In this document: piece after piece, positions 1 through 64,000 of the stretch | Position numbering within the stretch: the stretch's first letter is position 1 | How the letters are laid out: the number at the start of each line of letters is the position of its first letter | Origin: Clytia hemisphaerica | Taxonomy: Eukaryota > Cnidaria > Hydrozoa > Leptothecata > Clytiidae | DNA length: 64,000 bases | Direction of reading: 5' to 3' | Assembly: GCA_902728285.1 (NCBI GenBank) | Contig: CACVBU010000956.1 | Span: forward strand, 1,400,642-1,464,641 | The notes under the pieces: generated by a model | Database searches by the model: none | The model's input: only the letters and a program-made list of their open reading frames with translations | Told to the model about the DNA's origin: nothing | Made by a program: the position numbers and the translations under genes

Positions 1-462
1 CCATCTTTACCTACCGTGAGAATCAGAGTGTATGAATCTTACACTGTGAGGACAAACATCGATTCTAATCAGCGTGCATACAGCAAGAACAAAAGTAACC
101 AAGGCAATTACCCATGATCTTGAATAAAGGCCGAGCCAATCAATGTTACACACTTTAGAATCGGATAAACTCGGGAATGTTAAAAAAGGATCTCTTTCGA
201 AAAGGAAACTCGTGAAAATTGCTGAAACTAGATATAGGTAATTGTATAGTCTATTTCCTTAAGCTTAAATGATGCTATGGGCTCTCCATCTTCGTTTCTT
301 TGAATAGTAATGCGATTGAGACCTGTGCGTTAGAATTCTTACAGTCCGTGTGTCACAAGTTAAATTTCAGAGAAAGCTAAATTGAAAAATTAAGTGTATT
401 TTTATGCTACAGTACTTGTTAAGAAGCATTCCTTAAACATTATTTACGAAACCTTCGTTTAG

Positions 463-3166
463 AATCAGTAGCACCCACTCTTCCACCCACGCTACCACCG
501 GTAACCAAGGAAACATCCACCACCACAACGAAAGCACCAATCAAACCGACACATGAAGCAACGACATCACCAACTACAACTAACTCAACAATGGATGGAA
601 AGAACAGCGGGATAACGAAGGTGGGTACAAATCCACAAACAAAATAAACTTGACATGTCGGGTGAAAAGTTGGATTCTTTCAATACTTCGCGGTGAAAAA
701 CCGAAAATTTTCGATACGTGACCACCTAATAAAGCTATTTCAATATAGAATTTTATTCACTGGAGAAATGTGTGGAGAGGTCGTGGAAAGGAAAAGAAAT
801 GGAGAATTGAAATTTTCGATTGTTCATGTGTTTTTCCTTTTAGGAGACATCATCTGAGGATTCCTCAACGACGACCATCATCATAATCGTCATCGTGGTT
901 TTACTTTTAGTGGTGGTCATCGTTATCATTGTATTCGTTGTACGAAGGAGAAGACAAAGGTAAAGAAACCTCTGACGACTTCCCATACCCAAACAAGCAT
1001 TCCCGCGATCTGTTTTATCTGGATGTTTTATTTGCAGTGGTCACAATATTTGTGGGTGTCACCCAATTTCTAAAAAGAAAATTTGTTTGCGCATAATTCC
1101 AATCTTGGAAGTCCCAAAAACCTTTCCCTTTCCTTATTGCATGGTCTAGTGGGGGAATTGGAATTAGGTCTCTTGATTTTACAAATCTAAAGGCCGCTAT
1201 CCACTCAGCATTTTATGTTCGGTGAACAAGGCGCACGGCTCGGGCGCTTTGGTCGCTGAACGCTTTTCTCATTCCACTGATCCAAAATAAAGGGGAGATG
1301 TGCTGCACATTTTTCTTTTCTCTTTTGTTTGGAAATTCTTTTCCACACGGTACAAAAAACTTAAATGTTTCCTCTGATTGGCTATTTTAAAATTAACAAT
1401 AGGGAAGCTGCACAGCCTAGCGAAAAAAGTTGAAAAGTTTCAACTCTTGATGCGCTCAAAGCGATAGCCTTTGAAGGCTTGATTTATGTAATTTATGCAA
1501 TAATTAAACCGCGCGCCTTGTTCGTCGACCATAAAATGCTGAGTGGGTAGCGGCCTTTATTAAAGCGGGGTCCAGGAGGTCAAAAAGGCCCCTTCGTCCG
1601 CGGAACAGGTGACTGTTCGTCACCATGCCAAATAGCAAGCAAGCACGAGAAAAGAATCAAATCACGTGCGCAAAGTTACATTCAACTTTCATTTCTTTCG
1701 TCTAATACGCAGGAAACAGTTACATGGGCACTTGGTGAACGCGGATTCCAGGGATTTACAAATGGAAGACGTTGCATCACCTTCAAGGAGGTCAGAAAAA
1801 CGTGAAAATGATTATACATCAGTTGCTACCAATTATGCGTCACCTAAAGATTTGGTAAATAACCTTCACCACTATAAACTTATAACAGTTACTTATACAA
1901 TTACTATTATACAGTTACCTAATTCGTAAATTCTTTTCTCAAAAATTTAAAAAATTGGCGATTTATTTGTGATTATATAGTTCCTCTCAGATTAAGAAAC
2001 ACTTCAAAAGACGGATAGTCTTCAAAAAGTGGAAAAAGACGAACGTTTTGAGAGTGAACAGTTTAAAAACAGGTAAACGAGACAGCCATTCTTCTTCTAA
2101 ACTTATATTTCTCCTATCCTCGTCTTAAAGGGTCAATCTTCAGAAAATCTTTATTACCAACCATCAAATGAAGATCCAAAAGTGTCTTTCAAAAATAAAC
2201 AAGCACCCTCACGACAAAGGAGTCAAAATCATTATGAGCCTACTACCGTAGATCTGACAAAACCAACTGATATTAGCGAAGAGGCAGAATATGAAGACCC
2301 GAATGCAGGCCATCTGTATCAAGCCATACCAGCTAATGCTACTTTTGAGAGAGAAGGTGGTTATACTAAGGTAACAATAATTACAGTTATGTGTTGTAAC
2401 GTAAATAAGAAACGGTTTTAGGAAGAAATGGCCGAGTGATAAGGGGGTTAACGCCTCAAACCAGGGATTCCTGCTTCAAATCTCCGTCCCTTCCAATGTT
2501 CATATATAACTGAGCTCTGGCTGGCCGTCGACCTAGTGAAAACAATCGAAAAGTTCGAGATTACTATGCTATCCACGTAAAGTATCGAATCTAAAATTGT
2601 TTACCATCTCTACAACAGACGAAAAAGCTACCTCTATTAGGAGTCAGATGCTACATGGCCTCTTTTTCCTTATGACGAATGACGGCTTTTTCTTACAATT
2701 GATTAATTAGAGAAAATATACAAGTCGTGTTGCTTATACAATCGGTTTTAATTTATTGAGCAAGAAGATAATGCTAATTCCCTTTCGGTCCCTCCCGTCT
2801 ACAAATTTTCTTCCTACTTTTACCTGACACATTAACCGCTCACTTTTCCCGCCTGTCATCGTTCCCGCCCGACAGTGCCAGTCTAGTGACTTTTCAACTT
2901 TTTCATGATGCTAAAGATTCCTTTTTTACAAAAGAAGAAATCGTGAAATCACATGTTTTAAGGTTTAACTATTCATTGCATCTCTTTCAACAAGATATTT
3001 AACCTGTCTTTAGATCGTTAAAAAGGAGCCGTGGGAAAATTCGCAGCCAGCACCTGGACGAATGAAAGGGCGACCAGCAGCTAGACCCCCGTTAGGATAC
3101 GATCAAGTTGGAGGTGTTGATAATGATGGTGAAAAATACGAAGAGGTTGGAAATGTGTTGAGGTGA
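463..3166 (+). CDS. 3' exons of a single-pass membrane protein with Thr-rich stalk and tyrosine-rich tail (partial)
   Basis: I do not recognise the family. Exons read 463-620, 844-959, 1713-1854, about 1991-2072, 2131-2370 and 3014-3166 (stop TGA). The first exons code a Thr/Pro-rich, mucin-like stretch. Then comes a hydrophobic span of about 23 Ile/Val/Leu residues closed by a basic stop-transfer motif (RRRRQR), so a type I orientation is likely. The cytoplasmic tail carries tyrosine motifs (ENLYYQ, NHYEP, AEYEDP, LYQAI, GYDQV, KYEEV) that look like SH2-binding or endocytic signals. Phases join cleanly except around exon 4 (1991-2072). There the frame that best resembles protein (TDSLQKVEKDERFESEQF) does not join both neighbours, so that exon is uncertain. 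The extracellular part lies upstream of the window. AATAAA at 3202-3207 could serve as poly(A) signal. Stalk, membrane span and tail are seen; a signalling role is inferred. Confidence 0.7.
1190..1557. mobile_element. MITE-like element with about 50-bp terminal inverted repeats, TA target
   Basis: The ends AAGGCCGCTATCCACTCAGC and its inverted copy (GCTGAGTGGGTAGCGGCCTT) bound a 368-bp non-coding unit. The arms stay similar for about 50 bases, through AACAAGGCGC and beyond. TA dinucleotides flank both ends (1188-1189 and 1558-1559), as expected for Tc1/mariner-type insertion. It lies in the intron between the exons ending at 959 and starting at 1713. Confidence 0.8.
2416..2500 (+). repeat. 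tRNA(Ser/Leu)-like SINE head or tRNA pseudogene
   Basis: GGAAG and CTTCC pair as acceptor-stem ends. TGGCCGAGTGATAAGG resembles a type-2 tRNA box A (TGGCNNAGTGG). CTTCAAATCTC is a decayed box B. About 120 bases of unrelated sequence follow, as in a tRNA-derived SINE body. It lies in the intron right after the exon ending at 2370. Confidence 0.5.
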
Positions 3167-4613
3167 ATAGCCTTTTGGTCTGTTAAGGTTTTTAGTTCCA
3201 GAATAAACATCACGATCAAGTTGATTAAAGATGTGGAGTGATGTGTAGTGTTGCGATAAACAAACAGCTCGTGGTATGAGATACCTTGTTTCAGATAAAA
3301 TCAATAAAACATCACGATACAATTAAATCAAAGTGAATGGTGTTTGCTAAATTATTGTCTACTGTCTATGACAAGTACAACAACAATGGAAAAACGTCAT
3401 GGTTTGTGCAGGGTTCAATTTACCTCGCGCGGATACTTCTGAAACCATTATTGAGCGGCCGATGACCACTAATACGAGTGAAATTTCCAAACTTCATATC
3501 ATACCTTAATTAGCTGGGGCTTTGTTACTGATGAACCACAGCCGTTTGTCGATACATGTTTTAGGGGAGACAAGAAAGACAAAATTTTGGTACAAGGAGA
3601 GTCATTGACACGCAACTGATTATCTTTGTAGACATTTATTATTGCTACTGTTTTAAAGTCTATTTGCTTTAATCGCCTATTCTTGCTCGCTTCTACAATC
3701 AAGGTAATAATATTTGAGAAAAAAAGGAAATCCCCACGAAATTTTACACCACAAACGATTTAGAAGCGCTCTAAATTAGGTTACTTTTAACGCTAGACTT
3801 AAGACTTACGAACCTAGGATCTGAGGATCCAAAAGTCCAAGAATGGTCCAATAGGGCTCTGAATATAGCCTGGAAGTCTAAAAACCCCTCCCGAATTGAA
3901 ATATTCGAATAAATTTATCAATTAGCCCAAAAGCCATTTTCTCGCCCAAACTTGAGATTGCTAAAATCGACGAATTAACCAAAATTCTCAATATATTTTG
4001 ACCGAGATTGTATGTGGAAACAAGAAAATTAAAGACTTAATGGACATTTTATTGAGGGTTTTTAGATTTTTTACGTAATTTTCTTAGAGGCTTTTATCAA
4101 CAGATTAGGGAAAATTTGTTTTTATAGCAAATTGTAAATAGGTGGAAATAGAATTCAAGGAAAAAAATGGCTTTTAACTTAACCAATTTCTTTTGCGGCA
4201 TCCAGAAGGAAACAATCGCAAGGAAGGGGGAGGGGACAGTCAAGAGAAGTTTCCTTTTAAAGACGAGTTTCATCAAAGAGGAACAAACATATGAGACGGG
4301 AATTTTTTACGGGAGTAGCTGTTGTAAACACAGACTCTATCCGCCGCGAAACATATTACGTTTTATATAATATACAATATGTTATATCATAATAACATAT
4401 TATACGGACGATAGCATCGTTTACCTTTTAGGGTGAGTTTTCCAGGATTTCCAAAGTACACTTTAAAGATAGAAATGAGAGAGAGTACACTCTAGGGGTG
4501 TATGTGAATAAAAAGTTTGTGAGCAAAACTTTGGAAGATCTATCAAATTGGGCTTAATTTTCTTCGGACTATAAGAGTCCGACATTAAAGGTCTAATATG
4601 GGTCGCACATTGT
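3167..4613. other. Intergenic stretch with no supported gene
   Basis: This is AT-rich sequence downstream of the membrane-protein gene. It has putative poly(A) signals near its start. The short open frames have no recognisable protein content. Confidence 0.6.
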
Positions 4614-5336
4614 CTTAAGGGCTCTGACCATAGTCGGAATATATTGATTTTAGCATCTGAACATGAAAGTTATGTTTTAGATTCTTTAACACTTTTAACA
4701 AAGAATTGCCTTTATAAATTGCTTTTAAATCAAATCCCTTAAGAGTAATTAAGAACTTAATTGCAAAAATGACGTTATGAACTTTAAAAAGACGTTAATA
4801 ATATGTTGCATCACCTTCTTTTATAAAAAGTGCTAAGTTTTAATGGGTAATTAACCTTTTTGTTTCGAAGTTTTTTCAAACTGTCCGCAAAGAATTGAAC
4901 TATTTTAGATTTTGCGGAAAATTTTTCTAAAAAGATGTGTCAAAAGTTATGACTGTTTTTTCAAGCAAAATCCAGATGAAAAATTGATGAAAATCCACTA
5001 TTTTGAAGATTTTGAGACAAAGAAGCATTTACAAAAATTTTCCGCAAAATTTTTTATTGTTCGGTAAAAGATACACCATCTACTGCGAAAATCTTTTCAA
5101 AATGTTTTTTCTTCGCCGAAACTAAGCTCTTCAAAGTTGAAATACTCTTCCTCGCAAAAGTCTTCATTTTCTTCTTCATCAAATTTTTTCAATGCACTTT
5201 TTGAATTTTCAGATTCAGGAATAGTTTGTCTAACAGAAAATGTATAACATGCCATAGTTTTGTTGGTTACATCAGTCAGAAAACACATTTTAAACACGGC
5301 AATTATGAAAAATTCACTATGGTCAGAGCCCTTAAG
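4614..5336. mobile_element. TTAA-flanked inverted-repeat element (piggyBac-type non-autonomous)
   Basis: CTTAAGGGCTCTGACCATAG(T) at 4614-4634 is repeated exactly in inverted form at 5316-5336, giving a perfect 21-base terminal repeat. Both ends carry TTAA, the hallmark target duplication of piggyBac-type transposases. The roughly 715-bp interior has no transposase. A 66-codon acidic minus-strand frame (5097-5297) is probably chance or a relic. Confidence 0.8.
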
Positions 5337-5709
5337 TGTATTAATTTTCGCGTGTACTAAATCTGGCGGTTGGCCAGAAATGCGATTTTTGGCGGACGGG
5401 GATATTTAAGGCACTGTAAATAAAAAATTACTTGGTATTTTAACAGCTTTTACTTAAAAATTGATGATTCCATATAGAAATTCTTAAAGATATTTTGTTA
5501 GTCTGAATCGAAGACCTCTATAGATATGCTTCCTATATAAGAGATTTTTTCGCTAGAGGATGAGCAGAAGCCTAGATTTTTGTTAAATTTAGCAGGTATT
5601 TAATTCAGCGGGTGGTAAATTATCAAAATTTTGGCGGGTATTTAATTTGGCGGATTCTACCAAAAACCGCCAAATCCGCCAAATTTAATCCCCGCAAAAA
5701 TTAATACAC
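5336..5709. mobile_element. Second inverted-repeat MITE, directly abutting the TTAA element
   Basis: The ends GTGTATTAATTTTCGCG and inverted CCGCAAAAATTAATACAC bound about 374 bp. Inside are repeated GGCGGNT/TTTGGCGG motifs (for example near 5365, 5640 and 5670). It begins at the base after the TTAA of the preceding element, so the two elements sit head to tail. Confidence 0.65.
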
Positions 5710-6397
5710 ATGAGGTAGTTGCGTTTTTAATCGAGTGCCCCTCCCACCGGGAAACAACGGAATGAAACCGTACACCCCTGTGTCAGTATTCCAGTTATAG
5801 TTTTTTAGCCAGTTGGGATAAAATGAAGAATCTATGGAATATGATGAAAAATCTAGTCACCTTTATATCTTTTTTGTTGTTCAGCTTTTATGACCTCAAA
5901 TATAACAGTTGATTTTCATTGATCAATCAATCTTAGTTTGGAGATATAAAAATAACATTTTCACGCTAAGCAATGATATTCAAGAAGCGAGAATATCGTC
6001 CATGAACGTATTTGTAGTCTAAAATAAAAACAAATTCGGAATTATCCTATTTGGGCGTCGACTCATGGCAAAATTGATGGCTTTATGAGTACATATTTTG
6101 ACTGCACTTGACTCAAACAAAAATTAAGCCCGAATGTTTTAGCATTATTAAAAATACGAGTTCTTATTTGGTGGACAAAGTTAAGTATAGCTAACTTCGG
6201 GGATAAGCTTATATTTAAAGTAAGAAAGAAAGAAAAGTGTTACAGATATAACATTTTTTGACAAAGTATTTTCTAAAAGAGATAGCCTTTCAAACTTTTG
6301 CTATTTTCTCGCAACCTTTTACATAAAAGTTTTCTACAGGCATGAAACTCTAAAGGTCTATAAGTGAGATTTACACCAGTACTAGTAAAGTTTGGAT
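5710..6397. promoter_or_regulatory. Presumed 5' flank of the MMP gene
   Basis: This is non-coding AT-rich sequence just upstream of the MMP start codon. No TATA box or defined motif can be assigned with confidence. The promoter call rests only on position. Confidence 0.3.
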
Positions 6398-9300
6398 ATG
6401 AAAATGTTGATGCAAAAGTTTATTTTGCTGACACTGCATTACTTGGTTATCACAGAATGTCAGAAACCTGTTAAATCAAAAGGAACAGTGCAGCCTCTGG
6501 TGAGTTCACATTAATTGAAATTGACTCAAAAAATGTTTGAACACTATTAAGTCTATAATGACTTCACGACTTTATTTATAATGACTAGGGAAATGGCCTT
6601 TAAAGTCGGCTGGTTCAAAGATAGACTTTATACTAAACTAACTTGACTGGGAACTCAAACAGAAACCTCAAAAAAGTCTTTACACGGTAAAGGTAAGGTA
6701 GGTAGGTAAACTATATTTTTATGAATTATCTGCGCAAAATACCTACCACAGGACTTTCTGCTAATTTGAACATTTTCAAACATTTCCCAACAAAAACTCA
6801 TAGCAAAACTCCTCTCATAACTTCTACGTCGAAATTATAACGACGTACCAAGAATGTGTTACAGTGGTGCTGGTCGACCAAGAATGTGTTACAGTGGTGC
6901 TGGTCGACCAAGAATGTGTTACAGCGGTGCTGGTCGACCAAGAATGTGTTACAGTGTGTGGTCGACCAAGATGTGTTACAGTGTGCTGGTCGACCAAGAA
7001 TGTGTTACAGCGGTGCTGGTCGACCAAGAATGTGTTACAGCGGTGCTGGTCGACCAAGAATGTGTTACAGCGGTGCTAGTCGAGTTTTCATTTCCTTATA
7101 AGGAGTTTGACTAAAAGAAACGCTCTCCATCAGTAATTTTGAACCTCTCATTAAATCCGTCACTGGTATTTTCTCGACAGGTCTATTTGTTCAAGTATGG
7201 GTATGTGTCTACCAACGATTTCACAGAAAATCTACCATTGAAGTCAAATACCATCACAAGTTTCCAAAAGTTTGCAGGCCTCCCCTTGACAGGTAAGAGT
7301 ATAGTGGGCCATTCCATTTTATATGGATGCATACGGAGGGCGGGTGTACGAATAATTCCAGGGGTAACCCGGGAAGAATTTTCTTGGGGTCCAAAGGAAT
7401 TTTTTTCGTCTTTCTAGGAGTTGAAAACTTGCTCCAGACTGATTTTAGTTCGTCCACCCTCAGTTAAAAGGTTTTTCTTCACATTTCACGTGAAACGTGA
7501 AAAGATTCGTCCATCTCCCTGTATGGAAATTTAATGGAACAGGCCATTTGAAAAACTATCAGGCAAGCTTGTCTCAAAAGTGAGCAATTTGTTTTCAAAC
7601 ATCTTCTTATCGTACTTATGCTAGATTAAAAAATTATGCATCGTTTGAAAGTTACTTTCAAGGAAAATTGCTTAATTTGACGATGAAGATCATTTTTCCT
7701 ACTGGTTTAAAAATAGGGAGTTGGCCGCACTATTTAGAATACTTAGCCTTCTCATAGGTATTTTGGATGGCAGAACATTTCAACAGATGCGCCAACCAAG
7801 ATGTGGTATGATCGATGAAGTTGAACAACAAAATGAAAACAAGATAAAAACAAGTCAAAGAACCACATCATGGCTCTCACTGTTTGACAAGAGAGAGGAG
7901 GTCCGTCCAAATTCCATACAGTAAAATACGTCAGAAAAATAACCGTAACTTTAGCTTCTAGCTTGCAATAATTTTACAGTGAGAGGCTAAAATTTGGGTT
8001 GTATGTTGTATGTTGAAGAGTATTTGCGGACCGGACTTCCGATTATTGCGAAAAAGTTACTCTTACAGAGACACAGTCCGGGAAATAGTGACCCAAGATT
8101 AATTAAAAAAATTTCATCACCTTAGAGAGACGTTTTTGTCTTTTCATGGTTAACACAAAGAGGGGAAATTCCGACCCTTAGAAAGATTACTGAGACCTTT
8201 TGTTCCTACCATTTGAGAGATTTGCGGAGGTAAAAAACCGAACTTTACCGTCCGCACATACTCAACACCTATTTTTGTCTTAGTTACCCTCCCCTTGCCC
8301 GTTAAAGAGTGAGGATTAGTTATGAGGATCTTCCCTTCCATAAAATCTCTTTACTATAGGTTCTAAGTATACAAGGCTCAGAATTATAATTTCCTATTTG
8401 AGATATGTTTGGTAGAAACGTAAGAGGTGAAAGAGAGTACAGAATTAATATTGTGTAATAATAGTTTTTATCTTTTTCACGTAATAGAAATTGCTAACAT
8501 GGTCAGTCAAGAATGGAGGTCAACAGATAACAAAAGCAAAGGTTGTTCACATCATCACGAAAGCATTCAAACTTTGGTCTTCTGCGTGCGATATTCGTTT
8601 TAAACAAGTGCGAAACAATCCTGATATTGAAATCAGCTTTCAGAGTCGAGGACATGGCGACGGAAATTATTTTGATGGGAGAGGAGGTAAATATTCGGGG
8701 ATTTCAGGGATGTTGGAAAAACGAATTTCACCAGTTGGAAACTTGCTTTAGAGACTACTTCAGAATTGATTATTTAATCTCGATTGGAAAACTAACATAA
8801 CCTCCCATCCCGATATTAAAAGTATGAAGACCCCCTATGGATATATATTTCAGACGTAGACAACAGAATTTGAAATTTCCGAAAGGGAAGTTTAATATAC
8901 TGAAAAATATCAAATATTGAGATCAATTTGACCGAACTGAGGGAAGAAGGTTGAAATTGTAATGGGAGGGGCGAGCATGATTCCTTCTAGAAAACGATTT
9001 GAACTACTCTGAGAGACAGGCAAACATCCCCCCCCGTGACACAATCTTTCAATGGCTACTAAAAATTACTACTTAATTTTACTTATTTATTACAAACCCC
9101 TGAAATATTATCCCATAAAGAAACAGGTATCAAATCTTTCTTCAGGAATTCTTGCGCATGCGTTTTACCCACAATCAGGAAAACAAGGTAGTGAAACACT
9201 GGTTGGAGATATTCACTTTGATAATGCTGAACAATTTGAAGCTCAAAGTAAAGAGGGACGAAACTATTTTGTATGGCTTGCTACTCATGAAATTGGTAAG

Positions 9301-12300
9301 AAAAGAAATACAGAGTTGACTATCTCTAATTCGATCTTCACGAGACCAAGAGTCGTCTTCGAATTACGGAGAGTATTTTAATTGACTTGCTAGATTTTGC
9401 ACGATATCTTTATCAATTTATAGGTTCGGGTGAAAGAGCTAACTAAATTAAGGAAGCGTTATTTCTACTTGTGACCTTATTGTGATTTATGATCGAAGTA
9501 AAACCGAAACGAGAGGGGCAAATCATGCTGAAGCGCTACTGCCATGGCTAACGTTTAAAATCGAATCCGCAATTTCGATGACAGATTCAACAATGCTTTC
9601 TTAAATGTTACTTTTACTCCAGCATTGAGTGAAAAAAACGCAGATCGGGCATTCAGCGATAATGGCTAAGTCCTGACCCTAAATAAAAAATTTGCTTTCT
9701 CTTCATAGGTCATTCACTTGGACTCCGTCATTCGCAAATCAAAGGCTCAGTTATGTTTCCATGGTACGACAAACAAAAACACAAAATGGTTAAACTTCAC
9801 AAAAGCGATATCCGTGCTCTAAGAAGATTATATAAGAACGTTGAATTGGCCCCACCTACGACCTCAAGTGGCCTTAGTACGCCAAGTACTGATATGAAGA
9901 CCCCTAGTTTGATATTTACAACAAACCCCGAGTCAACTTTGGAGGCTTCTATTGGTCCAATGAGAACAACAGGGAGAATAAGAAGTGAAGGAGTTTCAAC
10001 GAGTAGCGAGGATTCAACGAGTACTGAGGTTTCAACGACCGGTGAACCTGTCACAACACACGAAACAACACTTTCTTTAACATCCACAGCCACTCCAAAA
10101 GGTAGGAGACGACTTTCCGATGGAAAGTAAAGAGTGGAAAACTGATTTTGTAGCATAGTGCGGAAAGGGGTCTGATCCCCCCTTCTTAAATGATCCCCCC
10201 TTCTTGACATCCCCCCAACCTTTAAAAATGCCTATCCCCAAGGGTTTCGGGCTAAATTTTTATGGTAAAAAGGGAAGGGAAACAGTAACGAAAAATTTAG
10301 TCTGGCAAATATTATCCAACTTTTTAGTGAAAATAAAGAACTTCCTTTCATGCAGACCAAATTTCATAACAGTGCTGGAAAATAATCTACAATATATGTA
10401 AGCCCCCCCTCCTTGCTACCCCCCCTTTTTAGTGAAAATTTCTGATCCCCCCCTTCTTCACTTTTTTGGAAGGTGTCATCCCCCCCCCCTTAAGAAAGGA
10501 GGGGGGTCCGAACTATGTGTAGTCTTTACGATTCTAGCAGCTTAACTCTTCTGACTTCTGAGAAACAAGCCTTAAAAATAGAAATCTTTTTTTCCCTCAA
10601 TAGTCTCAACAAAATCTGAGTCAGGGGATCCAACAGAAACCCTGCAGACATCGACAACTAATTACCAGGAGCCCACCGTAGAGACGTCATCAACCATGAC
10701 AAGCACCAATCAACCAGCCACTGAATTTAAGGAAGTATCTAACGCAGTGATGGAGGGGTCAAGCATTAACCCTTTTGAATCGAGTACGCAGCCTGCAATG
10801 ATTATACCTTCCACCACAGAAATCTCATCAACGATTAACTCAATAGAGACAACAAAATCAAACGAAAATGAGGAAAAAGCAGGAACTACGAAAGATGTTA
10901 ATACTTTGACATGTCCAAGAGCTGTCGACCAGATCGAAGCAGTTTATCACAGCTCGAGATATGGGATTACTTTCGTTTTCAATGAGAATAACATGCTATC
11001 TTTTGTAAGACCGAATTCGTTGGAAGTTCTTGTAGTGAGCAGGTTTAACTACCTACCAAAGATCCGAGATGGCATTGATGCTGTGTTGAATATTGATGGT
11101 GAGAATAGAGGGCCATACCAAATCATCTTCTCTGGTGAAAGGTAAGATATCAATGCCATGGAATCTCATATTTAGTGTCTGAGTGTCTGAGTCCAATTGT
11201 AGTTCTAGGAAAAACTCATAAGACAAAAATTTGCGTGTGTATTTATTATGGATAAGAACAATAAGACCTTAGTAAGAATATTCACTGTAATTTAAATATT
11301 AGAGCGGGTACCTCAATCGGTCGAGCATTCGCCAAGTGTTGTGGGTTCGATCCCTGGTCACCACCAACTCAGCCGAAAGAGTAGCTTAGATTATTTGCTG
11401 TGATATGGGCGGTAAGTAATGGGGATCTGAGTGGCACTCCACTTCAGCATTCAATCTCCCAGGCCTAATGCAAATAGAAAAGAGGATAAACTGCCACCAG
11501 ATGAATATACTTACTTTACTTACTTAACGAGTATTATTTTTCAGCTACTATCTTTATCGAGATTTCGTCTCGAACGTTTTCAAGAAGGCTGGACCTTACT
11601 CTATACATGATGAGGAAAATCCAATGAACTTTCAATTCCCAAGATGGGTCAAGAAAATTGATGCAGCAATGACATGGACTTCTGATGGCATGACCTATTT
11701 CTTCACCGGTGAGTTTATTTCTTTCGTCAATTATTAAAAATTGCTGAATTTGGCTATGATATAGCAAAGAATACTATATGCTCCTGAAATATCAGTTGCA
11801 AGTTCAAACCCTCTGGAATTCTTTTACAAAATTAAAAAAATTCAACCCTATTGAGTTTCAGTTTTGAAGGGTTTTGGTCATCCTCCAAATTTATTAAATT
11901 CCATGTGTTTTAGCCCTCCCTTGAGCGATATTTGTAATGGTATTCATAATGGAAAACATCCTCCCTATTCAAATCTCCAAGTCTACATGCCTGATTGACC
12001 TGCTTCTATTGGCAATATTGAATGTGCATGAGTCGTGACATGCAATGGTCCATTCCTCTGAAATGTCCTTATATCAGTCGGTTAAAGCCTTGACTGTACA
12101 CTCATTCCATTATGTTCCGGAATCTTCACTAACTGAAAGAATGAGGACTACAAAAATAAAAGTTGAATTTCTCTATTAGATGCACTGTATTGGAAATATG
12201 ATGCAAAACAAAAGAAGATGGCGGACGGCTATCCAAAACAAATCAAAACCAGATGGGAGGGAATTCCAGATCAAGTCGATGCAGCATTGTCTTCGGAAGA

Positions 12301-14330
12301 TTTGGATGTCACTTATTTCATTTCTGGCGATATGGTCTACATTCTCAATGATAGGTAAAACTTGTTACCATCAGTTCCAAATCTTATGTACCCCCAAGAA
12401 TGCAACTACCTTATTGGAACTAATTTTCGCGGGAACTAATTTTCGCGGTCGAAAAAAAATAACCGAAAAATTGCATTTCGCGGGTCTTAATTTTCGCGGT
12501 TTTTTCCATTCTGGAATTTTCGCGGGTTTTAATTTTTGCGGTTTTGCCCTTTTTTGGACAAATTTCTTTCATTTTCCTAGGGATTTTTCAAATTTTTCGA
12601 TAAAATTGGAAACAAATTGTATTTCGCGGGAATTAATTTTCGCGGTTCTTAACTCTCAGAATTTTTCGCGGGATCAAATTTTCGCGATTTCGACGAAAAA
12701 CCGCGAAAAACGCTAAAATTAAAACCCGCGAAAATTAGTTCCAATAAGGTAAACAAATCCCGTGGTATTCTATTAATCTAAAGTATACTCTTCGATAATG
12801 AAGTGTCTGTTGAGTACTATCTACTTTAAAACTTTAAAATATATAGCCGATGAAGGAATCGAATCTCCTATGTAGGATTCGAAGCCAATTATTTCCTACA
12901 TATGTGGTGCGACCCGCACGGTTTTCATACAAATGATGGACTGGAAATAACATTTACCGGTAGAATAATAAAAAAGTAAAACGCGAAAACAAAGAAAGTG
13001 ATAAATTCAAACCGGTCCACTTTAGTTTTCGGCTTGAAACTCAATGTTCATACCCTATAGCAAAGGAAAGTTTTCTTTTACTTTAGAACTGGTTATGTAA
13101 GGGAGACGATGACAGTTGCAGAATTCTTGAAATGCCCATGAAAAAATGACCTTATAACAACAAACAGCAAAGATAAAATACTTATATTATTATATCCAAA
13201 ATGCAAAATGCAAAAGAGCCAAAAGAGATGTACAAAGACCAAAACCCTCGAAACCCTCCTCCAAACTTTTTTTCATTATTATTGAGATCGTTCAACCCAG
13301 TGACACAAACGTCAAAAACAATACCATCCAACTTCCAAACAACGTGAGACAACGCTGGGATACTATATAAACTTGCGTCTTACGTTTTGGATCCAGATTT
13401 TTATGAGGAACTTTTTCTCCAAAGCAACGGGGATGTTGTAACAATCTGTCTATTTAAACAATCTGTCTATTTAAACATGAAACAAAGAAATAACTGAAAC
13501 TTACGTCCAAATTGAAAAAGTTTTTCCATCCCCATTTATTTCCTGCGTCTATCCGATTCTTTGACAGCAAAATCAATTCCAAAAATCCAAATCTTCTTTT
13601 TATTTTTTTACATATTCTTAGTACAACAATAAACTAAAAGAAAAACAGAAGAATAAGAAAGATCCATTCCTCGTCGGTTCCAAAAGTTCAGATTTCCTAA
13701 CGTTCTCATTGAAATATCTTATCATGTATATGTTGCATGAATGTAATATTTTTTGTCACAATATTTCTACGCTTGCACACTTTCTTTCACTTGTTTGTAT
13801 ATAATATTTCGAAATGACAAGAGATCGAATCTTATCATGTTTCGGAAAAGAAAGAGCCAATCAAAAACGAGATATAACACAAGTCATTTAAACAGCGCGA
13901 TTTGATTGGTAAAAATATTGTGAAATAATTTAAGTAGTCAATTTCTTGAATAGGAGGAATAGGATGTCTTTCAGAAAACATTCGAAAAGCTAGTCTTTTT
14001 TGTTTACTAAGAACGGAGGATGTTTCAAACGTTGCGAGTTTATTTCTCCTAACAATTGCGCAATCTTTTTCTCCCAGGAAAGGCGTGCTACCCCTTACAC
14101 AGTATGACGCTGAAGTTCAAAGTAGGTCTTATTTGGAGTTTGTGTATAAAGATACCCTGAATTGGAATCCAAAATTTTCTTGTTTTATCCAAAAAAAGTC
14201 ACTTTATGATGGACTGCCCGAGTTTCCTGCGGAACAACCCCGTACCAATCCATTCACCCTAAATATGTTAAAACTACCCCAGGCGTTTTTGTTTTTTTTC
14301 AAATATGAAAAATTATCCAAAACCCTCTGA
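6398..14330 (+). CDS. Secreted matrix metalloproteinase with hemopexin domain, 10 exons
   Basis: Zinc endopeptidase of the matrixin family, expected to cut extracellular matrix proteins. Exons: 6398-6499, 7181-7292, 7758-7900, 8488-8686, 9146-9295, 9709-10101, 10604-11141, 11545-11708, 12180-12354, 14078-14330. All phases join and give about 742 aa. Exon 1 codes a signal peptide (MKMLMQKFILLTLHYLV). Exon 2 holds the prodomain (YLFKYGYV, FQKFAGLPLTG). Exon 3 has the cysteine switch PRCGMID (usual PRCGVPD). The catalytic zinc motif HEIGHSLGLRH is split by an intron between exons 5 and 6, followed by a Met-turn (SVMFPW). HGDGNYFDG and LAHAF supply the structural metal site. A Ser/Thr-rich hinge of about 200 residues leads to four hemopexin blades beginning CPRAVDQ. 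There is no furin RXKR site and no C-terminal membrane segment, so it is probably secreted. The exon 3 donor (GTCCGT) is weak and the last exon's end diverges from the family. AATAAA lies at 14508-14513. Confidence 0.93.
6846..7083. repeat. 30-bp minisatellite, eight units, in MMP intron 1
   Basis: Eight units of about 30 bp share the core CCAAGAATGTGTTACAG followed by (T/C)GGTGCTGGTCGA. One unit is shortened (CCAAGATGTG). Unit junctions form the palindrome GGTCGACC. The overlapping open frames on both strands are by-products of the repeat. Confidence 0.95.
10152..10521. mobile_element. C-rich MITE in an MMP intron
   Basis: GCATAGTGCGGA near 10152 is matched in inverted form by TCCGAACTATGTG near 10521. 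The interior repeats GATCCCCCCTTCTT-like blocks near both ends. It lies between the exons ending at 10101 and starting at 10604. The boundaries are approximate. Confidence 0.55.
11302..11530 (+). repeat. tRNA-derived SINE just upstream of an MMP exon
   Basis: The head has a box A-like TACCTCAATCGGTCGAGCA and a canonical box B GGTTCGATCCC, spaced as in a tRNA. An unrelated body follows, ending in a (CTTA)n-like tail (ACTTACTTTACTTACTTA). The tail stops about 14 bases before the 3' splice site of the exon at 11545. Confidence 0.75.
12409..12749. mobile_element. Near-palindromic MITE with repeated TTTTCGCGG motifs, TA target
   Basis: The ends CCTTATTGGAACTAATTTTC and its inverted copy are flanked by TA (12407-12408 and 12750-12751). 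The interior contains many copies of AATTTTCGCGG in both orientations. A truncated second copy lies at about 61178-61378. It sits in the last MMP intron, 54 bases after the exon ending at 12354. Confidence 0.88.
12752..14077. other. Remainder of the last MMP intron
   Basis: AT-rich intron with no supported gene. A short direct duplication (AACAATCTGTCTATTTAA twice) lies near 13440-13475. Confidence 0.6.
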
Positions 14331-15595
14331 TGCTTAAAAAAGTTACGGTAAAAAGTATTCTCCAAAAACTTCAATTAAAATGTTCACAATATTTGTTGTT
14401 TTGAAACCGAATTGTATTTTCTCTTCAGTTATTTGTGAGCGTAATTGACAGTGGCGTAATCTAAGGGTAAGCACAATCATGAAGGGGTCGGTATCAAAAG
14501 GGCCAACAATAAAACAAGGTAGAAGAACGTGAAGGGCAAAATTATGGTCCAGACTGGATGACATCTCAAATACAGTAAGACAGTGACATTGAACGTGGAT
14601 AAAATATGAAGAATTGCTTGAATTGTTTAAGTTCCTAATTCAAAATGATAAGATTAATTTAAGTCTACCCTAAGAGTGCGAAGACCCTTCCCGACCAGAC
14701 TGAAGATTCGGATTTTAAAAAAGTTTTTCAGGGTCTAATATTTGAAAAATCAGACCATTTTTTAAGCCTCCTCTGCATTGCAAAGGTTCAATTTCTTACT
14801 TTTTGTCCACTCGTACGTTGCGATCGTTTTTAAATCGAGAAGATACCAATGGCCCTGGTTCTCACATTAATGCAGAAAAGAGCCCACGCACAATTAAGAC
14901 AGACTTCACAGCATTGATTAAATGTGATAAAAATATATCTCTGTACAAAAATTGAGCATCTATGAGATTTACAAGATGATATTAATAAACAGGGACGAAG
15001 TTACCAAACGGACTAAAAATCTATCTCCCCGAGATAAGTTAAACATAGTGAAAATGAGGCAACTTAGAGCAAAATAAGAGACTTAACTTTTGACAGCTAT
15101 ACTGTATATATTTTCTAAATTTAACAAACAGGGGGTCAAATTCAAGCTTCTTGGGTTTTCAATACAGAAGACTTTGGATGAATAACGATAATTAAGAATC
15201 TATGACTGTAATTTGTATGTGAATAGAGAGAATGCATAATTGAAATAAACAAAAAATTTGTAAAAAAATAGCTGCTAGCAAGTTCAACATTACAAACATT
15301 GAGATCATCAAGGGCACTTGTATAACAACACTTCACTGTACAAGTAACGATTATGTAATCACCATAGACAATGCCAGGTTCTCACAAGACATTACGCGTT
15401 TCTAGTTTCACTTCTTCTTCTTCAAGCAAGCATGATTATCCAGACAGCAACTGTGTTTTTGAGATTTAAAGCCTGTCGACTTACTTACCATATATCGTAC
15501 CAAACCCATGTCAAGATTATATACAATTTAAGATATAAGACTTTTTAACAACCCATTATTACATTCCACAATATATGTTACGAGTAACTTTCAGT
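14331..15595. other. Convergent 3' intergenic region between MMP and EEA1
   Basis: Both flanking genes end toward this 1.3-kb interval. No coding sequence, RNA gene or clear repeat was recognised beyond the putative MMP poly(A) signal at 14508-14513. Confidence 0.6.
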
Positions 15596-18500
15596 TTACG
15601 GTCGGTACGGCGATGCAACCGATGACGCGGTTGATTGAATGGACGTCGTTGATAGTCGCTGAAATATAAGGGAAGAACAAATTTTCTTTAAAATCATAGT
15701 TTAAGTTCAGTTGATATCTTGTCATACCGTAAATCCCCAAAGAGAATAAAAGAGCTGAAATTCATTAGAAAGGTTTAGTGCTGTTTTGTGTCAGGTATCA
15801 ACGAGTGACTATTCGTTCATAACACATCAGTTATAACCCTTCGAGCATCTTCAATTTTTTTTTACTAGGGGAAGCATCTTGGTGGGGTGGGGGGTGCGAG
15901 GCCCACTTAGAATCTCGAGATTAAAATTGTTTGGTTACTAAATCTTTGGTTACATATAAATCCTTTTTTGTTTCAATAAATATTTATTTTTTGTTCATCT
16001 TTATGTCGTTCTTGTTTCAGTTTTCGAAATGGCTTTCGTGGAAAGATTCTTCAGCTGCTTACAAAATTTGAAGTACTTTGAAGCACGTCACTTAAAACAG
16101 ATGTTATTATTATATTTCTATCATTACATACCCTGACACTGGATCCTCGTACGTTATTCAACTCCATAGAGCAATGTTCACACACACGCACTGGTTTCTT
16201 GCTGGACGCCAATACTGCTGACCATGCTGAACAGTCTTTGCAGAAAATACATCTGTAATTAAATAGGGAATGGCTTTTTAAAACAAAAATTATCTAGAGA
16301 CGTAACTACGAATTTGGTTTGAGGAGAATAAGCAAAAAATCTAGATTTTCTTCTGAGAAAAGTTTTCCCAGGACAAACGACAAGTGACAAGCTCTGGTTT
16401 AGATGGCCCACTTTTTGCCCTACCTATTCAAATTCTGAATTAAAGTTGGCAGAAAGTTGACTATCTGAAGTCAATGATCGATGATTGACCTCTTCTGACG
16501 TTAATGCAATAACTTCTTTCAAGAAAAGATTTTAGTTGGTTAGCTGCCAAATTTCTACCCACTTTTGCCTACTCTAATAATTATAATAGGCAGGGCAGAA
16601 AGACGACTAAATTATGACTAAGTTGAATGTAGTTCTTCAAATTGAAGATGACGTAACCTTTATTCAAACTTACCCGCAGTTTCTGCAATGGTGCTAAAAA
16701 GAAAAGAAAGCGTATCTTTCAGGTTTTTAACCGTAATTTAAAGGGGTCAATATGTTGTTTACTCATAACTGTGAGCTGAATTCTTTTAGTCTACACAATA
16801 GACAGATCCAGGCTTTTAGGCCTTACTCTTGGTCTATAGGCACTGCTATAGGCGGCCACTAGTGACCCCCACCGGGAATTGCGTATTAATAGGTTTAAAC
16901 AAAATAGACAACATTCACAAAAGATGTTTATCAATAGAGATTTTAAATGAAAGAATGTTTAAAACACAGCTGATTGGCTTAGGTTTCGAAACTCTCTATT
17001 GTTTCATTAAAACCTCAGTGCGCATGCGATTTATCTGGAGAATTTCAATATTCAAAACAAGAGCAGTGCTCATAGCCCAAAGAGTAGGAGTTTTACGCTC
17101 GAAACGAAGGAAGATATGACGTAGCCTAAATTCTTTTAACTTCCCCATGTATAATTTTATTGCTAGAAGATTTTTAAGCCTTTTCTTTTTTATCATTGTT
17201 AATGGAATGGCCCATCAAAAGTTTTTTTTTTCTGAAAAAATTTGAAACTATTTTGTTGGGCTAACTCACCTTTCTAACAGAAAAAGAGAAAGATTTGTCA
17301 CATTTTTTACAGTTTGATATATCTGCATCATTTTCCCATTGTCGTGTCGATTTCATTTGTTGCTGTACCTGAAGTCAAAACAAACAAGCAACATGCTGAA
17401 TAGACCTACCTAATGATTAACATCAGATGAAAATAAGGAAAAAGTGACAATAATTGTACAAAAATTCAGAATGGAAAAATAAAGCTTGTGTGTTGAATAA
17501 TGTAAAATGGTAAAAAGGAATTTCCCCAAATACGAAAATCACTAAAACCATTCAGGCCCAAAAAACCTTTTAAGCTGTTTTTGGCCCAAATTTGCCCAAA
17601 ATAATTTTCCTTAAAAATCTGGCTCCGTCACATTTTGGGCAATGCCATTTTGCATCATTGTGCAAAAAATCAGAAAAATATTAGGAGTCAACATTGAGAA
17701 AAGCTATATTTTCTTATTTGGTTAAAGGGGATTTCCCCAAAATACGAAAATCCGTCTTTTAAGGCGAATAAGAATTTCCCGGGAGAAACCACTTCAGTCA
17801 TTCTTTAGAAAATCTTGCCTTCCATCTTCGTATAAAAAATCAGAAAAAAGTAATAACAGGATTTTGCACAAAGTCCAAAAAACCGTATTTCAGGCACTTT
17901 TTGGGCCAAATTTGCCCAAATATATTTTTTTTTGAAAATCTGGCTTCGTCACATTTTAGGCATTGCCATTTTGCATCATTGTGCAAAAAACCAGAAAAAA
18001 ATAATGAGTCAACTTTGAGAAAAGCTATATTTTCTTATTTGGTTAAAGGGAATTTCCCCAAAATACGAAAATCCGTTTTTTAAGGCGAAAAAGAATTTTT
18101 CGGGAAAAACCACTTCAGTCATTCTTTAGAGAATCTTGTCCTCCATCTTTGTACAAGAAATCAGAAAAAAGTAATGACAGGATTTTGCACAAAGTCCAAA
18201 AAAACCCTATTTTTAGGTAGTTTTTGGCCCAAATTTGCCCAAATAAATTTTTTCTCAAAAATCGGGCTCCGTCACGTTCTGGGCATTGCCATTTTGCATC
18301 ATTGTGCATAAAATCAGAAAAAGTTAATGAGCCAATCCTGAGAAAAGCTGGTAACAGACGGACGAACGAACGAACGAACGGACATGGGTTAATTTATAGA
18401 ACCTCCACCGGGGCACCCGGAGGTAGGTCCAAAAATGATGAATAGATTTAGATATTAACTCTTTTCAAGGGATTTCAGAGCACGGAAAGGTCATCATTTC

Positions 18501-21500
18501 AAAATTTTGAAGTTTTTAAAATACTAGATATAATAGATTGATATGGTTAAGAGACTTACTTGAATGTTTTGATTTTCTTGACCAAGCTCTTGTAGACCAC
18601 CCAAAGCTTGTTCTAGCTTTCGGTTGGTTTCAGAATATTTCTGCTTAGCTTTCGTTTCCTTTTCTTCTGATTCAATCAATCTAAAGATACAACATTAGTT
18701 AGAAATAACCTTATGATCAATTTGGAAATCTTGTACCAAGAGAGAATTTACGAATACATGACTTCCAAATTCCAGTGAAAGAATGGCGTGGGTCTTGATT
18801 GCTAGGACAAAAAAAGGTTTAAATCTAAATTAATCAATATTGCGAGCAAAATCTTGAAGATATATTGCCAGTCGTTACAAGGAAGTGGAAATGGAGGGGG
18901 ATTTTTCTATCAACATCAACTATTACCTTTCCATCAAGAGCTTGTTTTCATCTTTGCTATTCTCCAATTTGGCTTGGGATACTAAATACAGAAAAAAAAA
19001 TTTCCGTGTATGGGACTTCAAGACCATTATTGAAAAGAAAACCAAACTACAAACTAATATTTGTCACAAGTTGGGATATTTTCACAGTTTTTGATCCTTT
19101 ACAGCCACTCGACATTATCAAATTTGATTGGGGAAGGGTTGTCGAGTGTCAGCGAGGAATGATTAATATTTTACAGAATTCTTCAAAACTGTCAGCAAAT
19201 GAATAAAAACTTGAATTTTCACCTGTTAATTCTCCTTTGATATCATTTCTTTCTTTCTCGATGGTTTTGATTGCTAACTCGTTTTCGTTCAACCTCCGGT
19301 CACGGTTTTGTATCTAAAAAAGTAAGCTGGCATAAATATTTCGGACCCTCTACAGCTTTTGTAACAGAATGTGAAAGTCCAAAACTGACGTAAGGCTTGC
19401 CGGTAAGAGACCAAAAGAATTAACTCTGATTAACAGCTGACTTAGCGAGCACCTAACCAAATACCGGGATTTTTCATTCCGTTTCTTGGTGAGTTCCGCT
19501 TTGATGATTTTCTAGCGTAAACTAACAGCTGATTCTCTGCTTTGAATCTTCTAATTTTGAACGAAGGTTGACAAAAGATCAACTGAATAATATCAAAACA
19601 GTCTTATGTTTTTGAAGATAATTGAATTGACGAGTTCGATTCCATTGAACGCAGAAAAGATAGACGATCTTCTATGATTAATGCTGATCCTTAAAAGTCC
19701 ATTCCAACGATTGTTGTCACCATCTATTACAAACTATTGCAATGGTGCCGTACCCACAGATATCTTACATAAAAACCCTAGATAGAGCTACTTTGTCTTT
19801 CTCAATCCACGGCAGTTTAAGCAAAATAATGTCCCATCTTTGATGAGTAGGCTACAGTTTTCTATTAGAATACAGTTCGGCATCGGCAATTTGTTCAATA
19901 CCAAAAAACAACTGACATGGCGGGAAACGAGGAGGCGCGGGAATAATATTTATTGATCGAATTGTTGTCACTGAACTGTGATTTACTTTTAAGATTACTA
20001 AGTCGACCATTTTGCTTCAGCCAGGGACCAAGTAGCTCCATCTAGTGTTTTATAAAAGATATCTGTGGTCATACTTCCTGCTCTTGTCTCTTGAGGGCAT
20101 TCTTGATATTTTGTAGTTCTTCGTTATGACTTTTCTCGCTTTCATCTTTCATACGTCGAACTTGCATTGTTTCTTTGGTCGCTGCGTCCTAAAAAATAAT
20201 GGGAAATTCGCCTTGTCCGTCGATTGTTGGAAATATATAGCCGATGAAATATATAGCCGATGAAAAATTGGATGTCAAGTACTGTATTTAGTTTAAAACT
20301 AGTTTTAGAAAGATGAGTAGCCCCATCAACCAAAAATAGGTCTTAAAGGTTTTGTTTTTAAATAAGAGTGACAATCGTTTGCTTACTCATTAATTTCAAC
20401 TTACAAGCTTTTTTACATTGAATTGACACGGATGTGGAGCAAGATTGGTCAGAAAAAGGAAAAGAACTATTTTTTGTTTATTCAGCACAATTTAACAATA
20501 GGCAGACACTGTCCTAATATGACACATGTGTCTGATATGAAACGGGAACATGTTTATGTAAAAATAAAACCTTTAATAAAACCTTACTTTTACAGCAGAA
20601 AACGCCAAATTTTTTAGTTCAAAGCCATACTTTGAAATGGTCAGAACTTAAGACATTTCTTTGAGGCTATAAACCAATTAAGACCAGTTTACCAGTTTAT
20701 TTTGGAGAGCTACAGATTCATCTTTCAGCGTTTGTTGGATGGAAGCCATAGTTGTTTTGCTTGCTTGGTGCACTTCAGTCTCCTGGATATATTCAAAGAG
20801 ATAATTCTGAAGATAACTCATTTACTTGGATGACACTTATCTTACACATAAAAATATGACCTTGAATCTCTAGAAGATATTTACAAAAAGAATAAGCTCC
20901 TCTGATAAATTCTGAGAATCCCTCTAAAGGTCTGGGCCACACTTAACATGAAGAGCTCTGCTCATCCTAAGGAAAATTATTTTTTCATCGAACATATAGA
21001 ATCTTAGCTATGCGAATCATTCTAAACATTTGCAAGGAAGTATTTTGTGTCAAGTGTCTGCTTATTGTAGAGTTTGATACACGCTCTTTTACTTAATATC
21101 TCGTCGCAATAAAAAAGACAGTCAGACTAACAGACTAAAGAATCTTACATTATGGAGCTTCTGTTGGAGGTCTTCTATTTTCTTTTGGTTCTCATCGCTT
21201 TGCTGTTTCAAAGCTTCATCCTTTTCCTTTAAAGAGTCTTCAAGCTGTTGAAAAGATCGATTTAAATTAAGATGAATTACCCCGAAATCTATGAAAATGC
21301 ACCTGAAAGAATGCACCTGGCCACACGATCAAGACTAAAACCGTCATCTTAATTTTGTGAGTGACGCAAAAATACCAACTTCTACCAGTCTTCCGATTCT
21401 AGAGGCTAAAGAAAACCAGGTGTACAACGACCATTACAAAAAACCGCTTACAGGGGCCACGGAACTGATACAAAAGTGGAGTGGCTGAAAACTTTATTTA

Positions 21501-24500
21501 CAAATTTACTAGGATAACTAACGAACATTTTGCCATAGATGGAAAGATAAGGGTAGTAGACTTATTATTATCACCTGTTGTATGCTTTCATTGTTGAGTT
21601 CAACTTCTGCTTTCAAGTCGAGTACTTCATTCTCCAGTTCACTTCTAAAAAAACAATTTTCTGCTTTCAAGTCGAGTACTTCATTCTCCAGTCACTCATT
21701 CTCCAGTTCACTTCTAAAAAAACAATTTTCTGCTTTCAAGTCGAGTACTTCATTCTCCAGTTCACTTCTAAAAAAACAATTTTCTGCTTTCAAGTCGAGT
21801 ACTTCATTCTCCAGTTCACTTCTAAGAAGACAATTTTATGAAAGTAGAAGTAGGAAATGTTTGTTCGATGCTCGTTCAAGCTAGACAATACATTAATTAA
21901 AAACAAAATAAACTCACTTTTCTGTCTTTAATGTTTGCTTTTTCTCCGTTTCTTCGCTTAGCAACAACTTTGTTTGATTCTGAAGATCAAAGACCATTAT
22001 TACACATGAGACTAGTAAGATTATCCATTTGAGAACGACCTTTTTCAATGAAAACGAAGAGTGGTGAAGAAACATTTTACAGTAAAGTCAAACTTGATGA
22101 CAATTCAAAGCAGCACATTTTACCTGCACTATCGAAATGTTGTTAGAGAAATGTTCGACAATTTTCAGTAGGTGTGAAATTCAACACATTTTACAATTGA
22201 AATTATATTTTGTTTTAAGGGAATCAATTACATTTGATTGCACGTTTAATGAGAGAAGATATGCGATTGTTATTATTTACTAACCCCCAAACGATTCTGG
22301 CACGTTTTTTATAAGAACATCTAAAATTTTCGAAGCCTTCGGATATTCTTAACTTTTTGAGTTATAAGCCTGAAAATATTCTTAGTATGTTCTTATTCTC
22401 ACCATATTGTGACTATTTAGGTCCACTCCATTTACTAAGAAATTGGGTGTTTTAGAGTCAATAAAGCCTTAAAATGTTCTAAGCTTGTTCTTATAATTTT
22501 GGCCATTGAAGCCTTATATAGTTTGGAAAAATGCAGACACCAAATAAATGAATGGAGCTTTCTTCAATAGATCATCAATCCGTGTACATATCCCAAAATC
22601 AAGAAAAGGTTAAATAATCAAGAAACTATTCTTTTCAAAGACTCGTACCCAAGCCTTGCGCTTAGGCGATGGAGGACAGTCGTAATCTTCAGGCTAACGT
22701 CCTTTTTCGTTTTACCGACATAGGCCGGAAACCTGGCGACGAAAACCCGTTTGCTGAATGCAATCTTACTGATTTTTGTATAAAAGACAATGGCTTTAGT
22801 AACGGCTTTAGTCACCAGAGCCAGATCGTCTGGCTACGACAACCATTGTTTATGAGGATACTAAATCAACTCTATACCTTTTCATCGTTGGAGACGTTGA
22901 TTTGTTGCTTGAGGTTCTCGATTTCACTCTTCAGACTTTCGATCTCTTCTAAATGGTGAACAATATCCTACAATGAATAAATACTATATTTAAGAGATTG
23001 AATTTTCAATGGCATTGTTTTGGTTGTAGAGGTTTTTAGGTTTTGGCAAAATTATGTAACATGTAATAAGAGAAAATCTTGGAATCTTTTGGAAGCCAAC
23101 ATTCGAATTTGTAGAGGCGACTTTTTACGCAAATCGAACGCTTCCCACCATAAAAGTTAACATCCATCGAAATTGGGTAATCAAGTCAAATCTGAATGTG
23201 GCTTGGAATAAAAAACATCAAACTGAATGATACGGTATTTTTCTTACAGAAAAATTGGAAAAAAAGGAAAGTGACCATATAAAACTTACGAAACTCGGTC
23301 CTAAATAACCTCGATGATATACTTTTGACAGGTAGGAATTCATCGAAACTCATAATAATTTCCAGCTGTGAAATCCTTTATATATAATAAGACTTTTAAT
23401 AACAATTTCCCCCACCTATATGAGAGTAATCTCTTTAGCTCAATTAATTACGGATCTCATTAAATGTTTTTTTGTGCATTTCATTTGCTATAAATTATTT
23501 CTTGATTTCCCACGGGCAAATTTGGATAGATAAATTTCAATATAATTATAATTTGAGTCAATTAATGTATATACAAAATCAATATATTGGTGATGATGGT
23601 ATTACGCCTCAAGTCGATTGTCTCAGCATCCCATCACGTCAACTAGATCAGACGCTTTTGCAACGCTCTTCGAAAAAATGGCTGAAAACCAATAAAAACA
23701 TCAAAAACATCAAAATTCATGAAAATAACATCAAAATGGATAAAGATCAGCCTTTCGAAGCAGCCTCACCACCTCAAGCTTGCACGCCGTCAAGATGTAC
23801 TGAAGACGAAGACCTGGATTGCTTAACATGCAAAAAATGTAAAAGATCAGTTCATTATGAGTGCACACAGTTACCCCTGTATCAACTACAAATATTTGTG
23901 ACATCCTACAACGACCATTACTTATGTTCAAACTGCGTACGAATAACGAAAAACCTAAGAAATAAAGTGGGAAAAAACACTCAACATATGATGCAAAATG
24001 AACTTAAAAAGAAAGACGACGTCATACAAAAACTGAACAACGAGGTCAACACCAACACCAAAACCCGTGATTCCATTAAAAATGACCTCAAAACCTTTCT
24101 GGCAGGAAAACTGCAAGAGATGGAGGAGAAGACAAGAAGCATGATTAAAGAGGAAATAAAGCACACATCAGAAATAATAACGGAAACATCAAAGAAAACA
24201 TACGCTGAGATTACCAAGAAGCACAAAGAAGACTTAAAATCTGCCGAAGAACAAAAACGGAAGGAAGAAAGTGAAAAGAGAGACATAGAATCTAGAAAAC
24301 TAAATATGATCGTTCACGGGTTTCTCGAATCAGGCCCAGATAAGGAAGAAGAAGAAAATGGGAAAAAATATGACATATTTCGGTTCCGAGAACTCCTAGA
24401 TGACATCAATGTTCCAAAAATCAATGTTACTCACCACAGATTAGGAGACAGAAAAACAAAGAATGGCCGTCCTCTGAAAGTCACCCTGCAAAGTCAACAT

Positions 24501-27500
24501 GACAAAGATCTTATCATGAAGAATTTACACATGCTAAAAGAAACTTGTTTCTTTCAGGTAAGTATAACAGAAGATTTCACAATCAACGAACGGAAAAAGA
24601 TCAAGGAGATGCACGAACAAGCGAAGAAACTTAACAAAGACAATAACAATAAAGGATTCAACTGGTGCGTAAGAGGAAGCCCAAGAACAAAACTACGCTT
24701 CGTTAAAAAATTACAAAACCGAACAAAAATATCTTCAAATTATAAACAAAAACGCTCTACAGAAGAAATCGTCAGCGATTGGGCATTAACAGATGATGAT
24801 GAATGATTCATTTTGTAAAATAGGCAGTCGAACTCTATTAGCTTTAAAGCTAGTACAGATTTGTACACATTTTTCGACTTTAAAGAATATATACATTAAA
24901 CACACATACATCAACTTTCGCCATTAAAAGTCATCCTTTATCACCAAGCAACTTGTTTAGAGGCAGGTCTGCAAATTTTGAAGCCATTTCTTTCTAATTA
25001 AAGCAGAAAATCTTTGCAGAGGCTCGGCTGTTCTTAAATTCAGGTGTTTTTTAAGCTTTATATCAAATTTTCACTTCTTTGACCCTTTGTTTCTCTTAAA
25101 ATTCAGCATTGTCTTGTTTCGTGAGTGTTCTTATAAAAAAGCGTGTATCCACACCTTGGCTAAAAGCAATACGTGTGAAGTTGTATGTGTAAGAGAATTC
25201 TGTTTCTAAGTCATCTGCGAGTGTCATCTTTTCTGTGAGTTTCTAATGTTGCTGTGAAAATGTTCTATCAATTCCAAAGGTTGATTGACGACAACAAAAC
25301 AACAAAACACTTTTTCAACATGCGCACACTCCCTTTTTGGGTTCATAATGAGCGTATAGAGAGGAGCGCCAAAAACAAAAAATCTTTAAAAAGGGCGCCA
25401 TATTTGCCTTGGCCACCCCAGCGAAATTTTCCCACCACGCCACTGGCTGTTGCTATTCGTTTACGATTACGATTACGTTAGTTAGTTACGATTTTGATAA
25501 ATCGTCAAACAAATCGTTAGGTTATCCATAACTGAGTTTCCTCTTTACGTGATCGATTACTTTAATTAACTTAACAGACGTATAGTAAAGGACATCTTTT
25601 TTACGACCTAGCCATTTTAGGTCTATTCCAAAGTATATCTATTCAAGTATATTAAAAGATATTTTTGAGAGGAAGGACGCCGATTAGGCCCGGGAAAACC
25701 TTTTATGACCATAATAGTGACGTGATAATAGCTGATTTTCAAAATTCGAAATAAACGAAAAAGATTTGCTCAGAATTTCATGCATTTTTAGATGATTCTA
25801 AAAGAGCATGAAATTCTGAGCAAAAAAATGTATTACATCAACTCTCTGACTCCAACACAAAAAGAAATACAGCCTCTTGAAGTTCAACAAGTGATACTTT
25901 TATGGACCTACCTGGTTATGCATTTAACACATATATAATTGATATCTACGTGAGCATGAACGTTAAACAATCATTCAGAACATAGTGACGATTTAATAAA
26001 ATTAGTCGTTTGTTTCTTATAAAAAAACGTTTAGAAACCAAAATTTCATGCTCTTGAAATATTCTTTCATATTCAAGACTTCGTGAGCATAAAAAGACAT
26101 CTATCTGATCAAAAAATTGAGTAATTTGGCTAAGAACATTGATGTATGCTTATTAATAGTGATTCTTATAGATAAAGATGCGTTTTTTGAGCTGAAAAGT
26201 TTTTTTACAAAAATCTGCTTGACCCATCTTTTACCTACTTTCATGCAAAAAATCAGAAAAAACAACGATCCAATATTTCACAAAGTCCAAAAAACCCTTT
26301 TTTTAGCCGTTTTTTAGCTTTTCGAAAATCGGGCTCAGTCACATTCGACGGTTTATAGTTATGCATCTTTGTGCATAAAATCATAAAGAATGAAAGAGCC
26401 AATCTCGAGAAAAGCTAATACCTAAGTAATTGATAATGTGTTTATAAAAAAATATCGAATTTGGCCAGTTTTTCTATAAAAACACGCCAAGTAACCAAAA
26501 TTTCATGTCTAAACACACATATACTTCAAAAGTAAGCCCTCGTGAGCAAAAAAAAACATCTACAGTTGACCCTCTCTATTCGATCTTGAAGGGGAATTGG
26601 ATTATCATCGAATAAGGGAGCTTATCGAATAAGGGAGCGTCGTTTATGAGGGTTTCTTGTTGACAGGGACTTTAAATTTCATCGAATAAGGGAGCCTATC
26701 GAATAGTAGAATGTCGAATTAGAGAGCGTGAACTGTATCTCATAAAAAAATTGAGTAATTTGACTAAGAACATTAATGTATGCTTATTAATAGTGATTCT
26801 TATAGATAAACATGCTTTTTTGAGCCAACAAATTTTTTTGCAAAAATCTGCTTGAGCCATCTTTTACCTATGATGGTACCCTACTTCCATGCAAAAAATC
26901 TGAAAAAATCAATGATCCAATTTTTCACAAAGTCCAAAAAGCCCGCTTTTTAGCCGTTTTTTGGCTGAAATTTGCCCAAAAACATTTTTTTTTTCGAAAA
27001 TTGGGCTCCGTCACATTCGAGGGTTTATAGTTATGCATCTTTGTGCAAAAAGTCTTAAAGAAGGAAAGAGACAGTCTCGAGAAAAGCTAATAACTAAGTA
27101 ATTGATAATGTGCTTATAAAAAGATATCGAATTTGGCCAGTTTTTCTATAAAAACACGCCAAGCAACCAAAATTTCATGTCTAAACACACATATTCTTCA
27201 AAAGTAAGCCTTCATGAGCAAAAAAAAACTTCTCTCTCATAAAGAAATTGAGTAATTTGACAAAGAACATTGATGTATGCTTATTAATAGTGATTCTTAT
27301 AGATAAACATGCGTTTTTTAAGGCAAATAAATTTTTTTGAAAAAATCTGCTTGAGCCATCTTTTACCTATGATGGTACCCTACTTTCATGCAAAAAATCA
27401 AAAAAAATTGAATGATTCAATTTTTCACAAAGTCCCGTTTTTTAGCCGTTTTTTGGCCCAAATTTGTCCAAAATGTCGAAAAATCTGGCTCCGTCACATT

Positions 27501-30500
27501 TTGGCCACCACCGTTTTGCACCTTTGTACCAAAAATCAATTGATTCCTATGATTCAATCTCGAGAAAAGCTGGTAACGAACGGACGGACGGACGAACGGA
27601 CAGAGGTGAATTTATAGGACCTCCACCCCACCGGGGTAGGTCCAAAAACATATCGACGCCAGTACGATCAAAGAAGTACGATCGAGACAAGATTTGACGT
27701 CAAATCACAGTAGAGCTGACAGTTAGTTGGTCTTAAAGCGGTTGTATTTCTTTGTGCGTTTTAGTCAGAGAGTTGTTGTAATAGATTTTTTTGCTGAGAA
27801 TTTCATGCTCTTTCAGATGGTACCAATAATTTTCGTTTATTTTGACTTAAGAAAATCAGCAGTTTTGCTATTAGCGTCACTATTATGGTCATAAAAGTTT
27901 TCCCGGGCCTAATCCACGCCCTCCCTCTCAAAATATCTTTTAACATACTGTTCTTTGGAATGGACTAAAAATGGCTAGGTCGTAAAAAAGATGTCATAGG
28001 ACCCCAGGCTTGGCCCCTTACTAATATGTATCATACTTTATGCTTATGATGCTGATGAAGTCACGAAAGATGACGAAAATTTCTATTTAAGCAGTCGCTT
28101 CATTTTTTTATGTTTTCTATTATACTTTAAATATACTAAACAAATTGAGATCTCCTGAGATCATTTTCTAATGGATACTATTTGAGTAGAGATGAGAAAT
28201 AAATATATCTCTTTCACAAATTTTTTACTAGTATGATTAATTGCAATAGAGAAAACATTTTGATAATTTATTTAGGAACATGTTTTAGTTAATTCTCAGC
28301 TGTGCGAAACAAGCTACATGCTGAATGGACCTACCTGAATATTGATTAAAATATCGATGGAAAAAAATTCTCAATCCCATGAGATGGAGGCCAAACTCGA
28401 CTTGCTACAATCAAAGTCACGATGTTTGAAGAAGGGGATTCCCATAAAAACTTGGAAAACCCAATGATTTTCAAGTGCTCTAGCGTCCGAAGAGGTCCCC
28501 GGGATCCAAAGCTCAAAAAAGTTCCAAGTGAGATAAACTGTTTATATACAAAAGACCAAAAGTGAAGTCATATCTTAGAAGACAGTGGAAACAATTTCAA
28601 CTAATTTTACTTGGGAGCAACGAGGCTGAAAATCAATATAAGAATAATTGATGTACAAACAATATTATTTTATATTTTAATTTTATATTAACCTTGGACG
28701 GTCTAAATTCAAAGAGAGTAAGGGTCAAAGAATTAAAATTGTATGTATTTAGTTAATAACTTTATATTTTCACCTCGTTGGCAAAACTATTGTAAGGAGG
28801 TGTATACCCTTTGGTCACTACCTAACACTAAAGCAAAAGTTTAGTCGGTTGAATTGTGGAAATAAGAATTTATTTACAATTCCTTAATTAAAAAAGCCCC
28901 TGAGATAGAAACCGAGTTTCTTGATCAGCTGCCAACAACAACAACACAGTGTGAATCAGAAAAGAAAGGAAAATAAAGGAAGGAAGGGAGGAAAGTGAAA
29001 TTAAAATTGCGAGTTAACTTTTATGAAAAAATTCAATTCATATTCATCGATCGCCATCAATCATATTTCAGATCAGGTTGACTTGATATTTGAAAATGGC
29101 TGGAAATCATGTTTGTGTCACTATATATCGACCCGACCTTACTGGAAAGAATGACACAAAACTATTTTACAAACTTTCAGTCAACAGTGATTTCAGTGTG
29201 TGGGATTGCATATTTACGATTGCATGTTTTGTAGTGCTTTTCTGTAACGTTTTTCTTGCCGTTTCTCTCAAGAAAGTCTACAAGAAAAGACTAACGCTAT
29301 CCCAGAAACTCTACATTTATTTATCGATCACAGATATCACTGTTGGATGTTTGTTTCCTTGCTGTTTGGGTATAATAAGATTTTACCCAGAACTGATTTG
29401 TTTCGCTTGGAGTTTATTTGCCGCGCTTATCGTTTACTTGTTTGGGCTTGGATGGGGCACATTTCTGATTATCTCCCTAATGCGATTCATGGCGATACGT
29501 AAGCCATTGGAAAACTCGTTAACGGGTAGCAACGTAAAAATAATACTTTTCAGCTGGAATTTATACATGGTTTTGAAAAGCCTAATGACGTTTTTCGTCA
29601 ACACACAGTCTTACAATTCATATTATCTCGCCACTGCTTATTGGAGCTTCAGTAGTTCTTCGAAGATTCTCGAGATTATTTTGCTCGTTGGTTTAAACTG
29701 CTCGTCAGCTTATTATCTCCGTGATAAACCCCAAAGGGAAACAACTGAAATCCAAAATCCTCAAGTTCAAGCACGCAATCGAAATGCTGTTTCAACTCTG
29801 CTATGGATTTCGATCATTTACATAATAACAATACTTCCTCCATCCATAGTCAATATCATCATGGTTGTCGTCAAAGATAATTTCGAACTTTTAGATAAAG
29901 TCAAGGAATATTTTTTTCGGCTTCAAGTATTCGTTTACATGAGCACTACAGCAAATTCGTTGATTTACATTTATAAAGATGCAAAGTTAAGGAAGTATGC
30001 TAAAAAACATTTCTGCTGTTAATGGAGAATGTAGATAATGTTTTCAGTTTCTATTACATCAAATCTTTGAAATTATGTTTTGTTACATTTTCAAGACTTT
30101 TGATACCACGGCTGCAACTCTTCGAAGGGCCCAGTCCCAGCAGCTGTGAAAACTCGTTCAAAGGAAAATCTCCAGATTGTCATCAAAGGATCAAGTGTGA
30201 ACGGTTTCATCGAATTTCAACGATTTTTGAAGACCCAAGACTGTTCATGAGTAATTGGGACACAGAAATAAACTATGACAATCGACAAATTGTCGAAAAT
30301 TAACCCTATCTAGACAGGGATGTGTCTTGATCATCCACGTCAACTCAATCCCTTTCAAACACCTTGCAGCTTGATAGATACATTGTGAACGCCTTGTCAG
30401 TTTTACCGGTAAAATAAGTCGATAAAGAAAACAAAGCAACTGTTTTACTTTCATATCCACTGACCTTTATAAACCCTGGACAAAGCTTTTTCTGCCATCT

Positions 30501-33500
30501 TTGTTCGGAATTTATTGGTACCCGCAAAGAAGCCGCTGCGTGTTAAAAGTTAACGTCAAACGTCGCAACATCGTCACAAGTATTTTTCAAAAAAATATCA
30601 AAATATTTTGCTTGGCCGGGATTGAGTCTGCCTTCAGGGTATATAAAGGTCAATTTTTAGACCTAGTCGCGTTTAATGTGATGTATATAAAATATATAAT
30701 TGAACAAACCTCCTTAAACTTGTTTAGCTGGCCATTTAACTCGTTTGCTTTGGCTTCATGATTATGAGTTAATTTTTCGAATTCTTTGCATTTTGATTCG
30801 TGTTCTGTTGTCTTTTCCTGAAGAAGAATTTGTATTGATATGCACCACTGCAACGACTTCAGGAAATATTAGAGTTTACTACTTTTTCTCCCCTATACCT
30901 CACTTGCAACCAATCAGCTATTCTCATAAGTGACGTAATGAGAGAAGATATTGTACGTAAAAGTATCCTGAAAAAATTAGTTTTTTAGCAGTGAGCCACG
31001 TTAATAACGTCTTATTCAAAAACTATTTCAGGGCAGAAACTTTATAAAGAATTCAGAGAAAAATAACTGAAATTTTTCGAAGTAAAAACTCTTCTTGACA
31101 AGGCGGCATTCTTGCCACTCCTGTTACTCTCAACTGGGGTCATTTGACAAGTTCTACTTACTTTTAAGTTTGTCTCAACCTCTTCAAGTTTAGTGTTTAA
31201 TCTCTCGATTTGTCCACTTTGGTCCTGCAACAAAACCATGGGAAGGTGCACATAATAATAGTTTACACAAAGTAATAGTGAAATTTCAAAGTGTCATAAT
31301 GAATGAAGAAAGCCAAAATATTCCACTGTTCTTTTATAAGTAGCTCACAATTGAGACAAGCAGCAACTGAGAGAAAAAGATTCTTACCCTTGTGGCCTCT
31401 TGCAAGCGGCAAAGTTGAATCTCGTAGTTTTTGCAGCTTTCGCAAGGCTTTTTCAATTCTTTTTGTGCAACCTACAATAAACAGAAAAAGTTGGTCACTT
31501 AAATTTGATGAATGTGAAACAAATGGGAAAATTAGTTGACACTAGTTAAAGGGTTACGTCAGTGCTATCACGATGACTATGTTATTCATAAGTTTTATAA
31601 AAGAAACCTCCAGCTCTTCTTGCACAGATCGTAACACATCATCTTTTTGCTCCAAACTGCTTTCGATGCGCGCATATTTTTGTTCCAGCTCCATCATCTA
31701 TGAAATGAAAAGCTATGTAAAATGAAAAGCTAGCTATACCTTTGTAATTTTATTTAACTGTAACCGTTAGATTTAGTTCAGACTTATTTTTTGGAACTTC
31801 GAGACTCAATTCATCTTGTTCTTATTCTTTGTCGATTTCGAGCCTATGGTTCTTATGAAAAATAGTGTAATTATTGTATAGTTAAGTTGTTCTTGAGGAA
31901 CCTTTTCGCTTGAAAGCACCTCTAGGAATCAAACACCTTGAGCACCCATTATCAAAACAAATGGACCGAAAGAGAAACGAAGGAAATAATTAACCTACGT
32001 TTTTTTCTGCTTTATTACGCTTGACGATTTCAGACTCCAAATTTAGCTGAAAGAAAACATGACTTAGGTTAAATGGGTAACTCACAAAAGAAAGATAGAA
32101 TTTAGATAAATATGTCATTTTGAATTCCCTCTATGGGAGATTGCAGCGATTTGAGAGATGCATGTACATCTACTTCAAGCATGTCAAAAAATTATCAATC
32201 TTGCATGAATTAGGTCATAATTAATACCGCATCTACTAATAAATGCGCTCTTAAATGTCTCATTCGACATATTACCTAGAACAACATTGAACGACTTAAA
32301 TAAGATTGTTTAAAGATACCGGACAGTAACAATTTAGTACCTGTGTATTTTCAAGATTGATTTTTGTCTCATCAAGTTGGTTTTTGACTTCACTCAATTC
32401 GTTTTTCAAGCCATCCAGAGCTGATGTATGTGAAGCCTGAAGGTAAGCAACAGAAAGTAATAGATTGTCTATACAACAATGTCTAACCTGATCAGTAATA
32501 GGTGAGAATGACTCCTCCTCCTCCTACATATTTCCAAAAGCCATAATCGCTCAGTCTAATTCAAGTAATCAGTAATTCCAAATTAAGTAGTACGTTATGT
32601 CATGCTCATTTTTGATTGGATACCACCAGTCAAGATCTAAGAGCGCCCCGACCCATCTATTATTCGATAGCACTCTTAACATAGAGGCGGCTTTGCTAGA
32701 TATATTTTTTATCGCGCATAATTCTTGGAATGGCCCTTAAAGTGACAGTCAGTTGCAAAAATTTTTTCCAGACTTCTCCTGCCAGAAGTCTTTTCAATCT
32801 TGCGTGGGGTTTAAAAAATTACTTGAAGTTCATTCACAGTCTTTTCTTTATCTGCACGGAGTTCTTCTTCTTGTGCTTTGGATGTTGTTCTTAAATCTTC
32901 TACTTCTTTTGTTAATTCGTCCTGTGCGAAACAAAGAAACGTTTTATGAACAGGCTTTTCTTTTCATAGAAGGAGTAAAGAACACATGAACATTCATTGA
33001 AACATTGTTGAGAATGAAACACATGGAGACACAGAGGTGTATTTCAATTTGAAGACAGGGCGGTTACCTTAAGTATATTTGTATACCACAGTTTTTCACT
33101 TGCATTTGTAATTGTTTAAACTATTTTATTTATCTTACGCTTTCTACGCTCTGAAGAAAATCATTTTTTTATCAATTTAATGAAAACGCATAGGATCCTC
33201 CAGGGTTCAGGCACCCCCAAAAATTTAGGTACCCCTAATCATTTAGGTATCCCTAATCATTTTTGCACCCCAAAATATTTTAGAATTCTAAAGTAACCCC
33301 CCCCAACTCTCAAAATTGGAAAATTGGGTTAGTAAAGGATCAAATACTTCATACAAAAACGACAGTCCCCGCCCCCTAATGAAAATGCAGGTACCCCCAA
33401 ACATATCAGGTACCCCCTAAATTTAAGAATACTTCCAGGTACCTGGCTTTTTTAACACCTTTTTTAAGGTACCCACAATTTCTTGGGGGGGGGGTGGAGC

Positions 33501-36500
33501 ATATGAAACGGTATGTTACCTGTTTCTCGAGAAGGCGAGCTTCGATCTTTTCCAGTGATTCTTTTTCCACTCTGATCTATAAAAACAAACATATTTCTGT
33601 TAACAAATTTGAAGTCACCAACCATTGCAGATTCTGAACGTCAATTTGGCCTTTTTATTTACGCAGAGTTGTAGGAATTAAGGTTACAATGTTGTAATAC
33701 CATAAAGCAAAAGAAAGAAAAGGTGAGCCACTTACGGATTCGATAAGTTTTTCTGCGTCGACTTTCTGAGCTTTCACTTCCCTCAAATCTTTATTTAATG
33801 CTTCTAAGTTCAGTTCGAGTAATCCTTTTTCTTTAGTGAGTGCGTCCACTCTCTCATTCATTGATTGGTTAAGAGCAGTGAGATCATTGTTCTAAAAAAC
33901 AGCAAACACATTTATCAAATTACAAGTGCGAAATAGAAATGCATAGTCTTGGTACAACCCAACCATGAAAATGCAACCAAAAAGGTTTTTGCACCTTATA
34001 ACCCTGGAAAGTCCTTTGGTTGCCTACCCGTCAAACAACAAATTAAGATTATAGAATGCTTTGAGGAAATCACCTAAATGTTCTTAACAGAATAGGATGG
34101 ATTTCCCCTTCCTCGGGAAAATCTCTGAGGATTTGAAGTATTTACGCATGAAGCGTTTGAGTAAATCTCTAAAGGGGCCGGTCTTCCTGGACCTGTGGAG
34201 TTGTCGGGGTTTCGCGAGGTTTACATTTACGAATTGATTACGAATCAATTCAAACTCGCAATTTCTAGTGCGCGACCCTATAAATTTTTTGCTTGCAACT
34301 GGCGAATCGAATGACTAGCCTGGATCGCTTCCCAATTCTTATACATATACACTTGAGAAAGGTTGAAAATTCTAGCTTCGGGCCCGATGCGTTATTTCTC
34401 TAAATACGACCGATTAAAGAATTATTATGGAGATGCCGCAAAAAAAGGAAATGTTTAAGTCTGTCCGCACTGAATTAAAGGGAAAATAAATGGTCTTTAA
34501 ATAGTCACGAGAAAAATGTGATGATGTCTGAACCAATACCAAAACGATACCTTGGAATTTAATTGTTCTTGTAATGAGGATATTTTGCCAGTCATTTCAG
34601 CGATGGCGTTGTTTTTGGTTTCAATCCATGATGCTTGTTGTGCTTGGTTCTTGTCGCTCTTGTTCAAATCATTCAAAGCCTGAAAGATGTACTTCTTCAT
34701 GTTAGTGTTAAAATAATAAAATCTTTTTCAGATGTTTCGGCCTTATTCAAGTTCCATCGTCAGTGAAACTTTTGAAATAAAGCTTCCTCCATTTAAGGTA
34801 ATTTACAAACCTTCGGTGGGATCCAACCAATATGAAAGTATAGCTGACTTTCTCTAATTCAAATTCCAAGTGACAAAAAGTTTGAAAACTTGGAGTTTCA
34901 ATACTCTAGCTTTTAAATCTCAAGCTATCCTAATAACTTGTTTACTAGCTTTTTATCATTATTTGGAAAAAGGTAAATTTTTCAAGACAACAATGGCAAG
35001 CTTTTGAGGTTGCACTTGAATACAAAGCATCTTTGAAGATCTGACAGTACTTTTGAATATCTGACTAGTTTTTATTGAATTACATAAAGGAACTTAGAAT
35101 TCACCCCTCAAGGGAAAGAGTACCTGTGTCAATTTTTCTTTGGTCTTCTCAAATTCCACATTAATTTCCACATTGGTCTTTGTCAGTTGTGAGATTTGTT
35201 CGTTCAATTGAGTTTTCTCGTTGGCATGGTGAGATTCCATTTGAAAGTAATCGTCATTCTTAAAAACGTGGGAAGCAAATTCATAAATAAAACACTCAAA
35301 TTCTCGTTAAATTTTAGTCCCGCAGATAGAAAAGGCTGCATTGAAAAATAATTTGGAATTTACAGTTAGTATGTGATTTCGAGCTAATCCCACAGTGGGA
35401 TTTCACTACTTTATCCCCGTTAGAAAAGTAAATTACAATGAGTTTTATATTTTTTTCTTCTCTCTACGTTTTTCTTTTATTTTTGTTTAATATAGATTTT
35501 CTTTCTCACAAAAAGAATTTCGAATACAATTTAAACGTTCGATGGAAAAAAAATATGTGAGAAGATACATTAAAATCAATTTTGCAAACATTGGCGCGGC
35601 ATCGAAGAGTGAGAGTAACGATTAATTGCTCTCTTTGAAGGCGCACCAAATAAGAAAAAATTACTCATCGTGTGATTATCATTCATATATATATTTCTAG
35701 CTAATGAAGAATTTACCCTCCTTCACTTCAGCATTTCAAAATAGTCGTGTATACACCCGAACAAAGAAAAGATTGTCGACCTCGACCTGATCTCACTGGT
35801 CACCGTTAAAATCGGGCGATCTCATATAATGTAAATGGCAAGTTAACAGGTTAATGGATGATTAAGAAGCAAAGACAAAAGTGACCTCTAGTAGATAAAA
35901 TGAGACTACATGGACATTAATATAGCCGTTAATTTTTTAAACCTTTTTATAAGTCTTTCTTCAAGTTTGTTAAACAAACTTTCGGTGATGTTCGTGGACT
36001 ACTTTTTATATTTGAGGGTCTTTTTATTCTTTGTTTGTTTATATTGTAAGTAGTATTGTTCTCTAAACGTATTGTGTCTTGAAACCTGTTGAAACTGAAA
36101 TATATGTTGCGTACCTTGCTTTTGAGGTCTTTCTTCAAGTTTGCAATACTCTCTTGAGCAACCTCGTGCTTCATTTCAAATTCTTTGCACGATAATTGAA
36201 CTTTCTCGTAATCCTGTTTCGACTGTTGTAACTCGTTTGTTATTTCCCCTTTGTCTTTTCGTATGACGTCCAACTCGGACTGGTGTTGCTTCATTTGGTC
36301 AGCCAATGATTTCTCCAATGACGTCATCGTTTCAAGCAACTTGTTCTATGAGAAATGAAAGCTTTTAATTTGCATGTTGTCGAATCGGAGCAATCTCTTT
36401 TAAAGTCAAGTTGAGTCACAGTCGTTCCTACAGGGTAAAAAAATAAATCTTTCGTCGGTTCTCTTAGATTTTCAAATCTTTCTGGCTTCAATTTCCTGTA

Positions 36501-39500
36501 AAGGTTATAAATGTATATAGTAAAATTTCAAAAAAGGTTTAAAATGAACATTTTCGAAGACACTTCTGAATCAGTCGCTCATACAGATAAGCTTATGAAT
36601 ATGAAACTTATCTCCTTTAAAAAGAAAAAGTTCATATTGTACTCTACACAGCAATACCTTTTCCTGAGTCAGTTGTTGTATAACTGTATCTGTGCCTTCT
36701 CCTGCCTCAATCTGAAGTTCCAAAGAAAAGAAGAAGACACTTGTCAAGCTTTCCAATTTCAAGTTGTTAAAACGTTATATTCATTTAGAGTAAACCGCTA
36801 GTGATGACAAGCTGAAGATAATATGCTTTCCAAATAATTATTTTCCTTGTTCAAATAATGATAATAAAAAGTGAGTGAATCACCAGGGTGTTGAAACTGC
36901 AATTCACATTCCGTAGAACATTAAAAAATAATGAAAGTGACAAATTGTAGTTTATACAAACTGATAACAACTATCGTAATATCATTTCTATAACACCCAT
37001 ATTACTGTATTACAAATTATAAACGAATCCGGTCTACCTGTACAGGAAAAGTAAATACCTTCGCGATGAGTTCTATGCGTTCCTTTTCCAACCTTACAAT
37101 TTCATCTTTCTGTTGACCCAGTTTATTTTCCACCTCCGAAAGTTTGTTTTCTGTGCTCTCACGAAGACGTGTCATCTCGTCTAACTTGCTGGTAGTGTTA
37201 TTCAGTTCGTCTTGCAGTCGCTCTTTGGACGAGGTCTATAGAAGAGATAATAGTGCACATTATAGCTCCAAAATAGATAGAAGTACATTACTACTGTTCC
37301 ATGCCACAGATACTTACCAGATGTACAGTTGGTAGTATAATGTTCTTCTAGATTCTAAGAACATATAATTTTGAACTGCTTGTTATTGAGCACTTTGCTG
37401 ACTTAGTTCACATTGTTTTGATTAAGTGCACAACAGTAAAGTACGTTAGAGACCGCAATCGAGGGTGGCCCGAAGACTCCCTTTTCACGCAAATGTAGGG
37501 CAGTTGCCTCTCCTAGATCTTACTTTAATACGAATAGCTTTAAGATTCACACATTCATTGACATATCTAAAAGTATCGAGCCCTTGGGCCCAGCACTGTA
37601 CATTCTACAAATCATAGAAGCTCATGGTCAACTTAGTTTTTTATACCAAAAAATTGTTCTCGTGTCCAGAGCTTAGTCCTTAATCCTTTAAAGATTCAAT
37701 TGCTCACTTCATTCACAGATAAGATCTTCAACGAGTTGATTTCCTTTTCCAAAGTTGATACGGTGTTATCCTTATCTTTCATATTGTTTTCTTGTTCGGA
37801 AAGATTCTTTTGAAGCTCGATGATTTGTTGTTGTTTATCGTTTAATTGTTGTTTCGAGAAACTGCTGGCTTCGGATGAAGTAGACACAGCTGTCTGTAGA
37901 CTGAAAATGGATATCAATTTTCATCTTTACACCATGGCTGAGAGCCAATCAACGAGGTCTATCATCAATTAAAGTGCACGTGTGGAGAATTCGATCAAAA
38001 GAATGATTTTATTTAGTTACGTAGTATACCACACGACAAGAGACAAGAGACTGGGTAAGAATTTACCAAGAAGGAATGACGTCAATTTGTCTATGAGAAA
38101 ATCACCGCAAGACTTAAGACATTTGACGTTAGTTCTTCCTGGTGAACTCTTACCAAAGGCTTAGGTATGAGAGGTGTGTCTGACTTCTAACGACACCCGT
38201 TAAATTTGGAATTAGGCAACAGACACAGACACAAGTTAATGAGTTAATCGAATTTTTATTTCTTCTTATTTCTTACCTGGAAATGTGCTCTTCTTTAGAA
38301 TCACGTTCAACTTTCAATTCTTTAATTGTCATGTTCAAACTGAAAATAAGTACAAATAGTAATCTAGAAAAAATACTGGTGGCTTAATTTACTATCCCAA
38401 AAGATGGTTCTACCTATGACTATGGGGCGATTAGTGACACAAAAGCTGACCTCTCTGCATTTGAATTTTCATAAATTTGAACCATGAGAAAAGTGGATAG
38501 CAATATACAGTAATGCTTCAACGACAATTAAATTTTGCCACATGTAAAAATAGATTAGAAAAGCAACTTGAACTTTGTACCAGAGTATCGCCTATCGTAG
38601 CGTTGTACGGCAAGGAATTTTGAAATTTCCGTAGAAACATCGGCTCTGTTTACGAACAAGAAAATCTGCAATACCTTGATTTTTCCTTTTCAAAATCCAC
38701 TTCTTTGGTTTTCGCATTCTGTTTGAACTCATTCAATTCTTGTTGATGTTTCTGTTTCATTGAATTTATTTCTGCTTGTAAGTCTTTAACTTGCTTATCC
38801 AACCCATCAATCACATCGCTAGAAGGTCTTCAATGTGATAAGAAATTATTTGTAATCATCAATTTGTTAGACAACAAGGGACGCGGTATGATAAAAAACC
38901 AAATCCATAACATTGGGTCATTTCTTGACAATTTTATTTAAAGGGGAAATGTTTTCAGAAAAAATATAAAAATAAATTTTCAATGATACTAAAATGGCCT
39001 CATAAATCTCAGGCTACAAGCATGTAGGCTGCTTTGAAATTCAAAGTTCTAAGTGGCATAGTTTCTACATCTCCTATATTTTAAGGAGGGGTAAAATACA
39101 TATCTACAAAATAAGTGTACCATTGTTTTCTTATTTCAATATACCTAGCCTGAAGTTGTTCTTCGACTTTGGAGCTTTTCATTTGTTCTTCGTTATAATC
39201 TTCCTATCAAAACAGGAGAGAAAAAATTCAGTATTGATTTACATGCAAGCAATCTTTCAGACTTATTGATTGCAGTACGATCTTGTACCTTATTGGTAAA
39301 AATGTTTGTGGCAAGAAGAGACGAGAAAATTCTTTGATGACCGACAAATTTTTTCAAGCCGACTGGCGTTTTACTATGTTTCCAGCGTTCCTTTTTCTAT
39401 AACATTCATCGATAAAAAGATTTTACCGACAAACTTTTTACCTTGAATAGCTTTGAGGATGATATAAGAATGAATAATAAGTCTTTAGCTTAGTAGAAAA

Positions 39501-42500
39501 AATGAACTATACCTGCAACAATTTGAAACTTTCTTCGAGAGCCATTCGCCTTTGTTTTTCTTCTACTGCATCATTCTTGTAAGCTTGCATCTCTTGTTGC
39601 TGAAGAGAAAAAGATCAAATTGGTAATAAATTGCCAGTAACTAATAGTTGGGATAAGCAAACACTCAAAAACTGTATCCAAAATAAAATAAAAACTTTAG
39701 ACTTCTATCATATCTAAACCTTGGAAGGGGTATTTTATTCCACGGAAGAACCTAATGAGATTTCTGCAGTTCAAAAATTAAAAATCATCTTATAATCTCT
39801 TTCTTAATAGATTTTTCAGTAAAAACTGTGACTTGAAACGAGCTTATCACATTTGGGTGGTGCATACGTAAAAAATGGTTTCGAAGTTTCATAAAGAGAA
39901 GGGTTCACAAAATATTTGTTTCAGAATAACCTTCCATTAAATATATATGTAAGTTCGTTAATAAGCTACTCTCGGGTACTTAATAGCCGTCCCCCCCCGC
40001 TAATTAATTTTTCGAAAATTTTCCACCCAGGACATTCTTATTCCAACCCCCCCGCTTATTAATTTTTGGGAAAGATTTTTAAAAGTTCCCTTTTTTGTCC
40101 TAATTCAGCTGTATTAGCCTCCTTTTCAAAAATTTTCCACCCAAGACATTTTTATTCCAACCCCCCCGCTTATTAAGTTTTGAGATTTTTTCCAACCTCC
40201 CCGCTTATTCCAACCCCCCCGGCTATTAGGTACCCGAGAGTAATTCCATTAGAAATTCACCATAATAGTTCCAATTTTACAGAGAACAGAATTATTTCTT
40301 CCTTCATGGTATCAATATTTTTTTACTTGATGATCAAAATAATTAACCAATGAACAGGTTGTCTATTATTTTCTTTAGCTTACTAGTTTTTCATGACGGT
40401 CTTTGGTGGTTTTGTAGTCAGCATATGTCAGTTCTTGTTTTAACTTCTCATTCTCTTGGGCCACTGAAAATGGAAATGACCAATAATGGTTGTTTAAAAA
40501 ATTACAATTAACAATCGCCTCTCTATAATTCGATCTTTAAGGGACAAAGACTTTTCTTTTTCAGTCAAGGGGACCTATGTTTTAGCTCGAATTACAAAAG
40601 TATTCGAATTATATAGAGGTTCGAATTATAAAAGTTCGAATTATAAAGAGCTGACGGTATGCACTCTAACAGCAGGCAGAAACAGCATGGTTTTCGCAGG
40701 TTAAAGTAGGAAATTGAGTTCATAATGTGTTTAGCAATCTAATATAATAAGCCGTTTGAGCACAAGAATATTGGGAATGTTCTGCAATCAAACCTTGAAG
40801 ATAACCAGCTTCAGCGGAACGTAATTGCGAACTAAATTCTTCCTCGACCATCTGTTTGTCCTGTGAAGAGGTAAAGTGATGACATTTTAGTGAGATGAGC
40901 ATTCCCCCAGATCTCTCCTCTTGTATGTGGTCTTTCTCTTTCATAGACCTTTTCATAAATTACATCACGAGCGACACTTACCTCATTTTCAAAATATTGC
41001 TATGGTAATTGACTCTCAGAGGAGTTCATAAGAAGTTCATTCTATCTGAAGAGTCAAGGGATTTAACCACCTTGGTAATGGTTTAAAACAAGGCAGTTAT
41101 TCCACTCAAAATAATTCATAAAAAGGCCTATTCTGTCCATTTCAAGCAAAATAGGTAGAGGTCTACACATGCCCAGGTTTTCCAACCTCTTCCAATTTAT
41201 CTCGTTCTTTTGAGACTTTGTCTAGCTCCAATTTGAGTTGACCAGAATACCATTTTTCTTCCTGAAATTCAAAAGTGAAAACAATTATTTTCAAAAACTA
41301 TTCAAGGCGTAGCTTGTATTAAACGATTTTCATAAATTATATTTATAATTATTGCATCAACCATTCTTGACTTCAGATAAAGTACTTTTTAAAAGGTAAA
41401 AGGTTGCAACACAATGGTGAATTGTTTTTTTCTTTTAATGAAAACCTTTAATTGGGAACTGATCTCGGACAATTCTTGTTGCAGAAGGACGACTTCTTTT
41501 TCAGTGTCCGGAGCATTGGAATCAAGAGTCATTTCCAATTGACTCTTGGAGAAATCATTGCTTGGGCTCATTGCAAGGTCTTCTTGAATCTGATCCGGCA
41601 AAGCATCAGTCTGTAAAAGATTAAGGAATCGTTATTTCCCAGTTTTTTAGTTGCTGCAAGTATGCTGGATTATAAATACACAAGAAGTTTTAGGTCATTC
41701 ATAAAAAAATTGGTTTCTCCTTGGTTATACGAAATTTCAACAATCTTTGAGCTAAATTTGATTTGGAATTGGTGTAAACAACCCGGGGTTCCCCTTCAAT
41801 CATACATTTGGGGATCAAAACAAACGTTTCTCAGAAGAAAAAACCTCTAAACCTCAAACTCTACTTTAACTGTCCAAAATAAAAACAGAACAAAAACCTG
41901 ATCTTCAGACGTGTCAATATCGATAAGTTTGCCCTCAGCATCGCTTCCACCTTCACTGTGCACTTTCTCGAAATGAACTTGTAATTCTGCTGGTCCTGGT
42001 AATGCTGCCATACACATTGGACAGATGAACCCAGCCTGAGAACCAGAAGAAGAAAGTTTAATAGATTTAGTTAAAGTGCCATTCCATTGTACTTTCATAC
42101 ATGAGGGTGCACGAACATTTTTTCATGGGGTCGTCAAAAAAGTAATTTTTGCATCGTTTTTATTCCAAGAGCTATAAGAAAATATTTAAAATTTCCAGGG
42201 ACCTTACTCAAATTTCCCGGGGACAAAATTTGTAATAGATAAAATATTGACTTTAGTTAATCCACCGTCGCTGTACAGTAAAAAGGAGAATTTTAAAACT
42301 AGACACTGGTGAGAGCAGATAAAGAAACTGAAGGTACTTGTGTATCAGGTTCATCTTCTTTCTGATCTTCAGTAGATGTATCTTTTGGTTGTTGTTGTTG
42401 CCCACCTCCTCCCCTACTCTGAAAAATAAGATATGTGATCAAATCAAGAGTTCAAAACAAATGGCCAGGCACATGTTTATAGCATAGAAGGTTCGGTATT

Positions 42501-43117
42501 ATTTAAAATATCATCAAAGAATCGTTTAAATTGTTAAATTGAAGCAAAAAAATTTCAAAGAGAATGCAAGGGAAGAAAGAGACATTTGAAGTCAATGAAA
42601 AACTTTAAGTGCAAGACCTCTCAAGTAAATTTTCTAAGTTAATGACGACATCATGCAATTCCATTTTATTTTCCACGCACCACGTAAAATTGGATATTTG
42701 CGCATCCTTTAATTTTCACGCATCTTAAAATGTATGGGACATTTTTAAAGTGTTTTCGAAGATAAATATAGGTAAAGAGGGCAAAAACATAAGAAATCAG
42801 GAGTTTTGTGTGCATTTCAGCTAAATTCTATGTTATATTAGATAGGCATATTTAACATAAATCGAGATTTTTTTTTATTAAAAGAGCCCTAAGATTTCTT
42901 CACATTCAGAACCTTTAATTCTCGCACAGCCAAGAATTCGCGCAAAAATATCCCTATTTCGAGCCCCTTTTATCTTCGAGCACGTATTCTGCGTGAAAAA
43001 AAGGGGGCAAAAATTAATGGCATTAAGGTAACCAAATGGTTTCAATAGTATTATAAACAAACAAATTCGAATGTAATGATTACTTACAGGCAAATTCTTT
43101 CTTAAACGGTTAAACAT
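15596..43117 (-). CDS. EEA1: Early endosome antigen 1 (EEA1) orthologue, 39 exons
   Basis: Rab5 effector that tethers early endosomes by binding PI3P. From the start codon (43117) exons run 43117-43088, 42418-42338, 42035-41898, 41610-41446, 41261-41187, 40860-40794, 40463-40384, 39599-39513, 39203-39145, 38818-38675, 38339-38277, 37900-37708, 37235-37059, 36711-36658, 36345-36115, 35258-35124, 34679-34551, 33891-33736, 33576-33520, 32921-32823, 32436-32341, 32046-31999, 31697-31608, 31471-31388, 31224-31162, 30817-30710, 22967-22878, 21979-21918, 21644-21575, 21244-21149, 20782-20693, 20188-20075, 19313-19223, 18981-18927, 18680-18560, 17368-17270, 16693-16674, 16252-16132, 15658-15596. Every junction keeps phase; total 3801 nt, about 1266 aa (human about 1411). 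The N-terminus has the Rab5-binding C2H2 finger (GFICPMCM, then HFEKVH). The middle is heptad-rich coiled coil. The C-terminus is a FYVE finger: WENDAD, RKHHCRNCG, IFCKDCS, KKPVRVCEHC. Confidence 0.96.
16674..16693 (-). other. EEA1: 20-nt microexon of EEA1 coding the FYVE core
   Basis: The exon reads CACCATTGCAGAAACTGCGG, coding HHCRNC plus two bases of Gly. It is bounded by a TTTTTAG acceptor and a GTAAGT donor. The exon before ends in phase 0 and the one after starts with a single base (A), so the phases require exactly these 20 bases. It carries the PI3P-binding RKHHCRNCG signature's histidines and two zinc cysteines. Confidence 0.92.
17510..18450. repeat. Three tandem copies of a dispersed repeat family in an EEA1 intron
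   Basis: Units of about 320 bp recur, marked by GGCTCCGTCACATTTTGGGC-like cores near 17621, 17941 and 18264, with CAAAAAATCAGAAAA and CCCAAATTTGCCCAAA blocks. The array ends in AGAAAAGCTGGTAACAGACG, a (GGACGAAC)n stretch and ACCTCCACCGG...GGTAGGTCC. The same 3' end occurs near 27560-27650. Confidence 0.8.
21594..21833 (-). repeat. Tandem duplication of the 3' splice site and 5' part of EEA1 exon 29
   Basis: A unit of about 54 bp occurs four times: an acceptor (TTTTTTTAG) plus the exon start coding SELENEVLDLKAE. The copy nearest the donor forms exon 29 (21644-21575). One upstream copy carries an extra 16-base partial duplication (ACTCATTCTCCAGT region) that creates an in-frame TGA if read through. 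Each copy keeps a usable AG acceptor. Confidence 0.9.
21980..22877. other. EEA1 intron with no additional feature
   Basis: No conserved coding, RNA or repeat element is seen. The open frames on both strands near 22618-22959 do not resemble known proteins; their 3' part merely overlaps EEA1 exon 27. Confidence 0.6.
23472..24806 (+). CDS. LINE-type ORF1 protein with PHD-like finger and coiled coil, nested in EEA1 intron 26
   Basis: A 444-codon intronless frame; the likely functional start is the ATG at 23736 (MDKDQPFEAA), giving about 356 aa. Order of parts from that start: a PHD-like zinc finger with cysteines and histidine spaced C-x2-C, H-x2-C and C-x2-C (CLTCKKC, HYEC, CSNC); a long charged coiled coil; an RRM-like block (RKLNMIVHGF, then THHRLGDR and LKVTL); and a C-terminal basic domain (TKLRFVKKLQ). 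This order is typical of ORF1 proteins of LINE retrotransposons, which bind the element's RNA. No endonuclease/reverse transcriptase frame follows, and EEA1 continues on the other strand. It may be a half-LINE or a captured gene; the frame has no internal stop. Confidence 0.8.
   Translation: MCISFAINYFLISHGQIWIDKFQYNYNLSQLMYIQNQYIGDDGITPQVDCLSIPSRQLDQTLLQRSSKKWLKTNKNIKNIKIHENNIKMDKDQPFEAASPPQACTPSRCTEDEDLDCLTCKKCKRSVHYECTQLPLYQLQIFVTSYNDHYLCSNCVRITKNLRNKVGKNTQHMMQNELKKKDDVIQKLNNEVNTNTKTRDSIKNDLKTFLAGKLQEMEEKTRSMIKEEIKHTSEIITETSKKTYAEITKKHKEDLKSAEEQKRKEESEKRDIESRKLNMIVHGFLESGPDKEEEENGKKYDIFRFRELLDDINVPKINVTHHRLGDRKTKNGRPLKVTLQSQHDKDLIMKNLHMLKETCFFQVSITEDFTINERKKIKEMHEQAKKLNKDNNNKGFNWCVRGSPRTKLRFVKKLQNRTKISSNYKQKRSTEEIVSDWALTDDDE
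24900..25590. other. Intron sequence downstream of the ORF1 gene
   Basis: No supported gene. A short (GATTAC)n-like run lies near 25458-25480. The 75-codon open frame at 25254-25481 has no recognisable content. Confidence 0.5.
26095..27655 (+). repeat. Three tandem units of a dispersed repeat inside the foldback element
   Basis: Each unit begins near TTGAGTAATTTG and contains TGCTTATTAATAGTGATTCT (near 26149, 26782 and 27279), then CATCTTTTACCTA, CAAAAAATC and GGGCTCCGTCACATT. The last unit ends with AGAAAAGCTGGTAACGAACG, a (GGAC)n run and ACCTCCACC...GGTAGGTCC, the same 3' end as the 17.5-18.4-kb array. Confidence 0.8.
26563..26735. mobile_element. 173-bp Tigger/pogo-like MITE nested between repeat units
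   Basis: The element starts CAGTTGACCCTCTCTATTCG and ends with the inverted counterpart TCGAATTAGAGAGCGTGAACTG. TA flanks both sides (26561-26562 and 26736-26737). Internal ATCGAATAAGGGAGC motifs repeat. The CAGTTGACCCT start resembles pogo/Tigger elements. Confidence 0.82.
27996..29089. promoter_or_regulatory. Upstream region of the nested GPCR gene
   Basis: AT-rich sequence with no coding content seen. The GPCR's promoter must lie here or be shared with the host intron; no defined motif is assigned. Confidence 0.3.
29090..30022 (+). CDS. Rhodopsin-like (class A) GPCR, intronless, nested in EEA1 intron 26
   Basis: A 310-aa receptor with seven hydrophobic spans: residues about 38-60, 73-95, 105-130, 147-170, 180-203, 231-257 and 268-293. 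TM2 has SITDIT in place of the usual LAxxD. TM3 ends LISLMRFMAIRKPL, where MRF stands in for DRY and the second loop is typical. TM7 reads TTANSLIYIYKDAKLRKY, a variant of NPxxY followed by helix 8 and a terminal CC likely to be palmitoylated. An N-linked site (KNDT) sits in the short N-terminus. The ligand is unknown and the subfamily unclear. Single-exon structure fits retroposition or the usual compactness of class A receptor genes. AATAAA follows at 30267-30272. Confidence 0.85.
   Translation: MKMAGNHVCVTIYRPDLTGKNDTKLFYKLSVNSDFSVWDCIFTIACFVVLFCNVFLAVSLKKVYKKRLTLSQKLYIYLSITDITVGCLFPCCLGIIRFYPELICFAWSLFAALIVYLFGLGWGTFLIISLMRFMAIRKPLENSLTGSNVKIILFSWNLYMVLKSLMTFFVNTQSYNSYYLATAYWSFSSSSKILEIILLVGLNCSSAYYLRDKPQRETTEIQNPQVQARNRNAVSTLLWISIIYIITILPPSIVNIIMVVVKDNFELLDKVKEYFFRLQVFVYMSTTANSLIYIYKDAKLRKYAKKHFCC
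33190..33500. repeat. GTACCCC-rich low-complexity repeat in an EEA1 intron
   Basis: Short units such as TTTAGGTACCCCTAATCA recur several times, with C-runs on one side and a G-run (CTTGGGGGGGG) at the end. It lies just downstream (+ strand) of exon 20 and before exon 19 at 33520. Ends are not defined. Confidence 0.6.
34235..34355 (+). repeat. Dispersed repeat, copy 1 of a family
   Basis: GACCCTATAAAT, TTTGCTTGCAACT, CGAATCGA and CAATTCTTATACATATACAC occur here in the same order as at about 61395-61505. The two copies are direct repeats 27 kb apart. The family is not recognised. Confidence 0.7.
39969..40240. mobile_element. 272-bp MITE with C-rich subterminal repeats, TA target
   Basis: CTCTCGGGTACTTAATAGCC at the left end is inverted at the right (GGCTATTAGGTACCCGAGAG), with TA on both sides. 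The interior repeats ATTCCAACCCCCCCGCTTATT. It sits in an EEA1 intron. Confidence 0.85.
40511..40657. mobile_element. 147-bp MITE related to the one at 26563
   Basis: The left end reads CCTCTCTATAATTCGATCTT and the right end is its imperfect inverse (TTCGAATTATAAAGAGCTGACGG). TA lies on both sides (40509-40510 and 40658-40659). CTCTCTA, TTCGATCTT and AAGGG are shared in order with the 26563 element. Confidence 0.7.
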
Positions 43118-45177
43118 CTTATTGAATGATGCTCTTCTACGTGATTTTATGAACTTTTTGTTAGTTTAATACTCTAAAAAAATACAAATAAATGTAAGAA
43201 AAAATGATCTATGAAAAAAAAAACCAGTAGGAGTACTGACCTATCCCACTTTCTTAGACATCCTATTTAACTGATTGTGAATATATTTCTGAAACAACTA
43301 GATTTGAACTAATGTTGCTTCTTATAACCACCCCAAAGTGTTTGGTAATAAAACACCGTCCATTGCAGTGTAAGTCTGGTATAAATTCATTCGCCATTTA
43401 GATAAGGCTATCATTGCACACAACTAACATTCTGCCGATCGGTAGTGTTGAAGCTGAATCACAGCACCCCGATGGTTGGACTGTGTTAAAATCCAAAACA
43501 CTTCCTGGCAGAGGGTTAGGGAAGCACTCTCTACCTTCACTGAAAATATTGAGCCAAAGAAAAAGAAGCCAAACAAAGCCAAAAATGTTACCTGAGTTTC
43601 TTTCAAAATCAAGAAAAAATACTAAAAAATACTTGATGATACCATAAATGAGAATAACAAAATCATGAAATATAATAATTATCTTGAGCGCTCAAAAACA
43701 AAGCTTTAAATCATAATAAAATCAAAGTAAATCAAGCTCAATTAAAAAAATATCAAAACGTTTTGAAAATCAAAACATATACTGAAAGATATCAGTTTAA
43801 AGCAATGATTGCTTGGATACAACTTGAAAGAACAACTTAACGAGGTCGTCTTTATTTAACTATTCAACTATTTTCGATGCGTTTCACTTTGAAACAAAAC
43901 TTAAAACTTTAGCATTGTTTAAAGCTATAAAAAATCTTAATTCATTTTTTAAAATGTCTTGCATCTGGAAACAGCCTTACTGTCAGGACGACCTTAAAAG
44001 ATATGTTAAAACAGAAGAAAATAAAAAAATCTAAAAAAAAGAGATTTCATAAAAAATAACAATAAAAACTCTCACTTCCAATAAAATGGTGATGAAAATG
44101 TTCATAAAAGTTAATGGGAAAATCAAAACAGTATTTAAAGTGGTAACTCACTATGTCAGACACGATAGAACTTTGAACATTATGTTATCCTTCTTGTTAT
44201 AATTTACTAAAATTGCTAAAGCAGTTAAAAAGCTACATTTAATTGCAGTTTGGCATTAAATCTACCTTGCAATTAATGTAATAAGGTAAAAAACTTTCAA
44301 TTGTGATGTGAAGCTATAATTATTTTCAAAAACTGTACTAAAACATAAAACACTTTAAGATAAAACACCCCTGTCTCAGTGCCCCGGTGGCATGATTTCA
44401 ATACATGATTTTTTTCAGTACATGGTTTCAGTACATGATTTTTTCCTACGTCACTGCAGTAATCAAATTTTTATTGCACTCATTTGTAATCATCCTAAAT
44501 GGCTTGGGAATTCAAGAACTGTTTTTTATTGTCGCTGTCTTTATTCAATTTATATCTCAATTCACAAATGAGTGCAATAAAAATTTGATTACTGCAGTGA
44601 CGTAGGAAAAGATCATGTACTGAAACCATGCCACCGGGGCACTGAGACAGGGGTGTGATAAAGTTCTTATGTACAAAATTGAAACAAAAGAGTTTAAACA
44701 CAACAAAAGATAGAAATACAACATATATTACATCCGTTCGATTCACGAAAGTCCTCATCTCTGGAATTCAAAAAAAGTTTATCGATGAATCTTTGACAGT
44801 ATTCAATTCCTAATTGTAGCACTACCTTTTCTGAATTTCTAATGCCTGGTAAGGGAGAGTTATGGTTAAAACAGGCTACTCCAGGAAATGTTCTAATGTT
44901 AAGCGACACTTATAAACATTGATATAAAGTGAGCAAAAAAGTTTGTTAATCAGCTGTTGTTGACTTGGAATAGAACCGTGGATTGCAATGAGAATGGTCA
45001 ATCGGAAGAGCTACCAGACCAACGCACTCTTGTTTATACAAACAGATTCTTCAGGTTTTAAGAAAGAAGATCATTTGAACTTGGAACACTGGACTACAAT
45101 ACTACTTCAATTCCATCCTCTGAAAACCTAAAAAGATTGGATTGTATTGGAAGTATTCACACCTACCTCATATATGA
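43118..45177. promoter_or_regulatory. EEA1 5' flank and intergenic gap to the Tudor gene
   Basis: About 2 kb separates the EEA1 start from the stop of the next minus-strand gene. It holds EEA1's presumed promoter, the Tudor gene's 3' UTR and a foldback MITE at 44365-44656. No core promoter motif could be assigned. Confidence 0.35.
44365..44656. mobile_element. 292-bp foldback MITE with possible GATAAA target duplication
   Basis: The arms run ACACCCCTGTCTCAGTGCCC inward and match inverted on the right. Further blocks TACGTCACTGCAGTAATCAA and TTTTTATTGCACTCATTTGT pair too, so nearly the whole element folds on itself. GATAAA sits just outside both ends (44359-44364 and 44657-44662). Confidence 0.88.
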
Positions 45178-48100
45178 TTAGCTGAAATCATCTTCACTCA
45201 AGCCAAACGTTTCATATTCAGCATTCATATTACGTTCACTTTCGTCCTCAGAGTTCTCTAAATATTCAGTGGAACCTGTATCGACATTCAAATGATTTGA
45301 TGGTGTTGGTTGAAGATTGGTCGAGTCTGGTTTTGGCGATGTTGGTTTGGGTGATAGCTCAGATTCCCAATCTTCATCTGCTTGATGAAGAGAATGAGGG
45401 TTTGACAATTGAATGCTGGGATTTGTCGCTCCAATCGATGACTGTTGGCTGCTGTTGGTATTGTTCTTAGATCTCGATGCAGTGTCAATCTCCATTGATG
45501 GCTGTGATGTCTTGTTAGTTTTTGGTGTAGTAATAGAGTCGGAGAAGTATGAGCTGCTTTGCGGTAGTATGGGTGGATTGTTGGGTCTGGATTGTTTTTG
45601 AGCGAGTTCGGCACTCTAGAAAACAAAATTTTAATACACTCTTTTTTTATAAGCATACTTAGGCTAAAATTCGGTAAAAAATAAGGATAATGCTAAGCAT
45701 ACTTTCAAGCTGGAATGCATAAAAATTCGTGCAGCTTTTCTAAAATGCTGACCTTTTAGGGTTACTTTTAAAGCTGTTTGAGCTTTCTTAGCCCAAACAT
45801 TTTTGCCTGCAGCACCAAGTTACAAAGAAAACTTGCATTTTTATGAGCTGAATCAAAGTTTCGACTTAAAATTCAAAATTTTCATGATCCCAAAGCAAAT
45901 CAACAAATCGAAGTCTAAGCATATAATTATGCATAAATTAAGAGTGAAAATGAGATTTCGATGAACATATTGAGCCTCGACCCGATTTTCTTGTATGCTT
46001 ATAAAAAAGAGAGTGTATTATAGAAGTGAAAATTCTAAGAAAAAGCTTCTATTTTCAATATTTCTCGTGCTATTTTCTAGAGGAAAAGTAGCTCCTTAGA
46101 AATTTTTGTGTTCAAATTGTTGATTCATTTATTAAAAGTATTTAAGGAACCTGTTGGAGTTGTTTTTCTTGAAAACGAAACAGTGTCGTTGATTTTCCAT
46201 TCTTTAGCTTGTCAACAACCATCTCAATGTATCTTTCAGCAATATCAGATCTGATTTCTCTGGTTGCTTTTTCAGAGCGAAACCAAGGGGTATCACTGGC
46301 CATAGCTGAGCTAATGATATTAACTTCGCATTGAGCAGATAGTGGTCCAGAACGTCTTTTAACTTTGGATATGACCTCCAAAACACCACCAGCAACCCAT
46401 GTTCCATCAGTTAGCTTGTGTTTGACGATCAAGAATTTTGGACCCTTCGTTTTAGCCCATTCTCTTTCGAATATAGCTGCGTCAGAATCAATAAAAAGGA
46501 AGTGTCCGTTTTGTGCAGTTTTCAACAAACTTGGAAAAAACTTTCCTTCTCTTTCTGATACAATGGTTGAAAAGAATCTCGCAGTTGGGTCTGAAAGTAA
46601 AGGATTAGATAAATTTCTCAATTCACGTGCTGTCCAGTCTGCTTTTGATTCTGTGGAAATAGTTTGATAGCTTGGTACTATGAAGCTTTTCGTTTTTTTG
46701 ACTTCCTCCATCGATTTGTTTAACATTTCTTTTGAAGCTGCATTCGAGTGACGTGAACCACCAAGACTATCTGTACTTTTACCTGGAGATATCATTTGTT
46801 TACGAAACTCCTCTGTTTCACGGTTGATTTCATCCAGAAATTCTGTACTACATAAATTACTTGGAGGTTGATTCTCTATAGTTGGTGGAGGAGGAGACAA
46901 GTTTGAAGTTAGAGAAGGCACAGTGACCTGTGGTTGTAGATTTGTCGGTAAGGGTGGTGATTTGGGTTGCATGGCTGGGAGAGGATGCAAGTTTGAAGTT
47001 AGAGGGGGCATTGTAGGGTGCGGTTGTAGATGTGTCGGTAAGGGTGGTGATTTGGGTTGCATGGCTGGGAGAGGAGGCAAGTTTGAAGTTAGAGGGGGCA
47101 TTGTAGGGTGCGGTTGTAGATTTGGCGGTAAAGCAGTTGGTTGTGTAATACCCATTTGCATCTGGCGTAGATTTTCAGCTTTAAATTGCTGCTCTAATTG
47201 CTGTTTCATAACATGCAAATTTTGTATTTGATTTTGATCAAGAAGTCCACTTGGCATTTGAAGGCATCTTTTGATTGCCTCCAGCTGTTGTATTTTCACA
47301 TTAAAATCATTCCCAGATAATACAGGATTCGAAACGTTCCCCATAACAGGTTGTTGGGGAATTCCTTGTTGGGGAACTCCTTGTTGGGGAACTCCTTGTT
47401 GGGGAATTCCTTGTTGGGGAATTCCTTGTTGGGGAATTCCTTGTTGGGGAATTCCTTGTTGGGGAATTCCTTGTTGGGGAATTCCTTGTTGGGGAATTCC
47501 TTGTTGGGGAATTCCTTGTTCGGGAATTCCTTGTTGGTTATTGAATTGCCCAGGTCTTGGAGATCTAGTGCCAAAAGGGTTAAAAGACTGAGGTGGAGTG
47601 AAGTTTGCTGGCTCGAGATTATTCATTGATGGTTGATGGCCTCGAGATGTAGAAGGTTGATGAAGAAAACTTGGTGGAAGAACTGGTCTACCACGAGATT
47701 CTGACTCTTGTTTGATTTGCTGCTGGATGTTAAAAATCTGTAACAACAGTCCTTGAATAGCCTGATCTCTTTCAGCTGGAGGAGATTTTTGCAAAATAAT
47801 GTCTTTTTGTTGAATCAAATCACTCAATTGTTGCTCGAGTTTAGAGATTTGTTCTGCATTCTGATGTGTTGGCGCATTTGTTGTTTCGGTTGATGGTTTA
47901 CCCAACAATGCATTTTTAAGTTGCCCTTCTCCCATGCTGTTATTAGGACTGTCAAAAGCATTATCATCCAAAGGCGATATTTGAAAATGCTCTTCTGCTC
48001 CTGGTGTTTTGCTCTCACCCCAGTCGACATCTGAGCTTGTTCTCTCAGGGATTTTGATGGGTGGCAAGGATGGGGCTTCTTTATTAGGGTTGGCCTGTTC

Positions 48101-51100
48101 TGTAGTGTCCTTGTTACATTTTTCTGGTGTTATGTCTTGTTGTGCATCTTGTATTGATTCTTTTGAAGGCAAAGTGGCGGTTTTTTTCTCATCTGAAGAT
48201 TTATTAGCTTCCTCTTTTGGTTTCTCTGTAATTTTATCCTCTTTTGAACTGCTGACACTGTTGTTTCGTATGACTGCTGATACTGATGTTATGTCTTGAT
48301 CTCCTTCATGAACACGTATATCTCTTGACTTAATACTGTCAGGTTTTGATTGATCCTGAAAAAAAAATTGGAAACCTCAAGTTAAAGAAGTAAATTTATT
48401 GTAGAAAGTCTTCTTTGTAAAATGAATCTTCTGTTAAAAACATTGCAATATCCTTTGCTTTAAAAACTTTTGGTTTTTTAATCTAAATCATACCTTTCTT
48501 CCTTGTGAATTAGAGCAACCTTGAAAAACAAAATTAGATGAGGTTGAAAAGGCCAAATAAGAAACAAAGAAACATAAAACAAAATATCAATTAATTAACT
48601 AATCAAAGTCCTTTAAATTTAAAGTGTGCACTCGCTTTTGCCCCCATATGGAAACCAAGGAAATTACTCTCACCAAGCTGACAAAGAAGAGTGCTACTTA
48701 AAAGCATCAAGAGGGCTAGAGCTAAAAGAAAACCAGAATATTTTCATCTTTACAAAACCAAAACAAAGCCTTAATAACATATCACACCTGAAAGAATTTG
48801 TTCATTTATAATAACTGGTGGTGAATCAAGAATAGTTTCCAGTTTTCCAAGTGCAAACTTTTCATTGTCTCTATCGATCAATTTCTGAACAGTGAAATTC
48901 AATACTTTCTTCTTGACCAAATCACTGAATTTCCATTTTAACTGAAACATGAAAAATGAATGTGATACACTTGCAAAGAACTGCACATTTATAATAATCG
49001 GATAAACAATGTGGATATTGAAATTAATAGTTATAGAAAAGCGTTCACGCCATTAGAAATTCCTTACCAAAAGATCTCTAACATCATCGTCATAACAAAT
49101 GTAGTACTAAAAAAGCTTTCTGGGATGCATGATCTTCATATTGACAGAAAATAATTTTGATTTTTGGCATGATTTTACTAGCATTGTGCAAAATTTTTTC
49201 TAGTCAACCATACTGAAATTGGAAACAGTAATTATTTTTCAAGAATTAGGTTGGACTTAAAAAATTCCTGGTTTGCCGTCACCCGACCTTAGATTTTGGA
49301 GGTGGGTTGGTTGGTTGGAATTTTTTATTTATTTTGGTCATTCAATGGAATTTTTGTCTACATTTTGTAATTTTGAAAAAAAAATTCTCTTCGTTGAAAT
49401 GGTTTTAGATTGGCAAGGTTGGAGAAGAGTCGCCGGTCGACAAACCAACATTTTTTAAAATCCAGTCTTATCAAAATTCTCTTTGTAAACCACAAACCTC
49501 ATAATCGATTTTCACTTTGTCTTCTGATAGGGTGCAATGGAATGCCATGTAGGGTATTTTTTCAAAACCTTCGGGAACTAGTGACAATTTACTTTTTGCG
49601 CATTCCTCTGATCTACCAATATCAATGAATTGAACACGAACCTAAAAATATTATAAAAGTAGAATGTTATTTTCCACGACAGCTTATTTCTGGTAGAATT
49701 GAAATAAATAAATAACATTGATAGCTTTTTTAATACAACTCATTGGGAATTAGTAATAAAGAAAATTTAATACTCACAGTACTTTGATTAACATCTTTGA
49801 TAACTTTTGCCCTCATCCAAAGATTATTTTGGGAGGACTTTACACAAACCATTTTGGAATAATCATCAACAACCCAAAGTTCTCTGTCTTTCATGGTTCC
49901 CTGTCTGCGAAGATATAAACAAAGTTGGGGTCGATGAACAGTGAAATCTCAATGAACGATAAAATCCCAAAAAGCCATTTTTCTTGCATACTTTCTGGGA
50001 CTTTTCAAATCAGAAAAAGTGAGGTTATCCAGAGAAAAGCTGGAAACAGAAAAAAAGTGGAACAGACAGTCAGATGGAGGAAAAACTCAGGTAGTTCCAA
50101 TGATACTAGAAATTTCATAACTATCCAGTCTCTATTTTATGAATTATCAATTTCTCCTCATCAATCAGTTTCTTAAGAAAGATCATTATTAAGCAAATTG
50201 AATCATGCCTTTTTTGCTTTTGAGAAGGTTAACCCTTTAACTACCGATGTCGGCATATCCCGACATGAGCACTTTCAATTTCTTTGCCGATGTCGGAATT
50301 TGCCGACATGGGCACTTTCCATTTCTTTGCCGCAAAATTTAACACTTCTACAAAGATTTTGTATTAGATGGTTTGAAATGAAAAAAGATAATAGTTAAAA
50401 GCTTTTCTATGTTCAAAAATAACTATTCAACAATGTTCAACTCAAAATTATAGTCCTTGGCTGATACTTCATATATTATTCAGAAAATGAAGTCAAAATC
50501 GCTACCTTTTGCCCATGTCGGCATATGCCGACATCTGGCAAATAGGTCGAACCTTAAAAAATATGCACGGCAGTTAAAGCGTTAAAAATACATTGTCTCT
50601 GCAAATGATTAAACTTTATACCTTAGCTTTTCAGAAAGGGGTTCAAGTTTATCTTGCATGAAACCAGTTTCAACATTAGAAGCCCAGAAAGTACCATCAA
50701 CTTGCAAAGGGCTTGTCACTTCCACTTTATACTTTACCCCAACCTTTGCCCCTGAAAAGTTAAATTATAAATAAATGGAAAGCCATGTCCACCATTTTAG
50801 TTATACTGCAGAATTTTTGTAAGAATCTTCATATTCAGGCAATTTTCTTTACTTGTATTATAATGCAAATTACATAGCTTATTCTTCATCATTGAGGAGA
50901 AGTAGATGACATAAATGAATTTACTTCGAAATAAACAAAGCCAAAGATCTCCATAAAGATTACCAAAAATTCTTGTAATTAAGATTTCTAAATTTAGTAA
51001 TTCACTGGTACATTGCAGAAAGCATTAAATTAATGAAGGACTTCTTAAGGCTCAATTGAACGAGCTGTATCACAAAGTGATATATAATTCTCTTACCTGA

Positions 51101-53081
51101 AGTGCACATCAGTTCAGTGATAAATTTATCATTGTCTAGTAAAATATAATCATTTTCTTGTGGATTAGTCTTTTGAACAGTGGCTTCACTCTTTTCCTCT
51201 TTGATTTCTCCCTGATTTAATTCGCTATTGATGTCTGTTTTTGGTTTCAGCTTTTGCTCTTTTTCATCTTGCTGTGGTAGTTCTAAGCAACCAATAAAAC
51301 ATATTTATAGATACCACAATGCTATATATTTTACAGAAATAAAAAGAGTACAAGAGCCCAAACTAAGTTGAGATAAAAAGTGAAAATCATTTCAATCTGA
51401 AATTGTAAAGACGATTTAAAAATCCTCATTTCCATATTTAAACATTATTCAAAAATACCTTCTGGTTTTCAAAGTAACTTTTTTACCAAAAAAATAGAAC
51501 TTCTTGAGAGGATTGGATGATGTTTGTTAGTTTCAAATTCAACAGCACAAACTTCTTCAACTCAACTCAAAACACTCCTTTTCCATGAAAATTCTTAAAA
51601 GTTCAGTAGCTTAAAAAAGCGGGCAATGTCTTTTTTTGCTTTGCTTGCTTAAAAATATTGTCAAATTACCTTGAAAAGATGATTCACAGCACTATAGTTT
51701 TTGAGCAAAATTATGAAAATGAGGAAAAAAGAGCTTTTTCCTTACTTTGGTGCTAAAAACGTTTTTGGTACATACTTAAACTTAGAGTTACTAAAAATTT
51801 AATATTGTCGACAAGCTGAATATGCTGATTGGACCTGATGATGAAAAAATTCAATAAAAAGCAAAACTGGCTCAGAGGTAGGTCTAATGATATCTTGAAA
51901 ATTGAAAAATTGAATCACTGTTTGACCTTGAGAAATGAGAAAATGAATGCACACTTAATCAAATACACTTACAAAATAAACTTTTAGCAAATAAAAAAGT
52001 ACCTTTTCTTCGAACACAAGTTTTGAGAATACCCTGAAGATATTCAGTGACATTGACTTGATCAATATCAAGTGATAATTCTTTAACCTGAATAATAGAC
52101 ATAAAAGAGATTTTAAATACATATGAAATTTAATGTTCTTGATTGCATTCATAATTGCCTGAATTATTAATGACATAAAGTATGATTATTTTGAAATGGA
52201 AGTTCATTGACATTCCATGTATAATTTCAAAAATATGAAATTTAGCACAAGGCTTCCTAAAGTCCATCTAAAGACTACCAAGCTAAAAATTTGTTGCAGC
52301 ACAAAAACTGTGTGTCAATTAATAAAAATTTGAAATTGTCTAAAAACCTTTACCTTTTTGAGGGCAACAAGGGCATTTTCTAAAGCATTTGTCAACTCTA
52401 GTAATCCATCCAACTTCTTCTGAATTTCCTAGAAGTGACCAATTATAATATTCAAAATTCAAATTAAATATCAAAACTGTTCAAAAGAAAGGTCATAGAT
52501 TTTATGACAGCATGTGTACAACTATAAAAAAGTTCTTTTGTTTCGATTACCTTCTAATTATTTGCTCTTAAATTAAGACTTGGATCACTTTTTGATCATC
52601 TTTTATTATAAACAAAGGAAAAGCTAACAAAAAGTCAGAGTCAAAAGACCAAGGTTTTTTATCATTAAACAAATCAAGTATTCAGCAACAAAACATAATG
52701 TATTACCTTTTCACAGTCTCTGATTAACGTAACATCCATTTCATCAGCCAAGCCTTTTTTTTTTAACTGGCTTAAAGAATCAGATAAATAACATATTATT
52801 ACATGACATATCTGCCTTCAAGAAACTATTGAATATATCAAATTTGCAGCAGCACTGAATCGACGGGTGAAAAGTCCCATTATTTTCACAATAATTCCAA
52901 TATGAAAGCTTTACATGCCAAAATGATTTTTGGTCAGCCAAAGCTGAGCATTCATTTACGCATTTTCAGGGGAAGACGAAAAAAAGTGTTAACCTGATTT
53001 CACTTTCGATTTCTTCCTTGGATTATCGGGGAACCAGCCCGATCGCCTGGCGACCTGGAGCTTGATTTTATGCTTGGCCAT
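45178..53081 (-). CDS. Tudor-domain protein with long repeat-rich disordered region, 12 exons
   Basis: Tudor domains read methylated arginine or lysine, often in RNA or piRNA granules; the role here is inferred. From the start (53081, MAKHKIKLQVARRSGW) exons are 53081-52994, 52753-52707, 52428-52354, 52087-52003, 51282-51097, 50751-50622, 49904-49778, 49641-49498, 48941-48788, 48519-48494, 48355-46151 and 45615-45178. Phases join and give about 1234 aa. The N-terminal part is basic, then a short coiled coil (LDGLLELTNALENAL). The extended Tudor unit shows VDGTFWASNVETGF, LWMRAKVI, VQFIDIGRSEECA and IPYMAFHCTL. Exon 11 (735 codons) is Pro/Gln-rich with two internal repeats, then an unrecognised globular-looking block (FFPSLLKTAQNGHFLFIDSD, TWVAGGVLEVISKVK). 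The tail is acidic. The exon 2 acceptor is a poly-A run followed by AG, so the first junction is less sure. Confidence 0.85.
46890..47135 (-). repeat. Coding tandem repeat of about 35 residues
   Basis: About two and a half copies of a 105-bp unit lie in the large Tudor-gene exon. They code PTMPPLTSNL, PLPAMQPKSPPLPT and LQPHP-type blocks. The copies are nearly identical at the DNA level, pointing to recent duplication. Confidence 0.88.
47350..47540 (-). repeat. 15-bp coding minisatellite, QQGIP repeat
   Basis: About 13 units of 15 bp (TTGTTGGGGAATTCC on the + strand) code QQGIP, with QQGVP twice and EQGIP once. Each common unit carries a GAATTC. The array stays in frame with the Tudor gene. 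Open frames on the opposite strand here are shadows. Confidence 0.95.
50232..50581. mobile_element. 350-bp piggyBac-type MITE with TTAA target
   Basis: TTAA (50228-50231) is followed by CCCTTTAACTACCG, and the other end is CGGCAGTTAAAGCG followed by TTAA (50582-50585). CCCTTT next to TTAA is typical of piggyBac termini. Three internal palindromes (like ATGTCGGCATATGCCGACAT) lie near the ends. It is in a Tudor-gene intron. Confidence 0.88.
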
Positions 53082-53479
53082 AGAGGATTAGGATGTAAAA
53101 AGTTTTTAGCCAATCAAAAAGCGATATTGCTCGGAGATCCTGGTAACGAAATGTTAGACAACAAAGAACTTTTCACAAGCTTTCAAAGAAATGTAAATAC
53201 ATAGACATATGAACATTTAGAAAGACTCGCAATGGCTATTTTCTTTTGTTCTAACCGTACATGTTGAACTGGTGGTATATTCATAAAAATTCTCTTTTGT
53301 TAATATTTTGATGATAAAAAATGTGACGTAACGATGTTTTGCGAAAGGGGAGATAATTATGCGTGAAAGTATGGAATAAATTTTCTTCCATGTATTTGTT
53401 ATTCTTGTGTTTGTAGAGAAATATTTCAGTCACGAATGCTTTTTGTCGATTCATGGTAAAAATCAAAAAGCATAACATA
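53082..53479. promoter_or_regulatory. 5' flank of the Tudor gene
   Basis: The minus-strand start codon at 53081 places the promoter here. No TATA box or other motif is clear. The call is positional. Confidence 0.35.
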
Positions 53480-54626
53480 TGTGTCGCTGCAAGCGATTTA
53501 GAGCACATTCAAGATCGGCCAGCATCGGCCAAGTAATTCTACGGCCAAAATCGGCCTAGTTCGGCCAGGTCCGGTTCGGATCGGCCAAGTCCGGTCTGGA
53601 TCGGCCAATAACGGCCCAGGTCCGGTTTTGTTAAGTTACAAACCTGATAAAACAAAAACAGTGATGTTCGGCCAATGTAAGACCGGTCTAGGCTGATATG
53701 GTCCGGTCCAGGCCGATACAAACCGGTCCAGAACGTTTTACAGAAGCCAAAATACTGATTATAAGCAAAATTGTTTTCAAACAGTTTTTTCGTCGTAAAT
53801 GACATACTCCCCTGTATTTCATAACCTTGACTCACTCGCTCTTATGAATCCATTTAGAAAAGATTATTAGAAATCCTCCTTAGAATAGAATTGCACTGTG
53901 TCCCTTCGTTAGTTTATTTAGACATCCCTGTTTCATTTACATATATCTATCTCCCCTGTTAAAACTTGCATGTCAATATTTTTCTTCGTATTTCATATAC
54001 AGCTAGTAAAGTAAGACCAAAACCAAATTGAACAATTGGTTGTTTCGACCTTTTAACTAACGACAGCTTAATCTCTCAAAAAGAAACTGTTACTTGCCTT
54101 TTCCTTTGCTGATATTCCAATAATACAGTTATCTTGATAATTTATAATCTTAATTTTTAGCTCATGAAAAATTATTCTCGTGACGGTTTTCACTCTAGTG
54201 AAAACATAAAAATAAAAATACTTCCACCTTCTTGCTTCTGTTGTGGTACTTTTCCTTTTGCTTTTGTTTAAGAGTCAGAGACTTTTCAAAACATTTGAAC
54301 GTTCTCTGGAGTTCATTCGAACACTTAACAAAAAGATTCGAAAGTTTTTAGGCACTCGAAAATGTAAACAAAAAAATACCGTCATACGAAAAAGATTTGC
54401 TTGTTTGTTTTCAGACCGGACTTGGCCGAATTTGGCCGATTTGGACCGGTCTAGATCGGCCTTTGTTTAGAGAAAAGATTAAGAAACATGGCTCAGCTAA
54501 GATCGGCCTAGATTGGCCCAGATCGGTCAACATCGGCCAGGAACGGTCCAGACCGATCGGCCAAAAGTTCGGCTTTTTAAGGATCGGCCCATTTTCAATG
54601 TGCTCCAAATCGCGTGCAGGGACACA
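53480..54626. mobile_element. 1.15-kb inverted-repeat element with clustered CGGCC motifs
   Basis: About 45-base ends match in inverted form: TGTGTCGCTGCAAGCGATTT against TGTGTCCCTGCACGCGATTT, continuing GAGCACATT. TA flanks both ends. Just inside each end lies about 200 bp packed with ATCGGCC, CCGGTC and GGTCCGG motifs. The central 650 bp is AT-rich and codes nothing recognisable. Confidence 0.82.
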
Positions 54627-55795
54627 TATAGAAAATTTTCAAAAAACTCTTGCGAAATTGAATTTATGAAGCAAAAGTTTTAAGTTTGTTTTCAATGGTT
54701 TTACTTGGTTTTACCTGTAACTCATTGATTTATAATGCAATTATATGTTTAATTAAGTGTATTCAGAACATTTAATTTTATGGATTAAAACCTCCCAATT
54801 ACTTACTTAATTTCCATGTTAACAAAAAAGGCTACAAGCCCCCTAGATTGATTGATAAATAAAAGTAGCTTTCACAAAATATCACTAATTATGCAAAAAC
54901 AAAATAAAGAAAAAAATTACTGACAAAAAACACTGTAACTTAGGAATGCTAAAACATTGTTAATGCTTCTTTTAATTCAGTCTCTATACAATGACATTCA
55001 AGATTCATTCTACTCATTCTAGTTGAGAGTAATGAAATTTTTGTCAAAGTTTTCATCGGTTTGATCATTTCTTGCTTCCCTTTGCGCTCTAGACCTTCTA
55101 AGCTAAGCTTTTTGGCTGACCTTCCAGCCTCTGCTGGTTTATTTTTATTCAAACAATTTTAAAGGTGCAAAATTCATATCTTTAAAGTTCCAAACACTTG
55201 GGGAACATTCACATTGTATTCAGGGACTATGTCAACCGGAAAGTTTTTATCTTGACCGTACAATATGCATATAAAATGTGTGGTCTGAGAAGGGCGACGG
55301 GAGAACAACAAAAATGTGCCTGTTTGAAACAATCTTTGCAGAGTAATTCAAACTAAAAATTGAATACAAAAGAAAACTATCAAAATGGATGTGATGAAAT
55401 GCTAGGCTATGAACATAGACAACTGAATGCTAGAAATTTGGACTATAAACATAGAAAATTAGAGACTTAAGGAAAAATTGATCAAGACAAAAACATGCTT
55501 TACCAAGCATAACTTTGGCGACCAAGTTTCTTAGAGTAGAGAAGGCGTTTTGAAATGTGTAAACACACACAGAACCTTACTCATACCTCTCTTAAGAACT
55601 GATTTCTTTGAACAAGAAAGTTTCACTGCACATCACTTTTATCAAAATATATAATTACCCTAGAGACATAAAAATGATACTAAACTGAAATGATGTCTTA
55701 ATTACTAAACATAAAATCAAAACAAATTGATAATTACTTAAATGAAAAGATACAACCATTTCACACTCCCCACAAAAGTCAATTAAACAATTTTG
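54627..55795. other. AT-rich stretch beside the BEL/Pao remnant
   Basis: No gene is supported. A 67-codon basic minus frame (54949-55152) could be decayed retroelement coding but has no diagnostic motif. I could not identify an LTR here. Confidence 0.4.
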
Positions 55796-56137
55796 TTAGC
55801 AATACAAGCCATTTGACCGATCTCGATAACAAGACTTGATTTTGACCAATGAACGAACAGCTCTTCTTGCCACTCGAAACACGTTTTCGTTGCTATTCCT
55901 ATACTTTACGTCAACCTTACGAATGATTCCATCACTATCGGTAGGTTCAAGGTTCTCCACAACTCCAAATTGATAAGTATTTGATAGCTTCGATTCAATT
56001 TTCAGAAAGAGTACAACGTCTCCTTTGCATCTGTCTTCCGTTGAAAACCATTTTGGTTGATCCATCAATTTGGGTACATGTACATGGTTTTGAAGCCAAT
56101 TTTCGAACCATGCATCAAAGATACGAGAATTTTCCAT
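55796..56137 (-). pseudogene. BEL/Pao retrotransposon remnant: C-terminal DUF5641-like end of pol
   Basis: The 113-codon frame has FDAWFENWLQNHV, then PKWF, GDVVLFLK, GVVENLEPTDSDG and VKYRNSNENVFRVARRAVRS. This order matches the C-terminal domain that follows the integrase in BEL/Pao elements. It continues the coding sense of the fragment at 57310-57590, from which it is separated by an inserted element. No protease, reverse transcriptase or gag was found. It is a dead fragment. Confidence 0.85.
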
Positions 56138-56150
56138 GATGACCTTGTTA

Positions 56151-57315
56151 TTCTAGGGGCTCAGTTAGGTCTCGTATGCACATTGGCGTATAGTCAATTT
56201 TTCTTTTGATCATGAAAGTATAGTCCTTGAAGAGTCAGAAAACGTGTGTGGCGTTATTTGGATCAGGCACAAATTTCCATAATGGCGGATTTTAGATTTT
56301 CAACCCTTTTTAGCGCTCTTGCTTGAAAAAATTTTTTTTTAACTTTAAACATAGACATATTAATACCAATCGATCACAAATTTTATGCTGATTAAGAAAA
56401 ATGTCAGAACCATGATCTGAAAATTTCGTTATCTGGAGATATGAAGCACTTTCGATTTTGATTTTTTGAAAGGACTACTTTTGGTTCCAAATTTGCGTGG
56501 CTGTTACATTTGATTGGCTTACTTGATTTACTTGAAATTTTTGGAGGGTCTTTCCTACCGTTCAAATAATAAAATTCAGGAAAATTCATTTTTTTACATG
56601 AATTTTGAAATCCATAATGGCGGATTCAAAACTTTCTTTCGTCACATGGGCTCTTAGGCTCTGCTAGCCAAAGAAAAATATTCTTTTGAGCTTAAAACCC
56701 TGCATATGAAGTACTTTCGTTTTCAAAACTTAGAAAACGTAAGTACTTCATATCTCTTGATAAGGAAATTTTTTCAAGCAAGAGGGCTAAAAAGGGTTGA
56801 AAATTTAAAATCCGCCATTATGGAAATTTGTGCCTGATCCAAATAACGGGGGAGCTACACCTAAAATTTGCCATATAAGAGGTGGGAGCCTGCTTGCTTT
56901 TCCCAACAGACGGGGGGGAGCTCTATCTTGGGGGGGGGGCCTGCATTAGTTTATGTAACTCTGGGGGCTAAATAACACTTCCTAAATATTTTTCTTTACT
57001 GTTGGTTTTTAATTTCTCTAAACCTTTATGTTTTCATGCAAAGTGTGATCTGATCCTTAAAATACAAAAATGAAGACATTCTATTGCATTCTCTAAAAGT
57101 GCACACACATAAAATAGAGCTTTGTGAATGCCATAAAAATTTTCCCCTATACTGGGACCTAATATTTTATTAGGCTGGGGGGACCTTGTTCTCAGGGGGG
57201 ACCCCAGTCGGAGCCATGACACATTTTCTGACTCTTCAAGGACTATACTTTCATGATCAAAAGAAAAAATGACCATACGCCGATGCGCATATGAGACCTA
57301 ACTCAGCCACTAGAG
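56151..57315. mobile_element. 1165-bp inverted-repeat element inserted in the BEL/Pao remnant
   Basis: Arms of about 90 bases pair: CTCAGTTAGGTCTCGTATGC with its inverse near 57290, and TGATCATGAAAGTATAGTCC with GGACTATACTTTCATGATCA. A second inner pair shares TTTCCATAATGGCGGATTTT with its inverse. TA flanks both ends (56149-56150 and 57316-57317). There is no transposase. A G-rich patch (GGGGGGGGGCC) lies near 56930. Confidence 0.85.
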
Positions 57316-57590
57316 TATGTCTGATTTGTTGGTAATAATCATCTTACCAACAGGGCTGCGTTCGTTGTTCCTACCCAATTTTAAGCAGTTGGGTGTGATG
57401 AGGTCCATTGTCTCAAAATCACTGGTGATGCTTCCCAATGCAAGTGGCAAAATATTGATGGACTTTGAGATCTTAGCACCGATTGTTTCCCATTGCATCA
57501 ACGATAATTACTCATTCCAAGCAATCTTTGAGATTGAAGCATTGACTTCTTTGAAGTGAATACAGTCGCTCTCAGGCACCAGAACCGTTG
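57310..57590 (-). pseudogene. BEL/Pao remnant: end of integrase region
   Basis: Minus-strand coding gives QWETIGAKISKSINILPLAL, then DLITPNCLKLGRNNERSPVG. The segment LITPN.L.LGRNN.RSPVG is a hallmark of the C-terminal part of BEL/Pao integrases. An in-frame stop (before LSLMQW) shows decay. The sequence resumes at 56137 beyond the inserted element. Confidence 0.85.
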
Positions 57591-57600
57591 GAAAACCAAC

Positions 57601-57671
57601 GGATCCGGCATTACTCGAAGTCACAACCATGCCATTCATGGGTATTTGCTCTACCATTGAGCTACGGGTCC
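57601..57671 (-). tRNA. tRNA-like relic (pseudogene or SINE head)
   Basis: The 71-nt minus strand begins GGACCCG and ends CGGATCC, pairing with one mismatch as an acceptor stem. GCTC-AATGGTA-GAGC is a good D arm (box A TAGCTCAATGG). An anticodon arm with one mismatch would present TGA. The T arm keeps TTCGAGT but its stem does not pair. A functional tRNA is unlikely. Confidence 0.5.
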
Positions 57672-57699
57672 ATGTGGAACTCGAGGACTCAATTGCCAA

Positions 57700-58603
57700 T
57701 CGGTAAAGCTGGAAGTGAATTCTTGTCTACTGACTGGTCAGAGACAGTGAATTGGGAGAAAACCATCTCCACATTGCTAGTGTGTTGAAATCCACCAACT
57801 ACTATCTTAACTTGTTTCTCCCACCTAAAACCTGAAAATTCCCAAATCCCACCTGAAAATTTTTGATCCAAAACAGTCTATACTTAAACTTCTATATCAG
57901 AGGATTAGAAACTAGGCTAGTCTTACTTCTTTTATCTTACCCTTAACAACAATACAATGCTGACAAGTTGACACAACACATTGACAAGTAATTCGTGAGA
58001 GAAGCTTATTATAGTGAAATCTGCAACAAAAACGAAAGTGGTCTTCTACTGATTGCTTCCAGGCGCTCTGGGAAGCGCCTTCTATAAGGCGAAGGAAAGT
58101 CAGGTATTAGTTTACCGTTACCTGCCCGCGTGTGTTTGAGCTAGCGCTTAAAAATTTTTATTATTTAAAAAGTTTTCATTATTTCTATTTTTTTTTCAGT
58201 CCAAATATGAAAAACATCAATACATGACTTACCAATTCCAATGGCTCTGACTGGCATGAATTTATGACGCTATCGTTTCCGCCTATGCAAAAAACAAAGG
58301 ATACAAGCGCGCGCCGGTACAAAATGAAGACGTTCTACTGCTGTTTACATTCGATCGTTCAAGCGGCCTGACATTTTAAAAGGTCGGCCATGAAGTGGCC
58401 AATGAAATTTTTCCAAGAACGGCCTCAAGGCCTCTATTAGAGGCTTTTTCTTGACCTATTAGCGGCCTTCTTTAGGGATCTTCTCAAAAATATAATCGAT
58501 TTTCGTTTATGAAGTTTGATTAATGATTCGACTATTTTTTAAATCTCCTATATTCGATTATTTTTAATCTCCCATATTCGATTATTTTAATCCTTGTATT
58601 CGA
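57700..58603. other. Stretch without supported gene
   Basis: AT-rich non-coding sequence. A GGCC-rich patch with short palindromes (GGCCATGAAGTGGCC, CAAGGCCTC) lies near 58385-58470. TCGATTA/TCTCCTATATTCGATTATTT motifs repeat near 58540-58600. Confidence 0.5.
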
Positions 58604-58754
58604 TTAATAGAAGATATCGGCTTTCCGAATTCTCCCCGAATGATTACCCATGATGCATTGTTAGGGTTAGGATTATCGTCCGTGAATTTTTTTGCGCAAT
58701 GCATCATGGGTAATCATTCGGGGAGAATTCGGTTAAGCCGATATCGTCTATTAA
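58604..58754. mobile_element. 151-bp near-perfect foldback (hairpin) element ending in TTAA
   Basis: The two 57-base arms are almost exact inverses: TTAATAGA.GATATCGGCTT, then CCGAATTCTCCCCGAATGAT and TACCCATGATGCATTG. The loop is about 35 bases and contains TTAGGGTTAGG. Both ends carry TTAA. Confidence 0.9.
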
Positions 58755-59689
58755 GCCTTTTTCGCTTTTATCTTAGGGATCTTCGAAAAAATATAACTGA
58801 ATTTCGGTAAAATGGTTTTGGTTAAATTCGGCTGTTTAACCGAATCGCTTCAGTAAAAAGTTTAACTAATTCAGTAAAAGTAATTATTGAATTCAGCTTA
58901 AGCTTGTGGAATTCTGTTATAGTTTTACCGAATTTCAGCTATAAAGAATTTTACACTGTCTAAAATAATAATAGAGAATTCCACTGACTGAGACGGGGAT
59001 ATTAACAAAAGGATCGCTCGTGGTGAGACAGGGTTATCTTGAAAATTGTTCTTTTAGCTACTTACAGATTCTGAATTTGTTTATCTAGTATTTTTAAATA
59101 GCAAAATACTTTGCTCTCTTACATTTCTTTTCAAATCATAATATAGAATTGGAAAGCAAGAAAAACGTCTGTCGAGAGACCAAATATCTTGAGGTTCAGC
59201 CGAGCCCAGCATGACCCACAACGAACGAGCAGAGTGCAGACTTTTACTAAATGTTTGTTTACATTGAGCTCCCTCTGCGTGCTTTCCTTCGTGTATCATG
59301 TGATATTTTACCAAAAATAGTGATGAAATACACTCCTTCTGAGTGTGTTCTCTTTCTTTTCACGTGATTTTCACTTTTTCTCTCTCTCGCATTCTAAAAG
59401 TTACATCACACATTTGAAAGGTCACAGATCAGGAGCTTGTGACAAATCAGGAGCTTATAAGAAATCAAAGCCTGTGAGATGCCCTTTTGGAAGCTTTCCC
59501 TCTCCTCTACTGGGGAAGCAATCATTTTATTTTATTTTACAACATTTGATGGCTTCTTAGGTCCTTCTTTATTTTGAGCGCCCTCCCTTTTATCTTTTTT
59601 TTGTTTAGCCCTTTTTTATTTCTGAAAAAATCTTTCTTTGTTCCAGATGTACTTGAAAATGTAAGTAAATTGAAAAACAAAACTAAGAG

Positions 59690-60020
59690 CCGCTAAGGGC
59701 TGCTAATGGCCGCTAATGTACGCTAAGGGCCGCTGTTAGCGGCTTAAAACTTACTGTCTGTCTGTCTGTCACAAAAACTTTAGGGCAGCCTGGAGACTTC
59801 AAAAATACTTGGATTTGGCTGAAATTTGGCACACTTGTTCCTTGGGTGAATATTTGGAGGATTTTTTTTCATTTTTTGAAAATTTTGATTTTTGGGGCCT
59901 GGGGACGAGTTTTTTGCCAAAACCAGGCTAAAACTTTGGGGCTGCCTGGAGACTTCAAAAATGGTCAGATTTGGCTGAAATTTGGCACACTTGCTCCTTG
60001 GGTGAATATCTGGGGTGTTT
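59690..60020 (+). repeat. Direct repeats of about 160 bp with GCTAAGGGCC lead-in
   Basis: GCCTGGAGACTTCAAAAAT followed by GATTTGGCTGAAATTTGGCA and TTGGGTGAATAT occurs twice, near 59788 and 59942. Before it lie CCGCTAAGGGC-type units and a (CTGT)n run near 59755. Confidence 0.75.
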
Positions 60021-60029
60021 TTCCACTAT

Positions 60030-60852
60030 ACAGTGTAGCTGGAACCTCGATATTCCAGGATTAGAAAAAGCTATACCTGTTATCTTTTTTCTTTAAAGAA
60101 TCAACAAGCCATCAACATCGATAAATTACACACATTCCCTCAGAAACTTTTAAAATTATCTGCCATTATGACTTTCTTGAAGTCGTTCCGAAATTAACCA
60201 ATCGGGTTAGGTATCGGAATTCCTATGGGAGTTCTTTTCCGAGATTTGTAAAATAGCTAAGTCAACAAAAAAACTTCTCCCGGGGGTTTGAGGAATAAAC
60301 AGAACTGTTATCATTCGTTTTTTATTTAACCATATAATTAAATTTGCGCTCAAAAATACTTTAATAAATAAGTTAATAATATTCAAATATACTATTTATA
60401 TCTCTCAGAAAATAAACACTTACAGAACGACATAGTTTATCATTTAGACTACCCCCGTGTTTGGACCATTCTATCGGGGGCGCAAAATAGGGCGGAAACT
60501 AAGTAGCACCTCAGTGCAAGATTGCCGCCTCATCTTAATTCGCCCGCACGAAACGAGCTAGTCATTTTTTTTCTCGCGCGCTCAAGGGGAAAAGGAAAGT
60601 GATCGATATTCTTTGAAGAAAAAACGTCAGAAACAAACCCAAAGACCAAAAGATGTATTTTGTTGTTGAGAATCGATCATGTGAAGATGAAAAAATTTCT
60701 GCTATGCGTTTTTTTCGGAACACTGAAAAACTCTAATTTCGATCTTCCTTTAAGGTAAAGAGGTTGCGAGATTTGGGCTAGCGAGGCAAAAATCGCTAAA
60801 AAACTGGTAAAATCGTAATCCTCAAAAATCGAAGTTCCAGCCTCACTGCTAT
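60030..60852. mobile_element. Probable inverted-repeat element of about 0.8 kb
   Basis: CAGTGTAGCTGGAACCTCGA near 60031 is matched imperfectly by the inverse of GAAGTTCCAGCCTCACTGCTATAG near 60854, continuing into GGATTA. TA is present at both ends. The arms share about 40 bases with gaps, so the boundaries are approximate. Confidence 0.5.
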
Positions 60853-61177
60853 AGTTCAATTCTACAACTTTATTTCGTTTAGCTAAATATAATAAATTAT
60901 ATATAAAATTATAAATAACATGAATGGCAAAATGCAAACGTTCAAATGCACCAAAATCTTTTACAAGATCTTTTACAGATCTTTTACAGTCCAGTTCGGA
61001 AAAAAAAGTCAGTGAAGCGGGTTCATTTTCCTCTTGTTCCTGCGTTTGCCTGTATATACAGTGCATAAGAGTCAAGGGCAAACACTTTCAAAAGTTGTGG
61101 TTGACCTTGTTCCTTCAAAAGGAATGAAAAATGTTGACATCAGTTTTTCATACGTTCCCTCGAGCAGAGTTCGGACA

Positions 61178-61378
61178 TAGAAATACAATTTTTTCCAATT
61201 TTATCGAAAAATTTGAAAAATCCCTAGGAAAATGAAAGAAATTTGTCCAAAAAAGGGCAAAAGCGCGAAAATTAAAATCCACGAAAATTCCAGAATGGAA
61301 AAAACCGTGAAAATTAAAGCCCGCAAAATGCAATTTTTGGGATATTTTTGTTGACCGCGAAAATTAGTTCCAATAAGG
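61178..61378 (-). mobile_element. Truncated second copy of the TTTTCGCGG MITE
   Basis: Read on the minus strand it starts CCTTATTGGAACTAATTTTC (TA outside at 61379-61380). It follows the element at 12409 through TTTTTTCCATTCTGGAATTT, TTTTTTGGACAAATTTCTTT and ATAAAATTGGAAA, then diverges near 61178. The distal 130 or so bases are missing. Confidence 0.88.
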
Positions 61379-61394
61379 TAGATCTATATGAATC

Positions 61395-61505
61395 TATTTA
61401 ACTTGCAATTTCTAAGTGTGTGACCCTATAAATATTTTGCTTGCAACTTGCGAATCGAGTGACTTGCCTGGATCACTTCGCAATTCTTATACATATACAC
61501 TAGTT
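61395..61505 (+). repeat. Dispersed repeat, copy 2 of the family at 34235
   Basis: GACCCTATAAAT, TTTGCTTGCAACT, GCGAATCGA, CCTGGATC and CAATTCTTATACATATACAC lie in the same order as in copy 1. It directly follows the truncated MITE. Confidence 0.7.
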
Positions 61506-62549
61506 CGATTACCGCCTTATAAAAAAATACAGGACGATTTTCCTGTCTAGCTAATTCTGGAATGGCCCATTTTCAAAATTCGAAGTAATTCGAAAAGACA
61601 AAAAAAAAACCGTATCTTTCAAGATTTTTTGATGATTTAGAAGAACACTGACTGAGGTTGAATTTTGAAAAAATGGTACCATATTTGCGGAACGACCGTT
61701 TTGAGGGCGCGAAGCGCCCGAATAGGGAGTGTAGCATCCTTTCTCTAGATCTGGGCGTGTGGCGTAAAAAATTTGTATATGTTATATGTACGAAAATTTC
61801 AAAAAAAATCGTAGGGTGACATATCGACTTTGCTTCGTGTTGGATGGGATCAATTTTCTGTAGCACTATTAAAAGTATCTGTTTTGTAAAAATAATTATT
61901 GCAATAGAATATGATTGATATCAAAAGTATTATAAAGTAAGACTTTTGATTAAAATTGCAACTTTTGTACAATTAATAGTAAGAGTGTCAAAGCTTTATC
62001 TCCTTTGCTTTTTTCCCGCTTGTTCCAGATGTCTGGGCCCAGTCATTTTTTCTGCGTTTCATTTTCAAAACAACAAAGATGGCCCTGAAAACCAACGAAT
62101 CTCTTCGGTTTTTGAGGTGCATGCATTAACCTTTGGATTGATTATGGCCCATTGAAAGGTAAATCTTCAGTTTTTTTCACCTTTATAGTTTCAACTACCT
62201 TTGGAATGTTACATTAGTACTTTTTCTTTGTGTTGACTTTTTTGTATTAAATTGGATTTCATCTCATAAAACAAAATGTTTTTTTCTCGGCCATGTGTTT
62301 CATGGCTATCATATGGCCATCTTTCCACAGGCTTATTTTTATTAATATGGGTCGTGTGTTTATTCAATTTTACTCTAACTATAATTATTTTCATCTCTTT
62401 TCTCTGTCTTCAGGGTTCAGGTGAAGGAGCTTGATTGATGTAATGGGTGACTTTTAACTACCGATCGGCCGACTGGCTGAATCAGCAGTGTTTCAGAGTT
62501 TTGGTGGGTGAACGTGCACAACAAAGAAGCAGCATAAAGCCAAAATATA

Positions 62550-63019
62550 CCGTGAGTGGTCCTAAATCCGACAACCCTGCCTAAATCCGACCCCCCAAAT
62601 AACTGTTGTGAAAAAAAATTCTATGTGTACAAATATTCCCTCTCCAAGTTGAACAATAAACTATTGAAAGAACTCTCGAAACAAAACATCTAACAAGATG
62701 CAAGATGACTATAATGTCAAAATGTCAATTAATGTGATCAAAAAAGTGTGAGTTGTAAAAATAATTACCTCTTTTATATTTTTCTGAATCCTTTGTTCGT
62801 GTTTAAAACGTTAAACAATTTTGTAATAAAAAATTATTTTTTGTATAAGAAGCAATTATTGTTTTGGTTCAATTGGTTCAGTGTATCAAATCTCTCAGTT
62901 TAGTTGACACTTTGGTATCTTCATTGCGTCACAGCGAAGTTGTTCGTTTTTTTTAGTTTGTATCTTTGAAAGACCCCATCGGATTTAGGCAGGGCTGTCG
63001 GATTTAGGACCACTCACGG
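62550..63019. mobile_element. 470-bp MITE with 43-base inverted ends, TA target
   Basis: CCGTGAGTGGTCCTAAATCC starts the element and is inverted at the right end. A second internal motif CCTAAATCCGAC recurs next to it on both sides. TA flanks both ends (62548-62549 and 63020-63021). The interior is AT-rich and non-coding. Confidence 0.9.
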
Positions 63020-64000
63020 TACATAGCATTATGACTGTATAAACAGATTGTGATTGATGGAGAATAATAAAAATGGTCCTGACCTGCTGAATATAAATTG
63101 TGCCAGTTCCATGTTATTCCGTGCAATGTTTACGAGACAAAAGAGAAGACTGTACTGGAAAGCAGAATCAAAATGATAATTACTAGTTGCTATTATTTTC
63201 GTCATTGAAGATTTCTTCAATATTTATTCGATAATGAATGGAATCATTTTGATTTGCCTTGATTGATTGTTGATTCCATTTTATCGCTTGCTGACTCTCG
63301 AGAGATTTTTGTTTAACATTGGAGCTTGATCATCATCAATTAGAATAATGCCGATTTATATTTGTACGACAGTAAAGTGAACAAAAGCATGATTGATGAC
63401 TTTAGCCCAAAAGACACTTTAAATGATAAAGTACCGATATGTTACTTTTGATGCTAGCTCAAATATATTTTCAAACAAGATATCTTTTACAAAAAAGTGT
63501 TTTTTACCGGCAAATCAACTTATATTTTCATAACTCTTTGACTTGTTGGGAGTGGTTGTGCTTCTTGTCTAATCGCACGATAGTTATTTGTTCTTATTTG
63601 GCGCCCCTTCAAGAGAAGGAATTAATCGTTTGTAGATAACGCTTATTATTACCGCCTTAATAAATAGTAAAGGCATTACTTTAATATACTTATATGATAT
63701 AGAAAGTTTTGAATTTTTTTCTGCAAGGCAAGGTTTCTTGAAAAAATTAGTTTGGACTGGTTTGGATTGATTTATAAAGAAATATTGGGAACATCTTTTT
63801 GCTGAACACACAATATCGCAAAATAACTCACAAAATACAAATTTCATCCTCAAAAATCTCACTAGTTGATAAGTTACTGGAATTATTGCTAGGCTGCTGA
63901 TTCCTTTCGGAAAATTGATACTACATTTGAAGTGAATGATATCATAAAGAGGTAGCACATTTTAAGAGATGGTATACTAGGTTCTAATGGCTGAAAAGCT
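63020..64000. other. Terminal stretch without supported gene
   Basis: AT-rich sequence. The 124-codon minus frame at 63584-63958 lacks motifs and biased composition, so I do not call it a gene. Confidence 0.5.

Follow-up and report, generated by a model that had tools for sequence, protein, structure and literature searches.

Within a 64,000-nucleotide stretch of Clytia hemisphaerica DNA (hereafter the window), a long minus-strand gene contains one intron of exceptional size, which raises the question of what fills this intron and whether its content bears on the host gene. An earlier note on this DNA proposed that the intron holds two intronless genes, an ORF1-type gene and a class A G protein-coupled receptor (GPCR), nested in antisense orientation. 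We consider it very likely that mobile and repeated DNA has enlarged this EEA1 intron and that the intron holds a single genuine host gene, which encodes a divergent class A-like receptor in one exon on the opposite strand, together with an ORF1-only retroelement copy, an inverted-repeat/satellite element, and smaller repeats.

The minus-strand host gene is very probably animal EEA1, as judged from the domains at its two ends. The exon at 41898..42035 (minus strand; sequence matches and gene model) encodes an N-terminal C2H2 zinc finger corresponding to the Rab5-binding finger of EEA1: it matched PDB entry 3mjh_B, "Early endosome antigen 1", at E 3.7e-4, and its Pfam match, zf-C2H2_4, was below the cut-off (E 0.021). 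The C-terminal region matched 1joc_A, "Early Endosomal Autoantigen 1" (E 2.7e-20), and Pfam FYVE (E 1.3e-19), and the FYVE domain is encoded by minus-strand exons at 16160..17368 (17368-17270, a micro-exon HHCRNCG from 16693, and an exon from ~16252). Between the zinc-finger and FYVE ends, the gene model places coiled-coil exons on the same strand, mostly in phase 0. The large intron (22968..30709, minus strand, 7742 nt) lies between an upstream exon of 108 nt (30710..30817, minus strand, phase 0) and a downstream exon of 90 nt (22878..22967, minus strand, phase 0), whose splice sites score positively. Direct reading showed that both exons are open, that they join phase 0 to phase 0, and that the intron ends are GT and AG. 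The earlier note had stated that the exons join in phase; its view of the host gene as intact also appears correct, with the zinc-finger and FYVE ends on either side of the intron. Exon 22967-22878 with its exact ends was not recovered unaided by a simple gene finder, the splice training set of which included the sites of this exon: the first pass skipped the exon, and the second entered it at 22948, having called two spurious exons in antisense to the receptor before it. Because the exons are in phase and the intron ends are intact, the EEA1 pre-mRNA would most likely be spliced across the whole 7742-nt stretch. The intron is indeed far larger than its neighbours: the median of the 41 introns in the model, spurious ones included, is 330 nt, and the next largest outside the 22968-30709 stretch is 1191 nt. 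The label "intron 26" depends on the gene model, and in the present one the intron follows exon 27.

The single-exon gene on the plus strand (29096..30022), recognized from its open reading frame, a family search, and a family profile, encodes a predicted class A-like GPCR of 308 amino acids, and an AATAAA at 30267..30272 (plus strand) is a possible poly(A) signal for it. The frame is 7TM-like, and its 308 stop-free codons have a probability of ~6e-11 at the local base composition, or ~1e-6 for an open run of this length over all starts in the intron. When the receptor copy was analysed alone, Pfam returned only a sub-threshold match to Srw (E 0.013) and none to 7tm_1, and a phmmer search of the PDB gave no match at E<=1. 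A hydropathy scan revealed eight partly overlapping hydrophobic windows, with none in the expected TM7 stretch and no clear seventh helix, and an AlphaFold model made without an alignment (pLDDT 47) was too poor for reading helices. In place of the canonical DRY and NPxxY motifs, the protein has M-R-F and N-S-L-I-Y.

The family gave a clearer assignment than the single copy. At least 50 matches at E<=1e-3, the receptor itself included, were found in the genome (129 scored of 163 candidates); the best-scoring relative is 37% identical, and 44 of the 50 matches are free of internal stops. From 30 receptor loci (L001-L030, one of which is the window itself), we aligned 19 paralogs with the window copy, leaving out L008, L010, L014, and L021 for their stops and L022 and L026-L030 as weak or partial. 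This alignment and its Pfam scan, the genome searches, the PDB search, and the structure model were all based on a receptor sequence beginning at 29105, which lacks the first three residues; the true ATG is at 29096. Seven residues are invariant in the 20 aligned members (R127, P134, N198, L205, P245, N284, and Y288, in a numbering that begins at residue 4 of the complete protein). At a threshold of E<=0.01, the profile of the alignment retrieved 485 PDB sequences, with a lowest E of 6.7e-17; the 60 listed are class A receptors by name. Of the 20 members, 16 matched Pfam 7tm_1 at E<=0.1. By this profile, the family is predicted to be class A (rhodopsin-like), and the receptor is, as far as sequence comparison tells, a divergent and isolated member of it. 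The class A label of the earlier note therefore holds for the family but not for the copy taken alone. Single-frame class A frames are abundant in this genome, with at least 157 PF00001 matches (from 1259 candidates, of which 147 were scored). Invertebrates have large families of intronless class A receptors, which the family described here resembles in its many single-exon paralogs, some of them in tandem. It differs from them at the DRY position, where the receptor has M-R-F and most of the family has L-R-N, with A-I-R-K-P next, and at the NPxxY position, where the family has N-S/A-L-x-Y. Intronless opsins are treated in PMC10512536. We see the receptor as a dispersed member of this large intronless family, and it probably functions independently of the EEA1 gene that hosts it.

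The other supposed gene is of a different kind. It lies in a copy of an ORF1-only, non-LTR-type retroelement (23636..24899, plus strand) that is ~11 nt short at its 5' end relative to most of the copies that we fetched. Its ORF1 (23736..24806, plus strand, with the ATG at 23736 and the stop ending at 24806) encodes 356 amino acids with a PHD-like finger, a coiled-coil-rich middle, and an RRM/CTD-like C-terminus, the last two recognized by eye. The finger matched Pfam below the cut-off (E 0.0012), and PDB matches were weak, the best being a ribosomal protein (E 0.015), with PHD fingers at E 0.63 and worse. A search of the genome with the ORF1 protein gave at least 116 matches (114 scored of 3236 candidates); a 3098-aa open frame at one of them, C743, proved to be an N gap. 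Among 19 fetched copies (L032-L050), the start falls at 23636 in 16, TTTTTATTTG stands just upstream of that position in 16, and the end falls exactly at 24899 in 14 and within 2 nt of it in two more; three copies run on 16-19 nt into the tail, a short repeat at the 3' end that varies between copies. All 19 encode ORF1p with no ORF2 within the unit, which is at most ~1.3 kb long. No target-site duplications were found for these 19 copies, the longest match between flanks being 8 nt and the rest 0 or 5-7 nt, at non-corresponding positions. Since the ORF1-type frame belongs to a mobile element that is present in many nearly identical copies with common ends, the proposal of two intronless genes is not supported; what stands of it is the receptor, an intronless gene lying antisense inside a single EEA1 intron. 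For annotation, the lesson is that an intact frame of 356 codons with PHD and ORF1-like parts can resemble a gene and yet be a mobile element.

Could the arrangement itself be an artefact, or could it be regulatory? An assembly misjoin would explain an intron so much larger than its neighbours, but we regard it as highly improbable: the EEA1 parts on both sides lie on one strand and in phase, the inserted retroelement has the same ends as other copies, and no N runs are seen in 22700-31000, where the earlier note had allowed for an assembly gap. As for regulation, the receptor is a complete gene within the intron of another, like the animal nested genes described in PMC8467205, and is of the same kind; in this case the nested gene encodes a single-exon receptor and has transposable elements as neighbours. 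Gene nesting is frequent in animals: nested structures hold 4.3-8.7% of the protein-coding genes in the seven vertebrates surveyed there. The idea of two host genes nested in antisense to EEA1, with read-through from EEA1 controlling the receptor or interfering with it, draws on the antisense placement of one gene inside the other, on a report from human transcripts and minigenes that intronic L1s and nested genes cause interference (PMC3192792), and on interference being cited as a driver of nested-gene expression divergence in Drosophila (PMC8467205). We think this improbable, as the ORF1 "gene" is a repeat and, for human and mouse, PMC8467205 reports that expression divergence is not in excess among nested genes. 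With the second supposed gene explained as one copy of a widespread mobile element, there is little out of the ordinary in the arrangement, although the element looks like a retroelement that has kept half of its usual genes; the nested receptor can be seen as ordinary gene nesting for which no special mechanism is needed.

The same question of host function can be asked of the ORF1 frame. It is intact and its substitutions are biased to synonymous ones, as in a domesticated (host-recruited) LINE ORF1 gene such as mammalian L1TD1 (PMC4161310), but the many copies at 95-97% identity with common element ends and variable 3' tails, the closest of those fetched (L034) being 98.9% identical to the window element over aligned bases, make domestication barely credible. 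A less remote alternative, though still an unlikely one, is that the copies derive from a full LINE with ORF1 and ORF2 and that selection acted on the full element rather than on an ORF1-only unit. PHD-bearing ORF1s are known in many CR1/L2-lineage LINEs (PMC4120745), and rare ORF2-bearing versions could have escaped the genome searches, in which scoring is limited to the top candidates. However, the 3' end lies ~93 nt past the ORF1 stop in the 19 fetched copies, and in a search with the 3' end, 40 of 40 scored matches (237 candidates) begin in the last ORF1 codon. L059, which is 90.5% identical and represents a second subfamily, is laid out in the same way, with no RT-like ORF detected by eye in the 4.5 kb downstream, and none was seen by eye in three neighbourhoods of 10 kb each (L051-L053).

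Coding variation points to selection on ORF1. Variants common to copies gave a pN/pS of 0.20 (32 N, 38 S), and dN/dS was 0.13-0.20 in nine comparisons against L059, one copy of the second subfamily; the copies were mostly chosen by protein score, which is a bias, with non-coding ends as the criterion for only 5 of 25. Gaps in the ORF1 frame occur in three of the five copies picked by DNA instead of protein score. The element appears to have multiplied while purifying selection acted on its ORF1, and to work like HAL1 (half-L1) of mammals, a non-autonomous retroelement encoding only ORF1p (PMC5753468), but with a different type of ORF1. HAL1 derives from L1, whereas the ORF1 of the window element has a PHD-like finger and no Transposase_22 among its Pfam hits, and the 3' tail is a short repeat rather than the poly(A) of HAL1. 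In its PHD finger, the element resembles CR1/L2-lineage LINEs, and in its short-repeat 3' end it resembles CR1, whose 3' end is usually a short repeat (PMC2612034, which names an octamer); unlike these LINEs, it has no ORF2 beside the copies examined. The retroelement probably spreads in half-LINE style: its own ORF1 protein would package the element RNA, and the reverse transcriptase would come from another element. We tentatively hypothesize, giving it somewhat less than an even chance, that the element is a stable half-LINE that evolved independently outside L1, that the RT-less lineage is old enough for two subfamilies (split at dS ~0.25), and that purifying selection maintains the PHD-finger ORF1 for its action in cis, which delivers the element RNA to a borrowed reverse transcriptase. 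If true, it would offer a second, non-L1 case for why an RT-less retroelement keeps an ORF1 protein, and a case in which a cis action of ORF1p could be tested.

At least 4409 of the 7742 nt of the intron (at least 57%) consist of repeated or duplicated DNA, a count from separate searches of the intron outside 22968-23635, 24900-25590, and 30023-30709. One duplicated segment (28306..29051) has one other copy that we found, C65, at 94-97% identity and without the receptor; a 74-nt difference between the two (28866-28939) was considered as a splicing product and rejected, as neither strand has GT..AG at its boundaries. A short dispersed repeat at 28049..28116 has dozens of matches among 40 scored candidates. 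We also observed a 2.4-kb composite element, absent from the earlier note, at 25591..27995, in which inverted-repeat arms (25591-25888 and 27726-27995, 75% identical over ~300 nt) surround a satellite-bearing repeat. This repeat carries a 173-nt insertion (26563..26735), the flanking parts of which abut in at least 20 other places.

The anatomy described in the earlier note is real and was half misread: the enlarged EEA1 intron contains one nested antisense receptor together with transposable elements. Separate tests addressed the host gene, each of the two supposed nested genes, and the greater part of the remaining intron, and genome searches covered the 417-Mb, 951-contig assembly. EEA1, with minus-strand exons from ~42.4 kb to ~16.1 kb, is a real host gene, as its N-terminal part matches PDB 3mjh_B (EEA1 zinc finger chain, E 3.7e-4) and its C-terminal part matches PDB 1joc_A (EEA1, E 2.7e-20) and Pfam FYVE (E 1.3e-19, micro-exon at 16693 included). 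The intron at 30709-22968 is oversized, measuring 7742 nt against a median of 330 nt for the 41 model introns and 1191 nt for the longest other intron beyond the disputed stretch. Coiled-coil exons, mostly phase-0, flank it on both sides in our home-made splice/codon model, which also put two spurious exons antisense to the receptor. The claim that flanking exons 30817-30710 and 22967-22878 join in phase held, with a caveat on the second exon. The ends of exon 22967-22878 were accepted because the exon reads open in phase 0 and both of its splice sites score positively (2.9 for the acceptor and 1.5 for the donor, these sites having been part of the training set), although the model did not recover the exon with these exact ends unaided.

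The claimed intronless antisense receptor was found within this intron as a plus strand ORF of 308 aa (29096-30022), and a stop-free run that long would occur by chance with a probability of ~6e-11. Searching the genome at the protein level returned 50 matches including the receptor itself, 44 of them without an internal stop, and the best-scoring relative was 37% identical (129 scored of 163 candidates); the DNA-level genome search returned nothing but the gene itself. Divergence is so high, even from the nearest relatives, that a copy free of constraint probably would have lost its frame, and the intact frame suggests that the receptor is probably under selection. Alignment of 20 members revealed R127, P134, N198, L205, P245, N284, and Y288 to be invariant. 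In the 20-member tree, the window receptor lies on a long branch, and it is solitary, while tandem groups hold several paralogs (for instance, three on contig C94). A diverged ORF1-like fragment, seen by eye on the minus strand of one fetched locus (L056 1663-1962), adjoins a tandem paralog group. The class A assignment holds for the family, whose profile hits class A structures with E-values down to 6.7e-17, whereas the window receptor alone matched neither Pfam 7tm_1 nor any PDB entry at E ≤ 1. The genome is rich in single-frame class A ORFs, with 157 matches (147 of 1259 candidates were scored), and in most of those listed one frame spans almost the entire domain; therefore, an intronless receptor is common here and is not itself a sign of recent retrocopying.

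As gene nesting, the arrangement is ordinary. In seven vertebrates, nested structures account for 4.3-8.7% of the protein-coding genes, and an effect on the expression divergence of nested genes is reported for Drosophila and none for mammals (PMC8467205). Human transcripts and minigenes have been reported to show interference caused by intronic L1s and by nested genes (PMC3192792).

The other claimed gene, the ORF at 23736-24806, is instead part of a mobile element copy (23636-24899), and this element is the part that deserves a specialist's look. By eye, the ORF is laid out like a LINE ORF1 protein, with coiled-coil and RRM/CTD parts; its PHD-like match fell below the cut-off (E 0.0012), and ORF1s of the L2 and CR1 lineage often carry PHD fingers (PMC4120745). 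Its protein has 116 genome matches, from 3236 candidates of which 114 were scored; the top match apart from itself is 97% identical, and 17 of the 19 other fetched copies lack an internal stop. At the DNA level, 16 of these 19 start at the position of 23636, and TTTTTATTTG stands directly upstream of that position in 16; the 5' end is shortened or altered in three (L036, L040, and L049) and, by ~11 nt, in the window copy. The 3' end falls exactly at 24899 in 14 copies, within 2 nt in two, and 16-19 nt beyond in three. All 19 end in a tail of short ATTAAC-like repeats of varying length (ATTAC and ATTTAC in L045 and L050), which is degenerate in the window copy. These ends and tails give the element the build of a non-LTR element.

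The 1.26-kb unit lacks ORF2, and no RT-like ORF was seen by eye in three 10-kb element neighborhoods or beside L059, a single copy from a second subfamily that is 90.5% identical. A search with the 3' end gave 237 candidates, and each of the 40 scored matches starts in the last ORF1 codon. In HAL1 elements, likewise, ORF1p is the sole encoded protein (PMC5753468), and no non-L1 half-LINE appeared among the titles and abstract openings listed by searches of open-licence papers. Between the subfamilies, window ORF1 and L059 differ by dS 0.275 and dN 0.035 (ratio 0.13), and the eight of 24 other ORF1 copies that were also compared with L059 gave 0.13-0.20. Across the 20 copies, that of the window included, pN/pS was 0.20 for variants common to several copies (32 nonsynonymous, 38 synonymous) and 0.45 for private variants (67 nonsynonymous plus one stop, 36 synonymous). 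Against the 24 copies, window ORF1 gave dN/dS values between 0.14 and 0.80; those for L034 and L065, the two top values, come from 13-14 differences. Protein score was the basis for ranking the 19 copies, a source of bias, and five others were chosen by their non-coding 3' end (dN/dS 0.20-0.72 against window ORF1). Only two of the five (L063 and L064) have a gap-free frame; L061, L062, and L065 contain gaps, L062 also has masked letters, and L065 also lacks the 5' part. The protein-ranked set therefore overstates intactness. An unseen full-length source of the ORF1-only copies is possible. In what was seen of both subfamilies, ORF2 is missing at the same junction, so the between-subfamily selection would most simply have acted on the ORF1-only unit itself.

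Repeated or duplicated DNA makes up at least 4409 of the 7742 intron nt, as judged from separate searches of the pieces within 23636-24899 and 25591-30022. A composite at 25591-27995 has inverted arms (~300 nt, 75%) around a satellite-bearing repeat; among 40 scored of 7896 candidates, the arms matched only each other, and the repeat had matches, mostly at 87-94%, in dozens of places elsewhere. In at least 20 of these places, parts 296-972 and 1146-2058 of the composite query lie directly side by side, and 26563-26735 is therefore a further insertion. Directly upstream of the receptor, segment 28306-29051 has one other copy (L060 618-1286), which lacks the receptor and is 94-97% identical, with a 74-nt indel between them. 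A short dispersed repeat lies at 28049-28116. In another EEA1 intron, tandem satellite units of period 321 (17558-18435) are relatives of the repeat at 26246-27648, which puts related repeats in at least two EEA1 introns. At 21627-21837, an exon-like segment of the EEA1 coiled coil is repeated in tandem as 54/69-nt copies, which may represent an exon duplication. Elsewhere in the window, a 30-nt tandem repeat (8 copies) lies at 6847-7083, and the long open frame of a neighboring gene (46145-48376, minus strand) contains an in-frame 15-nt tandem of ~12 copies at 47351-47537.
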